Of a DNA stretch of 52,383 bases, positions 1 through 52,383 are shown in pieces. Source of the DNA: Syntrophobacterales bacterium. GTDB taxonomy: Bacteria; Desulfobacterota; Syntrophia; Syntrophales; UBA8958. The stretch lies in contig JAGPFL010000004.1 of the NCBI GenBank assembly GCA_018056545.1, positions 1 through 52,383 on the forward strand, given 5' to 3'. Numbering within the stretch: the stretch's first letter is position 1; every line of letters starts with the position of its first letter. The translations under genes were made by a program, and so were the position numbers. The notes under the pieces were generated by a model. It was given only the letters and a program-made list of their open reading frames with translations. It was not told the origin of the DNA and searched no databases.

Positions 1-1
1 C

Positions 2-1708
2 CAGAGGCAGGTGCGCCGTAAAGACATTATGCACCGTATGGAGGATGGGCAGACCGGTCTCCTTGGCATAGGCGGTGATGGCGCCGCCCGCCATCCAGTC
101 GTGGCTGTGAATGATGAGCTTTCCCTGGTGCTGGGCCCGGACGGTTTTGATGACGTTGTTGATGATCTCCCGCTGAAATTCCGCGGCCGTCAGCACGGGA
201 TTCCCCGCATAGGCGCTCAAGCTGTCGGCAAAGACCGCCGAGCTGACCAGATGGATGCGCTTGGGATCCAAACGGTAGCGTTGCTCCCGCCATTCCCATT
301 CATCCAGATTGCTCTCCCTTTGAAAGCGGCGCTTGAGGTTCAAGGTCACCAGGTGGACGTGAATGCCACGTTCCACCATCCCCTCGCATAGAGCCGATAC
401 CACCTCTCCCTGGCCGCCGCTTTTCCCGGAGATATACTTAGCGAGCTCCCCCATCTCTTCCGGTAAAGGCCCGGTTTCGGGAGTGATGATGAGCACCGCC
501 GTACGTTCCTTCCGTTTGATTATTTCGAACCGCTGGAGATCGCTTTGCAATTGATCTATCTTTCTGGTCAGGATGTAGGTGGGCTGGGATATGGATCCTC
601 CGTAGGGGTTGAAATAGGAATGGACGGCATGATCCTCGCCGATCCGCTCATGGAGAAAATAGACGTGATCGGAGGTGGTCAGATGACGCCAGCGCGTCAA
701 CAGCTCCGCTCCGGCCCGGCGGGCATCGGCTTCCATGGCTTCTATGTCCCGAAACAATTCGTACTGCGTCATATTGCCCAGCCACCCGAAGGTATCACGG
801 GTGGCATCCGCCCAGGAGGAGGTGGACAGTCCGTCGATGTCCACCTCCGGACAGGCGACATGCTGAAAATGGTCGGCGATCTCCGTGGGATTGGCCAAGA
901 CTATGGAAGGATAATGACGCAACGCCTCGGGAAGGCCGCGCCAGAAGGCGAATATACCCTTGTCCTCCCATATGTGCTCGCCGATGTGTTCGTAGTCGAA
1001 ACCCAACAGCACCGCCTCTCCGTCAATCCGGGCAATGTAGGAGGCATACAGCTCCGGAGAGAGGGGACGATGTGGGAAGCGGAAGGCGATGTCGTCGCTT
1101 AGTTCCCGATGTCTGGGCAACACCAGGAGACCGGGCAGCCCCCGGGCTCTGAAGACGGCATGGGGGGATATAGGGGCTCCGTCGATATTATACATATCGT
1201 CCCTCTTTTCGCAAAGGATCGAACGATAGCCCATATCCGCCACCACTGCCGCGATGTTGTTGTTGTACATCAGCTCCGTATTCCGGAAAGCGGAAGGGAA
1301 AAACCCGAAAAGACGACGGATTTTATCTCGGTGCAGGGAGACCTGATCGCGGAATTCCCTCTTTGACGGGTCCTGAAAGAGACTGGTGAGGGAATGATAG
1401 TAGGTCTCGTCCAGGAATTCTATCTGTCCCCGCTCCCTACCGGCGTCGGCAAGACCCTGCAAGGCGGAGATGACCTGCGGCCGGTAATTCTCCGCCTGTT
1501 CGAGGAAAACGCCGGACATGCTCATGGTGATCTTGAATTCCGGATGGGCCTGAAGAAGTTCTGTAAAAAGGTAGGTAGCCGGAAGGTAGCACTTATCCGC
1601 CACCTTGTTGAAAATTTCCCGATTCTTCTCCTCCCAGAAGAACTTGTCCCGTTCCGGGTGGAGCCGGAACGGCTGGTGGAGTTGAAAATAGATGGTCAGC
1701 AGCGGCAT
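2..1708 (-). CDS. GH57 glycoside hydrolase fused to glycogen-synthase-like GT5 domain (3' end outside window)
   Basis: An open minus-strand frame runs from ATG at 1708 to the window edge, giving 569 codons with no stop. The N-terminus carries the GH57 signature HQPFRL. Further GH57-like blocks follow: FRNTELMYNN, and GFDYEHIGEH with a likely catalytic Glu. From about residue 410 the protein changes to a starch/glycogen synthase N-terminal domain. It starts ITPETGPLPEEMGELAKYIS, continues with the ADP-glucose-loop-like GKSGGQGEVV, and later has HSHDWMAGG, equivalent to the HDWH region of GlgA. GH57 enzymes act on alpha-1,4-glucans and GT5 enzymes build glycogen, so a cytoplasmic role in storage-glucan synthesis or remodelling is inferred. 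A candidate promoter for this strand lies at 1807-1836. The gene is divergent from hrpA and its end is not visible. Confidence 0.85.
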   Translation of the reverse strand, partial: MPLLTIYFQLHQPFRLHPERDKFFWEEKNREIFNKVADKCYLPATYLFTELLQAHPEFKITMSMSGVFLEQAENYRPQVISALQGLADAGRERGQIEFLDETYYHSLTSLFQDPSKREFRDQVSLHRDKIRRLFGFFPSAFRNTELMYNNNIAAVVADMGYRSILCEKRDDMYNIDGAPISPHAVFRARGLPGLLVLPRHRELSDDIAFRFPHRPLSPELYASYIARIDGEAVLLGFDYEHIGEHIWEDKGIFAFWRGLPEALRHYPSIVLANPTEIADHFQHVACPEVDIDGLSTSSWADATRDTFGWLGNMTQYELFRDIEAMEADARRAGAELLTRWRHLTTSDHVYFLHERIGEDHAVHSYFNPYGGSISQPTYILTRKIDQLQSDLQRFEIIKRKERTAVLIITPETGPLPEEMGELAKYISGKSGGQGEVVSALCEGMVERGIHVHLVTLNLKRRFQRESNLDEWEWREQRYRLDPKRIHLVSSAVFADSLSAYAGNPVLTAAEFQREIINNVIKTVRAQHQGKLIIHSHDWMAGGAITAYAKETGLPILHTVHNVFTAHLPL

Positions 1709-1806
1709 GGCGGCACTATGTTCGTTTTGTCGATCGGCGCCGTTTCTCCCGTATTTCCGTGTGTTGGAACAGCGTTGCCGGAACGCTGAAGGCGTCTTGT
1801 GGTCAA

Positions 1807-1836
1807 TTGATACCTGATTCCGGTGCAAAAAGTCAA
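1807..1836 (-). promoter_or_regulatory. sigma-70-like promoter for the GH57/GT5 gene
   Basis: On the minus strand TTGACT (1836-1831) and TATCAA (1812-1807) are separated by 18 bases. They lie about 100 bases upstream of the ATG at 1708. The spacing and hexamers fit a housekeeping promoter, but activity is inferred. Confidence 0.45.
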
Positions 1837-1890
1837 CACCATCTCGGACGTGCCGTTGACAGAAAGCGGGTGGTATGAAATACAGCGGGC

Positions 1891-4800
1891 ATGAAAAACA
1901 CCGATGTTCAAGAACCTCTTCGAAACCCGGCGATACGGATCCCTCGCCGTCCCTCCACTTCATATCCCCCGGAGTTGCCCATAACGGCCCGTAAAGACGA
2001 GATTGCGGACCTGTTGCGCCGCCACCAGGTGGTCGTCGTCACCGGCGAGACCGGTTCCGGTAAATCCACCCAACTTCCCAAAATATGTCTCGACGCGGGT
2101 CGGGGAAGCCACGGGATGATTGGCTGCACTCAGCCGCGCCGCCTGGCCGCGGTAACCGTCGCCCGGCGCGTGGCGGAAGAACTGGGAGAGGAGATCGGCA
2201 TGTCGGTGGCCTACAAGATCCGCTTCGACGAAAGAAGCGGCGACCGATCCTGCATAAAATTCATGACCGACGGGGTGCTGCTCATGGAGGCCCAGCGGGA
2301 CCGTTTCCTGCGGCGTTATGACACCCTCATCGTCGACGAGGCCCATGAACGGACCTTGAATATCGATTTTATCATCGGCCTCCTGCGGTCCATCCTTCCC
2401 CGGCGCCGTGATCTTAAAGTGATCATCACCTCGGCCACTTTGGAAACCGAAAGGTTTTCCCAGGCCTTCCATAATGCCCCCGTCATCCATATCTCCGGCC
2501 GTCTTTACCCCGTGGAGATTCGCTGGCAGCCCCTGGCCGCGGAAGACGAAGGTGAAGGTCCGCCGTCCTACGTCGAGGGAGCGGCAGCGGCCGTCGCCGA
2601 CCTCGACCGGAACCATCATCACGGAGATTCGGGAGATATCCTGATCTTCATGCCCACCGAACAAGACATCCGTGAAACCTGTGAGCTCCTCGGCGGTCGG
2701 TTCCAGGAAGGAAAAACCGTTCTTCCCCTTTTTTCCCGCCTGTCCGCCGGAGAACAGCAGCGTGTCTTTCAACCTTCATCCCGGCAAAAGATCGTGGTCG
2801 CCACCAATGTGGCGGAAACATCCCTGACGATTCCCAATATCCGCTATGTGATCGATACAGGGCTGGCCCGTGTCGCCCAATACAATCCCCGCACACGTTC
2901 CACAGCCTTGCCGGTGGTTCCCGTTTCCCGAAGCAGCGCCGATCAGAGGATGGGACGCTGCGGCCGGGTTCGGGATGGGGTATGCATCCGCCTGTACGAC
3001 CGGGAAGACTATCTTTCCCGTCCCCTCTTCACCCCCCCGGAAATTGTCCGCGCCAATCTGGCAGCGGTAGTCTTGCGAATGCTCTATCTCAATATCGGCG
3101 ATGTTTTTTCCTTCCCCTTTCTCGATCCCCCGGCGAAGCGGCAACTGAAGGATGCCCTTGATATTCTAAGGGAACTGGGCGCCATATCGCGCGTGGGAAA
3201 TCCGGAACTTACGGCCACCGGGCGCTTTATGGCCCTCCTGCCGGTAGACCCCCGCTTCGCCCGTATGCTGATCGCCGCCGCGGAAAGTGGCTGCCTGGAG
3301 GAAATGCTGGTCATTGCTGCGGCGCTCAGTATCTTAGATCCACGGGAAAGACCTCAGGACAAGCTGGCCGAGGCGGAACGGATGCACGTCCGTTTCCAGG
3401 ACCCCTCTTCGGATTTCGTCGGCATCCTCAAGCTCTGGCAGGCCCTGCACAGGGAGGTAGAAGGCGGTCCTACCGGTGGTCGCCTGAGAAAATTCTGTCG
3501 CATCCATTACCTGTCCTGGCGTCGCATGCGGGAATGGCAGGATCTTCACCGCCAGTTAAAGGGTATCATCCGAGAAGCCCTGCCGGATCCGGCCGCCGCC
3601 AAAGGTACTTCCGATTCCGAGACTGCGGCCTTGTATCTTCCCCAGCCCGTATCCTCCAGGGACAACGTAGGTAAAGCCCACCGGGAGGATCCCTATGCGG
3701 GCCTGCACAAGGCGATTCTCAGCGGTTTTCTTTCCGGCATCGCCACGAAGAACGAGAGAAATCTCTATCGCGCCCCGAAAGGAAAAACGGCCATGATTTT
3801 CCCCGGCTCCGGTTTGTTCCGTCGGGGCGGAACATGGATCGTCGCCGCGGAATGGGTGGAAACAACACGCCTTTATGCCCGCACCGTGGCCTCCATCGAG
3901 CCGGAATGGATTGTCGAAGTTGCCGGAGAACTCTGCAGTTTCGCTTATAGCGACCCCTTCTGGAACCGCGAACGGGGAGAAGTACAGGCCTGGGAACAAA
4001 TATCTCTTTATGGGCTGGTGATTATCCCCCGGCGTACCGTATCCTATGGAAAGATCGCCCCCGACGTTGCCATGGAGATCTTTTTACGCGAGGGGATCAT
4101 GACCGGAGAACTCAAGGGGGAATATCCTTTCCTTATCCACAACCGCGAGGTAATCGAAAGGGTGCGCTGCCTGGAGGACAAAGTTCGGGCCCCGGGAATT
4201 TTCTTCGACGAAGAGCGCGTCTTTGACTTCTACCGAAAAAGATTGCCGCAACTGTCCTCGGAACGGGCCCTCCGCCACCATATCCGCCGTCAGGGCGATG
4301 ATGCGTTCCTTTTCATGAAGAACGAAGACATCCTGACCAGGGCTCCCGAACCGGAGTTGCTGACGTCTTGGCCCGACGAGGCATCGGTGCTGGGAATCAA
4401 CGTTCCCCTAACCTACAATTTCCATCCGGGAAAAGACGACGATGGGATCACCGCCCGGATTCCCTTCACCCTCCTCGCCTCCCCTGATTGTTTCCATCTG
4501 GAAACCGCTGTGCCGGGGCTGCTCCGGAAAAAGTTGCACGAATTGCTGCGACGTCTTCCCAAAGCTTACCGCCGCCTCCTTCCAGCCGGAATGGAAACGG
4601 CGGAGACGTTGCTTCGCCATCTCCCGAAAGTTCAGGCGCAGGCGTCATTGTCGGAAGCCCTCACCATGGTCATTCTGAATAACTACGGCGTTACGATTCC
4701 ACCCACCGCCTGGCCTTTGGCGGAATTGCCGGATTTCCTGAAAATGCGCTTCGTCGTCACCGACGAAAATGGCCGGGAATTGGAAAACAGCCGCGATCTG

Positions 4801-5763
4801 GGAGGATTGCACACCCGCTTTCACGCGCAGGCGATTGATGATTACCTGGAACAGGCACGCCGTCAATGGGAAATCGCCGTGGTAGAACAAGGGGATTTCC
4901 CAGAGCTGCCGGATGCGGTACCGTTGGGCGAAGGGGGTATGACCGTGGCATGGGCCTATCCGGCTCTGAAGGTCGAGGCAGGCGCAGTGAGCATGCGGCT
5001 TTTCCAGGAAAGGGACATGGCGGAAAAGAGCCACCGCCAAGGAGTTGCCGCCCTTTTTGAAAGGCATTTTTCCACAGAGCTTAAATATCTGCGGAAAGCC
5101 CTTCTTCCGGAAGGAAAAATGAAGCTCCATGCCGAACGCTTCAGCGGCGTCAAACAATTTCAGAAACGGGCATACGATAAGGTAATACATGATTTATTCG
5201 CTGTAAATATTCGTAATAGAAACTCATTTTACACACATGCCGATAATGTGAAACCCCTTATTCTTCCCCGTGGCCAGGAAATTATGCAACTGGCTGCCCC
5301 TGTTTTGTCAGCCCACTTCGAAACATCGGAGGTCATAAAGCGTCTGGAAAACCGCCATCGCCGGGAGAAGCCGGCACAGGAGTATCTGCAATTGCTGACG
5401 AGAGAACTGAAAGAGCTTCTCCCCGAAGACTTTCTGGTAAGATATCCGGAAAGAATTTATGACCATTTGCGCCGATATCTGCGTGGTTTGGCCATCCGGG
5501 CGGAACGAGGCATGTTCGATATCGCCCGGGCCTTTTCCAAAACTGCGGAAATCAATTACTACCGTGATCAGTGGAAGCGTATCGTCGGTGCTGCCGACCG
5601 GATCATTTCCTCTAAAGGCCTGGAGGAACATGAAGAATTTCGCTGGTTGCTGGAAGAATACAAGATTTCCATTTTCGCTCAGGAGTTGAAAACCAGCACC
5701 CCTGTATCGCCCAAGCGTCTCGAGAAGAAATTGGAGACGCTCCGAGATATGCTGAGCTCTTAA
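1891..5763 (+). CDS. hrpA: ATP-dependent RNA helicase HrpA
   Basis: This 1290-residue DEAH-box helicase has the full-length HrpA architecture. Motif I is GETGSGKST at residues 52-60, TQPRR follows, the DEAH box is at 149-152, and motif III is SAT. Motif VI reads as a QRMGRCGR stretch. After the helicase core come the HA2/OB-fold region and the long C-terminal DUF3418-type domain characteristic of HrpA. Family members unwind or remodel RNA in the cytoplasm and have been linked to mRNA processing and rescue of stalled ribosomes. The ATG at 1891 is the first in frame. A TTGACA at 1856-1861 lies just upstream, without a convincing -10. A hairpin at 5899-5921 may end the transcript. Confidence 0.95.
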   Translation: MKNTDVQEPLRNPAIRIPRRPSTSYPPELPITARKDEIADLLRRHQVVVVTGETGSGKSTQLPKICLDAGRGSHGMIGCTQPRRLAAVTVARRVAEELGEEIGMSVAYKIRFDERSGDRSCIKFMTDGVLLMEAQRDRFLRRYDTLIVDEAHERTLNIDFIIGLLRSILPRRRDLKVIITSATLETERFSQAFHNAPVIHISGRLYPVEIRWQPLAAEDEGEGPPSYVEGAAAAVADLDRNHHHGDSGDILIFMPTEQDIRETCELLGGRFQEGKTVLPLFSRLSAGEQQRVFQPSSRQKIVVATNVAETSLTIPNIRYVIDTGLARVAQYNPRTRSTALPVVPVSRSSADQRMGRCGRVRDGVCIRLYDREDYLSRPLFTPPEIVRANLAAVVLRMLYLNIGDVFSFPFLDPPAKRQLKDALDILRELGAISRVGNPELTATGRFMALLPVDPRFARMLIAAAESGCLEEMLVIAAALSILDPRERPQDKLAEAERMHVRFQDPSSDFVGILKLWQALHREVEGGPTGGRLRKFCRIHYLSWRRMREWQDLHRQLKGIIREALPDPAAAKGTSDSETAALYLPQPVSSRDNVGKAHREDPYAGLHKAILSGFLSGIATKNERNLYRAPKGKTAMIFPGSGLFRRGGTWIVAAEWVETTRLYARTVASIEPEWIVEVAGELCSFAYSDPFWNRERGEVQAWEQISLYGLVIIPRRTVSYGKIAPDVAMEIFLREGIMTGELKGEYPFLIHNREVIERVRCLEDKVRAPGIFFDEERVFDFYRKRLPQLSSERALRHHIRRQGDDAFLFMKNEDILTRAPEPELLTSWPDEASVLGINVPLTYNFHPGKDDDGITARIPFTLLASPDCFHLETAVPGLLRKKLHELLRRLPKAYRRLLPAGMETAETLLRHLPKVQAQASLSEALTMVILNNYGVTIPPTAWPLAELPDFLKMRFVVTDENGRELENSRDLGGLHTRFHAQAIDDYLEQARRQWEIAVVEQGDFPELPDAVPLGEGGMTVAWAYPALKVEAGAVSMRLFQERDMAEKSHRQGVAALFERHFSTELKYLRKALLPEGKMKLHAERFSGVKQFQKRAYDKVIHDLFAVNIRNRNSFYTHADNVKPLILPRGQEIMQLAAPVLSAHFETSEVIKRLENRHRREKPAQEYLQLLTRELKELLPEDFLVRYPERIYDHLRRYLRGLAIRAERGMFDIARAFSKTAEINYYRDQWKRIVGAADRIISSKGLEEHEEFRWLLEEYKISIFAQELKTSTPVSPKRLEKKLETLRDMLSS

Positions 5764-5898
5764 AAAGAAGTGGCTACCGAGACACAAGATATGATATTGA
5801 GAAACCCAGCGAGATAACTCCGGAGATGCATGCATCCATTTATCCTCTTTGAAAACATTTACATCGGCGTAAGCGTCTGATGGAGACATCATTACCCG

Positions 5899-5921
5899 AG
5901 GCTTGCCAATGGGGTAAGCCT
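5899..5921 (+). terminator. Candidate intrinsic terminator after hrpA
   Basis: A 9-bp stem pairs 5899-5907 (AGGCTTGCC) with 5913-5921, contains one G-U pair and has a five-base loop. Only a short T run follows (TTTC overlapping the stem end), so termination is plausible but weak. It is the only clear structure in the 210-base gap between hrpA and the next gene. Confidence 0.4.
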
Positions 5922-5973
5922 TTCGACGATTTTCTCCATAGATTGATCATGAATATTCGAAAGAAACGAGACG

Positions 5974-7908
5974 ATGGCAACACCTCTCTTATCCAGGCTT
6001 AGTTTGCAGGGCAGAGACCTTCAGTACAAACTGGTGATTATCCAGGGTTTGGTTTTTGTCCTTCCGTTTTGTCTTTTAACCTACATGCTCTATATCAAGG
6101 AGGCCTTCCGCGATGTAGAGCACGTTCTGGCTTATCTCCTCCTTCTCTTCGTCGTCCTCGCCGGCATAATCACCTTGAGGCAGATCTTCGATCGCATTTT
6201 AAGGATAGCCGCCCAGGCGCAAAGGGCAGCCGCCGGTGACATTGCCTCCTTTCCGGTCGAAAATCTGGCCGACACGGAGGATTTGAAGGAGATTTCCGCC
6301 TCCTTTAAAATCCTTCTCGACAAGTTTCAGGAGGTGGGAAAGGAACTGACAAAAAAGACGAACGATTTGCTCGCCATCAAGGAAATATCTGATATTGCAA
6401 ACGAATATCTACATCTGGACAGGATTCTGCAGTCTCTGTGCGAAAAATCCCTTTATACCACCAACGCCGCCGTGGCCACGATTTATTATATAGAGAACGA
6501 TCATCCCCTGAAGGTCATACCATCGCCCAATGCCGACAAGACCGACGATTTCGTCAAATATTCCTATGAGATGGAATGCAGGGCAAGGCTTACCTTTCTG
6601 GACATGAAACCCACGATCCCTCCCTCTCAGCCCGGGAACATCTCCACGATTTCCATGCCGGTGATTGATCGCGAAGACCTGAAGGCGGTCATTATCATCC
6701 TGCGGAAGGAAACACAGCCGCCCTTCCAGGAAGATGATCTTCAGTCCCTGGCCGTCATGTTCAACACCGTAAATTCCGCACTCCAAAATGCCGTACTGCA
6801 CCGGCGCATAGAGGAACAATACCTCATCATCAAGGAAAAAAGTGAATCTCTCCAAAGGGAAATAGAAGAGAGAAAAGCCATGGAAGCCTCACTGCGCCAA
6901 ACTGAGGAAAACTGGCGTCGCTACGCCTTCATCGTCAACACGGCGAAGGAATTCATGACCCTCATCAACAGGGATTACCGCTATGAAACGGTAAGTCATT
7001 CATATTGCCTCGCCCATAACAAAGTCCCGGAGGATTTGGTCGGAAAGACCGTCGGGGAAATATGGGGCACCGAAGGCGAGGAGATCATCAAGAAACATCT
7101 GGACAGATGCTTTTCGGGTCAGGAGGTCTACTATCAGGAAATTTTCGAATTCGACAAAGGGGGCAAACGTCACTACGACGTCAGCTATTATCCATATCGG
7201 AGCGGCACTGGAGGCGATGTCTCCCATGCCGTGGTGGTGACCCATGACGTCCACGATCATGTGCTCAACAAGTTGGCGCTGGAAAAGACGGTAAAGAAGC
7301 TCAGATCGTTGACCGAGGGTATCATCGCCGCCCTTTCCAAAGTAATCGAAATCAAGGATCCTTATACGGCGGGGCATCAACATTCCGTGGCCGGAATCGC
7401 CCTCGCCATAGCGGAGGCCTTGCATCTTTCCGAGGAACAGCGGGAACTCGTGAGGATCAGCGCGGAGATTCATGATATTGGAAAGATATGCATACCTTCG
7501 GAAATACTGAGCAAACCAAGCAAGTTGAGCGATATGGAATTCACCCTCATCAAATCCCACCCGGAAATGGCCAATGTCATTCTGGGAAACATCGATTTTC
7601 CCATCCCCATCGCCCCGATCATTTTGCAGCATCACGAGCGTCTCGATGGTTCCGGTTATCCCCTGGGTCTCAAAGAGCAACAGATTTGCCTGGAGGCAAG
7701 GATCATCGCCGTGGCGGATGTTGTCGATTCCATGTCCTCTCACCGCCCTTATCGTCCCGCCCTGGGAATCGAGATGGCCATGGATGAGCTGATTAAGAAC
7801 AAAGGGATCCTCTATGACCGGGATGTCGTGGACGCCTTCCTGGCCTGGCAGAGAAGGTCCGGCGCTCACAAGCAGGACAAAATTACCTGCGACGAAACGA
7901 TCAGCTAA
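5974..7908 (+). CDS. Membrane-bound GAF-PAS-HD-GYP signalling protein
   Basis: The protein has 644 residues. Two hydrophobic segments (about 19-42 and 49-70) are followed by a HAMP-like linker and a GAF-like region (about 130-290). A coiled stretch leads to a PAS domain (about 310-430) and a C-terminal HD-GYP domain. The HD-GYP signatures are intact: EIHDIGKICIPSEIL holds the HD dyad and HHERLDGSGYPLGL holds the GYP motif. Active HD-GYP enzymes hydrolyse cyclic di-GMP, so this is probably a receptor that lowers c-di-GMP in response to a signal. It is monocistronic, and its stop overlaps the stop of the convergent metallo-hydrolase gene. A second HD-GYP protein lies at 35813-37051, close to the polysaccharide genes. 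Confidence 0.9.
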   Translation: MATPLLSRLSLQGRDLQYKLVIIQGLVFVLPFCLLTYMLYIKEAFRDVEHVLAYLLLLFVVLAGIITLRQIFDRILRIAAQAQRAAAGDIASFPVENLADTEDLKEISASFKILLDKFQEVGKELTKKTNDLLAIKEISDIANEYLHLDRILQSLCEKSLYTTNAAVATIYYIENDHPLKVIPSPNADKTDDFVKYSYEMECRARLTFLDMKPTIPPSQPGNISTISMPVIDREDLKAVIIILRKETQPPFQEDDLQSLAVMFNTVNSALQNAVLHRRIEEQYLIIKEKSESLQREIEERKAMEASLRQTEENWRRYAFIVNTAKEFMTLINRDYRYETVSHSYCLAHNKVPEDLVGKTVGEIWGTEGEEIIKKHLDRCFSGQEVYYQEIFEFDKGGKRHYDVSYYPYRSGTGGDVSHAVVVTHDVHDHVLNKLALEKTVKKLRSLTEGIIAALSKVIEIKDPYTAGHQHSVAGIALAIAEALHLSEEQRELVRISAEIHDIGKICIPSEILSKPSKLSDMEFTLIKSHPEMANVILGNIDFPIPIAPIILQHHERLDGSGYPLGLKEQQICLEARIIAVADVVDSMSSHRPYRPALGIEMAMDELIKNKGILYDRDVVDAFLAWQRRSGAHKQDKITCDETIS

Positions 7909-8588
7909 GAATTCTGACGAAGATAGCGCCGGATGTATTTCTCCACCGCCGCTCGGGGCTGAAAGATGCCGAAATGTCCTTCGCAGAGGATGTCGGCATT
8001 CAACTGCAGCAGCTTTTCCATAGAGTGACGCCATTGGCCGATATCGGACCGGAAGCTGGGGAGGAAAGGTCCGTGAATGTCTTGTCCGAAGAGGATTCTC
8101 TTTCCGCCGCGATCTACATACAGGCATATGGAACCCGGGGTGTGACCGGGGGTATGGAGCCAGTGGATGACCCCTGAACCGCATTTAAGTTTCCCCTCGC
8201 CGCCTGTCAGTTTAACGTCCACCCCCAGGGGAGGAAAATTCGTTTCATACCAATTGGCTGCCGTCAAAATGGCGTCGCCTGTTTCCAGGGCGGCGGCATC
8301 TCCGTCGTGAATCGCGATGCGGCAGCCGAATTCCCGACGGAAATAGTCTGCGGCGCCGATATGGTCGATATGACAATGGGTGAGAATCAGGAGGCTTATC
8401 TTTTTGGGGTCCAGGCCGGCATCCAAGATATTGTTTTCCAGTATCCTGGCGCTTCGCCCAGCGCCGGCGTCGATCATAACCATCTCGTCGCCGCCGTCTA
8501 CGATGAAGACGGTGGCATCTTCGGAACGGGAGATGTTAGGTCCACCTACAATATATATCCCTTCTGCAATGATTTCCGCCTGTCCCAT
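7905..8588 (-). CDS. MBL-fold metallo-hydrolase
   Basis: This 227-residue metallo-beta-lactamase-fold protein has the zinc-binding HCHIDH motif (LTHCHIDHIGAADYF), a downstream HTPGHTPGS and a C-terminal CEGH. It resembles glyoxalase II-like hydrolases, but the substrate cannot be told from sequence. I chose ATG at 8588 because GAGG lies about ten bases upstream and the start then sits 11 bases after the pyrD stop. A start at 8633 would overlap pyrD and add a non-conserved basic stretch. It is the last gene of the minus-strand EIIA-to-pyrD operon. Confidence 0.8.
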   Translation of the reverse strand: MGQAEIIAEGIYIVGGPNISRSEDATVFIVDGGDEMVMIDAGAGRSARILENNILDAGLDPKKISLLILTHCHIDHIGAADYFRREFGCRIAIHDGDAAALETGDAILTAANWYETNFPPLGVDVKLTGGEGKLKCGSGVIHWLHTPGHTPGSICLYVDRGGKRILFGQDIHGPFLPSFRSDIGQWRHSMEKLLQLNADILCEGHFGIFQPRAAVEKYIRRYLRQNS

Positions 8589-8599
8589 ATTTCTTTTCC

Positions 8600-9586
8600 T
8601 CACCGTTTTCTTTCTTCTTCGCTTTCCGTCCATAACCGCAGGGTGCCCACAAGCTCATTGACGTCTTGGAGGCCGTGGCGGTTCATATAGCCCGTCATCC
8701 CGTTGAGAATCTCCATGGTCACGGCGGGATTGACAAAATTTGCGGTACCTACCTGCACCGCTGTGGCGCCGGCGATAATAAACTCCAGGGCATCATCGGC
8801 ATTCATGATACCGCCCACACCTATTACAGGGATGCGCACCTCCGCGGCCACCTGCCAGACCATCCGCAGGGCCACCGGCTTGATGGCCGGTCCGGAAAGA
8901 CCGCCGGTCACGTTTCTCAGATGGGGGATCCTCCGCTCCACATCCACCGACATTCCGGTAAGGGTGTTTATCAGGGAAATGGCGTCCGCTCCCGCCGCTT
9001 CCGCCGCTTTGGCCATGACTACGATATCCGTCACATTCGGAGAGAGTTTGATCAGCAAGGGCAAATCGGTTACTCCCCTCACCCGTGATGTGACTTCCGC
9101 CACCATATCGGGATCGGTGCCGAAGGCCACACCCCCTTTACGTACATTAGGGCAGGAGACGTTGATTTCCAGGGCATGAACGCCCGTTACGGTCGTGAGC
9201 AGCTCGCTCACCCGCAGATATTCCTCCACGGTTTCCCCGTAAACATTGGCGATGACAGCCACATCGTAGCGGCGCAAAAAAGGGAGTTTTTCGCGGATAA
9301 AGTTTCGGACACCGACATTCTGCAAACCTATCGCATTGAGCATGCCGCCCGGCGTTTCCATGATGCGCGGCCCGGGATTTCCTTTGCGGGGCTGCCATGA
9401 AAGACCTTTTACGACAATCCCTCCGAGACGGTTCAGATCCACGTAGGAAGCGAATTCCTCCCCGTAACCGAAGGTGCCCGAGGCGGTAAGGACGGGATTT
9501 TTCAATCGCAGCCCGCCGATGTTCACCGCAAGATTTCCCGTGCACTCGGATGTTCCGGATATTTTCTTTTCTATTTTCTTTTCCAT
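8600..9586 (-). CDS. pyrD: Dihydroorotate dehydrogenase, catalytic subunit (class 1B)
   Basis: The 328-residue FMN barrel enzyme oxidises dihydroorotate to orotate in de novo pyrimidine synthesis. Recognisable blocks are [13 protein letters not shown] near the N-terminus, the INVSCPN active-site loop bearing the catalytic cysteine of class 1 enzymes, and C-terminal IPVIGVGGI and [10 protein letters not shown] phosphate-binding segments. The gene directly follows pyrK, which encodes the electron-transfer partner of the class 1B heterotetramer, so electrons go to NAD+. The first ~20 residues ([14 protein letters not shown]...) are a family-atypical extension and the true start could be slightly downstream. 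Confidence 0.95.
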
Positions 9587-9622
9587 ACCTCAGTTTTTCC
9601 GACGCTCATCGACCGGAACGCT

Positions 9623-10456
9623 TCATTTCCCTTCCCACCATATCTCCTGTAGCTTAAATACAGGGCCTTCTTTGCACACCGATTTATGGACTACACGTCC
9701 CCGGCCGTCGATGACGGGAAGAACACAGCCCAGGCAGGCACCCACGCCACAGGCCATCCGTTCTTCCACGGCCACCTGACATTTCCAGTTCCCCTCTGCG
9801 GAAAGGGAATCGGCAAGGGACCTTAGCATCCCCATGGGGCCACAGGCATAGATGGCGGTTCGCTCCGGATCGCAATCCCGCAGCACTCCCGGCAGGATAT
9901 CGGTAAGCAGCCCGCAGACGCCCATGGTGCCGTCCTCTGTAACGAGATTCAATGAACAGACGAGCTTCCGGAAGTGTTCGAGTCCGAAGAGATCAAACCC
10001 GCTCCGGGCCCCGAGGCAGGCTATAATGTCTTTCTCTGAAGGCAGTATGGCCCGCAGATGGTCGGCCAGATAACTTATGGGGGCGATGCCCATGCCTCCG
10101 GCTATGAGGATATGACAGTTACAGTTTTCATCAACGAGAAAACCCCGACCCAGGGGGCCGAGGACGCTCACTCGGGAACCGGATTTCAGGAAAGACATTA
10201 TTTCCGTTCCCCTGCCGACTACCCGATATAGAATCTCCAGGGTGGCACGGTCTTTCGTTCCGGAAAATCGATAAATGCTGAAAGGTCGTGACAAAAGCGG
10301 CCATTCCGAGCTTGTCGGCCGGATCATGACAAACTGGCCGGGATGGGGATCGGGGATGAGATCCGGCAACCGGACCGCCATATGATAGAGGCGGTCACCC
10401 AGTCGTCTGTTGAAGGCCACGGTACCAACCATAATTTCTCGTTTCAACCCAGGCAT
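9623..10456 (-). CDS. pyrK: Dihydroorotate dehydrogenase electron-transfer subunit
   Basis: The 277-residue protein belongs to the ferredoxin-NADP reductase family. The FAD-binding motif is LSRPFSIYRF, the NAD-binding turn is GGMGIAPISYLA, and the C-terminus carries the PyrK-type [2Fe-2S] cysteines in CGVGACLGC with a further Cys about 20 residues on. It passes electrons from PyrD FMN to NAD+. The gene precedes pyrD by 36 bases. The start is uncertain. ATG at 10456 sits directly against an AAGGAG, which is too close, so TTG at 10447 with the same Shine-Dalgarno is also likely. Confidence 0.93.
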   Translation of the reverse strand: MPGLKREIMVGTVAFNRRLGDRLYHMAVRLPDLIPDPHPGQFVMIRPTSSEWPLLSRPFSIYRFSGTKDRATLEILYRVVGRGTEIMSFLKSGSRVSVLGPLGRGFLVDENCNCHILIAGGMGIAPISYLADHLRAILPSEKDIIACLGARSGFDLFGLEHFRKLVCSLNLVTEDGTMGVCGLLTDILPGVLRDCDPERTAIYACGPMGMLRSLADSLSAEGNWKCQVAVEERMACGVGACLGCVLPVIDGRGRVVHKSVCKEGPVFKLQEIWWEGK

Positions 10457-10468
10457 CTCCTTCCCCGG

Positions 10469-10939
10469 TTATGGCACCATCTTTCGTTCCATAATCAAGG
10501 CATCTTCTCCTCTCGCCCTTCCGTAGTATCCGGTTCGTCTTCCCCGGGTCACAAAACCGTGTTGATGATAGAAGGCAATCGCCGGCAGGTTGGTTGTCCG
10601 CACTTCCAGCCGCACCCTTTTTACCGCCATTTGCCGCAGGCCGGCAAACATGACGTTCAGCAGCGCGCCCGCTACACCGCGCCGCCGGTGCGTTTCCTTC
10701 ACTGCAAGGCGGTGGAGTTCCGCTTCGTCGAGCACGATCCAGAAGTTCACATAACCGACAATGTCCTCCAGATCCTTACATACATTGTCGACGGCCACAT
10801 ATGTTCGTGAAAGAGAATTGCACAATTCCTCCTTCCACAACCCCGAGGAATATGGTTCCAAGAAACACATTCCTTCGATCTCTCCCAACTGCTTGATATC
10901 ACGCGCCTCCATGGCACGAATACGGAGGTCAATGTCCAC
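10469..10939 (-). CDS. rimI: Ribosomal-protein-alanine N-acetyltransferase-like GNAT
   Basis: This 156-residue GNAT-fold acetyltransferase has the acetyl-CoA loop THRRRGVAGALL and the C-terminal FYHQHGF block typical of RimI. RimI acetylates the N-terminus of ribosomal protein S18. The GTG start at 10939 overlaps the 3' end of the EIIC gene by 11 bases, implying translational coupling. It keeps the first beta strand (LRIRAMEARDI), which an internal ATG at 10912 would remove. Other GNAT substrates cannot be excluded. Confidence 0.8.
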   Translation of the reverse strand: MDIDLRIRAMEARDIKQLGEIEGMCFLEPYSSGLWKEELCNSLSRTYVAVDNVCKDLEDIVGYVNFWIVLDEAELHRLAVKETHRRRGVAGALLNVMFAGLRQMAVKRVRLEVRTTNLPAIAFYHQHGFVTRGRRTGYYGRARGEDALIMERKMVP

Positions 10940-11624
10940 GGATCAACTCGACCAGGATCATGACGACCAGGAAGAAGCCGCAAAAAAAGGGGGTCATATT
11001 TTTTAATTTAACGGTGTTCAATGCCACCGCGATCACGACTACCGGAATCAAAGCGTACATCAGCCGCAAAGCCTCGAGGGCGAAATACGGCAGCATAGGG
11101 AAGAGATATCCGATTATAAGGATACCCGCGGTAAGCGTGACGAACAAAAATAGGACATTGGCGACAAAGTTTCTCAGGATGGCCTTCAAATGCTGTTTGC
11201 CGACCGTGAGGGCATCCCCGTCAGCCGCTGCCTTGACGGCGATTTCGGACAATCGTTCGTTGCCCCGAACAAGGGCGGCGTCTATCCTGCCGGAGGCATG
11301 TCCGAGGGGTATCATGGTCAGAAAAGCGAAGGCGGACAATTCGTGACGATGTTCCGCCAGGGGGACACCGGAAAGGAGCAGCGAGGAGACTATCGCTACC
11401 GAGATCAGGGAGTCGTTGGGAGGAATATATATCCCGATTTGTGGTTTGTCTATCCACAGCAATTCGGTGAAGGCCCCGATGATGAGGCCGGTCATGAGAT
11501 CACCCAAACAAAATCCGGTCAGAGGGGCGATGAATACCGGCCGGGAGATCATGATTTGCAGGCAGGAACGATCCAGACACAGAAAGCCGCCGATTATCGA
11601 AACTGCCGCCATTTCCATTATCAT
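10929..11624 (-). CDS. PTS mannose/fructose/sorbose-family EIIC
   Basis: About 231 residues of hydrophobic sequence with several membrane segments match mannose-family EIIC. Family-like stretches are SRPVFIAPLTGFCLGDLMTG and GAFTELLWIDKPQIG near the N-terminus. EIIC forms the membrane channel together with EIID in mannose-type PTS permeases. ATG at 11624 is preferred, although TTG at 11636 is in frame and further ATGs lie at 11618 and 11612. It follows EIIB after 25 bases and overlaps rimI. No EIID gene follows, so a functional permease would need a partner encoded elsewhere. Confidence 0.8.
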   Translation of the reverse strand: MIMEMAAVSIIGGFLCLDRSCLQIMISRPVFIAPLTGFCLGDLMTGLIIGAFTELLWIDKPQIGIYIPPNDSLISVAIVSSLLLSGVPLAEHRHELSAFAFLTMIPLGHASGRIDAALVRGNERLSEIAVKAAADGDALTVGKQHLKAILRNFVANVLFLFVTLTAGILIIGYLFPMLPYFALEALRLMYALIPVVVIAVALNTVKLKNMTPFFCGFFLVVMILVELIRGH

Positions 11625-11649
11625 CGGTCGTCCCAATGCTTTACGAGGC

Positions 11650-12123
11650 TTATTTTATCACCCCACTAATGTTTACGGGACGCTCCCGGGGGACACGCCT
11701 TACCTCGATATTGACCCCGTGTTGCATGAGGGTCCGAATGCTGCTGAGATCCTGCTCGCCCAAAAGCACGCACGCCGACAATTTCTGCCGGCAGTCTTCA
11801 TTATAGATATTGCCGATGTTGAGCCGCTCGAAGGTAAATCCCAGGGCATAGGCACGCAATGAATCCCAGATGTTCGAAAAAAGGACGATGGTTCTCGTGT
11901 CGTCTCCTTTGGAGAGGGCGTCTCTCACGAACTCTTCCACACTTTGAATTATTACCTCCACCTCCCTTGGCACCGCCATTTTAATGACCGTTACCCGAAA
12001 AAAATCGCCGGCGACGTCATCGTCAACCACGATAATCCGTGATGCTTTCAGGAAGGGGATCCAGGCTTCGATAATCTGTCCGTGCACCAGGCGATTATCT
12101 ATCCTGACGAGGACACAATCCAT
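11650..12123 (-). CDS. PTS mannose/fructose/sorbose-family EIIB
   Basis: The 157-residue cytoplasmic protein keeps the phosphorylatable histidine in the family motif RIDNRLVHGQI (about residues 7-17) and continues with the expected IIVVDDDVA block. EIIB accepts phosphate from EIIA-His and passes it to sugar or, in regulatory systems, signals phosphorylation state. It starts five bases after the EIIA stop. Confidence 0.88.
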   Translation of the reverse strand: MDCVLVRIDNRLVHGQIIEAWIPFLKASRIIVVDDDVAGDFFRVTVIKMAVPREVEVIIQSVEEFVRDALSKGDDTRTIVLFSNIWDSLRAYALGFTFERLNIGNIYNEDCRQKLSACVLLGEQDLSSIRTLMQHGVNIEVRRVPRERPVNISGVIK

Positions 12124-12128
12124 GTCTG

Positions 12129-12539
12129 CTAAGCGCCTATCTTCTTGTTGAGGATCTCACTGGCCAGATAGATGTTCTTTATTCCGTATTCCTTGATGAA
12201 AATTGCATATTCCTGCAAGTTCATGGTGCCGCGGGCATCGCTAAGTTTTAGGAGCATGGGGAGATTAACGCCGGTAATTACCTCCACTTTCCCTTCCTTC
12301 AAAAAGGAAAGCGATAAATTGGCCGGTGTTCCTCCGAAAAGATCGGTAAGAATAATGACGCCCCGTCCCTGATCGAGTCTTTTGATTGCGGCACTTATCT
12401 CTTTCCTTATTTCCTCCATCCCCTTGGTCTGATCAACGGAAATGTGCGCCACACCCTTGAGGTCACCTTTGATGAGCTCTGCCGCCTTTATCAGTTCATG
12501 TCCCAATTCCCCATGGGTGATAATCAATACACCGATCAT
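12129..12539 (-). CDS. PTS mannose-family EIIA
   Basis: The 136-residue protein has the EIIA-man active-site histidine in IITHGELGHEL near the N-terminus and the LTDLFGGTPANLS block that packs around it. It receives phosphate from HPr. ATG at 12539 is chosen because GGGAG lies six bases upstream and the family normally starts MIGVLI. ATG at 12551 has no Shine-Dalgarno. It is the first gene of a seven-gene minus-strand run ending at 7905. EI and HPr are not in the window. Confidence 0.88.
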   Translation of the reverse strand: MIGVLIITHGELGHELIKAAELIKGDLKGVAHISVDQTKGMEEIRKEISAAIKRLDQGRGVIILTDLFGGTPANLSLSFLKEGKVEVITGVNLPMLLKLSDARGTMNLQEYAIFIKEYGIKNIYLASEILNKKIGA

Positions 12540-12629
12540 GTTCGCTCCCATTTCAATTCTTGATTTTCCGGGCTACGCTAATGGATTGAGGGGCAATTGT
12601 CAAGGCATTAACGCCTTTCCTGAGGGCTC

Positions 12630-12658
12630 TTGACAAACAACGGCGGACACGATATATT
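12630..12658 (+). promoter_or_regulatory. Near-consensus sigma-70 promoter of the 6S-like RNA
   Basis: TTGACA (12630-12635) and TATATT (12653-12658) are separated by exactly 17 bases. The predicted start, seven bases after the -10 hexamer, is A12665. That is the first base of the stem that closes the RNA described next. No open reading frame of note begins within the expected distance. Confidence 0.75.
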
Positions 12659-12664
12659 ATATCC

Positions 12665-12826
12665 AAACGAGGCATCTGCGATGCGCGTTACGAGTTATGT
12701 CGCTGGAATCGAACACGATAAGTACGACAGGGTCTTCGTGGTGATCGCCACCCGCAAAAGGCCAACCAAATGCAAACGTGACTCCAGCTTGGAACCGGAC
12801 GGCATAGGCGGACCTCGTTTTCTTTT
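12665..12826 (+). ncRNA. ssrS: Candidate 6S RNA
   Basis: The ends of this ~160-base stretch pair: 12665-12672 (AAACGAGG) with 12813-12820 (CCTCGTTT). The stem continues with 12675-12679/12808-12812 and 12681-12684/12802-12805, with small internal loops, giving about 17 bp in all. A large asymmetric bubble follows (12685-12701 against 12789-12801). Then come an upper stem (12702-12707/12783-12788), a CACG/CGTG helix (12714-12717/12777-12780) and a terminal hairpin around GTGGTGATCGCCAC. A closing stem, central bubble and long upper arm of this length are the hallmarks of 6S RNA, which mimics an open promoter and sequesters sigma-70 RNA polymerase. TTTTCTTTT follows the 3' arm. The family assignment is inferred from shape, not from a covariance search. 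Confidence 0.6.
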
Positions 12827-12879
12827 ATGATTTTCTTCCAGACATAATAGGTCAATACCATGCCTAACCCTCGCGTGAG

Positions 12880-13797
12880 ATGAACCCGCCGCCAAATCCC
12901 CAGAAAACGGCTTTTTTTTCCGTTATCGCCCTTTCCGCCATTTGGGGATACAATTGGGTCGTCATGAAGGAATGTCTTCAATATGCCTCCCCGTTTGATT
13001 TTGCCGCCCTGCGCACCACTATCGGGGCCTTGGCCCTATTTCTTGTTTTACTGATCCAGCAGCGGTCATTGTCCCCGAAACACCTTTTCCCCACGATCGT
13101 GTTGGGCTTACTTTCCACCAGCGGCTGCATCGGCCTCGTAACCCTGGCCCTTTATTACGGAGCGGTGGGGAAAACCGCCATTCTCGTTTACATCATGCCT
13201 TTCTGGGTCCTAATCCTGGCCTGGCCCGTCCTTGCGGAACGTTTGTCCGGTATCCAATGGCTGGCGGTATTTTTAGCCTTTTCCGGATTGATGACAATCC
13301 TCGAGCCATGGAAGCTCAGCTCCGGTATTCTTGGGAATATCCTCGCCGTGTCTTCGGGAATCGCCTGGGCCGGCAGCGCCGTTTTCACAAAATATATATG
13401 GAAGAAACGATCCTTCGATCTCATCTCTTTGACCGCCTGGCAGATGTTCTTCGGTTCCCTTCCTCTCATCCTTTTGGCTTTCCTCTTTCCCGGCCGGGAG
13501 GTGCAATGGACCCCTTACTTTATTGTCGGTCTGTCCTTCAGCTCCATCATCAGCCAGGCCTTGGCTTTGATTCTGTGGTTCTATCTCCTGAAGACCCTGA
13601 CCGCCGGTATGGCGAGCATGGCGACCCTGGCGACTCCCATCATCGGCATGCTCGCCGCGGCCATTCAGTTGGGAGAAAGACCCTCCTGGATGGAAGGTCT
13701 GGGAATGATTTTGATTTTGACCGGTTTGACCATCATCAGCCTTCAGGGGTATGTGCGTTACCGGCAACTGCAAACCATCATCAATACGAGTCAATGA
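12880..13797 (+). CDS. EamA-family (DMT) membrane transporter
   Basis: The 305-residue protein has about ten predicted transmembrane segments in two EamA repeats. The first repeat begins ALSAIWGYNWVVMKE and the second begins ILAVSSGIAWAGSAVFTKY. Family members export amino acids, metabolites or nucleotide sugars, and the substrate is unknown here. ATG at 12880 follows a poor Shine-Dalgarno (GTGAG). The gene may be read from the upstream 6S-like promoter by readthrough. The aminotransferase starts 23 bases downstream, so the two are probably co-transcribed. Confidence 0.85.
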   Translation: MNPPPNPQKTAFFSVIALSAIWGYNWVVMKECLQYASPFDFAALRTTIGALALFLVLLIQQRSLSPKHLFPTIVLGLLSTSGCIGLVTLALYYGAVGKTAILVYIMPFWVLILAWPVLAERLSGIQWLAVFLAFSGLMTILEPWKLSSGILGNILAVSSGIAWAGSAVFTKYIWKKRSFDLISLTAWQMFFGSLPLILLAFLFPGREVQWTPYFIVGLSFSSIISQALALILWFYLLKTLTAGMASMATLATPIIGMLAAAIQLGERPSWMEGLGMILILTGLTIISLQGYVRYRQLQTIINTSQ

Positions 13798-13820
13798 TTT
13801 CTATGACAAGGAGGGAAAAC

Positions 13821-14930
13821 ATGAAGCACAATCTGCTCGACAATGTGGAAAACATTCTGCTTATGGGCCCCGGTCCGTCCTGCGTGCCTTCCGAAGTGTA
13901 TCAGGCGTTAAGTAAACCGACCTTGGGGCATCTCGATCCGTATTTTCTGGGCATCATGGATGAGGTGAAATACCTGTTGCAGATGATCATCGTTACGGAA
14001 AACAACCTCACCCTGCCTGTATCCGGTACCGGTTCCGCGGGGATGGAGGCATGTTTCGTCAATCTCGTCGAACCGGGGGATCGGGTGTTGATTCTCATCA
14101 ATGGGGTGTTCGGCCTTAGGATGCAGGACGTGGCCTCCCGTTTGGGGGCGGAGGTGGACGTCCTGGAATTCCCCTGGGGAACGCCTGTCGTTCCGGCAAA
14201 AGTGGCCGAACGCCTCTCGCAGAGGGATTACACCTTGCTGGCAGTGGTGCATGCCGAAACCTCCACAGGCGTCTGCAATCCCGTGGCGGAGATCGGTAAC
14301 CTGAAGAAAAACGATGACTGTCTGTTTTTGGTGGATGCGGTAACCAGTCTGGGAGGTATGGATGTCCGTATGGATGAGTGGAAAATAGACGCCCTTTACA
14401 GTGGGACGCAGAAATGTCTATCCTGCCCTCCCGGCCTGGCGCCCCTCTCCTTCTCCGAAAAGGCCCTTGCCAAGCTGCAGCGCCGCCGGAACAAAGTTCC
14501 CAACTGGTATCTGGATCTGTCCATGATCATCAATTACTGGGGTAAAAACAGGGTGTATCATCACACCGCGCCGGTCAACATGCTTTATGCCCTATACCAG
14601 TCGCTACGCCTTTTCTTCGCGGAGGGAGCGGACAAGGTCTTTGCCCGGCACCGCCGCGCTCATGAGTCCCTGGTAAAGGGTCTCGAGGCGTTGGGCTTGA
14701 CGATGTTGGTGGAAGAGCCATACCGTCTGCCCATGCTCAATACGGTCTTTGTCCCGGTGGGATGCGAGGAACTGGGGATTCGACGCCGTCTGCGGGCCGA
14801 TTTCGGCATTGAAATCGGCGGCGGACTGGGACCGTTGGCGGGAAAGATATGGCGCATCGGCCTCATGGGTCATACCGCCCGGAAGGAAAACGTCTCCCGG
14901 TTCCTCGAGGCCTTGCAAGGGTTGCTTTAA
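13821..14930 (+). CDS. Class V PLP-dependent aminotransferase (alanine-glyoxylate/serine-glyoxylate type)
   Basis: The 369-residue protein has the class V fold. LLMGPGPS lies near the N-terminus, followed by the PLP phosphate site SGTGSAGMEA, the aspartate block FLVDAVTSLGG, and the Schiff-base lysine in YSGTQKCLSCPPG. Relatives convert alanine or serine plus glyoxylate to glycine and a keto acid. The start is fixed by AAGGAGGG just upstream of ATG 13821. A much longer open frame from 13257 overlaps the transporter and is not used. It pairs with the EamA gene, hinting at transport of an amino acid or keto acid. Confidence 0.88.
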   Translation: MKHNLLDNVENILLMGPGPSCVPSEVYQALSKPTLGHLDPYFLGIMDEVKYLLQMIIVTENNLTLPVSGTGSAGMEACFVNLVEPGDRVLILINGVFGLRMQDVASRLGAEVDVLEFPWGTPVVPAKVAERLSQRDYTLLAVVHAETSTGVCNPVAEIGNLKKNDDCLFLVDAVTSLGGMDVRMDEWKIDALYSGTQKCLSCPPGLAPLSFSEKALAKLQRRRNKVPNWYLDLSMIINYWGKNRVYHHTAPVNMLYALYQSLRLFFAEGADKVFARHRRAHESLVKGLEALGLTMLVEEPYRLPMLNTVFVPVGCEELGIRRRLRADFGIEIGGGLGPLAGKIWRIGLMGHTARKENVSRFLEALQGLL

Positions 14931-14959
14931 CTGTTACCGGAGGCCACGGCGGCGGTTTC

Positions 14960-15691
14960 CTAGATCAGCATCGTTGCCGGATCGAGGATCAGCACCGGCC
15001 GGGGAAAGGGAGCCTGACTGCTCTTCAAATCCCGGATATGCATTTCATTGCCTTCGGTGACCAAGAGCAAGGCCACGTCGAACAGTTCATCCGCCGGAAG
15101 CAGGGGCCGGGGATTGCCGTCGGCGTCCGTTTGTACCGTACGGTGGACATGTACGGTGAACCAGGCCCTCATTGAGAGTCTGTCGATAATTTTTTTCAGC
15201 TCCATCAAGGCGGGGATGGATTTTTCGTCAAAGATCAAGCCGTCCATGATAATGATTTCCGGGCGGAAGATACCCTGCTCTATGAGATCGTTCATGCGTT
15301 CCTCCAAGCGGGGAACACTGAAACCTTCCACCTTGAAGGTCATGATGAACCGCAGCGGTAGAATCTCCTCCCATAGGGTGCGGACCTGCCCGACCTGATA
15401 CTGGGCCGCCAGGCAGCCCAGAAGTTCCCGATACCACAGGTCTACCTTGTTAACCGGATCGAGAAGGCTGACGTGCAGAACCTTTCTGCCCCGGAGCATC
15501 ATGTTCAGGGCCAATTGCACCAGCAAGGCCGTTTTGCCTACCCCGGCCCTGGCCAGCACCGCACCGAAGCCCCCCTCGGGGATAATTTCATCCTCTTCGT
15601 ACCCCATCTGCCGCAGGGGATTCCTCAAGATAAGCTCCTTTTTCAGCATCCTCATGCTCCTGTCTTTCAGCTCGACAATCTCCGCCGTCAT
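14960..15691 (-). CDS. P-loop ATPase downstream of EF-G, function unknown
   Basis: The 243-residue soluble protein has a Walker A motif ARAGVGKTALLVQLALNM (about residues 47-64) and a probable Walker B strand EIIIMDGLIFDE. The fold looks like RecA/KaiC-type ATPases. No DNA-binding or membrane segment is visible. The ATG lies nine bases after the EF-G stop, so the two are co-transcribed. I do not recognise a named family. Its position suggests a translation- or stress-linked role, which is inference only. Confidence 0.7.
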   Translation of the reverse strand: MTAEIVELKDRSMRMLKKELILRNPLRQMGYEEDEIIPEGGFGAVLARAGVGKTALLVQLALNMMLRGRKVLHVSLLDPVNKVDLWYRELLGCLAAQYQVGQVRTLWEEILPLRFIMTFKVEGFSVPRLEERMNDLIEQGIFRPEIIIMDGLIFDEKSIPALMELKKIIDRLSMRAWFTVHVHRTVQTDADGNPRPLLPADELFDVALLLVTEGNEMHIRDLKSSQAPFPRPVLILDPATMLI

Positions 15692-15700
15692 CTTTAGTAC

Positions 15701-17788
15701 CTATGCGGCATTCTTTTTCCGGGCCGCAATCTCTTCGGCTATCTTTTCCGCGATCGAAGTCGGCACCTGGCGATAGAGGGCGAATTCCATGGTGAACTGG
15801 GCTTTGCCCTGGGTTGCAGAACGCAGGACCGTGGAAAAGCCGAACATCTCCGCCAGGGGAACCTGGGCCTCGACCACACACATCAAACCTTCATCTTGGG
15901 CGCCGACTATCATACCGCGCCGCTGGTTGAGAAGCGCCATGACCGGGCCCTGGAATTCCGCGGGGGATTCGATGACGACCTTCATAATCGGTTCGTGAAT
16001 CACCGGCCTGGCCCGCAGATATGCTTCCCGGAAGGCGCCGCGGGCGGCGGCCTGAAAGGCCATGTCGGAGGAATCCACCGGATGATAGGCCCCGTCATTT
16101 ATCGTCACCTTGATGCCCGTAATGGGAAATTCCAGTTTCGGTCCCTTGGCCAGGGACTGTCGGAACCCCTTTTCACAGGCCGGTATGTACTGTGTCGGGA
16201 TAGCGCCGCCGGTGATCATGTTTTCGAAGACGAAATCTCCTTCGGAGGTAGGTTCGATATATCCCGCTATTCTTCCGTACTGTCCGGCGCCGCCGGTCTG
16301 TTTCTTGTGGATGTAATTGAAATCGGCCCGCTGGGTGATCGTTTCCCGATATGCTACCCGGGGGTTGCCGGTGGTCACCTCCGCCCCGTATTCCCTCCGC
16401 ATCCGCTCCACATAAACATCGAGGTGGAGTTCCCCCATGCCGGCGATAATCGTCTCGTTGGTTTCACTGTCCACATGGCATTTGAAGGTGGGATCTTCCT
16501 TCGTGAAACGGGAGAGGGCCTTCGACATGTTGATCTGTGCCTTGTTGTCCTTGGGGACGATGGCCAGGGAAATTACCGGTTCCGGCACATACATGGAGGT
16601 CATGGCCAGATTGAGGCCGGGGGAGACAAAGGTATCCCCGGAGGAACATTCCACACCGAAGAGCGCCCCGATATAACCTGCGGGGATGACGTCAATATCC
16701 TCCATCTGATCGGCGTGCATCCTTACCAGACGCCCGACCTTCAGCTTCTTCCCCGAGCGCACGTTCACGATCGTCGAGCCCTTTTCTATCGTTCCCTGAT
16801 AGACGCGGATGTAGGTCAACTGGCCGAAGGGGCCGTCTTCCAACTTGAAGGCCAGGGCCACGACCGGAGAGGCGGCATCGCCGTTCAACAACACCGGCGC
16901 TTCATTGTCATCGAGATTCAAGGCGGTGTTCTCCACCTCCGCGGGACAGGGAAGCAAGGCGGTCACCGCATCGAGAAGCTTCTGTACCCCCTTGTTTTTA
17001 TATGCCGATCCCATGACCACGGGGGTTAGCTGTCGCTTCAGTGTGCCGTTGCGCACCGCAGTAATGATCATTTCGGGGGTGATTTCCCTTTCCTCGAGAA
17101 TGGCATCCGTCAATTCGTCGGAATAGGCGGAAGCCCGATCTATCATCTCCTCGCGTTGATTCCTCGCCTCTTCCATAAGCGGTGCCGGAATATCTTCATA
17201 CCTTACCTCTTCGCCGTGGGGACCATCGAAATATACCGCCTTCATAGTGATGAGATCTACAACCCCCTGAAAATTAGATTCCAGGCCGATGGGCATCTGA
17301 AGCGGCAAGGCATTGTGCCCCAATTTCCCACGGAGCTGCTCGATCACCCGTCCGGGATTGGCGCCGCTCCGGTCACATTTATTGATGAAGGCGATACAGG
17401 GCACGCGGTAGCGTTTCATCTGCTGGTCGACGGTTATGGACTGGGACTGCACACCACCCACGGAACACAGGACAAGCACCGCTCCGTCCAATACCCTAAG
17501 AGATCTTTCCACCTCGATGGTGAAGTCCACATGCCCGGGGGTGTCGATGATGTTGATTTCATGGTTTCGCCATTCGCAATAGGTCGCCGCCGAAGCGATG
17601 GTGATCCCCCGTTCCTTCTCCAGTTCCATGGAATCCATGGTGGCTCCCACGCCATCCTTGCCTTTTACTTCGTGAATGGCGTGGATCCGCTTGGTGTAAA
17701 ACAGGATCCGCTCCGTCAAGGTGGTCTTGCCGGAATCTATGTGAGCGCTGATGCCTATGTTTCTTATCTTTGTCAAGTCTCTCTTCAT
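15701..17788 (-). CDS. fusA: Elongation factor G paralogue, mitochondrial EF-G1-like
   Basis: The 695-residue protein has all five EF-G domains. G-domain motifs are AHIDSGKTT (G1), RGITI (G2), DTPGHVDF (G3) and NKCD (G4). The stretches [19 protein letters not shown] and [11 protein letters not shown] match mitochondrial EF-G1 more closely than standard bacterial EF-G, which has AHIDAGKTT. From the literature I recall, spirochaetes, planctomycetes and deltaproteobacteria carry such an EF-G (spdEFG1), specialised for translocation, with a second paralogue for recycling. No str-operon partners (rpsL, rpsG, tuf) are nearby. A promoter is visible at 17828-17854. Confidence 0.92.
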
Positions 17789-17827
17789 TTGGCTGTCCTA
17801 TAAGTTCAATAGATTAAAGGCGCGGTC

Positions 17828-17854
17828 TTTATAGAAGCAAGGCCTTTTTGTCAA
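17828..17854 (-). promoter_or_regulatory. sigma-70-like promoter for the EF-G gene
   Basis: On the minus strand TTGACA (17854-17849) is followed after 15 bases by TATAAA (17833-17828), or after 17 bases by TAAAGA. It lies about 40 bases upstream of the EF-G ATG. The spacing is slightly short for the best -10 hexamer. Confidence 0.5.
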
Positions 17855-17989
17855 GAGATATTTTATTTGAGGCTTGTCTTCAAAGGCAAGTCGTTAAGGA
17901 ATCCCTTGACAGGGTGGCAAAAGTGGGTTTGAAAACAACAAACAACGTTGACGGTCCCCGCCGACGCCGCCGGAGAGTTAAAGGATCAA

Positions 17990-19261
17990 ATGGAATTCAT
18001 GATACATTCTTCCACGGAATATCATCGCCGGGAAATACAGAGCCTGGGCTGGGAAACCACCCTGTGCAACACCCTCGCCGACGACCGGGGGCCTTGCCGC
18101 TCCTTGACGGCCATAGACGCCCCTTACGGGCAACTCCTTTTTTCTTTTCTCAGCCGTTTCTTTCCTTTGGATAAGTTGGAACACGTAATGGAAGTGGGAG
18201 GGGGATACGGCTGGCTCATGCGGGATTTTCTCCGCCGGCGCCCCTTCCCGAAGGTAACGATGATCGACATATCACCTTATCTGCTGGCGAAACAGCGGGC
18301 TGCCCTGGAGGGTTTCCCGGTAGAGATCGTTTTCCGCACCGAGGATTTTCTTGAGACCACCATTGAGGTTATTCGGGAAGCCGATCTGATTATCCTCAAC
18401 GAAAATATCGGTGATTATCCCACGCTGACCGGGCTTACCGAAGAGTTATTCTCGGACAGGGAGCTTGATGTTTCCCCGGTTATCGATACGGCCCGCCGTT
18501 TTTTCAACCGTTACGAACTTCCTTTACCCCTGAACAATCCCTTCAACCTTAATATCGGGGCTATGTCGGCGCTGGAAAGGATATGTCAAGCCGGTGTTCC
18601 TTATATATTTCTCAGCGAGCATAGCTGCGAAGCCACGGTCCCCCCCACTTTGCGGAAACTGATCTCCGTCCCCTCATCAGGGGATCCGGAATGCATACTC
18701 CTCAAGGGCCATGAGGAATTCACGATCCGCTTCTCCTATCTGGAGGCGATCGGCCGCCGCCTCGGTTATCGTGTATCGAGGGGTCCGGTGGCCGATATCG
18801 TCCCCTTCGTCCTAACCCCCAGATTGCGCGCCATTTTGAAAGCACCCTCCCCCTGGCGGGATGAAGACGAGGCGGTACGATATTTTCTCGAGGATCTCTA
18901 CAAGTACGAATATCTGGTCATGTGCCGTGACAATCCGTCGTCAGGGAAAAGGCCCGCCGTCGAATGCCGTCGCTGCGGCAAATGCTGCCTGGCCGACTTC
19001 ATCGCCTACGTGAAGGAAGAGGATCTGCAAAGATGGAAACAGGAAAACCGCCGGGATATCCTTGGCATCATTGCGAGCGAACATGCCGTATGGGCGGGGG
19101 ATCATCTCGTTTCGGGAGACGATGGTCATTATCTCCGCGGCTGCCCCTTTCTTGCCTGGGAAGGGGATCACACCACCTGTGCCATTTACGAAACTCGACC
19201 GGCGGTATGCAGAAATTTTGTGCCGGGATCGGCGGCCATCTGCCCTCTATGGCGGGGCTGA
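17990..19261 (+). CDS. Methyltransferase-like domain fused to YkgJ-type cysteine cluster domain
   Basis: The protein has about 423 residues. The N-terminal half carries a SAM-methyltransferase-like glycine motif, VMEVGGGYGWLMRDF, followed by a strand ending in an acidic residue (MIDISPY) and LIILNENIGDYP, similar to putative sugar O-methyltransferases. The last ~110 residues form a YkgJ/CxxCxxCC domain: CRRCGKCC, then GCPFL, CAIYETRPAVCRNF and a final Cys. YkgJ domains are thought to bind zinc or iron. Both parts lie in one uninterrupted frame. ATG at 17990 is chosen for the AAAGGA just upstream. A TTG at 17948 is also open. Which substrate is modified is unknown. Confidence 0.75.
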   Translation: MEFMIHSSTEYHRREIQSLGWETTLCNTLADDRGPCRSLTAIDAPYGQLLFSFLSRFFPLDKLEHVMEVGGGYGWLMRDFLRRRPFPKVTMIDISPYLLAKQRAALEGFPVEIVFRTEDFLETTIEVIREADLIILNENIGDYPTLTGLTEELFSDRELDVSPVIDTARRFFNRYELPLPLNNPFNLNIGAMSALERICQAGVPYIFLSEHSCEATVPPTLRKLISVPSSGDPECILLKGHEEFTIRFSYLEAIGRRLGYRVSRGPVADIVPFVLTPRLRAILKAPSPWRDEDEAVRYFLEDLYKYEYLVMCRDNPSSGKRPAVECRRCGKCCLADFIAYVKEEDLQRWKQENRRDILGIIASEHAVWAGDHLVSGDDGHYLRGCPFLAWEGDHTTCAIYETRPAVCRNFVPGSAAICPLWRG

Positions 19262-19509
19262 ATACTTAATGATCTATGTGGGGATGGTGGAAATCCCTCG
19301 TCTTTAGGCACAGCAGAATTCTACGTAATCCCCCAGGGACGAGCAAGATATCATTTATATAGAGCGTCCGCATGGAAGTCGAATTTATGCGGCACAGATG
19401 CAGAAAACATCGGTTTCAAGGCGAAAGTGATTCAGTTTTTATTGAAAACAGTCGTCTTTTGTATTATAGATATTCGCATTATCACAATAAAATATGAAAG
19501 GAATCTTTG
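19262..19509 (+). promoter_or_regulatory. Intergenic region with promoter at 19442-19470
   Basis: This 248-base gap has no convincing gene. Near its end TTGAAA (19442-19447) and TATAGA (19465-19470) are separated by 17 bases and should drive the Dabb-glutaredoxin-FTR-dehydrogenase run. Upstream are two weak inverted repeats, CTCGTC/GACGAG (19297-19302 and 19338-19343) and CCGCAT/ATGCGG. They are too short to call as terminators. Confidence 0.5.
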
Positions 19510-19803
19510 ATGCTGAAGCACATCGTGGTCATGAAATTCAAGGCCGGCGTTACCGAGGGGCAGATTCAGGACATAAAGGACTCCCTGGGAACGCTGCCCG
19601 GAAAGATAACCCAAATCAGACATTTTGAATTCGGTCGGGATGTGCTCAAGACCGAAAGGTCTTATGATTTCGCGTTGGTTTCAGCCTTCGACGACCTTGA
19701 TTCCCTGAAGGCATATCAGCTCCACCCGGAACATCTCCCCGTCCTGGAAAAGGTTAGAAACGCCTGTGAAACGATTCTGGCGGTGGATTACGAATGGCCG
19801 TGA
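19510..19803 (+). CDS. Dabb (stress-responsive alpha/beta barrel) family protein
   Basis: The 97-residue protein starts MLKHIVVMKFKAGV and contains the RHFEFGRDV and SYDFALVSAFDDLDSLKAY blocks typical of Dabb-domain dimeric barrels. Family members are small soluble proteins, some of them enzymes, and most have no known function. AAAGGA precedes the ATG at 19510. It is the first gene of a plus-strand run with a glutaredoxin-like protein and an FTR subunit. Confidence 0.85.
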   Translation: MLKHIVVMKFKAGVTEGQIQDIKDSLGTLPGKITQIRHFEFGRDVLKTERSYDFALVSAFDDLDSLKAYQLHPEHLPVLEKVRNACETILAVDYEWP

Positions 19804-19830
19804 TTAACAAAGTCCCTTTAGGAGGCAAGA

Positions 19831-20085
19831 ATGTCCATACCTGTAAAAATGTTTACTCTCAGCACCTGTAGCCACTGCAAGGCTACGAAGAAATTCCTCA
19901 GCGACGCCAAGGTGGCATTCGATTTCACCGACGTGGATCTCCTCGAAGGTGACGAAAAGCAGTTGGTGATCAACGAGGTGATCAAGTACAACCCCAACCG
20001 TTCCTTTCCGACAATCCTCATCGGCGATAAGGTCATCATCGGCTTCAACGAAAAAGCGCTGCGGGAGGCCCTGGGGATAAAATGA
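19831..20085 (+). CDS. Glutaredoxin-like protein
   Basis: The 84-residue thioredoxin-fold protein has the active site CSHC (residues about 12-15, in STCSHCKATKKF), the cis-proline region NRSFPTILI and GFNEKALREAL. The dicysteine site differs from the CPYC of classical glutaredoxin. GGAGG lies upstream. Its stop overlaps the start of the FTR-like gene by four bases, so the two are coupled. It is a likely redox partner of the FTR subunit. Confidence 0.88.
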   Translation: MSIPVKMFTLSTCSHCKATKKFLSDAKVAFDFTDVDLLEGDEKQLVINEVIKYNPNRSFPTILIGDKVIIGFNEKALREALGIK

Positions 20086-20414
20086 CCGCCGAGCAGCTTT
20101 ACGAGGCCATGAAGAAGACCCAGGAACCAAAAGGATACTTCTTCAATCGCGATAGGGACTGGACTCTTTCCATCCTCTCCGACCTGCTGGTCAACAAAAA
20201 CCGCTACGGGTATATGTCCTGTCCCTGCCGGCTTGCTGCGGGCGACCGGGAAAAGGACCGGGATATCATCTGCCCCTGCGCCTACCGGGAGGCGGATGTG
20301 GCGGAATTCGGCAGTTGCTATTGCAATCTCTATGTCTCCCGGGCCTGGAACGAAGACCTGGTGGAACACGTTTATGTCCCCGAACGCCGTCCTCCGGAGA
20401 AGATGAGCCTCTGA
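20082..20414 (+). CDS. Ferredoxin-thioredoxin reductase catalytic-subunit family protein
   Basis: The 110-residue protein shows the FTR-beta cysteine pattern: CPC at residues 47-49, CPC at 64-66 and CYC at 79-81. In chloroplast FTR these six cysteines hold a [4Fe-4S] cluster and a redox disulfide that pass ferredoxin electrons to thioredoxin. No variable (alpha) FTR subunit is present, as is usual for anaerobes. The four-base overlap with the glutaredoxin-like gene suggests that protein is the acceptor. Confidence 0.9.
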   Translation: MTAEQLYEAMKKTQEPKGYFFNRDRDWTLSILSDLLVNKNRYGYMSCPCRLAAGDREKDRDIICPCAYREADVAEFGSCYCNLYVSRAWNEDLVEHVYVPERRPPEKMSL

Positions 20415-20416
20415 CG

Positions 20417-21424
20417 ATGAAGGTGAAGCCGGCGATACTCGTTTCGGGGAATCTACCCGCCTCGGTGCGTAAATTTCTGGGGAAAGACTTTCGGGTGGAA
20501 TACCACGCCGAAGACCGTCCCATGCCCAGAGACGTGTTGCTGCGTTCCCTGGCGAATAAAGTCGGTCTGCTCTCCATGATCACCGACACCGTCGACGAGG
20601 AGCTGTTTTTGCAGGCCCCGCAGTTGAAGATGGTGGCCAACATGGCCGTGGGGTACAACAATATAGACGTCGCCGCCGCCACCCGCCGCGGCATCATCGT
20701 GGCCAATACCCCGGGGGTCCTCACGGAAGCTACGGCCGATCTGGCCTTCTCCCTGATCCTGGCCACGGCCCGGCGGGTGGTGGAGGGAGACCGGATGGTC
20801 CGCAACGGTGATTTCAAATTCTGGGCGCCCTTCCTATTTTTGGGCCGGGAGGTTTCGGGAAAGACCCTGGGGATCGTGGGCATGGGCCGGATCGGACAGG
20901 CCGTCGCCCGCCGGGCTTCGGGGTTCTCCATGCCCGTCATCTATCACAGCCGCACTCCTCTGAAAAAATCATTGGAAAAGGCTCTGCGCGCCACCGGCGT
21001 ATCCTTTACCACCCTGCTCCAAGAAGCGGACTTTATCTCCCTGCATGTCCCCCTTTCCCGGGAAACGACCCATCTGATCGGCAAACGGGAATTCGGCCTG
21101 ATGAAAAAAACGGCCATTCTCATCAATACCTCCCGGGGCCCTGTGGTGGATGAAAAGGAATTGCTCAAAGCATTGCAGCGGGGCCGCATCGCCGGTGCCG
21201 GCATCGATGTATATGAAAATGAACCCGCGATTACCGCCGGCCTGGAGATGATGTCTCAGGCCGTCCTCCTCCCCCATGTGGGCAGCGCCACTCTGGAAAC
21301 AAGGACCCAAATGGCGCAGTTGGCGGCGGAAAACCTCCGCGCCGGGCTCCTCGGCCGACGCCCGCCCCATCTCGTCAATCCGCAGGTCTTCAAGAAAAAA
21401 AGGGGCTCTGCCGATGCCTTTTGA
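20417..21424 (+). CDS. D-isomer-specific 2-hydroxyacid dehydrogenase (glyoxylate/hydroxypyruvate reductase type)
   Basis: The 335-residue protein has the NAD(P)-binding motif GIVGMGRIGQAVARR, the substrate-binding VGYNNIDV loop, catalytic Arg in INTSRGPVVDE, Glu in DVYENEP and His in LLPHVGSAT. Family members reduce glyoxylate, hydroxypyruvate or related keto acids. ATG at 20417 starts two bases after the FTR-like stop. Its 3' end overlaps rfbC by 11 bases. Together with the class V aminotransferase at 13821 it could serve glyoxylate/serine metabolism, although the two are not in one operon. Confidence 0.9.
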   Translation: MKVKPAILVSGNLPASVRKFLGKDFRVEYHAEDRPMPRDVLLRSLANKVGLLSMITDTVDEELFLQAPQLKMVANMAVGYNNIDVAAATRRGIIVANTPGVLTEATADLAFSLILATARRVVEGDRMVRNGDFKFWAPFLFLGREVSGKTLGIVGMGRIGQAVARRASGFSMPVIYHSRTPLKKSLEKALRATGVSFTTLLQEADFISLHVPLSRETTHLIGKREFGLMKKTAILINTSRGPVVDEKELLKALQRGRIAGAGIDVYENEPAITAGLEMMSQAVLLPHVGSATLETRTQMAQLAAENLRAGLLGRRPPHLVNPQVFKKKRGSADAF

Positions 21425-21968
21425 TTTCCGTCCTCTGGAAATACCGGAGGTCATCCTCGTAGAGGCAAAGCGTTTCCCCGACGCCCGGGGATATTTCGCC
21501 GAATCATACAAGCACTCCGAGTTTGCCGCCGCGGGGATCGCCGTTTCCTTCGTACAGGACAATTTTTCCTTCTCCCGCCGCGGCGCCGTACGGGGGCTAC
21601 ACTATCAGAAGGATCCCGCAGCCCAGGGAAAACTGGTGATGGCCTGTACCGGGGAAATATACGATGTCGCCGTGGATATCCGCCGGGGGTCTCCCACTTA
21701 CGGCAAGTGGGTCGGCAAGATTCTTTCGGCCCAGAACGGCCTGATGCTCTATATACCTCCCGGATTTGCCCATGGCTTTTCCGTGCTCAGCACCGACGCG
21801 GTGGTGAGTTACAAGGTCACCAGGGAGTATGCAGCCGCTCTCGATAGGGGAATAATTTTCGACGATCCCGAGCTGGCCATCGACTGGCAGGTAGCCGACC
21901 CCCTGCTCTCACCGAAAGACGCCGCCTTGCCCCGTCTGGCCGACGCGGATATCGATTTTGTCTATTGA
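21414..21968 (+). CDS. rfbC: dTDP-4-dehydrorhamnose 3,5-epimerase
   Basis: The 184-residue cupin has the RmlC landmarks: DARGYFAESY, QDNFSFS, the catalytic histidine in RGLHYQ (residue 63), and YIPPGFAHGFSVLS. It epimerises C3 and C5 of dTDP-4-keto-6-deoxyglucose on the way to dTDP-L-rhamnose. The start overlaps the dehydrogenase stop by 11 bases. The other dTDP-rhamnose genes (rfbA, rfbB, rfbD) are not in the window, and the polysaccharide locus lies 15 kb away. Confidence 0.93.
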   Translation: MPFDFRPLEIPEVILVEAKRFPDARGYFAESYKHSEFAAAGIAVSFVQDNFSFSRRGAVRGLHYQKDPAAQGKLVMACTGEIYDVAVDIRRGSPTYGKWVGKILSAQNGLMLYIPPGFAHGFSVLSTDAVVSYKVTREYAAALDRGIIFDDPELAIDWQVADPLLSPKDAALPRLADADIDFVY

Positions 21969-21999
21969 TCGTTCACCGGCAACCGACGGGAGGATACCT

Positions 22000-22776
22000 A
22001 TGGAAAATCGTCTGCAGGGAAAACGAATTCTCATCACCGGGGCCAGTTCCGGCATCGGCCGGGCGTGTGCCGAGAGATTCGCCGCCGGTGGCGCCGATCT
22101 CGTCCTCGTTGCCCGTCGTCTCGAACGACTCCTGGAGATTCGGGAGCTGTTAAGGGGAAAGCATGCCGTTCGGATTGAATGCCATCAGCTTGACGTCCGG
22201 GAACGGCAAAAGGTGGCCGCCTTCGTTTCCCTCCTGAAGGATGAGGGATTGATCCCCCAGATCTTGATCAACAATGCAGGCTTGGCTTCCGGACTTTCCC
22301 CGATTCAAGAGGGGGACTGCGAGGACTGGGACCGGATGATAGATACGAATATCAAAGGCTTACTGAACGTCACCCGCTTTCTTCTTCCCCTGATGATCGC
22401 CGCGGGCCCGGGGCACATCGTCAACGTCGGCAGTCTGGCCGGATATCAGGTGTATCCGAAGGGAAATGTTTACAACGCCACCAAATTCGCCGTGCGGGCC
22501 CTCTCGGAAGGGATGAACATCGATCTTTCCCGCACCGGGATCAAGGTGTCCATGATCTCCCCGGGCGCGGTGTGGACGGAGTTCTCCGAGGTGCGCTTCC
22601 ACGGTGATCGCGACGCCGCCGCCAAGGTTTATGAGGGCTATGTCCCTCTCACCGCGGAAGATGTAGCCGAGGCCGTTTTCTTCATCGTCAACGCCCCCGC
22701 CCATGTGAACATCCAGAACATCCTCATGACACCCACCGCCCAGAGGAATGTATACTGTGTGGACCGGAATGTGTGA
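22000..22776 (+). CDS. Short-chain dehydrogenase/reductase
   Basis: The 258-residue SDR has the cofactor motif GASSGIGRA near residue 14, the NNAG block, the catalytic Ser in VNVGSLAG and the YNATK motif supplying Tyr and Lys. It resembles YdfG/serine-type dehydrogenases, but the substrate is not determined. GGGAGGA precedes ATG 22000, so translation starts 31 bases after rfbC. It converges with the iron alcohol dehydrogenase. Confidence 0.88.
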   Translation: MENRLQGKRILITGASSGIGRACAERFAAGGADLVLVARRLERLLEIRELLRGKHAVRIECHQLDVRERQKVAAFVSLLKDEGLIPQILINNAGLASGLSPIQEGDCEDWDRMIDTNIKGLLNVTRFLLPLMIAAGPGHIVNVGSLAGYQVYPKGNVYNATKFAVRALSEGMNIDLSRTGIKVSMISPGAVWTEFSEVRFHGDRDAAAKVYEGYVPLTAEDVAEAVFFIVNAPAHVNIQNILMTPTAQRNVYCVDRNV

Positions 22777-22786
22777 ACCTACCTGA

Positions 22787-23953
22787 TCAACGACACATCT
22801 CCAGGATTTCGACGATCACCTCCCGGGAATAGGCCTTCAGACCCCAGACCTGGGCCAGGGCTACGGCATTCTCGGCAATTTCCGGAATGTCCCCGGCGGG
22901 AATTCCCGCCTCCGCCAGCTTGACCGGGCTGCCTACCCGGGCAAACCACTGCCGGAGCTGTTCTATCCCTTCCTGCGCCGCCTCATCCTCTCCCGACACG
23001 TTCACCGCAAATATCTCCCGAGCCATACGGGCGAAACGCCCGGCTTTTTCCTGACGAAACCGCATCATCCAACCCGGGAGGACGATGGACAAACCGGCGC
23101 CATGGGCGATGTCGTAAAGGGCGCTCAGGGAATGCTCGATCATGTGGACCGGCAGGGCGATCTGTCCCATGCCCGCCGTCGTCAGCCCGTTGAAGGCCAA
23201 GGTCGCCGCCCACATCATCTCGGCCCGGGCGTCATAATCCTCAGGCTGCTCCAAAATCCTTTCCGTCGCCTCCATGATGGTCTTCATGAGTCCGGCCACC
23301 ATTCTGTCTTGTAGGGGGCTCTGTCTCGTTTCCGTGTTGTTGAAATATCCCTCCAGCATGTGGGTGACGGCATCTACGGCGCTGTAGGCGCTGTATCGCC
23401 GGTCGAGACTGAACAGAACGGTCGGGTCGAGGATCGACACCCGGGGCTGTACATGGAGGGAACGGATGCTGTATTTCTGCCTGCCGTCTTCCTTCGTAAT
23501 TACGGCGGCGGCATTCATCTCCGAGGCGCTGGCGGCTACCGTGACCACCGTCAGCACCGGCAGCGCCGCCTTGATCGTTTCCTTGTAAATAAAAAAGTCC
23601 CAGACATCGTGCGCGGCCTTCGTCCCTGCCGCAATGGTCTTGGCCGTGTCGATCACGCTTCCGCCTCCTACGGCGATGACACCTTCGACGCCTTCTTTTC
23701 TTGCCAGCTCTATCCCCTGACGGGCGTGGGAAAGGATGGGATTGGAGCGGACGCCGGGAAATTCCACCACTTCGATCTTCGCCTCCCCAAGCGAGGCCAT
23801 GACCTGGTCATAGACGCCGTTTCTCTTGACGCTGCCCTGACCGTAAACCAGCAGGAACTTCTTCCCGAATCTTGCCGCCTCCGTACCGATGCGGCTTATT
23901 TGTCCCCGGCCGAAGATGATTTTGGTAGGGTTTTCGAAAATAAAGTTTTGCAT
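22787..23953 (-). CDS. Iron-containing alcohol dehydrogenase
   Basis: The 388-residue group III ADH has the GGGSVIDTAK nucleotide-binding motif. Metal ligands are recognisable in DAVTHMLEGYF and in the later HMIEHSLSALYDIAHG segment. It resembles butanol/lactaldehyde-type and BdhA-like dehydrogenases. It probably interconverts an alcohol and an aldehyde with NAD(P)H in the cytoplasm. A strong promoter lies at 23986-24014, leaving a short leader of about 26 bases. Confidence 0.92.
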   Translation of the reverse strand: MQNFIFENPTKIIFGRGQISRIGTEAARFGKKFLLVYGQGSVKRNGVYDQVMASLGEAKIEVVEFPGVRSNPILSHARQGIELARKEGVEGVIAVGGGSVIDTAKTIAAGTKAAHDVWDFFIYKETIKAALPVLTVVTVAASASEMNAAAVITKEDGRQKYSIRSLHVQPRVSILDPTVLFSLDRRYSAYSAVDAVTHMLEGYFNNTETRQSPLQDRMVAGLMKTIMEATERILEQPEDYDARAEMMWAATLAFNGLTTAGMGQIALPVHMIEHSLSALYDIAHGAGLSIVLPGWMMRFRQEKAGRFARMAREIFAVNVSGEDEAAQEGIEQLRQWFARVGSPVKLAEAGIPAGDIPEIAENAVALAQVWGLKAYSREVIVEILEMCR

Positions 23954-23985
23954 CTTCTTTTTCCTTTCCAGAATGTATGATTTTG

Positions 23986-24014
23986 AATATACTGAGTTGA
24001 ATTTTCAATGTCAA
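23986..24014 (-). promoter_or_regulatory. Consensus-like sigma-70 promoter of the iron alcohol dehydrogenase
   Basis: On the minus strand TTGACA (24014-24009) and TATATT (23991-23986) are spaced by 17 bases. It matches the hexamers of the 6S-like RNA promoter exactly, so high basal expression is inferred. Confidence 0.7.
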
Positions 24015-24114
24015 CCAGCGACACGACACGGCAGGCGGCCAGTTCCGCCTCGTCAACCGGCATATATCGGGAAGGCAAGGCGTTTTATCTTCAATTCCAA
24101 AGAGGAGGGAAATC

Positions 24115-26142
24115 ATGAAGGTCAAAAACAACCTGGATGCACTGTTCAAACCGGGCAGCGTCGCCCTGATCGGCGCCTCTGCCACCCCCGGCAAACTCGG
24201 CTACGATATCCTGTACAATCTGATTCACGCCGGTTTCGAAGGACCGATCTATCCCATCAATCCCAAGGCCGACGAGTTGCTGGGACTCAAGGCATATCCG
24301 GATATCGGCGCCACCCCCACTCCTGCCGACCTGGCCGTCATTGTCATCCCCGCCAAAATGGTCACCGGGACCATCGACCGCTGCGGGAAGAGCGGCGTCC
24401 GGGCGGCGGTGGTTATCACCGGCGGTTTTGCCGAGGCGGGAGAGGAGGGAGACTTACTCCAGCAAGAACTCGCGAAGGTGGCTCGCAGTCACGGCATCCG
24501 GGTGGTCGGGCCCAACTGTCAGGGGATCAATTATCCCCATCACAACCTCTGCGCCTCCTGGCCTCTCCTGACCAACAGGGGCGGCATGGCCTTCATCTCT
24601 CAAAGCGGCACGGTCGGCGCCGCCCTGATGGATTGGGCAAGCGAAGAGAATTTGGGGGTCAGCGTCTTTGTCAGTCTAGGAAACCGCGCCGATGTGGACG
24701 AAGCGGACTGCATCCGTTATTTCGATAAAGATCCCCATACCAAGGTTATCGCCATCTATATGGAAGGGGTCAAACGACCTCAATATTTTTTAGAATCGTT
24801 GGCGACGGCGAAGAAACCCATCGTCATTCTCAAGGCGGGACGCACCGCCCGGGGACGCATCGCCGCGGAAAGCCACACTAAATCCCTGGCCGGCAGCGAC
24901 GAGATTTACAATGCGATATTCAGCAAATACCGGGTACACCGGGCCGACAATCTCGAGGAGCTGTACGATTACTCCAAGGCCCTTGCTTACATGAAGAAAC
25001 CCAAAGGGAGAAGGTTGTTGAATATTTCCAGTTCCGGCGGCGCCGCCATTCTGGCCATCGACGAAGCCGAGAAACTGGGCTTCACAAATCCGGCTCCCAG
25101 CAAGGAGTTGAAAGCGAGGCTCCGCACCTTCCTGCCGGCCCATTGCGGCGTCTCCAACCCCATTGACCTCACCGGGGACGCCATAACCGATCCGAGTCTC
25201 TATTCGAAGGTGATTGCGGAGGCAAAGCGTGATTTCGACACCAGCGTGGTCATCTTCGGCGATCCCATTCACGGGGCTGCCGACATCGTCACCGGCGAAG
25301 GCGAGTTGATAGTCTTTTGCGGCGGCGCCGAGGTGGAAAGAGAGGAAGCGAAGCGGATGCACGCTCGAGGCATCCCCGTTTATCCCACCCCCGAGCGGGC
25401 GATCAGGGCCCTTTACCAACTGGTGCGTTTCGATCCCCCCCCGGCGGGAAAAAAGACCAAAACCCCGGCCTCGACATCCATGCCCCCAAGGCTGCTCACC
25501 CCCCAGGAATCCATATCCCTGATTAATCGCTTCCGTATCCCCACCGTGGCCACCTATTTCGCCGCCTCGGCAAGGGAGGCCGTAGCCTTAGCCAGGGAAC
25601 TGTCCTGTCCGGTGGCCATGAAGATATCATCGCCGGATATCGCCCACAAGACGGATGTCGGCGGGGTAAAACTGAATCTCCACGGTGCCGGAGAGGTGCG
25701 ACAAGCCTATGAAGAGATCATCGCCGGCACGCAAAAAGTCGTCCCGGCGGCCCGCATTGAGGGCGTCACCGTTTCGCCCATGGCCGAACCCGGCGGCCTG
25801 GAGGTCATCATCGGGGTGATTCGCGATCCGCAATACGGCCACGCCCTGATGTTCGGTCTGGGAGGCATTTTTACGGAGATATACCGAGATGTTCAATTTT
25901 GCCTGTTGCCCGCCGATGATAGGGAATTTTTGAAGATGATCCGTAGCATCAAGGGTTACCCCCTGCTGGCGGGGGTCCGTGGCCAGAAGGCCCGGGATGA
26001 AAAGGCGCTGGTGGCGATCATGAAATCCCTTTCCCGCCTGGTAAGGAAAAACCCCGGGATCGAACAGATCGATCTCAATCCCGTGCTGGTCTACGAAAAG
26101 GGTGCCGTGGCCGTCGATTTCCGCCTCTACGGTACGATTTAA
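24115..26142 (+). CDS. Acetate/acyl-CoA ligase (ADP-forming), fused alpha and beta subunits
   Basis: The 675-residue protein has a CoA-binding domain (PGSVALIGASATPGKLG, about 12-30), a succinyl-CoA-ligase-like domain with the phosphorylatable histidine in AAESHTKSLAGSDEIYNA, and a C-terminal ATP-grasp domain (about 460-675, GLEVIIGVIRDPQYG, GGIFTEIYRD). Such enzymes make ATP and free acid from acyl-CoA, or the reverse, which suits syntrophic or fermentative metabolism. No acetyltransferase domain is appended, unlike Pat-type relatives. GAGGAGGG precedes ATG 24115. A hairpin separates it from the downstream metallo-hydrolase. Confidence 0.92.
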   Translation: MKVKNNLDALFKPGSVALIGASATPGKLGYDILYNLIHAGFEGPIYPINPKADELLGLKAYPDIGATPTPADLAVIVIPAKMVTGTIDRCGKSGVRAAVVITGGFAEAGEEGDLLQQELAKVARSHGIRVVGPNCQGINYPHHNLCASWPLLTNRGGMAFISQSGTVGAALMDWASEENLGVSVFVSLGNRADVDEADCIRYFDKDPHTKVIAIYMEGVKRPQYFLESLATAKKPIVILKAGRTARGRIAAESHTKSLAGSDEIYNAIFSKYRVHRADNLEELYDYSKALAYMKKPKGRRLLNISSSGGAAILAIDEAEKLGFTNPAPSKELKARLRTFLPAHCGVSNPIDLTGDAITDPSLYSKVIAEAKRDFDTSVVIFGDPIHGAADIVTGEGELIVFCGGAEVEREEAKRMHARGIPVYPTPERAIRALYQLVRFDPPPAGKKTKTPASTSMPPRLLTPQESISLINRFRIPTVATYFAASAREAVALARELSCPVAMKISSPDIAHKTDVGGVKLNLHGAGEVRQAYEEIIAGTQKVVPAARIEGVTVSPMAEPGGLEVIIGVIRDPQYGHALMFGLGGIFTEIYRDVQFCLLPADDREFLKMIRSIKGYPLLAGVRGQKARDEKALVAIMKSLSRLVRKNPGIEQIDLNPVLVYEKGAVAVDFRLYGTI

Positions 26143-26150
26143 CCGAACCG

Positions 26151-26180
26151 CCTGGGGGTGTGGCAACTTTCACCCCCGGG
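26151..26180 (+). promoter_or_regulatory. Perfect-arm hairpin between acyl-CoA ligase and metallo-hydrolase genes
   Basis: A 10-bp stem pairs 26151-26160 (CCTGGGGGTG) with 26171-26180 (CACCCCCGGG), with one G-U pair and a 10-base loop. It starts eight bases after the ligase stop. No T run follows, so it may limit 3' decay or partly terminate rather than fully stop transcription. Confidence 0.5.
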
Positions 26181-26203
26181 CGCAAAACTTTCAAGGAGAC
26201 CCC

Positions 26204-26869
26204 ATGAAAATCACCGACGGGCTTTATTGTTACGAATGGACCGATTACTTTGAAAACAACTGCAACAGTTACTTTATCGGCGCCCCGGCGGGAATCCTCA
26301 TCGACCCCGGGTTGAAGTCTCACGTCCCGGAACTGCTGCGCCGCCTGGCCGCCGACGGCATCGACGGCGCCGACATCCGGCATATTTTCAATACCCACTC
26401 TCATCCCGACCATTTTGAAGGAGCGGCCTATTTCAACGGCAAAGGTACGTCCATCGGCCTCCACGAAGAGGAGATAACATTTCTGGCCGGTACCGGCAGC
26501 GATTTGTACGATCTCTTCGGTCTCCCCAAACCCCGGGTGGACATCGATCTTCTTCTCGATGAGGGACCTTTGTATGTGGAGGAAGAAGAATTTCATATCT
26601 TTCATGTTCCCGGACACTCCCCCGGTTCCGTGGCTCTTTACTGGCCGATGAGAAGGGCCCTTTTCTCCGGGGATGTGATCTTCAATCAAAACGTGGGCCG
26701 AACGGATTTTCCCGGAGGCAGCGCCGCACTGCTCAAGCGAAGCATCGTGAAACTAAGCGGCCTGGAGGCGGAATGGCTTCTGCCCGGCCATATGGACGTC
26801 ATATCCGGAGCGGAAGATGTCAAAAAGAATTTCGACTTCGTAATCAAGAATATCTTCCCGTATATATGA
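26204..26869 (+). CDS. MBL-fold metallo-hydrolase (glyoxalase II-like)
   Basis: The 221-residue protein has the zinc motif NTHSHPDHFEG, then HVPGHSPGS, FSGDVIF and a late PGHMDV. These are the elements of the glyoxalase II/persulfide-dioxygenase-like branch. The substrate is unknown, and thioester hydrolysis would fit the adjacent acyl-CoA ligase. AAGGAG lies upstream of ATG 26204. The PpsR-like gene follows after 13 bases. Confidence 0.83.
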   Translation: MKITDGLYCYEWTDYFENNCNSYFIGAPAGILIDPGLKSHVPELLRRLAADGIDGADIRHIFNTHSHPDHFEGAAYFNGKGTSIGLHEEEITFLAGTGSDLYDLFGLPKPRVDIDLLLDEGPLYVEEEEFHIFHVPGHSPGSVALYWPMRRALFSGDVIFNQNVGRTDFPGGSAALLKRSIVKLSGLEAEWLLPGHMDVISGAEDVKKNFDFVIKNIFPYI

Positions 26870-26882
26870 GGGACATTTATCC

Positions 26883-27716
26883 ATGCTGACGGCAAGAAGG
26901 ACGGTTTTTTTCATCTCCGACAGCACCGCGATCACCGCGGAGGCCCTTGGTCAAAGCCTGCTCACTCAGTTCGACCACATCCTTTTCGACCAGTTCACCC
27001 TCCCCTTCATCGACACGCAGGCCAAAGCGGAAAGGGCCGTCAACCAGATAAATCTGGCCGCCAGGGAATCGGGGCTGCCGCCCCTGGTCTTCAGTACCCT
27101 GATCGACGGGGATATCCGCAACATCATTACAAAAAGCAACTGCCACTTCTTCGATCTCTTCGACACCTTCATCATCAAGTTGGAGAGGGTATTGGGCACG
27201 GAATCTTCCCATACCGTCGGCCGTTATCACAAGTTTCTCAGCAACAGTATCTACGACGTCCGCATCGACGCCGTCAACTACGCCCTGGGCAACGACGACG
27301 GCATCTCGACGAAAAACTACGACCGGGCGGATATCATCATCGTCGGCGTATCCCGGACCGGCAAGACCCCCACATGTCTCTATCTGGCCATGCAGTTCGG
27401 CATCTATGCGGCCAATTATCCCCTCACGGAGGAGGACCTCTTCGGAAAATACGACGAGCTTCCCCACGCGCTGGTGCACTTCCGAAAAAAATTATACGGC
27501 TTGACCATCAATCCCGAACGCCTGCACCGCATCCGTTCGGAACGACGACCGGTAAGCCGCTATTCTTCCCTTGAACAATGCCAATTGGAGGTCGCCGCCG
27601 CCGAATCCCTCTTTTTGGCCGAACATATTCCGCATATAAACATCACCAGCGTATCTATCGAGGAAATCGCCGCTACAGTGCTGCACGAATTCGGTTTGCA
27701 GCGCCGGGTCATTTGA
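26883..27716 (+). CDS. ppsR: PEP synthase/PPDK bifunctional kinase-pyrophosphorylase regulator (DUF299)
   Basis: The 277-residue protein begins with the family block FFISDSTAITAEALG and contains the P-loop GVSRTGKTPTCLYLA. The C-terminal RSERRPVSRYSSLEQCQLEV region is also characteristic. The family phosphorylates and dephosphorylates a threonine of PEP synthetase or pyruvate phosphate dikinase, switching gluconeogenic PEP formation. Neither target enzyme is in the window. Its neighbourhood with an ADP-forming acyl-CoA ligase suggests a pyruvate/acetyl-CoA node. Confidence 0.92.
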   Translation: MLTARRTVFFISDSTAITAEALGQSLLTQFDHILFDQFTLPFIDTQAKAERAVNQINLAARESGLPPLVFSTLIDGDIRNIITKSNCHFFDLFDTFIIKLERVLGTESSHTVGRYHKFLSNSIYDVRIDAVNYALGNDDGISTKNYDRADIIIVGVSRTGKTPTCLYLAMQFGIYAANYPLTEEDLFGKYDELPHALVHFRKKLYGLTINPERLHRIRSERRPVSRYSSLEQCQLEVAAAESLFLAEHIPHINITSVSIEEIAATVLHEFGLQRRVI

Positions 27717-27787
27717 TTTTGCTTGATTTTCCATGTTATTTGGAATAACCGTTCAATCATTAATAACGAAGCCCCCATACTTTTAAA

Positions 27788-29629
27788 ATGACCCTGCGTA
27801 AAAAGATTTTTTTGATCGTGGCCTTAACCTTTTTCGTTTTGGCCTCGGTTTTGACCGTTTTCTCCTATCATGTCCTTTTGAAGGGCTTTCTCGACATAGA
27901 AGTCAGAGAAGCCCGTTTCAATCTGGAAGGCGCCATAACCATTCTCAACCAGGAACTTTCCGCACTCGATGCCACCGCTCAAGATTACGCCTATTGGAAC
28001 GACATGTATGAGTTTGTAATAAAGAGAGACAGAGCCTTCATAAAATCCAACCTCGTTTCGTCCACATTCAGCAATCTCAAGGTCAATTTTATCGTGATCA
28101 CCGATCGAAACGGCAATATTTTATACAAGCAAGGATTCGATCTCAATAAGGGGGAAAAGGTTCCCATTTACAGAAGTTTTCAAGGACACAAGCTGTTCGT
28201 TCCGGGTCTGTTTTTCACGGAAAAAGAAATGGTCAGGCCCCTTAGGGGCATTGCCAAGCTTCCCGAGGGATTCGCCCTTCTTTCCGTCAAACCCATCCTC
28301 AACAGCGAGGGAAGCGGCGAGCCCCGCGGTGTTTTTCTCGCCGGCCGATTCCTGGACGACAAAGAAATACGGAAACTCGGTGAACCATTGAATCTGCACC
28401 TTTCTCTTTTCCATAGAGATCAGCCCAATGCCCCTCCTGACATTGCCGCCGCCTGGAACGATCTTTCGAGCGCCGACACAACAATGGTAACACCCATCGA
28501 CGGCACGACCATTGCGGGTTATGGGTTGATAAAAGATATAACGGGCAAACACAACCTGATTCTAAAGACAAAGGAAAAAAGGCCCATCTTCCGCCAAGGG
28601 ATACAGACCATCATCTACATCCTTGTTTTTGAACTTTTCACCGCCTGTGTTTTTACGCTGATCATGGCGGTGATGCTGGAGCGATTGGTGCTGCGCAGGC
28701 TTCTCCGCATCAGCGACGAAGTCAAATCCATCGAAGCGGATGGCGACCTCAGCAGACGCATTCTTCTTGAGGGAAATGACGAACTGACGACTCTCAGCCG
28801 GGAAATCAACAATATGCTTGGGAAACTGGAAGATTCCGAGCTCCGGATTCGCGGCGAAGCGGAAAAATATCGCGCTGTCATTGAGGATCAGACAGAATTC
28901 ATCTGCCGCTTCGATCAGGAAGGGATTCTAACCTTCGTGAATGAAGCCTATTACCGTTTTTTTCGTCATAACCGTAAAGTGATGATCGGTAGACATTTTC
29001 TTTCGTTTGTCCCCGAAGAGGACCGCCGCCGCATCCGTCAGCTTCTGGAAACCCTGACAATCGACAGCCCCACTACCGCATACGATATGCCGGTGGTGTT
29101 CCCTGACGGAAGAGAATTCTGGCAGCATTGGACATGTCGCGCCATATACAATGCAGAAGGAAAACTGTCCGAATATCAGGCAGTAGGTAGGGACACCACG
29201 GAACGGAAACGGGTTGAGGATGAATTGTCTACCCTCAACAGACAGCTTGAAGAGGCGAATGCTCAACTGGGACAGGCATATGCCAATATGAAAAACAACC
29301 TCGACAAATTAAGGAAACATCTATTCAAGGAGGAACTTGCTTTTCTTGTTGATCGGGAAGGTCGTATCCACGGTATTACGGAACGGGTCCTCGAACAGTT
29401 GAAAATATCCCGTAGTCAACTGATTGACGCCAATATGATCGATTTACTGCCCTCCGAAGATCGAAAGACCTTTGGTGAAGTGCTGCGTGACGCCTGGATC
29501 GGCATTACGAGGCAAACCTTCGTCAAGATCAACAATCCGCAGAAAGACGCGGAACCTCAGCTATTTGAAATAAAGATGGCCCGGTTGACGTTGGAGGGGA
29601 AACGTCTTCTTTTGATCACGCTCCGTTAA
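27788..29629 (+). CDS. CHASE4-HAMP-PAS-PAS membrane receptor without output domain
   Basis: In this 613-residue protein a first transmembrane segment (about 6-28) precedes an extracytoplasmic CHASE4 domain with the typical ATAQDYAYWNDMYEF block. A second transmembrane segment lies near 278-300. A HAMP domain (about 300-355), a PAS domain (about 360-480 with YRAVIEDQTEFICRFD), a coiled coil and a second PAS-like domain that ends the protein follow. I see no kinase, GGDEF, EAL, HD-GYP or methyl-accepting region. It presumably acts through a partner protein. It is monocistronic with short gaps either side, and no clear Shine-Dalgarno precedes the ATG. Confidence 0.85.
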   Translation: MTLRKKIFLIVALTFFVLASVLTVFSYHVLLKGFLDIEVREARFNLEGAITILNQELSALDATAQDYAYWNDMYEFVIKRDRAFIKSNLVSSTFSNLKVNFIVITDRNGNILYKQGFDLNKGEKVPIYRSFQGHKLFVPGLFFTEKEMVRPLRGIAKLPEGFALLSVKPILNSEGSGEPRGVFLAGRFLDDKEIRKLGEPLNLHLSLFHRDQPNAPPDIAAAWNDLSSADTTMVTPIDGTTIAGYGLIKDITGKHNLILKTKEKRPIFRQGIQTIIYILVFELFTACVFTLIMAVMLERLVLRRLLRISDEVKSIEADGDLSRRILLEGNDELTTLSREINNMLGKLEDSELRIRGEAEKYRAVIEDQTEFICRFDQEGILTFVNEAYYRFFRHNRKVMIGRHFLSFVPEEDRRRIRQLLETLTIDSPTTAYDMPVVFPDGREFWQHWTCRAIYNAEGKLSEYQAVGRDTTERKRVEDELSTLNRQLEEANAQLGQAYANMKNNLDKLRKHLFKEELAFLVDREGRIHGITERVLEQLKISRSQLIDANMIDLLPSEDRKTFGEVLRDAWIGITRQTFVKINNPQKDAEPQLFEIKMARLTLEGKRLLLITLR

Positions 29630-29686
29630 AACTTCGATAATCCCTTGCCTGTCGAGGCTATTTTATTGTAAAGGGGGCACATATAT

Positions 29687-30139
29687 TTGACGGTTCTGTT
29701 CATCTGTACGGCCAATATCGTCAGAAGCTTTATGGCGGAAAGGATTCTCAAAGGGATGCTGAGCAGGGCGAAACGCCATGACGTCATCGTACAATCCGCA
29801 GGAATGGTCGACATGCATGGAGCCCCCGGTGACGCCACCGCGGCCGGTATCCTCAACGAACACGGCTTCGACGGGCATTTCCATGTATCAAGGCCATATG
29901 ATGAGCCTATGCTTTCCCAGGCGGACTGGATAGTGTTGATGGAAAACAGTCATAAGCAACGGCTTCTTGAATTGTACCCCCAATACGAAGAGAAGATGCG
30001 GCTCCTGAAAACATTTTCCCCGGAGTACGACGGCTTGAACGGGGACATCAGGGATCCCTATCGTCAATCCGCATATCATTACCGTCTTTGTTTTGCTGAA
30101 ATTTATACGTCTGTTTCCGGGATGATGAGATGTATTTAG
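29687..30139 (+). CDS. Low-molecular-weight protein-tyrosine-phosphatase family protein
   Basis: The 150-residue protein has the LMW-PTP P-loop form CTANIVRS (CX5R) and the late general-acid motif RDPY. In canonical enzymes the loop is usually C-x-G-N-x-C-R-S. Here Gly is Ala and the second Cys is Val, so activity needs testing. In capsule systems such phosphatases reset tyrosine autokinases, and one lies at 38563 in this window. The start is TTG at 29687 with AAGGGGG upstream. The 3' end overlaps the ATPase gene by 10 bases. Confidence 0.78.
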   Translation: MTVLFICTANIVRSFMAERILKGMLSRAKRHDVIVQSAGMVDMHGAPGDATAAGILNEHGFDGHFHVSRPYDEPMLSQADWIVLMENSHKQRLLELYPQYEEKMRLLKTFSPEYDGLNGDIRDPYRQSAYHYRLCFAEIYTSVSGMMRCI

Positions 30140-30924
30140 AATACTGGCAGTTACAGAACTTTCCCTTCGAGAATGTCCCCGATCCGGAGTTCATGTATTA
30201 TTCCCCGGAACACGAAGAGGCCCTGGTCCGTCTCCTCTATGCCGTAAAACGGATGAAAGGCGCCGCGTTGCTTACGGGAGAGATCGGCAGCGGGAAAACC
30301 ACCTTGAGCAGGGTATTCATCCAGCAGTTGCCGGAAACTGAATTCGACATCGGTCTCATCACCAACCCCTCCCTCAACGCCCTGGATTTCATCAAAGAGG
30401 TCCACTACCAGTTGGGTCTGGATTCCAACTCCAACTCCAAGGCCGAACTGTTGGTCATTCTCAACAACCGGCTGCTGGAAAACATGAGCAAGGGGAGAAG
30501 CACCCTGCTGATCATCGATGAAGCCCAACTCATCTTCGGGGAAACATTCGAAGAAATCAGGTTGCTCCTCAATTTTCAGATGAACGACCGCTTTCTGATG
30601 ACCTTCCTGCTCATCGGTCAGCCGGAATTGCGAGACATGATCCGTGACTACAAGCAACTTGACCAAAGAATCGCCATTAGATATCACCTGAATCCCCTTT
30701 CACAGGAAGAGACGGCAAAGTATATCCGTTTCCGCCTGGGCAAGGCCGGCGGTAATCGGGATTTGTTTACGGAAAAGGCCTATGAAGCCGTCTTTCTATA
30801 CTCCGGGGGGATCCCCCGAAAAATAAACAACGTCTGCGATTTGTCACTCCTCATCGGTTTCAGTCTGAAGGTAAAGGAAATTGACGAGAAGCTGGTTATG
30901 AAGGTAGTCAAGGATTCCCTATAA
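30130..30924 (+). CDS. ExeA-like AAA ATPase
   Basis: The 264-residue protein begins MYLEYWQLQNFPFENVPDP, the typical start of ExeA/GspA-like and exosortase-associated ATPases. It has Walker A GEIGSGKTT, Walker B LLIIDEAQL and the sensor region LLIGQPELRDMI. Relatives often sit in exopolysaccharide or type II secretion loci. No peptidoglycan-binding tail and no exosortase gene are present here. It is coupled to the phosphatase gene upstream. Confidence 0.87.
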   Translation: MYLEYWQLQNFPFENVPDPEFMYYSPEHEEALVRLLYAVKRMKGAALLTGEIGSGKTTLSRVFIQQLPETEFDIGLITNPSLNALDFIKEVHYQLGLDSNSNSKAELLVILNNRLLENMSKGRSTLLIIDEAQLIFGETFEEIRLLLNFQMNDRFLMTFLLIGQPELRDMIRDYKQLDQRIAIRYHLNPLSQEETAKYIRFRLGKAGGNRDLFTEKAYEAVFLYSGGIPRKINNVCDLSLLIGFSLKVKEIDEKLVMKVVKDSL

Positions 30925-31222
30925 GCCCCGCAATACGAAGTTTCGCAAATTTCAAGGCCACGCCATCAGGACCGCTCATCCTATCACATATCCCGGCCGG
31001 TTGTGTTAAAACTTCCGGGAACCCGCTGCATCAGGACTCCGAAACAATTTACGATAATGCCCACGACGTGGAGATTTTTGTCTTGACCAAATTCAACACT
31101 CGGGCTTATACTTCCTATAAATAATCTATGCGTCCATCCCTACAGCGGTTTGAAGCGGGGTTAAAAACAGACCTCGGGAACTAAGGAGCACGTATCGTCA
31201 TAAAAAAAGGGGGGGGGTAACC
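30925..31222 (+). promoter_or_regulatory. Leader of the PqqD-precursor operon: promoter and A7G9 tract
   Basis: This 298-base region holds no gene I can support. A sigma-70-like promoter is visible: TTGACC (31083-31088), 18 bases, TATACT (31107-31112). An AAGGAG at 31183-31188 has no usable start codon at the right distance. Immediately before the ATG at 31223 is a homopolymer tract of seven A (31202-31208) and nine G (31209-31217), which doubles as the ribosome-binding site. Confidence 0.55.
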
Positions 31223-31618
31223 ATGGTCATCGGCAGAAGAACCCTTTTCAAAATTGCAGCCGGGGCAACCCTGTCCGTTTCCGGGGTCTCTTTTTTAACG
31301 AGGGAGAAGGGCCTCCTGCCGTTTATCTGGCAGCAGCCGCTCCTCTATTTGACCATGAAGGAGGCGCCGGTCAGAAATCCGGATATTATGGTCAAAAACC
31401 ATGGCAGGGAGATGATTCTTCATTCCCGATCCCGGCAGGCAGACATCCTGAAGCTCAACGTTACCGCCGGTTATATATGGACACAATGCGACGGATCAAG
31501 GAAACTGGTAGATATCGTACGGGAGGTAAGCAGGAAATTCGATGTCACTTTCGCCCAATGCGGCCGGGACGTCCTCTTGACGATATGTAACATGCAGACC
31601 CGGGGCGTCTTGTTGTAA
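31223..31618 (+). CDS. PqqD-domain protein with Tat-like N-terminus
   Basis: Of the 131 residues, about 48-131 form a PqqD-like domain, the fold that acts as a RiPP recognition element. Recognisable blocks are VRNPDIMV, LKLNVTAGYIWTQCDG, DIVREVSRKFDV and a closing RGVLL. The N-terminus GRRTLFKIAAGATLSVSGVSF has twin arginines followed by a hydrophobic run, as in Tat signals. This is odd for a domain expected to bind a leader peptide in the cytoplasm. It may instead be a membrane anchor. The gene is followed after 42 bases by the Cys-repeat protein, its likely client. Confidence 0.75.
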   Translation: MVIGRRTLFKIAAGATLSVSGVSFLTREKGLLPFIWQQPLLYLTMKEAPVRNPDIMVKNHGREMILHSRSRQADILKLNVTAGYIWTQCDGSRKLVDIVREVSRKFDVTFAQCGRDVLLTICNMQTRGVLL

Positions 31619-31660
31619 TATCTATAAATCTGCAAGCCACCGACGGAAAGGAGCGCGGAT

Positions 31661-32056
31661 ATGGCCGAGGACAAGAAGAAAATCAAGCTTCCTTATGAAC
31701 CGCCGCAGATTCTCGACCTTTTCTCTTCTCCGGCCTACGCCCAAACAGTGGCTTGTGCACCTGGCAGCGGCGTAGCTTCCTTCTGTGCAACCGGCGGCAC
31801 CCCGGCACAGCAATGTACATCCGGCGGGGCGGCCACCGGCGGCAAATGCCAAAGCGGCAGCACCGCCTCACTGGAATGTATGCCCGGAAGTGCGCCTTCA
31901 GGGGGCAAATGTCAGTCGGGAAATGTGCCCATAGGGCAATGCCGGTCGGGAAGCGCCGCCGCGGGCGGGGAGTGCCGGGCGGGAAGCGCCGCCGGCGCCC
32001 GTTGCCGCAAGGGCGGTGCGCCGGCCATAGACTCCGCGGCCGATGGAGAATATTGA
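31661..32056 (+). CDS. Cys-periodic repeat protein, candidate RiPP precursor
   Basis: This 131-residue protein has two parts. Residues 1-31 are leader-like, basic then KLPYEPPQILDLFSSPAYAQ. Residues 32-115 hold nine cysteines at 32, 42, 52, 63, 73, 84, 94, 105 and 115, so intervals are only 10 or 11. Each Cys begins a unit of the form C-x-x-G-S/G-N rich in Gly, Ser and Ala (for example CQSGSTASLE, CRSGSAAAGGE). There is no hydrophobic core and no known enzyme motif. GGAAAGGAG precedes the ATG. With two PqqD proteins and a radical SAM/SPASM enzyme alongside, it looks like the peptide substrate. The modification type is inferred. Confidence 0.75.
   Translation: MAEDKKKIKLPYEPPQILDLFSSPAYAQTVACAPGSGVASFCATGGTPAQQCTSGGAATGGKCQSGSTASLECMPGSAPSGGKCQSGNVPIGQCRSGSAAAGGECRAGSAAGARCRKGGAPAIDSAADGEY
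31754..32005 (+). repeat. Degenerate tandem repeat coding for Cys-Gly units
   Basis: The coding DNA for residues 32-115 is a degenerate tandem array with units of 30-33 bases. Recurring codon strings encode GGxC-x-SGS. Unit length alternates mostly 30/33 bases, matching the 10/11-residue Cys spacing, so a 63-base (21-residue) higher-order period is visible in the middle. Confidence 0.65.
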
Positions 32057-32062
32057 GGCCGT

Positions 32063-32077
32063 AACGGGTAACCCGTT
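32063..32077. terminator. Short hairpin between convergent operons
   Basis: AACGGG (32063-32068) pairs with CCCGTT (32072-32077) around a three-base loop. It lies exactly between the stop of the Cys-repeat gene and the stop of the convergent kinase-like gene. No T tract is present on either strand, so it would be at most a weak bidirectional terminator. Confidence 0.35.
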
Positions 32078-33000
32078 CAGCCCGCCGTCACCAGCTCCCA
32101 AAATCCGCCCTCCTTTAGGAAATAAAGATCCACGGCGGGAACCAGGCCGCAGAGACGACGGCAAAAATCGAAGGCCCGCGTCCTCAACGCCGGCCCCAGC
32201 AGTCCATAGCATTGCACGTGATGAGTCAATAATTCCATGCAGGCGTAATGTCCTTCCCGGGGTTCCATACGTGTCTCCAAGGCCTGGTGGAGAAAAATGA
32301 TCCTGCGCAATCTTTCTTTTTGGAGGTGCCAACGCGGCGGTCGCGACCGATGCATATTGGTTTGCGTGAACGGGGTGGCATGGAGGATAAATCCGTCTTC
32401 CCCTGCCTCAACGAGCGTCGCATCGTCGGACAAAATCACATCGCCGACAGATAGCGCGGCAATCGTTGATTTCCCCGCCCCCGACTTGCCGACAAACAGG
32501 TATCCTTCCCTCCTGCGGCGTTTTTTGATGCCCGCCCCATGGATCAGGAACCGATTTTTAGCGGCCATTATCAGACAGACATAGATAAAAACGAGCTTCG
32601 CCAGCGTCGCCTGGGCATGGACGGCGGTGGGGGTGTAGAAGACATAAATCGCCCCCCGCCGGCTTCTACTGTCAAAGATCAGGCAGCCGTTCAAGAAACC
32701 GATCATTGCCGTGGCCTCCTCCAGGCGGCCGGGAAATATCCGTCCCATCCGCTCCGCAAGCTCGGCCTGCCAGGGGGCAGACATCCTTTCCAAAACGGTC
32801 GGTTCTGCACCGAAACGTTGGGGGTAGGTTTTTCTATGATCGAAAAAAACGAGGCATTCGGCATCGGCCCGCCTCTTCCCCGGAGCGACGAGAAATCCAT
32901 TCCAGAGCGCATCAACGTGAAAAAAAATGTTTTCCGCCGCCACCCCATGAGATACGAAATCGATGCGGTCTCCGGCAATCGCCGCGGTCGTTTTTCTCAT
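32077..33000 (-). CDS. HPr kinase-like P-loop protein
   Basis: In this 307-residue protein the C-terminal half carries FLIHGAGI, Walker A GKSGAGKST (171-179) and SDDATLV (191-197). This is the arrangement of HPr kinase/PEPCK-like small-molecule and peptide kinases. The N-terminal ~150 residues resemble the poorly characterised part of HprK-related proteins found in peptide-modification clusters. The HPr-recognition signature of true HprK is not evident. Its ATG overlaps the radical SAM stop by four bases (ATGA), so it belongs to the PqqD-radical SAM operon. It may phosphorylate the peptide or a cofactor. This is inference. Confidence 0.75.
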   Translation of the reverse strand: MRKTTAAIAGDRIDFVSHGVAAENIFFHVDALWNGFLVAPGKRRADAECLVFFDHRKTYPQRFGAEPTVLERMSAPWQAELAERMGRIFPGRLEEATAMIGFLNGCLIFDSRSRRGAIYVFYTPTAVHAQATLAKLVFIYVCLIMAAKNRFLIHGAGIKKRRRREGYLFVGKSGAGKSTIAALSVGDVILSDDATLVEAGEDGFILHATPFTQTNMHRSRPPRWHLQKERLRRIIFLHQALETRMEPREGHYACMELLTHHVQCYGLLGPALRTRAFDFCRRLCGLVPAVDLYFLKEGGFWELVTAG

Positions 33001-34094
33001 GTAAAAGGAAGCCCCTGAGAAGGATGATAGAGGCGGGAGGGGGGAAACAGGTTTTGACGATACGCCTCTTCACATATGAAAAACGAACTGCACAGGTCGC
33101 CCGTGACGGTATAGGCGCAGGCCCGACATGATCCGAGACAGCGAAACTTGAAGATGCAGAAACCACAGACACCTCCAAGACCGGAAGGCATATCTTCTCT
33201 CAATCGCTCCAGGAGGGGATGGTGGCGCCAGATCGTCCTTATATCATCCGTGGCGATGTTTCCCATATTGAGTTTCGTTTCCGTCTGCCCGATACCGCAG
33301 AGCGAAACCGTCCCGTCGGAGAGAATTCCCAGGATATTGAGAATATGACACTCATACAGGGAACCGCCGGTGATGGCCTTCAGAGATTTCAAGCCGATGG
33401 GAAGGCAAAAATTGATCTCCGTCTTGTACCTGCCGCTGAGCCGCGTCTCGATCCAGCGATCGATACGAAGCAGCTCCTCAATCGCCACGTTCTCCCGGCG
33501 CTGAAAAACCTTTTTTCCCCTTCCCGTGGGCATGATGGGATTGATTTTCAAAGACGGCACCTCGAGCTCGTCGCAGAGAGCCGCCAGAGGTTGGATTTCC
33601 CCAATGTTCTCTGCATACAGGCTCATGATGATCTGCCTGGTAATCCCCTGCTCTCCGAGATGTCGCAAGGCATTTACAGCCCGGGTATGACAACCGGCAA
33701 GGCCACGGAGACGTTCATGTAGCTCCGCCCGGGCGGCGTCCAGGCTGATCGATACCTGGCGAACCCCGCATTCCCTGAGAATCCGCGCCATATCTCCATC
33801 GATCATCGTGCCGTTGGATTCGATGTCGATCTCTAAACCTTCCCGACGCAAGAATCTCAACAACTCGTTGATGTCCCTTCGGATGAACGGCTCGCCGCCG
33901 GTCAGTTTGACCGAGCTTAGTCCCAATTCCTTCGCCCGGAGGACCGCCTTTGCCAGGACGTCGAAAGCCACCAGGTTCTCCGGTCCATCCTCCGGCGCGT
34001 TTGGTGAAACCCAGCAATGGCGGCAATGGAGATTACAGCGCTCGGAAAGATAGAGATAGAGGCTGCTCAGGGGGAACAACTTATCGGGATTCAT
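32997..34094 (-). CDS. Radical SAM/SPASM peptide-modifying enzyme
   Basis: In this 365-residue protein the radical SAM cluster motif is CNLHCRHC (C20, C24, C27). LTGGEPFIRRDI and SISLDAA follow as expected. The C-terminal SPASM region (about 255-345) has cysteines in YECHIL, VSLCGIG, CGFCIFKFRC, LGSCRAC and further Cys residues, enough for two auxiliary [4Fe-4S] clusters. It resembles PqqE and the SPASM enzymes of the SynChlorMet-type cassettes. These enzymes crosslink or epimerise ribosomal peptides. The gene overlaps the upstream PqqD-like gene by 14 bases and the kinase-like gene by four. Confidence 0.93.
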   Translation of the reverse strand: MNPDKLFPLSSLYLYLSERCNLHCRHCWVSPNAPEDGPENLVAFDVLAKAVLRAKELGLSSVKLTGGEPFIRRDINELLRFLRREGLEIDIESNGTMIDGDMARILRECGVRQVSISLDAARAELHERLRGLAGCHTRAVNALRHLGEQGITRQIIMSLYAENIGEIQPLAALCDELEVPSLKINPIMPTGRGKKVFQRRENVAIEELLRIDRWIETRLSGRYKTEINFCLPIGLKSLKAITGGSLYECHILNILGILSDGTVSLCGIGQTETKLNMGNIATDDIRTIWRHHPLLERLREDMPSGLGGVCGFCIFKFRCLGSCRACAYTVTGDLCSSFFICEEAYRQNLFPPSRLYHPSQGLPFT

Positions 34095-34413
34095 TATCTT
34101 TGCATAGCTGCAAAAATTGCATTTTTTTCAGTTCCTCTAAAAACGTCTTCGTATCGGCGGTTATCTTTTCCGGATCCGTATCGGGATAATCGGCCTTTAA
34201 TTTGTCCACAATATCGGCAAATGTTTTCTCCCCATCGCAGAATTCAAAGAGCCGGACGCCGGTTTCATTTATGTACTTCAGGTTGCCGGTTTGCGGGTCA
34301 AAGAGGAAGGCCCCCCTTTCCTCCTTACGGAAAACCATCTCTGGATTGGCTTTCAGAAAATCCAATTCCTTCTCGATCCTTCCTTCCCTGCCCATAACGG
34401 TTCTCTTTTCCAT
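34081..34413 (-). CDS. PqqD-family peptide chaperone
   Basis: In this 110-residue protein the block EERGAFLFDPQTGNLKYINETGVRLFEF, followed by ADIVDKLKADYPDTDPEKITADTKTFLEEL, is the PqqD/RRE fold (about residues 28-105). It resembles ScmD-like proteins of the SynChlorMet cassette. It overlaps the radical SAM gene by 14 bases, the usual arrangement for a PqqD that delivers the leader peptide to its radical SAM partner. The start is ATG 34413, or ATG 34395, which has a better purine-rich stretch upstream. Confidence 0.85.
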   Translation of the reverse strand: MEKRTVMGREGRIEKELDFLKANPEMVFRKEERGAFLFDPQTGNLKYINETGVRLFEFCDGEKTFADIVDKLKADYPDTDPEKITADTKTFLEELKKMQFLQLCKDNESR

Positions 34414-34605
34414 ATCTTTTTTAGACCTGCCCCATCCCTACCCCGCTCTTTTGAAGAGGAAAACGTAGCGTCCCATCATGGCAGGTGCAACAATCTCTTT
34501 CTGTCAACCTGATTATTGCCTACCTTCCTTGTCATTTGTTAGTCAAGATTAATTTGCTTTTTCCCGCCCTCCTGTTAACATGAGGCTCACGTAAGGAGGA
34601 ATCCG

Positions 34606-35823
34606 ATGAGGCAGGAAATAAGTGATACAATGAAAAAAAACGTGGAGCGGGTTCTCTTTTCCCTAATGAATCAAGATCCGGCACCGGAGCTGCCGGAAAT
34701 TCCCGTCGTTCAGGAATTTGTCTCCTACCTGGATGAAAACGGCGTCACCGGGGTATTTTTCCATGTCCTCAAGAAAGCCGGTTGCCAAGACCTTTTACCC
34801 GCGGAGGTTTACGACGACCTTCTGCAACGCTTTCACCTGCAGGTCGCAAGAAATTTGGCCTGTGCCGCCTCGGCCAGGAAAGTATTCCACCTTCTTTACA
34901 GTCACGACATCCCCTTTATAGTCTTGAAGGGGCTTGCCCTGGCGGAGAATATTTATCCTCATTTCGCCATGCGCACGACCTCTGATCTCGACATTCTCAT
35001 CCACAGTGAAGATCTGCCTCGGGTCGATCGGATCCTCGCCCGGGACGGCTATCTTGCTAAAGACAGCACCGTTCCCCAGGCGTTACGCAACCCTCCCGGT
35101 TATCTGGCCAGCCTCGAATATCATAAATCAAATATTGCCTTCTCATATCTTCATCTCCACTGGCATCTCATCAATACCTCCACCCCCGCCGTTGGCTTCA
35201 CAGAAAAAATCGATATGGAAAGGATATGGGAACTATCACGTATGGGGAGCGTGGCAGAGATGGAAGTACGACTCCTCTGTCCGGAGCATCTGGTTATCTA
35301 TTTATGCGAGCATGGATTGCGGGTCGGTCATTCTTTTGATCGCTTGAACCTGATCTGCGATCTCTTCTATGCCGTCAAGAGCCTTGAGGACCGACTCGAC
35401 TGGGATTTAACTGCCCGGGAGGCAAAAAAAATGGGCCTGCAGAATTTTGTCTTTCTCGGCTTGAAGATCCTGCAAACATATGGGGGTAGAAAAATACTGC
35501 CTGACGCCATATTGGAAAAATTCGATCCCCAGGCTCTATCCTTCGGGGAGCGTCTTTTTCTACGCCTGCAGCAGCATGGTTTCCGGTTACGGGGAAGCAG
35601 TTATCTTGTTTATCTGGCCGCCAACAGGGGATTCTTCAATAAAGGACATCTGATTTTTCGGACCCTCTTCCCTCCCCGACTTATCCTGGCCCAGCGGGTC
35701 AGACAGGAATCGGGCTTAAATAGCCCATCTTTGTATTTTAGTAGGATAGCAGAAATTTCCGCCTTCATTCTGAAGCTGATCAGACTGCTGGCACATTATC
35801 CGGGGAGTGCCTTTATGCGCTGA
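34606..35823 (+). CDS. Nucleotidyltransferase-family protein (NTP_transf_5-like)
   Basis: The 405-residue protein has the nucleotidyltransferase core FIVLKGLALAE, then RTTSDLDILIH with the metal-binding D-x-D at 127-129. This form is frequent in peptide-modification clusters and in polysaccharide loci. The later histidine-rich HLHWHLINT segment is also typical. The reaction and substrate are unknown. A perfect AAGGAGG precedes ATG 34606. The gene is divergent from the PqqD-radical SAM operon and its end overlaps the convergent HD-GYP gene by 11 bases. Confidence 0.8.
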   Translation: MRQEISDTMKKNVERVLFSLMNQDPAPELPEIPVVQEFVSYLDENGVTGVFFHVLKKAGCQDLLPAEVYDDLLQRFHLQVARNLACAASARKVFHLLYSHDIPFIVLKGLALAENIYPHFAMRTTSDLDILIHSEDLPRVDRILARDGYLAKDSTVPQALRNPPGYLASLEYHKSNIAFSYLHLHWHLINTSTPAVGFTEKIDMERIWELSRMGSVAEMEVRLLCPEHLVIYLCEHGLRVGHSFDRLNLICDLFYAVKSLEDRLDWDLTAREAKKMGLQNFVFLGLKILQTYGGRKILPDAILEKFDPQALSFGERLFLRLQQHGFRLRGSSYLVYLAANRGFFNKGHLIFRTLFPPRLILAQRVRQESGLNSPSLYFSRIAEISAFILKLIRLLAHYPGSAFMR

Positions 35824-37051
35824 TTTCCTCCGGAGACACTCCCCGTTCGATGTTGAGAATGGGATAATTTCGCAAATCGATGATCCGGGGAGGTTCTATA
35901 GGCTTACCCTTTTCGTCGCTGATCAGCTTGAGTACCGGTTTCATCGGATAGCCCTTGTTTGTAGCCACCACCCGGCCAAGGTTGCGATTGTTCAAACGAA
36001 CATAACAGCCCACGGGATAAATGGAAATCTCCTCCAAAAAGGCCTTGATTATCCGCAAATCGAAGAGATTGCTCCGTGATCCGATCAACTCTTTGATGGA
36101 TTCCGTTTGCAGGAGGGGCTTTTTATGAGGGCGGTGGTGCGTCATGGCCTCATAAGAGTCACAGATGCCGATAATCTGAGCGAAATCGCATATCTCATCC
36201 CCCTTGAGACCCTGAGGATAACCCTGACCGTTCACCCTTTCCTGATGTTCGTAAATTGCCCGGATCATCTTCGGGTAGGCATCCCGGTATGCCATCAGGA
36301 TTTCCACCGCTTTTTCCGGATGCTTCCGGATCATTTCCATTTCCTCTTCGGTAAGTTTTCCCTCCTTGTTGAGGATTTTTTCGGGAATGGTGAACATTCC
36401 CACATCGTGGAGCAGAGCTGCCAAGCCGATTTCTATAAGTTCTTTTTTATCGTAACCCAAGCCCTGGGCCACTTTCAATCCATAAACCATGACATTTACC
36501 GGAGAAGAGATGTAGTATTCGTCTTCCTGTTCATAATCTACGGTCAACTGATAGATCTGGGAAACGACGTCCTCCGAGCTGTTTATTATGTTGTTGACAT
36601 AAATAAGGGCCTGTTCCAGGTTAAAGCGCTTTCCCTCCTGAACGCTCTGGCGCACCATTACCATATATTCTTTTGCCGCCAGATATATCCTTTTCAGAGT
36701 CGCTCCTTGCGGTGAAGGGCACGCTGCATCTTGATCTTTATCCTCAAAACGGTCGGATCCGGGTGGCGGTAAGATGTTTACCGAAGAAATCTTTTCTTGC
36801 CCCTCTGGAACGCTTTTGTCCTTGACATTCCCCTGAGTAAAGGCATCAGCGTCGTGTCGCTTTGTAGCTGCCGTCAACGATCTTCCTGCAGTACCCTTCA
36901 TGCTCAGAATGTCGATGTCGCTCAAGCGTAAGGACTCTTCGGATCCACTTGTCGTTTTCTCTTCCTGAAGTACCGGCCTATTGTTGTCGCCGACGCCGTT
37001 GAGATCATAAATCGATTTCGTTTTACCCTTAACGATATCGGAGGCACGCAT
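35813..37051 (-). CDS. HD-GYP domain c-di-GMP phosphodiesterase-like protein
   Basis: This 412-residue soluble protein has a low-complexity polar N-terminus (1-~115), a central HD-GYP domain (about 180-345) and a C-terminal ~65-residue tail. The HD motif is LLHDVGMFTIPEKIL. The GYP segment is HQERVNGQGYPQGL, with NGQ where DGS is most common. No receiver or sensor domain is visible. AAGGA precedes the ATG, and a TATAAT hexamer (minus strand, 37076-37071) lies 20 bases upstream. Placed directly against the polysaccharide operon, it may link c-di-GMP to export. Confidence 0.88.
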   Translation of the reverse strand: MRASDIVKGKTKSIYDLNGVGDNNRPVLQEEKTTSGSEESLRLSDIDILSMKGTAGRSLTAATKRHDADAFTQGNVKDKSVPEGQEKISSVNILPPPGSDRFEDKDQDAACPSPQGATLKRIYLAAKEYMVMVRQSVQEGKRFNLEQALIYVNNIINSSEDVVSQIYQLTVDYEQEDEYYISSPVNVMVYGLKVAQGLGYDKKELIEIGLAALLHDVGMFTIPEKILNKEGKLTEEEMEMIRKHPEKAVEILMAYRDAYPKMIRAIYEHQERVNGQGYPQGLKGDEICDFAQIIGICDSYEAMTHHRPHKKPLLQTESIKELIGSRSNLFDLRIIKAFLEEISIYPVGCYVRLNNRNLGRVVATNKGYPMKPVLKLISDEKGKPIEPPRIIDLRNYPILNIERGVSPEEISA

Positions 37052-37322
37052 TTCGTAACATCCTTAACATATTATATTTCAAATGGTACTTTATTATTCG
37101 ATGAGATTAACCGTCTATGGAAGTCATCTTGTCGTTTGTTCAAAAGCTTTTTCACATCTATTTAAAATTCAGAAAATATCTTTTTTAATACCGCAGTTTT
37201 ACTTTGATTACAACTAATTTCACCAATAATCAATGCTTTATTTAACTTCTATATTAGACTTGACTTTATTATGTTTTTATTGAAGAATTCTCCACGAAAC
37301 CACGAACCCTATCGGAGATGAA
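37052..37322. promoter_or_regulatory. AT-rich divergent intergenic region upstream of the polysaccharide operon
   Basis: This 271-base AT-rich gap is the start point of both the HD-GYP gene (minus) and the export lipoprotein gene (plus). Visible elements are a minus-strand TATAAT at 37071-37076 and a plus-strand TTGACT about 65 bases before ATG 37323. No -10 is convincing at 17 bases from the latter. No gene was seen. Confidence 0.4.
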
Positions 37323-38543
37323 ATGACGGGTAAAATCGGGCGGATATCGGCGGCGGTCTTTATCGCCCTGTGTGTATGTACCCTAACCGCATGCTTTCCT
37401 TTTCTGGAAGACACCGGTATCCCCATCAAAGAATACGAGGCCAAGAGAATCACCCCCCAGGACGAGGCACGCCTCCAGAAGGAACAAGAGGAACGATTAG
37501 CGGAACTGGCCAAGCTCTCCAGTGTAAAAAGCAACAGCGTCTTCACGGAAAAGCGAGGCGTGGCGGATTACATCGTCGGTCCCGGCGACGTCCTAACCGT
37601 GAATTTCTGGACGATTGCCGTCGCCGGCGCCCAGACCTTCGAAGGATTCAAGCAAATCACCTACAACGTGGAGGTCCGTCCGGACGGCAAGATCTCCTAC
37701 ATGTACGGCGACGATATCCCGGTGTCCGGCAAGACGGTTTACGAGATACAGGAACTCCTCCGTGCCGACCTTAAGAAATATTTCCGCAACCCACGCCTCG
37801 AGGTACTCGTCAAGGAGTACAAGAGCAAGACCGCCACCCTCTTCGGCCAGATTAATGTTTTACCCACGGGCACATCCGGCCCTGGACGCTATCCCCTGAC
37901 CGGCAAGACGACAATGATCGACCTGATCTCCAAGGCCGGCGGGGCCATTACGGGACGTAGCGATTACTCGGCCCTGCCGGGGGTGGCCGCGGCCGGGCAG
38001 CAAAACGTCGCCAATGCGGACCTGAAAAACGTGGAACTGGTCCGCAATGGCAAGAAGTACACCGTCAACCTCTATAGTGCCATGTTCTATGGGGATACAA
38101 GACAGAACCCGATTCTCGAAGACGGCGACATCATCACCGTCCCGGCCCTGCCTTACTTCGCCGACCGGATCTATGTGATGGGTCAGGTTGCCAATGTGGG
38201 CATCTACCGGCTCCAGGACGCCCCGGATCTTCTTGCCGCCTTGGCCCAGGCCGGCAGCATCACCGCCACGGCCGTCAAATCGGACATCAAGGTCATCAGG
38301 GAATTCCGGGAGCGGGGTGGCAAACCCATCATCCTTTCCGCCAACTACAACGATATCCTCAAACGGGGTGACCTTTCCCAGAACATAAAACTCCAGAGCG
38401 GGGATGTGGTTTATGTTCCTCGGATGTTTATTGGGGATATCAACGAATTCATCGCCAATACCACGCCGTTGCTCAATTATCTTCTGATTCCAGCATCGTA
38501 TCGCGACAAATATGCAAAAGATCAGAATTTCATGAAATGGTAA
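37323..38543 (+). CDS. Polysaccharide export outer-membrane lipoprotein (Wza-like)
   Basis: The 406-residue protein has a signal peptide ending in the lipobox LTAC (Cys about 22). The polysaccharide export domain begins DYIVGPGDVLTVNFW, and SLBB-type repeats follow (IYVMGQVANVGIYRL). It should form or seed the outer-membrane channel for a surface polysaccharide. GGAG sits upstream of ATG 37323. It opens the operon with the tyrosine autokinase 19 bases downstream. Confidence 0.92.
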   Translation: MTGKIGRISAAVFIALCVCTLTACFPFLEDTGIPIKEYEAKRITPQDEARLQKEQEERLAELAKLSSVKSNSVFTEKRGVADYIVGPGDVLTVNFWTIAVAGAQTFEGFKQITYNVEVRPDGKISYMYGDDIPVSGKTVYEIQELLRADLKKYFRNPRLEVLVKEYKSKTATLFGQINVLPTGTSGPGRYPLTGKTTMIDLISKAGGAITGRSDYSALPGVAAAGQQNVANADLKNVELVRNGKKYTVNLYSAMFYGDTRQNPILEDGDIITVPALPYFADRIYVMGQVANVGIYRLQDAPDLLAALAQAGSITATAVKSDIKVIREFRERGGKPIILSANYNDILKRGDLSQNIKLQSGDVVYVPRMFIGDINEFIANTTPLLNYLLIPASYRDKYAKDQNFMKW

Positions 38544-38562
38544 TTCCCGGAGCCGACGGCAA

Positions 38563-41280
38563 ATGTTGAAATACGACCTCAACCTCCGTGAATACTGGCG
38601 GATCATCAAACGCCGGAAATTCATCATCATATTCACATGTGTGATCATGGGGATCTTCAGTCTGGTCTCCGCCATCCTCAACAAACCCGTACCCGTATAT
38701 AGAACCTCCACCGCCGTCAAGGTTGAAAAGACACAATCCATGCTGGGCTTCTCCACCCCGAGTTCCGGAGGCGCCAATCTGGAAACACAAACCATCATGA
38801 TCAGAAGCTATTATATTTTGGAGCTCACGGCCAAAAAGATGGGGATGATTCCGGAAACCCTTCCTTCTGAAGACGTCCGGAACAATCCGAAATACATCGG
38901 CATCATTCTCGAGCTAAAAGACAAGGTAAAGGCGGAACAGGAAGGCGGGAGCGACCTTATCAATATCGAGATCACCGCCAACGATCCTAAATTTGCCGTC
39001 AACTTCGCCAATACCCTGGCGGAGGTATATCAAAAGCAGCATACCCTGGAACTGAACCGGCGCACTATCGAGGGCAAGAAATTCGTCGAAAGTCAGTTCG
39101 CCGCCGCCAAAGAAAAGATGACCAAATCGGAGGAAGCGATCAAAAAATTCCGGGAGGAAAACAAATGGACCTCCGTGGAAGCCGAATCCACCTATACCCT
39201 AAACGAGGTGAAACGTCTCAAGTCTCAGTACAACCAGGAACAGATCGTCCTGCAGAAACTCCTGATCGCCGAGCGGGCGCTGAACAATGCGGAGGCTCAA
39301 CCCCTCACCTCCAAGAACAGTTTCTATTTCGAGGAGGCCTCCCCTCCCTACAAGGCCCTCAACGATAAACTCGTGGGTTATATGGTGGATCGCGACACGC
39401 TGTTGCTCACCTACACGGATAATTTTCCTCAGATCCAGGCCATCCGCAGCCAGGTTAGAGACACCCTCGCCGGGATGCGCAATCAGTTGCGCCTCCAGAA
39501 AAACAACCTGCTTGAGAACCAGCGAATCCTAAAGCGCCAGATCGCCGATTTGGAGGAACAATTCAAACAATTACCGGAAAAGGGATTGGAATTGGCTAAA
39601 CTGGAGCGGGAAATGACCATCAACCGCGAAGTCTACACCCTCCTGGAGAAGAAATATCAGGAAATACTCATTGCCGAAGCGGAAAAAATCGAGGAAGTCA
39701 AGATCGTCAAGCCGGCCCTGGAACCGGGCGGCCCGATCAATCCGCCGAAAATCGGCAACAACGCCGCCATTGGAACCCTCATGGGATTGATTCTCGGGGT
39801 GGTGTTCGCCTTTCTCATCGAAACCTTCGACACCTCTATCGGCGCCATCGAAGAGGTGGAAGATTTCCTCGGCGTCCATGTCCTGGGGGTCATTCCCTTT
39901 GTCAGTCCGGAAGAAATACGCCTGCTTTTGAGCGACGATCAAGGCAAGTTGACGGTAGAAGAAACGAAGCTGCCCCGCTACCTGCGCATGGTTTCGCATT
40001 TTGTCCCCTCCTCCACGCTGGCGGAAAGCTATAAGTCTTTCCGCACGAGCATCAACTTCGTTTGTATGGAAAAAAACATTAAAAACATCGTCCTCACCAG
40101 TTCCTCCCCCGGCGAGGGCAAGACCTCGACGATCGTGAATCTGGCCCTGACCATGGCTCAGACCGGCCACAAGGTACTGCTCATCGACGGAGACCTGCGG
40201 CGTCCGGTGATCGCCGGTTTGTTCGGCATCGAGCACACCCCGGGACTCACTGATGTGATCATGGGCAATTATGAATGGCGAAACGTGGTCAAGAACATCT
40301 CCGATTTTATGATGGGACAGATGACCGTCGAAGAGATAATGGCTACCCCCGGCATGGATAACCTCAACATCATCACCAGCGGCACCCATGCGCCCAATCC
40401 GGCGGAGATCATCGGCTCCAAGAGCATCACCGAGTTCATGCGCCAAGTGCGGGCGGAGTACGACATGGTTCTGGTGGACGCCCCACCCGTGTTGGCCGCT
40501 ACGGATGCGGCCCTGTGGAGTTCTCAGGTCGATGCCACCGTCCTGGTATATCAGGTGGGCAAGGTTGCTCGGGGGGCGTTGAAGAGGGCTAAGATGCAGT
40601 TGGATGCCATCAAGACCAACATCATCGGGGTGGTCCTGAACGGAATCCGTGCCGAGATCAGCACCGACTTCACATATCATGACTATTACTATTACCACTA
40701 CCGCTATGGCGATGTTAAAAAGGGAAAACAGCCCTGGTACCAGACGTTCCTGAAAAATTTTACTCTCAACCGCATAATGAACTACGGACTGTTTTATAAA
40801 AAACGCTATCGTCATCGCAAGAAGACGGAAGCCAGGGGGAACAATGATACCGACCCCACAAGCCAATCGAAAGCCGCCGGAGGGGCGGCTGCCAAGGCGC
40901 TACCCCGGTCTTCTGTCCCGGTACCTCAAGAAGCTGAAAATGGAAAAACCACTACGGCAGGGAAGCTGAAGGTTACTCTCGACAAATACATGCCGATTAT
41001 AAAGATTATTGTCGTGGTGCTGGCAATCTGCTTTCTGATCCTGGGCATCCTTTATCAAGGAGGCTTTCTGAAAGCATTTTTCCCTGGTGTGAAGGGCCAC
41101 TCAAGCCTGAAATCCATCCTTCAGCTTCAAAGGGATGCTATCGACGTTGCCGCAGCATCCGCCGCCAACGAGTCATCAGCATGTCAACTGCGAACCTCCT
41201 TGCCGTTCAGTTTCAACGAGCTAAAGATATTCAAACATTTATCTGCGCTTTCTGACAATGGCAACCTCATCTTTCTTTGA
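38563..41280 (+). CDS. Wzz/Wzc-type polysaccharide copolymerase and tyrosine autokinase
   Basis: The protein has 905 residues. An N-terminal Wzz domain starts after LREYWRIIKRRKFIIIFTCVI. A periplasmic coiled coil (about 150-370) and a second transmembrane segment near 405-425 follow. The BY-kinase domain has Walker A SSPGEGKTS, Walker A' LLIDGDLRRP and Walker B MVLVDAPP. A Tyr cluster (YHDYYYYHYRYG, about 704-715) is the autophosphorylation tail. Unusually, another ~190 residues follow, with a basic linker and a third transmembrane stretch (about 807-828). It controls chain length and export through cyclic phosphorylation. The phosphatase at 29687 may oppose it. Confidence 0.93.
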   Translation: MLKYDLNLREYWRIIKRRKFIIIFTCVIMGIFSLVSAILNKPVPVYRTSTAVKVEKTQSMLGFSTPSSGGANLETQTIMIRSYYILELTAKKMGMIPETLPSEDVRNNPKYIGIILELKDKVKAEQEGGSDLINIEITANDPKFAVNFANTLAEVYQKQHTLELNRRTIEGKKFVESQFAAAKEKMTKSEEAIKKFREENKWTSVEAESTYTLNEVKRLKSQYNQEQIVLQKLLIAERALNNAEAQPLTSKNSFYFEEASPPYKALNDKLVGYMVDRDTLLLTYTDNFPQIQAIRSQVRDTLAGMRNQLRLQKNNLLENQRILKRQIADLEEQFKQLPEKGLELAKLEREMTINREVYTLLEKKYQEILIAEAEKIEEVKIVKPALEPGGPINPPKIGNNAAIGTLMGLILGVVFAFLIETFDTSIGAIEEVEDFLGVHVLGVIPFVSPEEIRLLLSDDQGKLTVEETKLPRYLRMVSHFVPSSTLAESYKSFRTSINFVCMEKNIKNIVLTSSSPGEGKTSTIVNLALTMAQTGHKVLLIDGDLRRPVIAGLFGIEHTPGLTDVIMGNYEWRNVVKNISDFMMGQMTVEEIMATPGMDNLNIITSGTHAPNPAEIIGSKSITEFMRQVRAEYDMVLVDAPPVLAATDAALWSSQVDATVLVYQVGKVARGALKRAKMQLDAIKTNIIGVVLNGIRAEISTDFTYHDYYYYHYRYGDVKKGKQPWYQTFLKNFTLNRIMNYGLFYKKRYRHRKKTEARGNNDTDPTSQSKAAGGAAAKALPRSSVPVPQEAENGKTTTAGKLKVTLDKYMPIIKIIVVVLAICFLILGILYQGGFLKAFFPGVKGHSSLKSILQLQRDAIDVAAASAANESSACQLRTSLPFSFNELKIFKHLSALSDNGNLIFL

Positions 41281-41354
41281 CGGGCTCACGCCCTTTTTGT
41301 AACGTAAGGGCGAATAGTGGTCAAAGTGCAACAGCGGCGATTTATGGTGAAAAA

Positions 41355-41636
41355 ATGGAAGGCGACACCCGAGATAAAAGCAGGGAGAAGGAACATAAAC
41401 GCCGGGTTGCTCAACGCCGCGCCCGGAGGCGCCGGACGCTTATCTGGATGATCGTGATTACCGTCTTTGCCGCCCTCATCATCGGTTTGGCCCATTTCGC
41501 CCCCGACATCATCCAAAAGTTCACCATCGTCGATGAGTACCTCCCCCGAGATATCGAACGCCAGTATTGGGAGCTTCAGGATACGCGCACAAAACAGCCC
41601 GTAAAGCCGGATTTCGCCACCCCCAAAGCAAAATGA
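41355..41636 (+). CDS. Small single-span membrane protein in polysaccharide locus
   Basis: The 93-residue protein has a very basic N-terminus (KHKRR/RRARRRR region), one transmembrane helix (about 33-55, LIWMIVITVFAALIIGLAHF) and a C-terminal tail. Its stop overlaps the start of the O-antigen ligase-like gene as ATGA, so the two are coupled. I do not recognise a family. The topology suggests an inner-membrane accessory of polymerisation. ATG 41355 is chosen over an upstream start that would overlap the autokinase gene. Confidence 0.6.
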   Translation: MEGDTRDKSREKEHKRRVAQRRARRRRTLIWMIVITVFAALIIGLAHFAPDIIQKFTIVDEYLPRDIERQYWELQDTRTKQPVKPDFATPKAK

Positions 41637-43030
41637 TCGCTTCCGGAAACAAAAACGTGCTGCTGATGCTCTGGATTGGCGGACTGACTCTGGCCGCCGC
41701 CCTGATCATGGCCAACGCCCCGACTTTTCTGGCCGTAACGATCATCATTTCCCTGATCATCGGTGCCCTCACCTTCATCAACACAGAATTCGCCTTGTAC
41801 ATCCTCATCGCCGCCATGCTCTTGGGTCCTCAGTTCGGGATAGAAGGGGCGGCCGGAGAAGGCGTCCGTGGTCGGGGGGTGACGCTACGTGTTGATGATT
41901 TTCTCCTGGTGATCATCGGTTTGAGCTGGTTTCTCAAGACTGCCGTCCAGAAGGAACTCGGCCTGTTTCTCCGGACCCCTCTAAACAAGCCCATCGCCTA
42001 CTATTTCCTGGCCTGCGTAGTCGCCACTTTGATCGGTTACATGATGGGTCGAGTCAAGGGAACCGCCGGGGTTTTTTTTGTAGTCAAATATTTCGAGTAT
42101 TACGTCATCTATTTCATGGCGGTAAATTATTTGAAGGAAGAAGCGCAGATCCGCAGATTCACCTATTTCATGCTCATCGTGTGTTTCCTGGTCTGTCTTT
42201 TCGCCTTCAGCCAGATCCCCAGCGGCAGAAGGGTCTCGGCACCCTTTGAAGGTCGGGAAGGAGAACCCAACACCCTGGGTGGCTACCTGGTCCTCATGCT
42301 CTCCATCATTTTTGGCCTACTCTTGACGATAAAAGAGAGGAAAACCAAGATCTATCTTTCCATATTGGTCCTTTTCATTACCATATCGTTAGCCGCCACC
42401 CTTTCTCGCAGTTCCTGGTTGTCACTGGTACCGATGGCTCTGGCCCTCCTCTATTTCAGCGAAAAAAAGAAGACCATCCTAACGGTCCTGCTCCTTATAA
42501 TCTTTGTAGGACCCATGATCATGCCGTCTGCCGTCCGGGAAAGGGCTTTATACACCTTTATGCAGGGCAAAGAACAAGGACAGATCCAGGTGGGCAACAC
42601 CCGGATCGACACCTCCACCTCCGCCCGTCTCTTGTCATGGAAGGTCATCCTGACCAGAGATTTCTTCAAACAACCTCTTTTGGGCTATGGGGTAACGGGA
42701 TATCCATTTGTAGACGCCCAATATCCCCGAGTACTGGCAGAAACGGGACTGATCGGTTTTGTTTTCTTCCTAATGCTCCTCTACACCATTTATCGGAATG
42801 CCATCTTGACCTTCCGCCAGACCAAGAAAGACTTTTTCCGGGGATTGTCTCTGGGTTACCTGGCCGGTTTCTTCGCCATGTTGGCCCATGGCATCGGTGC
42901 CAACACCTTCATCATTGTTCGGATCATGGAACCCTTCTGGTTTCTCACCGCCATGATCATTATGATCCCCACAATCGAAAAGCAGTCCCAAGTCACTTCC
43001 ACGGCAAGACCTCTTGTTGATCACGGATAA
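41633..43030 (+). CDS. O-antigen ligase/polymerase-like membrane protein
   Basis: This 465-residue polytopic protein has about 11-12 membrane segments. The long extracytoplasmic loop contains the Wzy_C/O-antigen ligase pattern SARLLSWKVILTRDFFKQP, LGYGVTGYP and a glutamate in VLAETGLIGFVFF. Family members join or polymerise glycan units on the periplasmic face. It ends the first half of the locus. The ABC exporter operon begins 215 bases on. Confidence 0.87.
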   Translation: MIASGNKNVLLMLWIGGLTLAAALIMANAPTFLAVTIIISLIIGALTFINTEFALYILIAAMLLGPQFGIEGAAGEGVRGRGVTLRVDDFLLVIIGLSWFLKTAVQKELGLFLRTPLNKPIAYYFLACVVATLIGYMMGRVKGTAGVFFVVKYFEYYVIYFMAVNYLKEEAQIRRFTYFMLIVCFLVCLFAFSQIPSGRRVSAPFEGREGEPNTLGGYLVLMLSIIFGLLLTIKERKTKIYLSILVLFITISLAATLSRSSWLSLVPMALALLYFSEKKKTILTVLLLIIFVGPMIMPSAVRERALYTFMQGKEQGQIQVGNTRIDTSTSARLLSWKVILTRDFFKQPLLGYGVTGYPFVDAQYPRVLAETGLIGFVFFLMLLYTIYRNAILTFRQTKKDFFRGLSLGYLAGFFAMLAHGIGANTFIIVRIMEPFWFLTAMIIMIPTIEKQSQVTSTARPLVDHG

Positions 43031-43055
43031 TCTTATTGCAACCATCGGCCATATG

Positions 43056-43086
43056 TGGCATTAATATTGCGTTTTTTGTATATAAT
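43056..43086 (+). promoter_or_regulatory. Candidate sigma-54 promoter with overlapping TATAAT
   Basis: TGGCAT (43056-43061), five bases, then TTGC (43067-43070) matches the -24/-12 sigma-54 consensus in both invariant dinucleotides (GG at 43057-43058, GC at 43069-43070) and in spacing. A perfect TATAAT follows at 43081-43086 with no good -35. Both precede the Wzm/Wzt operon. No obvious enhancer-binding site was identified in the 215-base gap. Confidence 0.5.
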
Positions 43087-43245
43087 GTTACATCTTGTTT
43101 TGTAGGTACCTCCAATGCCGGGAAGATTTTTGGAACCGAAAGAGCGGAGCATTATCTGAATGGATAAGAACCGCAGAAATAATTCTTTTTCCTTCTGAGG
43201 ATTGCCGATGACACCGCCTTATGAAAAAGGCCGGCTGTACCAATC

Positions 43246-44094
43246 ATGATCATGAGCGCCCACCCCCTCCAAGAGCATATCCTGGTTATCGAACCCGGGA
43301 GAACTAAGAAGAACTACTGGACCGATCTGTGGCGCTACCGGGAGCTCTTCACCGTACTGGCCTGGCGGGACCTGGCGGTGCGGTATAAACAAACCGTTAT
43401 CGGTGTCCTCTGGGCGGTGTTGCGCCCCTTTCTGACCATGGTGGTCTTCACCGTCGTTTTCGGACGTATCGCCAAACTCCCGAGCGACGGCGCCGCCCCC
43501 TACGCCCTCTTGGTCTTCGCCGCCATGCTCCCCTGGTCCCTCATCGCCAACAGCCTGTCCGAGGCGGCCAACAGCGTCATCGCCAACGCCCAGCTCATCG
43601 GCAAGATCTACTTTCCCCGTCTCATCATCCCCGCCGCCGCCATGGTGACGGCCCTGGTGGATTTTTTCATCAGTTTCGCCCTCCTTTTGCTCATGATGAT
43701 CTATTACCAATTTTGGCCGGGCTGGCAGGTCCTGCTGTTACCCTTTTTCGTCCTCATGGCCCTCTTGGCCAGTTTCGGCCCCGGCCTCTGGATCACGGCC
43801 CTGAATGTGAAATATCGGGACTTCCGTTATGTGATCCCCTTTATCATCCAATTGGGGCTCTATGTTTCCCCCGTGGGCTTCAGCAGTGCCGTCATCCCCG
43901 AAAAATGGAGACTGTTGTACAGTCTCAACCCCATGGTGGGGGTCATCGACGGCTTCCGCTGGTGTCTCCTGGGGGGGAACAGCCCCCTCTACCTGCCGGG
44001 GTTTGTCCTGAGCCTGTTGATCATCCTCTTCTTTATGTGGTTAGGCCTCAGGACCTTCCGCAAAACGGAGCAGACCTTCGCCGACTTGATCTGA
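43246..44094 (+). CDS. wzm: ABC-2 type polysaccharide export permease (Wzm-like)
   Basis: The 282-residue membrane protein starts its core with YWRDLWRYRELFTVLAWRDLAVRYKQT-like sequence (TagG/Wzm signature, residues about 25-50). LGVLWAVLRP-type and six membrane segments follow, then YVSPVGFSS and LNPMVGVIDGFRW. It forms the inner-membrane channel of an ABC exporter for lipid-linked polysaccharide. The Wzt gene follows after six bases. The start is ATG 43246 or ATG 43252. Confidence 0.93.
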   Translation: MIMSAHPLQEHILVIEPGRTKKNYWTDLWRYRELFTVLAWRDLAVRYKQTVIGVLWAVLRPFLTMVVFTVVFGRIAKLPSDGAAPYALLVFAAMLPWSLIANSLSEAANSVIANAQLIGKIYFPRLIIPAAAMVTALVDFFISFALLLLMMIYYQFWPGWQVLLLPFFVLMALLASFGPGLWITALNVKYRDFRYVIPFIIQLGLYVSPVGFSSAVIPEKWRLLYSLNPMVGVIDGFRWCLLGGNSPLYLPGFVLSLLIILFFMWLGLRTFRKTEQTFADLI

Positions 44095-44100
44095 CAAACC

Positions 44101-45348
44101 ATGTCCGATATCGTCATCATTGCCGAGGGCCTCGGAAAGCGCTACACTATTGGTCACCAGACGACCAAAGGGGGCCTCACCTTTCGGGAGGCTATGATCC
44201 GCAGCGCCCGGGAGTTGGGAAAGAAGACCCTGGACCTGCTCCGGGGCCGGCCCCTGATCGCCGGGGACACGCGGGAGGAGATCTGGGCCCTCCGGGACAT
44301 CCACTTCGAGATAAAGAGGGGCGAGGCCGTGGGCATTATCGGTCGCAACGGGGCGGGGAAGAGCACCCTGCTGAAGATCCTGAGCCGCATTACGGAGCCC
44401 ACAGAAGGCCGGGTTACGATCAAAGGCCGGGTGGCCAGCCTCCTCGAAGTGGGCACGGGTTTTCACTCGGAGCTCACCGGGCGGGAAAACATCTTCCTCA
44501 ACGGCACGATCCTGGGGATGAACCGGGCGGAAATCAAGAAGAAATTCGACGAGATCGTGGCCTTCGCCGAGGTGGAGAAGTACCTCGACACCCCCGTCAA
44601 GCGTTACTCCAGCGGCATGTACGTCCGCCTGGCCTTCGCCGTGGCGGCCCACCTGGACCCGGATATCCTCTTGGTGGATGAGGTTCTGGCCGTTGGTGAC
44701 GCCCATTTCTACAACAAATGCACCAACAAGATGAGCGAGAGCATCAGAGGGGGAACGACCATCTTTCTCGTCTCTCACAATATGTGGCTCATCCAGACGA
44801 TCTGTGATCGTGCTATGTTCCTCGACCAGGGCCGGATGATCAAGATGGGTGATCCTTTCAACACGGTGCAGGAGTATCTAAACGCCCAGTCGCTTACCGC
44901 GGAGGAAAAGGGGGACGAAGAAGGTTACAAACCGGTGACGATAGGCTATGCCGAAGCGAGGGACATCAACGGCAATCCTTTGAAGGCAACCACCCCCGAC
45001 GGGACGGTGGTCGTATTCGCCACCTATCGGAGCAAAAAAGGAGGGTTTCGAGGATATTTCTTCCTGCGGGTGACAACCCCCGACGGTTATCCCCTCTATA
45101 CGGTCTACAGCGATCTCCAAGAGCTACCGGAAGGACCGGGCATTGTGGAGGCGGTAATCGAATCCTTTGCCCTCTTGGCGGGTGAATATCGCCTTTGGAT
45201 CGGCGTGTGCGGAATGAAAAAAGAAGAGGAGCGTATATCTGAGAAACAACTCAAGTTGGAGGTCGGATCCTCCCCTTCCTTTTCCGATCCCCGTTACGGG
45301 GTCTATTTCAACAAGGTCCTCTGGAAAAAGACGACCCCCATACCGTAA
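44101..45348 (+). CDS. wzt: ABC exporter ATP-binding protein with Wzt-type C-terminal domain
   Basis: In this 415-residue protein the ATPase part (1-~260) has Walker A GRNGAGKST, signature YSSGMYVRLAF and Walker B ILLVDEVLAVGD. The remaining ~150 residues form a beta-rich Wzt_C-like domain, which in O-antigen exporters binds the modified chain end and sets substrate specificity. It works with the Wzm-like permease upstream. The presence of an ABC exporter beside a ligase/polymerase-like protein leaves open which assembly route is used. Confidence 0.93.
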   Translation: MSDIVIIAEGLGKRYTIGHQTTKGGLTFREAMIRSARELGKKTLDLLRGRPLIAGDTREEIWALRDIHFEIKRGEAVGIIGRNGAGKSTLLKILSRITEPTEGRVTIKGRVASLLEVGTGFHSELTGRENIFLNGTILGMNRAEIKKKFDEIVAFAEVEKYLDTPVKRYSSGMYVRLAFAVAAHLDPDILLVDEVLAVGDAHFYNKCTNKMSESIRGGTTIFLVSHNMWLIQTICDRAMFLDQGRMIKMGDPFNTVQEYLNAQSLTAEEKGDEEGYKPVTIGYAEARDINGNPLKATTPDGTVVVFATYRSKKGGFRGYFFLRVTTPDGYPLYTVYSDLQELPEGPGIVEAVIESFALLAGEYRLWIGVCGMKKEEERISEKQLKLEVGSSPSFSDPRYGVYFNKVLWKKTTPIP

Positions 45349-45405
45349 AAATCTTCAAAGTCCCTGTATCGGATCCCGCGAATTAATCATAAACTCGACA
45401 GACAA

Positions 45406-46638
45406 TTGAAAATACTTTTCGTCACACCCGAATACCCATACCTGGAACCGAGCGGCGGTATCGCCAGTTACGTCCAGGATATCGCCGCCGTCATGGCAGA
45501 TCAGGGTCATGACGTCAAGGTCCTCTGCAGCACGGAGCTGCCGGGGGAATTTCCGACGGTCCATGTCGTTCAGGAAGAGCAGACGGAGATCCATTTCATC
45601 TCGAAAAGAAAAGCCCGCTGGCTTGCCCGACTGACAAGGGCACCTTTCCTTAAAAACCTCTTGAGGACCATCCTCCCCGATCCCGGCCCCCTTATCGCCC
45701 CCCTCGCCGTCTTCCTCCATTGGCTCGCTCTGAAAAAACAATGGTTACCCGACATCATCGAGGGCTTCGACTGGCAGGCGACGGGTCTTTTTATCGCCCT
45801 CTGTAAGGGGGATATCCCTTTCGTGTTCCGCGGCGGCGGCCACGGTAAAGCCGTCCTCACCCGGAACAACATTTCCTGGACACCCTATCTGGAGTCTCAG
45901 CATCGCCTGGAGCGCTGGTACGCCAAACATTCCTCATTACTTGTTCCCTGTTCGGCGCTGCTCGGACAAGATGAAATGAAGGATTTTCAAATCCCGCAAG
46001 AAAAAATCGTCCCCGTCCCCAACTGTGTCTCCCCTTTAGCCTTGAGCCAGAGCACGGCGCAACATCAGGATAGGGGAGAAAAGTTAAAGGCGGTTTTTGT
46101 GGGGCGATTGGAATTCCGTAAAGGCATCGACCTGTTCATAAAGGCCGCCCAAAACCTCTTTCCCTGCTACCCCGGTGTGGAATACCACTGCATAGGCAGG
46201 GTGGACATCGGTCCTTCATCCTTGTTGGAAAAGACGATCCACGCTGATCTCTTCAAAAAAAACATCCACATAACGGGACCGCTCCCCCGCCAGAAGGTTT
46301 ATGAATACCTCTCATATTGTGATTTCGCCGTCTTTCCTTCCCGCTATGAACCCTTCGGCACTGTGGCCATCGAGGCCATGGCCCTTGGGTTACCCGTCAT
46401 CGTCAGTGATGCCGGCGGCTGGCGGGAAGCGGTCGAGGATGGGGTGTCGGGCTTCATCTGCAAGGCCGACGACGAAAAAAACCTGCGCGAGAAAATGGAG
46501 TTGATGATCAAGATGACCCCAGGCCAACGAAATGTCATGGGGGAGAGGGGAAGGAAGATTGTCGAACAAAACTATACATCTAATGCCATAAGCAACCGGA
46601 TGATCGAAATATACCATGGTCTTTTAAGGCAGGAATAA
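45406..46638 (+). CDS. Glycosyltransferase family 4
   Basis: The 410-residue GT-B protein begins KILFVTPEYPYLEPSGGIASYVQ. The C-terminal half has VGRLEFRKGIDLFIKA and the EX7E motif region FPSRYEPFGTVAIEAMALGLPVI. It is a retaining cytoplasmic glycosyltransferase acting on nucleotide sugars. The start is a TTG at 45406 with no strong Shine-Dalgarno. The glycosyltransferase genes are packed with gaps under 20 bases. Confidence 0.9.
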   Translation: MKILFVTPEYPYLEPSGGIASYVQDIAAVMADQGHDVKVLCSTELPGEFPTVHVVQEEQTEIHFISKRKARWLARLTRAPFLKNLLRTILPDPGPLIAPLAVFLHWLALKKQWLPDIIEGFDWQATGLFIALCKGDIPFVFRGGGHGKAVLTRNNISWTPYLESQHRLERWYAKHSSLLVPCSALLGQDEMKDFQIPQEKIVPVPNCVSPLALSQSTAQHQDRGEKLKAVFVGRLEFRKGIDLFIKAAQNLFPCYPGVEYHCIGRVDIGPSSLLEKTIHADLFKKNIHITGPLPRQKVYEYLSYCDFAVFPSRYEPFGTVAIEAMALGLPVIVSDAGGWREAVEDGVSGFICKADDEKNLREKMELMIKMTPGQRNVMGERGRKIVEQNYTSNAISNRMIEIYHGLLRQE

Positions 46639-46645
46639 ACCGAAC

Positions 46646-47647
46646 ATGGCCAATCGTTCACACAACTCACCAATGGTCAGCGTCGTCATGTCCGTCTACA
46701 ACGACGAACAATATGTCGCGGCGGCCGTCCAAAGCATCCTCGCCCAGACCTTTCAGGATTTCGAGTTCATCATCATCAACGACGGCTCCACGGATCAAAC
46801 CGGTGAGATCCTCGCCTCTTTTCAAGACGAACGTATAAGATTGTTTGACCAAGATAATCGTGGACTTACCTTCTCCCTGAACCGTGGCCTCTCCCTCGTC
46901 CGAGGGGAGTTCATCGCCAGGATGGATGGGGACGACATCTCCCTGCCGGAACGTTTTGCCCGGGAAGTAGCGTTTCTCGATGAAAACCCAGAAATTGGCT
47001 TGATCGGTACCTTCGCCTACCGTATCGACATTCGAGGCCGCATGGTCGGCATGTATCGCTATCCCACCACTCCGGCGGCGATCCGGGATAACTTACGCAG
47101 CGACTGTCCCTTTTGCCATACCTCCGTAATGTTCCGACGGGCCTGCATAGAAAAGGTCGGCCCTTACCGGGAGCGCATCGGCCCTGCCGAGGATCTGGAC
47201 CTGTGGTTGCGAATTAACGAGCACTTCGATGCCGCCAATCTCCCGGAGGCCCTCCACTCCTTCCGCATCGATCCTTACGGTATTACCGTGCAAAGACGAT
47301 TAGAGCAACTGCGGGCAAGTTGTCTTGCCCGCATGTTGGCCGGACTGAGGATTGAGAATGGGGAAGATCCCTTGGATAAATGGACAGAAGACGAGTTGAA
47401 GAGTGTATCGGATGCATTGTTACCCAACACCCCGGAGCTGGAAAAACAAATCCGTCTAACCAACGCCCTGTATTTGGCGGATGTCTTCTACGTCACAAGC
47501 GACTTCAGAAATTCTTGGTCATGGCTTGCCCGATATCTCCGGGAAAGACCCTGCGACCGCAAAGGCTGGACCCTGATGGGCAAACTTTTTGTAAAGCGGG
47601 TGCTCCCTCGCCGTTGGCTGAAGACGTTAATGACAGGAAGGCGATAG
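46646..47647 (+). CDS. Glycosyltransferase family 2
   Basis: In this 333-residue protein the GT-A core starts VSVVMSVYNDEQYVAAAVQSIL and has the DxD-like RMDGDD and the acceptor-side GPAEDLDLWLR. It adds a sugar from a nucleotide donor to the growing glycan at the cytoplasmic face. It begins seven bases after the GT4 stop and is followed by another GT4. Confidence 0.92.
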   Translation: MANRSHNSPMVSVVMSVYNDEQYVAAAVQSILAQTFQDFEFIIINDGSTDQTGEILASFQDERIRLFDQDNRGLTFSLNRGLSLVRGEFIARMDGDDISLPERFAREVAFLDENPEIGLIGTFAYRIDIRGRMVGMYRYPTTPAAIRDNLRSDCPFCHTSVMFRRACIEKVGPYRERIGPAEDLDLWLRINEHFDAANLPEALHSFRIDPYGITVQRRLEQLRASCLARMLAGLRIENGEDPLDKWTEDELKSVSDALLPNTPELEKQIRLTNALYLADVFYVTSDFRNSWSWLARYLRERPCDRKGWTLMGKLFVKRVLPRRWLKTLMTGRR

Positions 47648-47657
47648 AAAATGAGTG

Positions 47658-48854
47658 ATGAAGAAGGTCCTTTTCTTAACCCCTTACAATCCTTTTGAGC
47701 ACCCTTTAGGAGCCGCCTCCCAAAGTGTGGCCTATCGTCTGGCCCATCTCGCGGAGATTGCCGAGGTCGAGGTTATAACCTTTCCCTCACCCCGAGATAC
47801 GGGGAACCGGTCTGAGGGCCTCAAAAGCATCGCAAAACATATCGTCCTCCCACCGCCTCAGGTTTCAGAAGAACGTTCGTCGGTTCTTCGCCTCTATCGT
47901 GTCCTTTCCGGCAGGCTGAAACTGTTCGGACAGATGGCAAACCTGGCCGCCGCCCTGGGCGGAAAGGCAGCCTCCCTCATGGATAGGAATACCTACGACC
48001 TCATCCACATCGACGACGTGATCATCCATGGCGCCGCCGACTACTGCCCACCTTCCCAACGGAAGATCTTCTTTTTCCACAATCTCATGACCCTCCAGTA
48101 CCGGAATCTCTATCGTTCCCGGCGGACAGTCTTAAAAAAAATCTTGGCTTTTGTCGAGTATCTCCACATCAAAAGCCATGAGCGAAAGGCCTTAAGCTCC
48201 ATGGAGACGATCGTCGTCCTCACCCCCCCGGAAGAGAAGATCGTCCGGATCCTGAGTCCGCATACGACCGTCTTTCGCATCCCCTTAGAGGTAGATTTGA
48301 ACCTCTACCGTCCCGATCCCGGTGTCGCAAAACCTTACCATCTCCTTTTTACGGGGACGATGAGCTATGAACCGAACCGAGAAGGGGCCGTTTATTTCAT
48401 CGAAAAGATTTTCCCCCTCATCCGGGACGCCTGTCCCCAAACTCGTCTATTCATAGTGGGGATGAACCCACCTAAAGATCTGCTTGCCTTGGCGAACGAT
48501 AATGTCATCATCACCGGTGCCGTGCCCAGCATCATCCCTTATCTAAAGGAGGCGGCCGTAATCGTCGTTCCCCTCCTGACAGGTGGGGGGATGCGATTCA
48601 AGATCCTGGAGGCCTTTGCCATGGCCAAAGCGGTGGTTTCCACTTCCGTGGGTGCCGAGGGTATCGAATGGGAAAGGGAACGGAACATCGCCATCGCCGA
48701 TGAGCCCGTCGCGTTCGCGGAGGCTGTCATCGGCCTGCTCCATAACCCCCAACGAGCGCAAGACTTGGGAAGAGAGGCGAGAATCCTCATCGAACGGGTT
48801 TACGCAACGGAAGTGGTAAAACATCAATGGCAGGACCTTTACCGGTGTCTTTAA
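47658..48854 (+). CDS. Glycosyltransferase family 4 (GT1/GT4-like)
   Basis: The 398-residue protein begins MKKVLFLTPYNPFEHPLGAAS. The C-terminal donor domain has LLFTGTMSYEPNREGAVYF and VVPLLTGGGMRFKILEAFAM, as in the GT4 group that attaches sugars to lipid-linked glycans. GTG 47655 is in frame three bases earlier, and ATG 47658 is preferred. It converges with the methyltransferase on the minus strand. Confidence 0.88.
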   Translation: MKKVLFLTPYNPFEHPLGAASQSVAYRLAHLAEIAEVEVITFPSPRDTGNRSEGLKSIAKHIVLPPPQVSEERSSVLRLYRVLSGRLKLFGQMANLAAALGGKAASLMDRNTYDLIHIDDVIIHGAADYCPPSQRKIFFFHNLMTLQYRNLYRSRRTVLKKILAFVEYLHIKSHERKALSSMETIVVLTPPEEKIVRILSPHTTVFRIPLEVDLNLYRPDPGVAKPYHLLFTGTMSYEPNREGAVYFIEKIFPLIRDACPQTRLFIVGMNPPKDLLALANDNVIITGAVPSIIPYLKEAAVIVVPLLTGGGMRFKILEAFAMAKAVVSTSVGAEGIEWERERNIAIADEPVAFAEAVIGLLHNPQRAQDLGREARILIERVYATEVVKHQWQDLYRCL

Positions 48855-48900
48855 CGATCATGATTATTACCTGCTTAGATGTCCGTTTGTCCGGAATTGA

Positions 48901-49635
48901 TCAGAAATCCTTGAACCAGGTCCACTCCCTATGGTCCTCGGCTACTTTTTGGAGGGCAACGCAGTTCGGTCGGGATGGTTTCAGCCTCCGCATCAGGAAG
49001 AGCAGATAGGCAATGAATCTTTCTATCCCTTTGCGGGAGGTTGAAAAAAGAGGTTGCGGTTTCCGAGCATGACCATAGAGTCGGTAGGACGGATAGGTCT
49101 GGACATGGCGAACAACCTTGGCGACGTTAGGGTGCACGGTGTCATGAAAGGCCACCACTCCCCCCACGTCGAGCATTTTGTTTACATAAAAGAAGTCCAC
49201 AAGGGTGTGATCGAAAGAATGCCAGCCATCGATAAAGGCGAACTGGATTCTTTGCCCGTGGCGCAAAAGATCCGGGAGGGATATTTCCGAAGGCGATACC
49301 CGCGGTTCCACCAATTGTCCATAACCACACCTAGCGAGGTTGTAGAGGGCAAGCCCGAAACGGTCCAACTCGTCACTGTTTTCTTTTTTAATCGGCCCGA
49401 TGTCGATGGCGATGTGCTTTTCCCCACCGGTCCGGGCCATGGCACCGCATATAAAAAGGGAAGAAACACCGAAGGCGACCCCGATCTCCAACGTCACCTT
49501 CGGCTTTATATCCAGAATGACCTCTTCAAGGAAAAGGCCTTCGAGATACGATATCTCACTGTTAATAGCAACGAGCACCCCATCCGGTCCCTCCATCCGA
49601 TGGGTTTTGATCATCTTCTCCGCCACGTCACGCAT
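48901..49635 (-). CDS. Class I SAM-dependent methyltransferase (Methyltransf_24-like)
   Basis: The 244-residue protein has the glycine-rich motif LEIGVAFGVSSLFI, an acidic strand end in HIAIDIGP and FAFIDGWHSFDHTLVDF. This pattern is shared by sugar and macrocin O-methyltransferase-like proteins. It probably methylates a sugar of the surface glycan. It starts three bases after the SGNH-type gene stop on the same strand, so the two form an operon. Confidence 0.85.
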   Translation of the reverse strand: MRDVAEKMIKTHRMEGPDGVLVAINSEISYLEGLFLEEVILDIKPKVTLEIGVAFGVSSLFICGAMARTGGEKHIAIDIGPIKKENSDELDRFGLALYNLARCGYGQLVEPRVSPSEISLPDLLRHGQRIQFAFIDGWHSFDHTLVDFFYVNKMLDVGGVVAFHDTVHPNVAKVVRHVQTYPSYRLYGHARKPQPLFSTSRKGIERFIAYLLFLMRRLKPSRPNCVALQKVAEDHREWTWFKDF

Positions 49636-49638
49636 CGC

Positions 49639-50754
49639 TCAGTTCCTTTTTCTGACTTGCCCTGGGGGTGATAAATACCTCTCGAGAGCTGCCGCCAATG
49701 CCTCCCCACCGATGGCGTGCCCCAGGGGACTCCAGTGCCCCTCATCGCGGACAAATACCACGGCGCCCTTTTTTGCCTCTTTTTTAATACTTTCGGCTAC
49801 CCCATCGATAAAAACGAATCCCGCTTCAGCGCAAAGTTTCCGAAAATCCTCATAGAACGGCGGTGTCGGGTCGACGACAAAGGCGTATACAGGGACGTTA
49901 CCGCAGCGTTCTTTGATTTTCCGGAATATCAAAGCGGTCGTTCGCAAAGATGTTCTGTATTCCCTTACCGCACCGTTTTTCTGCTCTATCTCGACCTCCA
50001 CGCTTTTGTAACCGCGCCAGCGGGCCTGAGCAAGGTCGAGACGATGGAAGAGAAAACTAAAAACCCTACTGTATCTTGTCAGCGCCGTACGTAAGGCCGG
50101 GACGGTTCCGGGAGTCGCATAAAAAATCTCCCCGTTTTCCTTTAGATAGGGCCGTCGTTGTCTTTGGTTGTTAATAAAGCTCGCATTTTCCAATTCAAAA
50201 GAGTTGTTGATAAAATCGTTGGAACAAAGCTGGAGGAGAACCGCCTCGGGTTTTATGAGATCCAGGTATTCATCCAAAATCACCCCCTCCTGCAGATTTC
50301 CATAACCGATGGCACCATAGGCATACACTGCCATGGGTAGTCTCTTTTTCAAAACAGACCAATAGGCCTGATCATCAGAGACCTCGAGGGCTTGGGTAAA
50401 CGAATCGCCGATAACCATCAGCCTGGTTTTTCCTACGTCCTGGGGTGAATCATCAAAGGAACGAAAACCCCATTTCCCCATGTTTATATTCACATTATAA
50501 GGATTACCGCCGCTGTCGAAACACTTCCTTCTTAAACTACAGAATCCCCGGACGCGCCAACCCAATTTTTCGTCCAGTTGTAAACAGGCATTCGGGTCAT
50601 AACCTTCTATGAAATCCCGTTGGTAAAGGATAAAATGGTAAAATCGGAATGAAATCTCTCCTAAGGCAAACAGGACAAATAGAGCGACAAAAGGGAGAAG
50701 AAAATCTATCCCTCGAATAGAAGAGATTTTTTTTAGTAACAAAAACTTTTGCAT
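49639..50754 (-). CDS. Membrane-anchored SGNH-hydrolase-like protein
   Basis: The protein has 371 residues. An N-terminal transmembrane helix (GIDFLLPFVALFVLFALGEI, about 14-33) precedes a GDSL/SGNH fold. Block I is VIGDSFTQALEV with the nucleophile serine, the Asn block is LCSNDFINNS, and the catalytic Asp/His are in RDEGHWSPLGHAIGGEAL. Relatives include AlgJ/AlgX-like and other exopolysaccharide O-acetyl modification proteins. An extracytoplasmic role in adding or removing acyl groups is inferred. ATG 50754 is preferred over a TTG at 50817 that would overlap the divergent gene. Confidence 0.82.
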   Translation of the reverse strand: MQKFLLLKKISSIRGIDFLLPFVALFVLFALGEISFRFYHFILYQRDFIEGYDPNACLQLDEKLGWRVRGFCSLRRKCFDSGGNPYNVNINMGKWGFRSFDDSPQDVGKTRLMVIGDSFTQALEVSDDQAYWSVLKKRLPMAVYAYGAIGYGNLQEGVILDEYLDLIKPEAVLLQLCSNDFINNSFELENASFINNQRQRRPYLKENGEIFYATPGTVPALRTALTRYSRVFSFLFHRLDLAQARWRGYKSVEVEIEQKNGAVREYRTSLRTTALIFRKIKERCGNVPVYAFVVDPTPPFYEDFRKLCAEAGFVFIDGVAESIKKEAKKGAVVFVRDEGHWSPLGHAIGGEALAAALERYLSPPGQVRKRN

Positions 50755-50834
50755 AGATAAGAGTTGTTGCTCGATAAGCTTCTGAGCAATGACAATATTT
50801 GGTCCATGAATACACAACTACCCCGTCAATAGCA

Positions 50835-51848
50835 ATGAGGATCCTCTTCAGCGGCCATCACAACCCCCATTTTCTTACCATCACCGAATATCTCGAACGG
50901 GCCATCGTGGCTGAAGGGCACGATCTCTTCACCTTCGAGGACAGGCGGCACCTTATCCCTGGACGGATACGCAGAAAGTCAGCGTTATTGAACCACTTGG
51001 ATCGGGGGCTCATTAACTTTCGGTTTAAGTCCCTTGCCCAACGGGTCATGCCAGAAATGGTTATTGTAACAGGAGGGCACAGAATAATGCCCAACTCTAT
51101 AAGTTACTTGAAGAAAATAGGTATCATAACCGTCTTGTGGACCATAGATCCCCCGCGGATCTTCCAGCCCATTATTGAGGTTGCCCCCTTTTATGATCAC
51201 ATCTTCTGCCAGGGCACAGAGGCCGTGGAACTTCTCGACGCCGCAGGGATCAGCGGCGCCCAATGGCTGCCCATGGCCTGTGATCCAGAATTCCACCATC
51301 CCGTCTCCTGCTCCGAGGACGAGAAAAGGCGCTACGGCAGCGACGTGGTCTTCGTCGGTTCTTATTACCCCGAAAGAGCCGCCATTTTCGAGCGACTTAC
51401 CCATTTCGATCTGGCCGTCTGGGGACCGGGCTGGGATGCCTTGCCCCCCAAATCCCCCTTGAGTGTGCATCTGCGAGGCCGTCACACCCGACCGGAGGAG
51501 TGGTTAAAGATCTACAGCTCCTCCCGGATCGTTTTATCCACTCATTACCATGATCCCCAAAACCGTTTCCCCGTCTATCAGGCCAGTCCCCGGGTCTTCG
51601 AGATCATGGCCTGTGGGGCCTTTCAGCTCTGCGACGACCAGCGGGACGTCTTTACCCTCTTTCAAGAGGATCGGGACTTGGCACGTTTTACCGACGGAGA
51701 CGATCTGGTCAAAAAAGTGTCGTATTACCTGAATCATCAGGATGAACGTCAAAGGATCACACAAATGGGTAGGGAGACCGTCCTGGCAGCTCATACCTAT
51801 CGCGAGCGCATCCGCACCCTTCTCCGGGTGATTAGAGCGGAGTCATGA
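50835..51848 (+). CDS. CgeB-like glycosyltransferase
   Basis: The 337-residue GT-B protein begins MRILFSGHHNPHFLTITEYLE. It has VVFVGSYYPERAAIFERL and the C-terminal YQASPRVFEIMACGAFQL block typical of CgeB/DUF3880 spore-coat and flagellar-glycan transferases. It is divergent from the SGNH-type gene and sits 81 bases from its start codon. The acceptor is unknown, and its place in the locus suggests a surface glycan. Confidence 0.85.
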   Translation: MRILFSGHHNPHFLTITEYLERAIVAEGHDLFTFEDRRHLIPGRIRRKSALLNHLDRGLINFRFKSLAQRVMPEMVIVTGGHRIMPNSISYLKKIGIITVLWTIDPPRIFQPIIEVAPFYDHIFCQGTEAVELLDAAGISGAQWLPMACDPEFHHPVSCSEDEKRRYGSDVVFVGSYYPERAAIFERLTHFDLAVWGPGWDALPPKSPLSVHLRGRHTRPEEWLKIYSSSRIVLSTHYHDPQNRFPVYQASPRVFEIMACGAFQLCDDQRDVFTLFQEDRDLARFTDGDDLVKKVSYYLNHQDERQRITQMGRETVLAAHTYRERIRTLLRVIRAES

Positions 51849-51939
51849 GGGGATTTATTGTCAATGCGACTTAATAAGTTGTTAGATAACTTATGGAAAG
51901 ACATCTTTTTATATTTTTGCAAGGCTAAATAGGTAGGCC

Positions 51940-52266
51940 GTGGGTTACATCAAATATCTGAAAAGGAATCTTTCCGTCCCAATCCCGCGGGGCCTGAAGG
52001 TGATAGATATCGGCTCCGGTCATGCCCCCTTGATCAGGGCGGACGTACTTTGCGATCGTTATCCCCGGGAAACGGTTCAACGTCCCGTTTCCGGGATCTA
52101 CATGCCGTCGGGGAGGTTCGTAGTGGGGGACATAAATGATCTTCCCTTCATTAACCTTACCTTTGATTTCTCATACTGCAGCGCCGTGCTCGAACACCTG
52201 GAAGACCCGGCAAAAGCCTGCGCCGAGCTTTCTCGAATCTCCCGTCGCGGCCTGATCTGTTACTGA
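51940..52266 (+). pseudogene. Truncated class I SAM methyltransferase
   Basis: 108 codons remain from a GTG start. LKVIDIGSGHAPLI is the SAM-binding loop, VGDINDLPFINLTFDFSYCSAVLEHLEDPAKACAELSRIS is the Methyltransf_11 core, and the frame then stops at RRGLICY. Typical family members run on for another 60-120 residues. The TGA stop coincides with the first base of a 25-bp-period repeat array, which indicates that an inserted element cut the gene. AGG precedes the GTG. A TTGTCA/TTAGAT pair with 18 bases between lies in the upstream gap. Confidence 0.75.
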
Positions 52267-52383
52267 TCGGTGCTATAGAGCCAATCCGTGATCGCCGTAA
52301 TGAAGCCAGTTCATGATCGCCGCAATGGGACCAGAGGGTGATCGCCGCAATGGAGCCAGTATATGATCGCCGTAATGGAGCCA
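52264..52383. mobile_element. Repeat array at the likely end of a transposable element
   Basis: Five 20-base repeats start at 52264, 52289, 52314, 52339 and 52364. Each is separated by five non-conserved bases, so the period is exactly 25. The common form is TGATCGCCGYAATGGAGCCA. The outermost copy (52264) is the most diverged. Regularly spaced transposase-binding repeats at a terminus are known from IS21-like, Tn7-like and Mu-like elements. The array runs to the window edge, and no transposase gene is visible. Confidence 0.65.

Follow-up and report, generated by a model that had tools for sequence, protein, structure and literature searches.

In this study, we analysed a 52,383-nucleotide stretch of Syntrophobacterales DNA (hereafter the window) and identified, at positions 31223-35823, a cassette of six ORFs that very probably constitutes a RiPP system acting on a Cys-repeat precursor. 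Our analysis connects SynChlorMet (Scm), a predicted and uncharacterised family, with a clear precursor class in many phyla, and brings out its parallel with the newly characterised LPPs (linear polyphosphorylated peptides). The novelty looks to lie in a variant, in which a Tat-type PqqD protein and an AxA leader stand in place of a peptidase and an exporter, rather than in the whole system. This variant may represent a new way of exporting and processing ribosomal peptides, and it is open to test.

Organization of the cassette and its precursor

The ORF check recovered all six genes named in a preliminary description of this DNA, and Pfam matches agreed with the families assigned there. The convergent layout had been described correctly as well: PqqD-1 and the precursor lie on the plus strand, while PqqD-2, the radical SAM enzyme and the kinase-like protein form an operon on the minus strand. 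Upstream, an ATPase of the XrtA/PEP-CTERM-associated type (30130..30924, plus; TIGR03015 246.7 bits, cut-off 324.5; supported by synteny) is the conserved neighbour and belongs to the exopolysaccharide (EPS) locus. Downstream are an HD-domain protein (35813..37051, minus; PF13487 1.2e-31), whose gene is often part of the minus-strand operon in relatives, and the conserved pair of a polysaccharide export protein and a Wzc-like chain-length/tyrosine kinase (37323..41280, plus). The cassettes of relatives take the same position, with an LMW-phosphatase/XrtA-type ATPase pair on one side and EPS export/Wzc genes on the other. The place of the cassette inside an exopolysaccharide locus is conserved, and this constant neighbourhood makes a cell-surface or biofilm role directly testable. 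The preliminary description had not mentioned this placement, the Tat-like N-terminus of PqqD-1 or the missing second radical SAM enzyme. According to the ORF list only, positions 41567-51848 of the window are a long polysaccharide locus with a membrane polymerase/ligase-like protein, several glycosyltransferases and an ABC-type polysaccharide exporter pair.

The precursor (31661..32056, plus) is an ScmA-like protein of 131 aa. Its leader, residues 1-27, ends YEPPQILDLFSSPAYA and is followed by Q and then by a core of nine CxxG repeats. The nine regularly spaced cysteines noted earlier were borne out: they occupy positions 32, 42, 52, 63, 73, 84, 94, 105 and 115, each within a CxxG, at spacings of 10, 10, 11, 10, 11, 10, 11 and 10 residues, and none of 100,000 composition-keeping shuffles reached this regularity or the CxxG count. 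A tandem-repeat search at the DNA level returned a 14-base, two-copy array only, and the protein repeat therefore does not stem from recent duplication of DNA. Two leader elements were recognised. YEPP (residues 12-15; 31694..31705, plus) is a YxxP motif and the expected RRE-binding site, a function that such motifs are known to have in the leaders of lasso peptides and LPPs (PMC13381572). AYA|Q (residues 25-28; 31733..31744, plus) is a predicted signal-peptidase-type cleavage site, with a distance of 15 from Tyr to position -1.

The same features recur in ScmF-associated precursors, in which Tyr and Pro of YxxP are kept in 83 of 88 leaders. Repeat units are CxxGxxA-like at a spacing of 10-11 residues; among 87 precursors with 532 units, this spacing occurred in 349 of 463 intervals and Ala stood at +6 in 253, neither property having been a selection criterion. 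No feature of these 87 otherwise variable cores is better conserved than Cys and CxxG.

The radical SAM/SPASM enzyme (32997..34094, minus; Pfam Radical_SAM 2.8e-25, SPASM 1.5e-6) is a divergent ScmF, which it matches over the full length of TIGR04251. Its best solved relatives by profile include the sactipeptide enzyme SkfB (7.1e-27, the best), PqqE and SuiB, whose chemistries differ from one another. The HprK/PEPCK-fold, ScmC-like kinase (32077..33000, minus) has a weak sequence match (ScmC 2.5e-5), but its fold (model pLDDT 91) and catalytic residues identify it clearly: His154, Lys177, Asp192 and Asp193 are invariant in the alignment, and this His-Lys-Asp-Asp set is required in lasso kinases (PMC9266682). 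PqqD-2 (34081..34413, minus; Pfam PqqD PF05402 2.8e-14) is a stand-alone, ScmD-like RRE. The NTP_transf_5 nucleotidyltransferase-family protein (34606..35823, plus; PF14907 7.5e-46) is of the PsmN/LppN kind, and its gene occurs in 41 of 58 precursor-bearing loci; PsmN has been linked to hexose addition onto phosphorylated Ser (PMC9266682). A solved-structure search with this protein and PqqD-2 gave nothing useful. In three other loci (L045, L083 and L086), NTP_transf_5 ORFs of 515-559 aa also match a signal-peptidase profile and appear to be NTP-transferase/peptidase fusions.

Related loci and known systems

At a threshold of 1e-30, 52 of 197 related genomes contained a homologue of the radical SAM enzyme, a count that includes more distant radical SAM enzymes. 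Homologues also occurred in 80 kept loci of a wider genome collection; the loci range over Desulfobacterota, Omnitrophota, Chloroflexota, Verrucomicrobiota and methanogens. With a Cys-chain scan, a protein combining a YxxP leader with CxxG repeats was detected in 69 of 111 dereplicated ScmF loci, and in 58 of the 89 loci of at least 9 kb. Roughly one in three of the longer loci yielded no precursor in the strict scan, some of these lying at a contig end; a looser look added several more precursors. The preliminary description had named a consistent lack of Cys-periodic proteins in homologous loci as evidence against its reading. This pattern was not observed, and the recurrence supports its view of a SynChlorMet-related, RiPP-like cassette with a Cys-repeat substrate. 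One locus (L047:1-6781) holds about seven Cys-repeat precursors beside a single ScmE/ScmF pair. Methanogens carry Scm cassettes as well (L089, L095, L104 and L137), and in three of them the leader closes with GYG or GHG ahead of the first Cys.

The SynChlorMet models of NCBIfam (TIGR04248-TIGR04252) were run on the window, as had been proposed earlier. The expected likeness was found: the radical SAM enzyme, PqqD-2 and the kinase matched ScmF (by far, the next model scoring 159.8 bits), ScmD and ScmC best, and the precursor weakly matched ScmA. Membership was not, as all four scores lie under the cut-offs (ScmF 327.3 against 400 bits, ScmC 23.8 against 125, ScmD 38.6 against 100, ScmA 17.5 against 35), and the window thus holds a divergent SynChlorMet relative rather than a member by those models. 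In addition, its radical SAM enzyme falls in one tree with ScmF, and Cys-repeat precursors stand beside ScmF elsewhere as in the window. The earlier statement that the SynChlorMet precursor is unidentified was mistaken, since NCBIfam includes TIGR04252, 'SCM_precur_ScmA'. The claim of a new system was likewise overstated, given these models and the parallel of the machinery with LPPs. Our literature search found no paper on SynChlorMet or ScmE/ScmF, and none on a system with PqqD and twin-arginine signals or PqqD and HprK/exosortase.

Typical Scm loci pass the cut-offs (ScmF 598, ScmE 603, ScmC 197 and ScmD 121 bits) and encode both an ABC exporter and a TIGR02228 signal peptidase, the latter in some loci as a fusion with ScmC. 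The window's cassette has neither the signal peptidase nor the MsbA-like exporter of such loci but a Tat-type PqqD and an AxA leader instead, and it lacks ScmE. L049, for example, passes the cut-offs and encodes a glycosyltransferase besides an MsbA-like ABC protein and a signal peptidase of the archaeal type; L048 has a methyltransferase. Archaeal-type signal peptidase and ScmC kinase share one ORF in L064:5421-7106, L065, L115, L118, L131, L142 and L070; such fusion suggests that the leader peptidase and the kinase act on one substrate. An ORF of ~580-640 aa where complete recurs between ScmE and ScmF (L048, L049, L051, L056 and L059). The L049 copy resembles the LA_3751/LA_3752 glycosyltransferase family (80.5 bits, cut-off 200), which suggests that the products of such loci may be glycosylated.

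LPPs were described from Bacillota in 2026; their RRE presents a YxxP leader to the signal-peptidase-like LppS, and leader cleavage has been shown (PMC13381572). Typical Scm loci have the gene set of LPP clusters (PMC13381572), to which they add two radical SAM enzymes. The window shares with LPPs the YxxP leader, the discrete RRE, the HprK-like kinase with its catalytic residues, the NTP-transferase and the place in a polysaccharide locus. The cleavage register is shared as well, with Tyr at -16 when the LPP distance is counted from the published consensus YxxPxVLxHQxIxFET with cleavage after Thr (PMC13381572). Unlike LPPs, the window has a radical SAM enzyme (the word 'radical' is absent from PMC13381572) and a Cys-repeat core, and lacks an LppS-like peptidase and the MsbA-like LppD. 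The phosphorylated lasso peptides paeninodin and pseudomycoidin likewise resemble it in their PqqD-like B1, HprK-like kinase with His-Lys-Asp-Asp and nucleotidyltransferase (PMC9266682), but the window has a Cys-repeat core and a radical SAM enzyme. A lasso peptide identity was set aside, as neither a macrolactam synthetase (C) nor a B2 peptidase is among the cassette ORFs. A radical SAM/SPASM enzyme with SkfB as its best solved relative and a Cys-rich precursor recall sactipeptides and ranthipeptides; the window differs in adding stand-alone RREs, a kinase and an NTP-transferase, and the thioether is only putative here.

Tat-type PqqD proteins and AxA leaders

PqqD-1 (31223..31618, plus; Pfam PqqD PF05402 3.5e-11) places an RRE domain (~residues 46-131) behind a twin-arginine-like N-terminal signal or anchor (GRRTLFKIAAGATLSVSG), assigned to Tat by motif and hydrophobicity. 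The domain was modelled mostly at pLDDT ~90, and its best PDB matches were to the lasso RRE TbiB1 with its leader (E 9.4e-5). In seven orthologues, R5 and R6 are among 11 invariant columns, and an [RK]R motif with a hydrophobic stretch is present in all loci of the window's class, L053 and L058 having KR in place of RR. The genome of the window encodes TatC and one bacterial signal peptidase I.

Among the 58 precursor-bearing loci, the Tat-type PqqD coincides with an AxA leader. The first count gave 17 of 17 against 1 of 41, and the sole exception, L043, also encodes a Tat-PqqD within a longer ORF, giving 18 of 18 against 0 of 40 (Fisher 2e-15, with loci treated as independent). The Tat group has A[YHF]A at a distance of 15 from leader Tyr to Ala(-1), but 14 in two, and other Scm leaders tend toward an AxG or GxG ending near this place. 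On the ScmF tree the Tat state required two changes with contig-edge loci masked; the kinase tree needed two at most, and a single supported set there unites 14 Tat rows, that of the window among them. The association is old and has been retained, yet has not arisen often, with one or two evolutionary origins. Loci of the L053 type have a kinase closer to that of the window than to ScmC but a typical ScmF, so an exchange of the radical SAM pair probably took place in which the kinase, the precursor and the Tat-PqqD were kept as a set.

The absence of a dedicated peptidase and exporter, as first described, was correct for the cassette: a search of the 82% complete assembly found no archaeal-type signal peptidase, and the window's locus encodes no MsbA-like exporter. 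The same was true of the Tat group, with a signal peptidase in 1 of 17 loci against 31 of 41 others and an MsbA-like exporter in 1 of 17 against 30 of 41; the single locus with both, L045, has a second, typical cassette. ScmE, the second radical SAM enzyme, is absent from the locus and has no match over the cut-off in this 82% complete genome, and tblastn between the XrtA-type ATPase and PqqD-1 found no remnant. Of 43 loci with good flanks, 41 contain it, as do three genus mates (G001, G002 and G006) and, at 558 bits, the close relative L037. Either one radical SAM enzyme suffices in the window, or the cassette is losing function.

Proposed route and alternative explanations

We consider it somewhat probable that, in outline, a SynChlorMet-kind RiPP cassette is combined here with Tat export and processing by signal peptidase I. 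PqqD-2 would hold the precursor by its leader, as the YxxP motif and the RRE fold suggest, and present it to ScmF, which would modify the CxxG repeats, thioether bonds from Cys being the likeliest chemistry. The HprK-like kinase would phosphorylate the peptide on Ser/Thr, and, by analogy with PsmN, the NTP_transf_5 protein may decorate the phosphate. PqqD-1 would then bind the same leader, carry the finished peptide over the membrane by Tat and place AYA|Q where an ordinary signal peptidase I can cut, a route that would take the place of the MsbA-like exporter and the archaeal-type signal peptidase found in other Scm loci. Our confidence in this Tat and signal-peptidase part falls a little short of even. 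Its fuller form is proposed tentatively: the RRE would itself be the Tat passenger on which the modified peptide piggybacks, and the leader would have evolved a housekeeping signal-peptidase site at constant spacing from the RRE-binding motif, so that the cassette could do without an exporter or leader peptidase of its own. Against the proposal stands the lack of a hydrophobic core in the leader, which would make it an atypical substrate for signal peptidase I; the small number of independent origins of the Tat/AxA link weighs against it as well.

The same cassette and substrate could operate with PqqD-1 held at the membrane by its N-terminus only; export would then fall to the EPS machinery or an unlinked exporter, and the AxA would serve another protease. 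PqqD-1-type signals have no obvious AxA site of their own, which makes an anchor plausible, and polysaccharide export genes adjoin the cassette; but conservation of [RK]R-x-[FL] even in orthologues only 17% identical and the strict AxA link fit translocation better, and we consider the anchor unlikely, though worth serious attention. A comparable, rather low probability applies to a radical SAM enzyme that makes no thioether and instead epimerises or carbon-crosslinks the core, the cysteines binding metal or forming disulfides. Enzymes of the radical SAM/SPASM kind do catalyse several reactions, as the differing chemistries of the solved relatives illustrate, yet Cys and CxxG are what the 87 cores conserve most and SkfB is the best match.

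Two further explanations question the substrate or the product. The Cys-repeat protein could be an unmodified structural or surface protein, as its Gly-, Ala-, Ser- and Cys-rich repeats and its polysaccharide locus would allow, with the enzymes acting on another target. Against this, YxxP is kept in nearly all leaders beside RRE proteins in many phyla, and RREs of lasso peptides and LPPs bind leaders of this type; this explanation is very improbable. Decay of the cassette to a remnant, with ScmE and a further PqqD protein lost and the full product not made, would account for the missing ScmE that nearly all well-covered loci retain, an absence that counts against our proposal. We regard decay as improbable, since the remaining ORFs are intact, the catalytic residues are kept and the Cys register is perfect.
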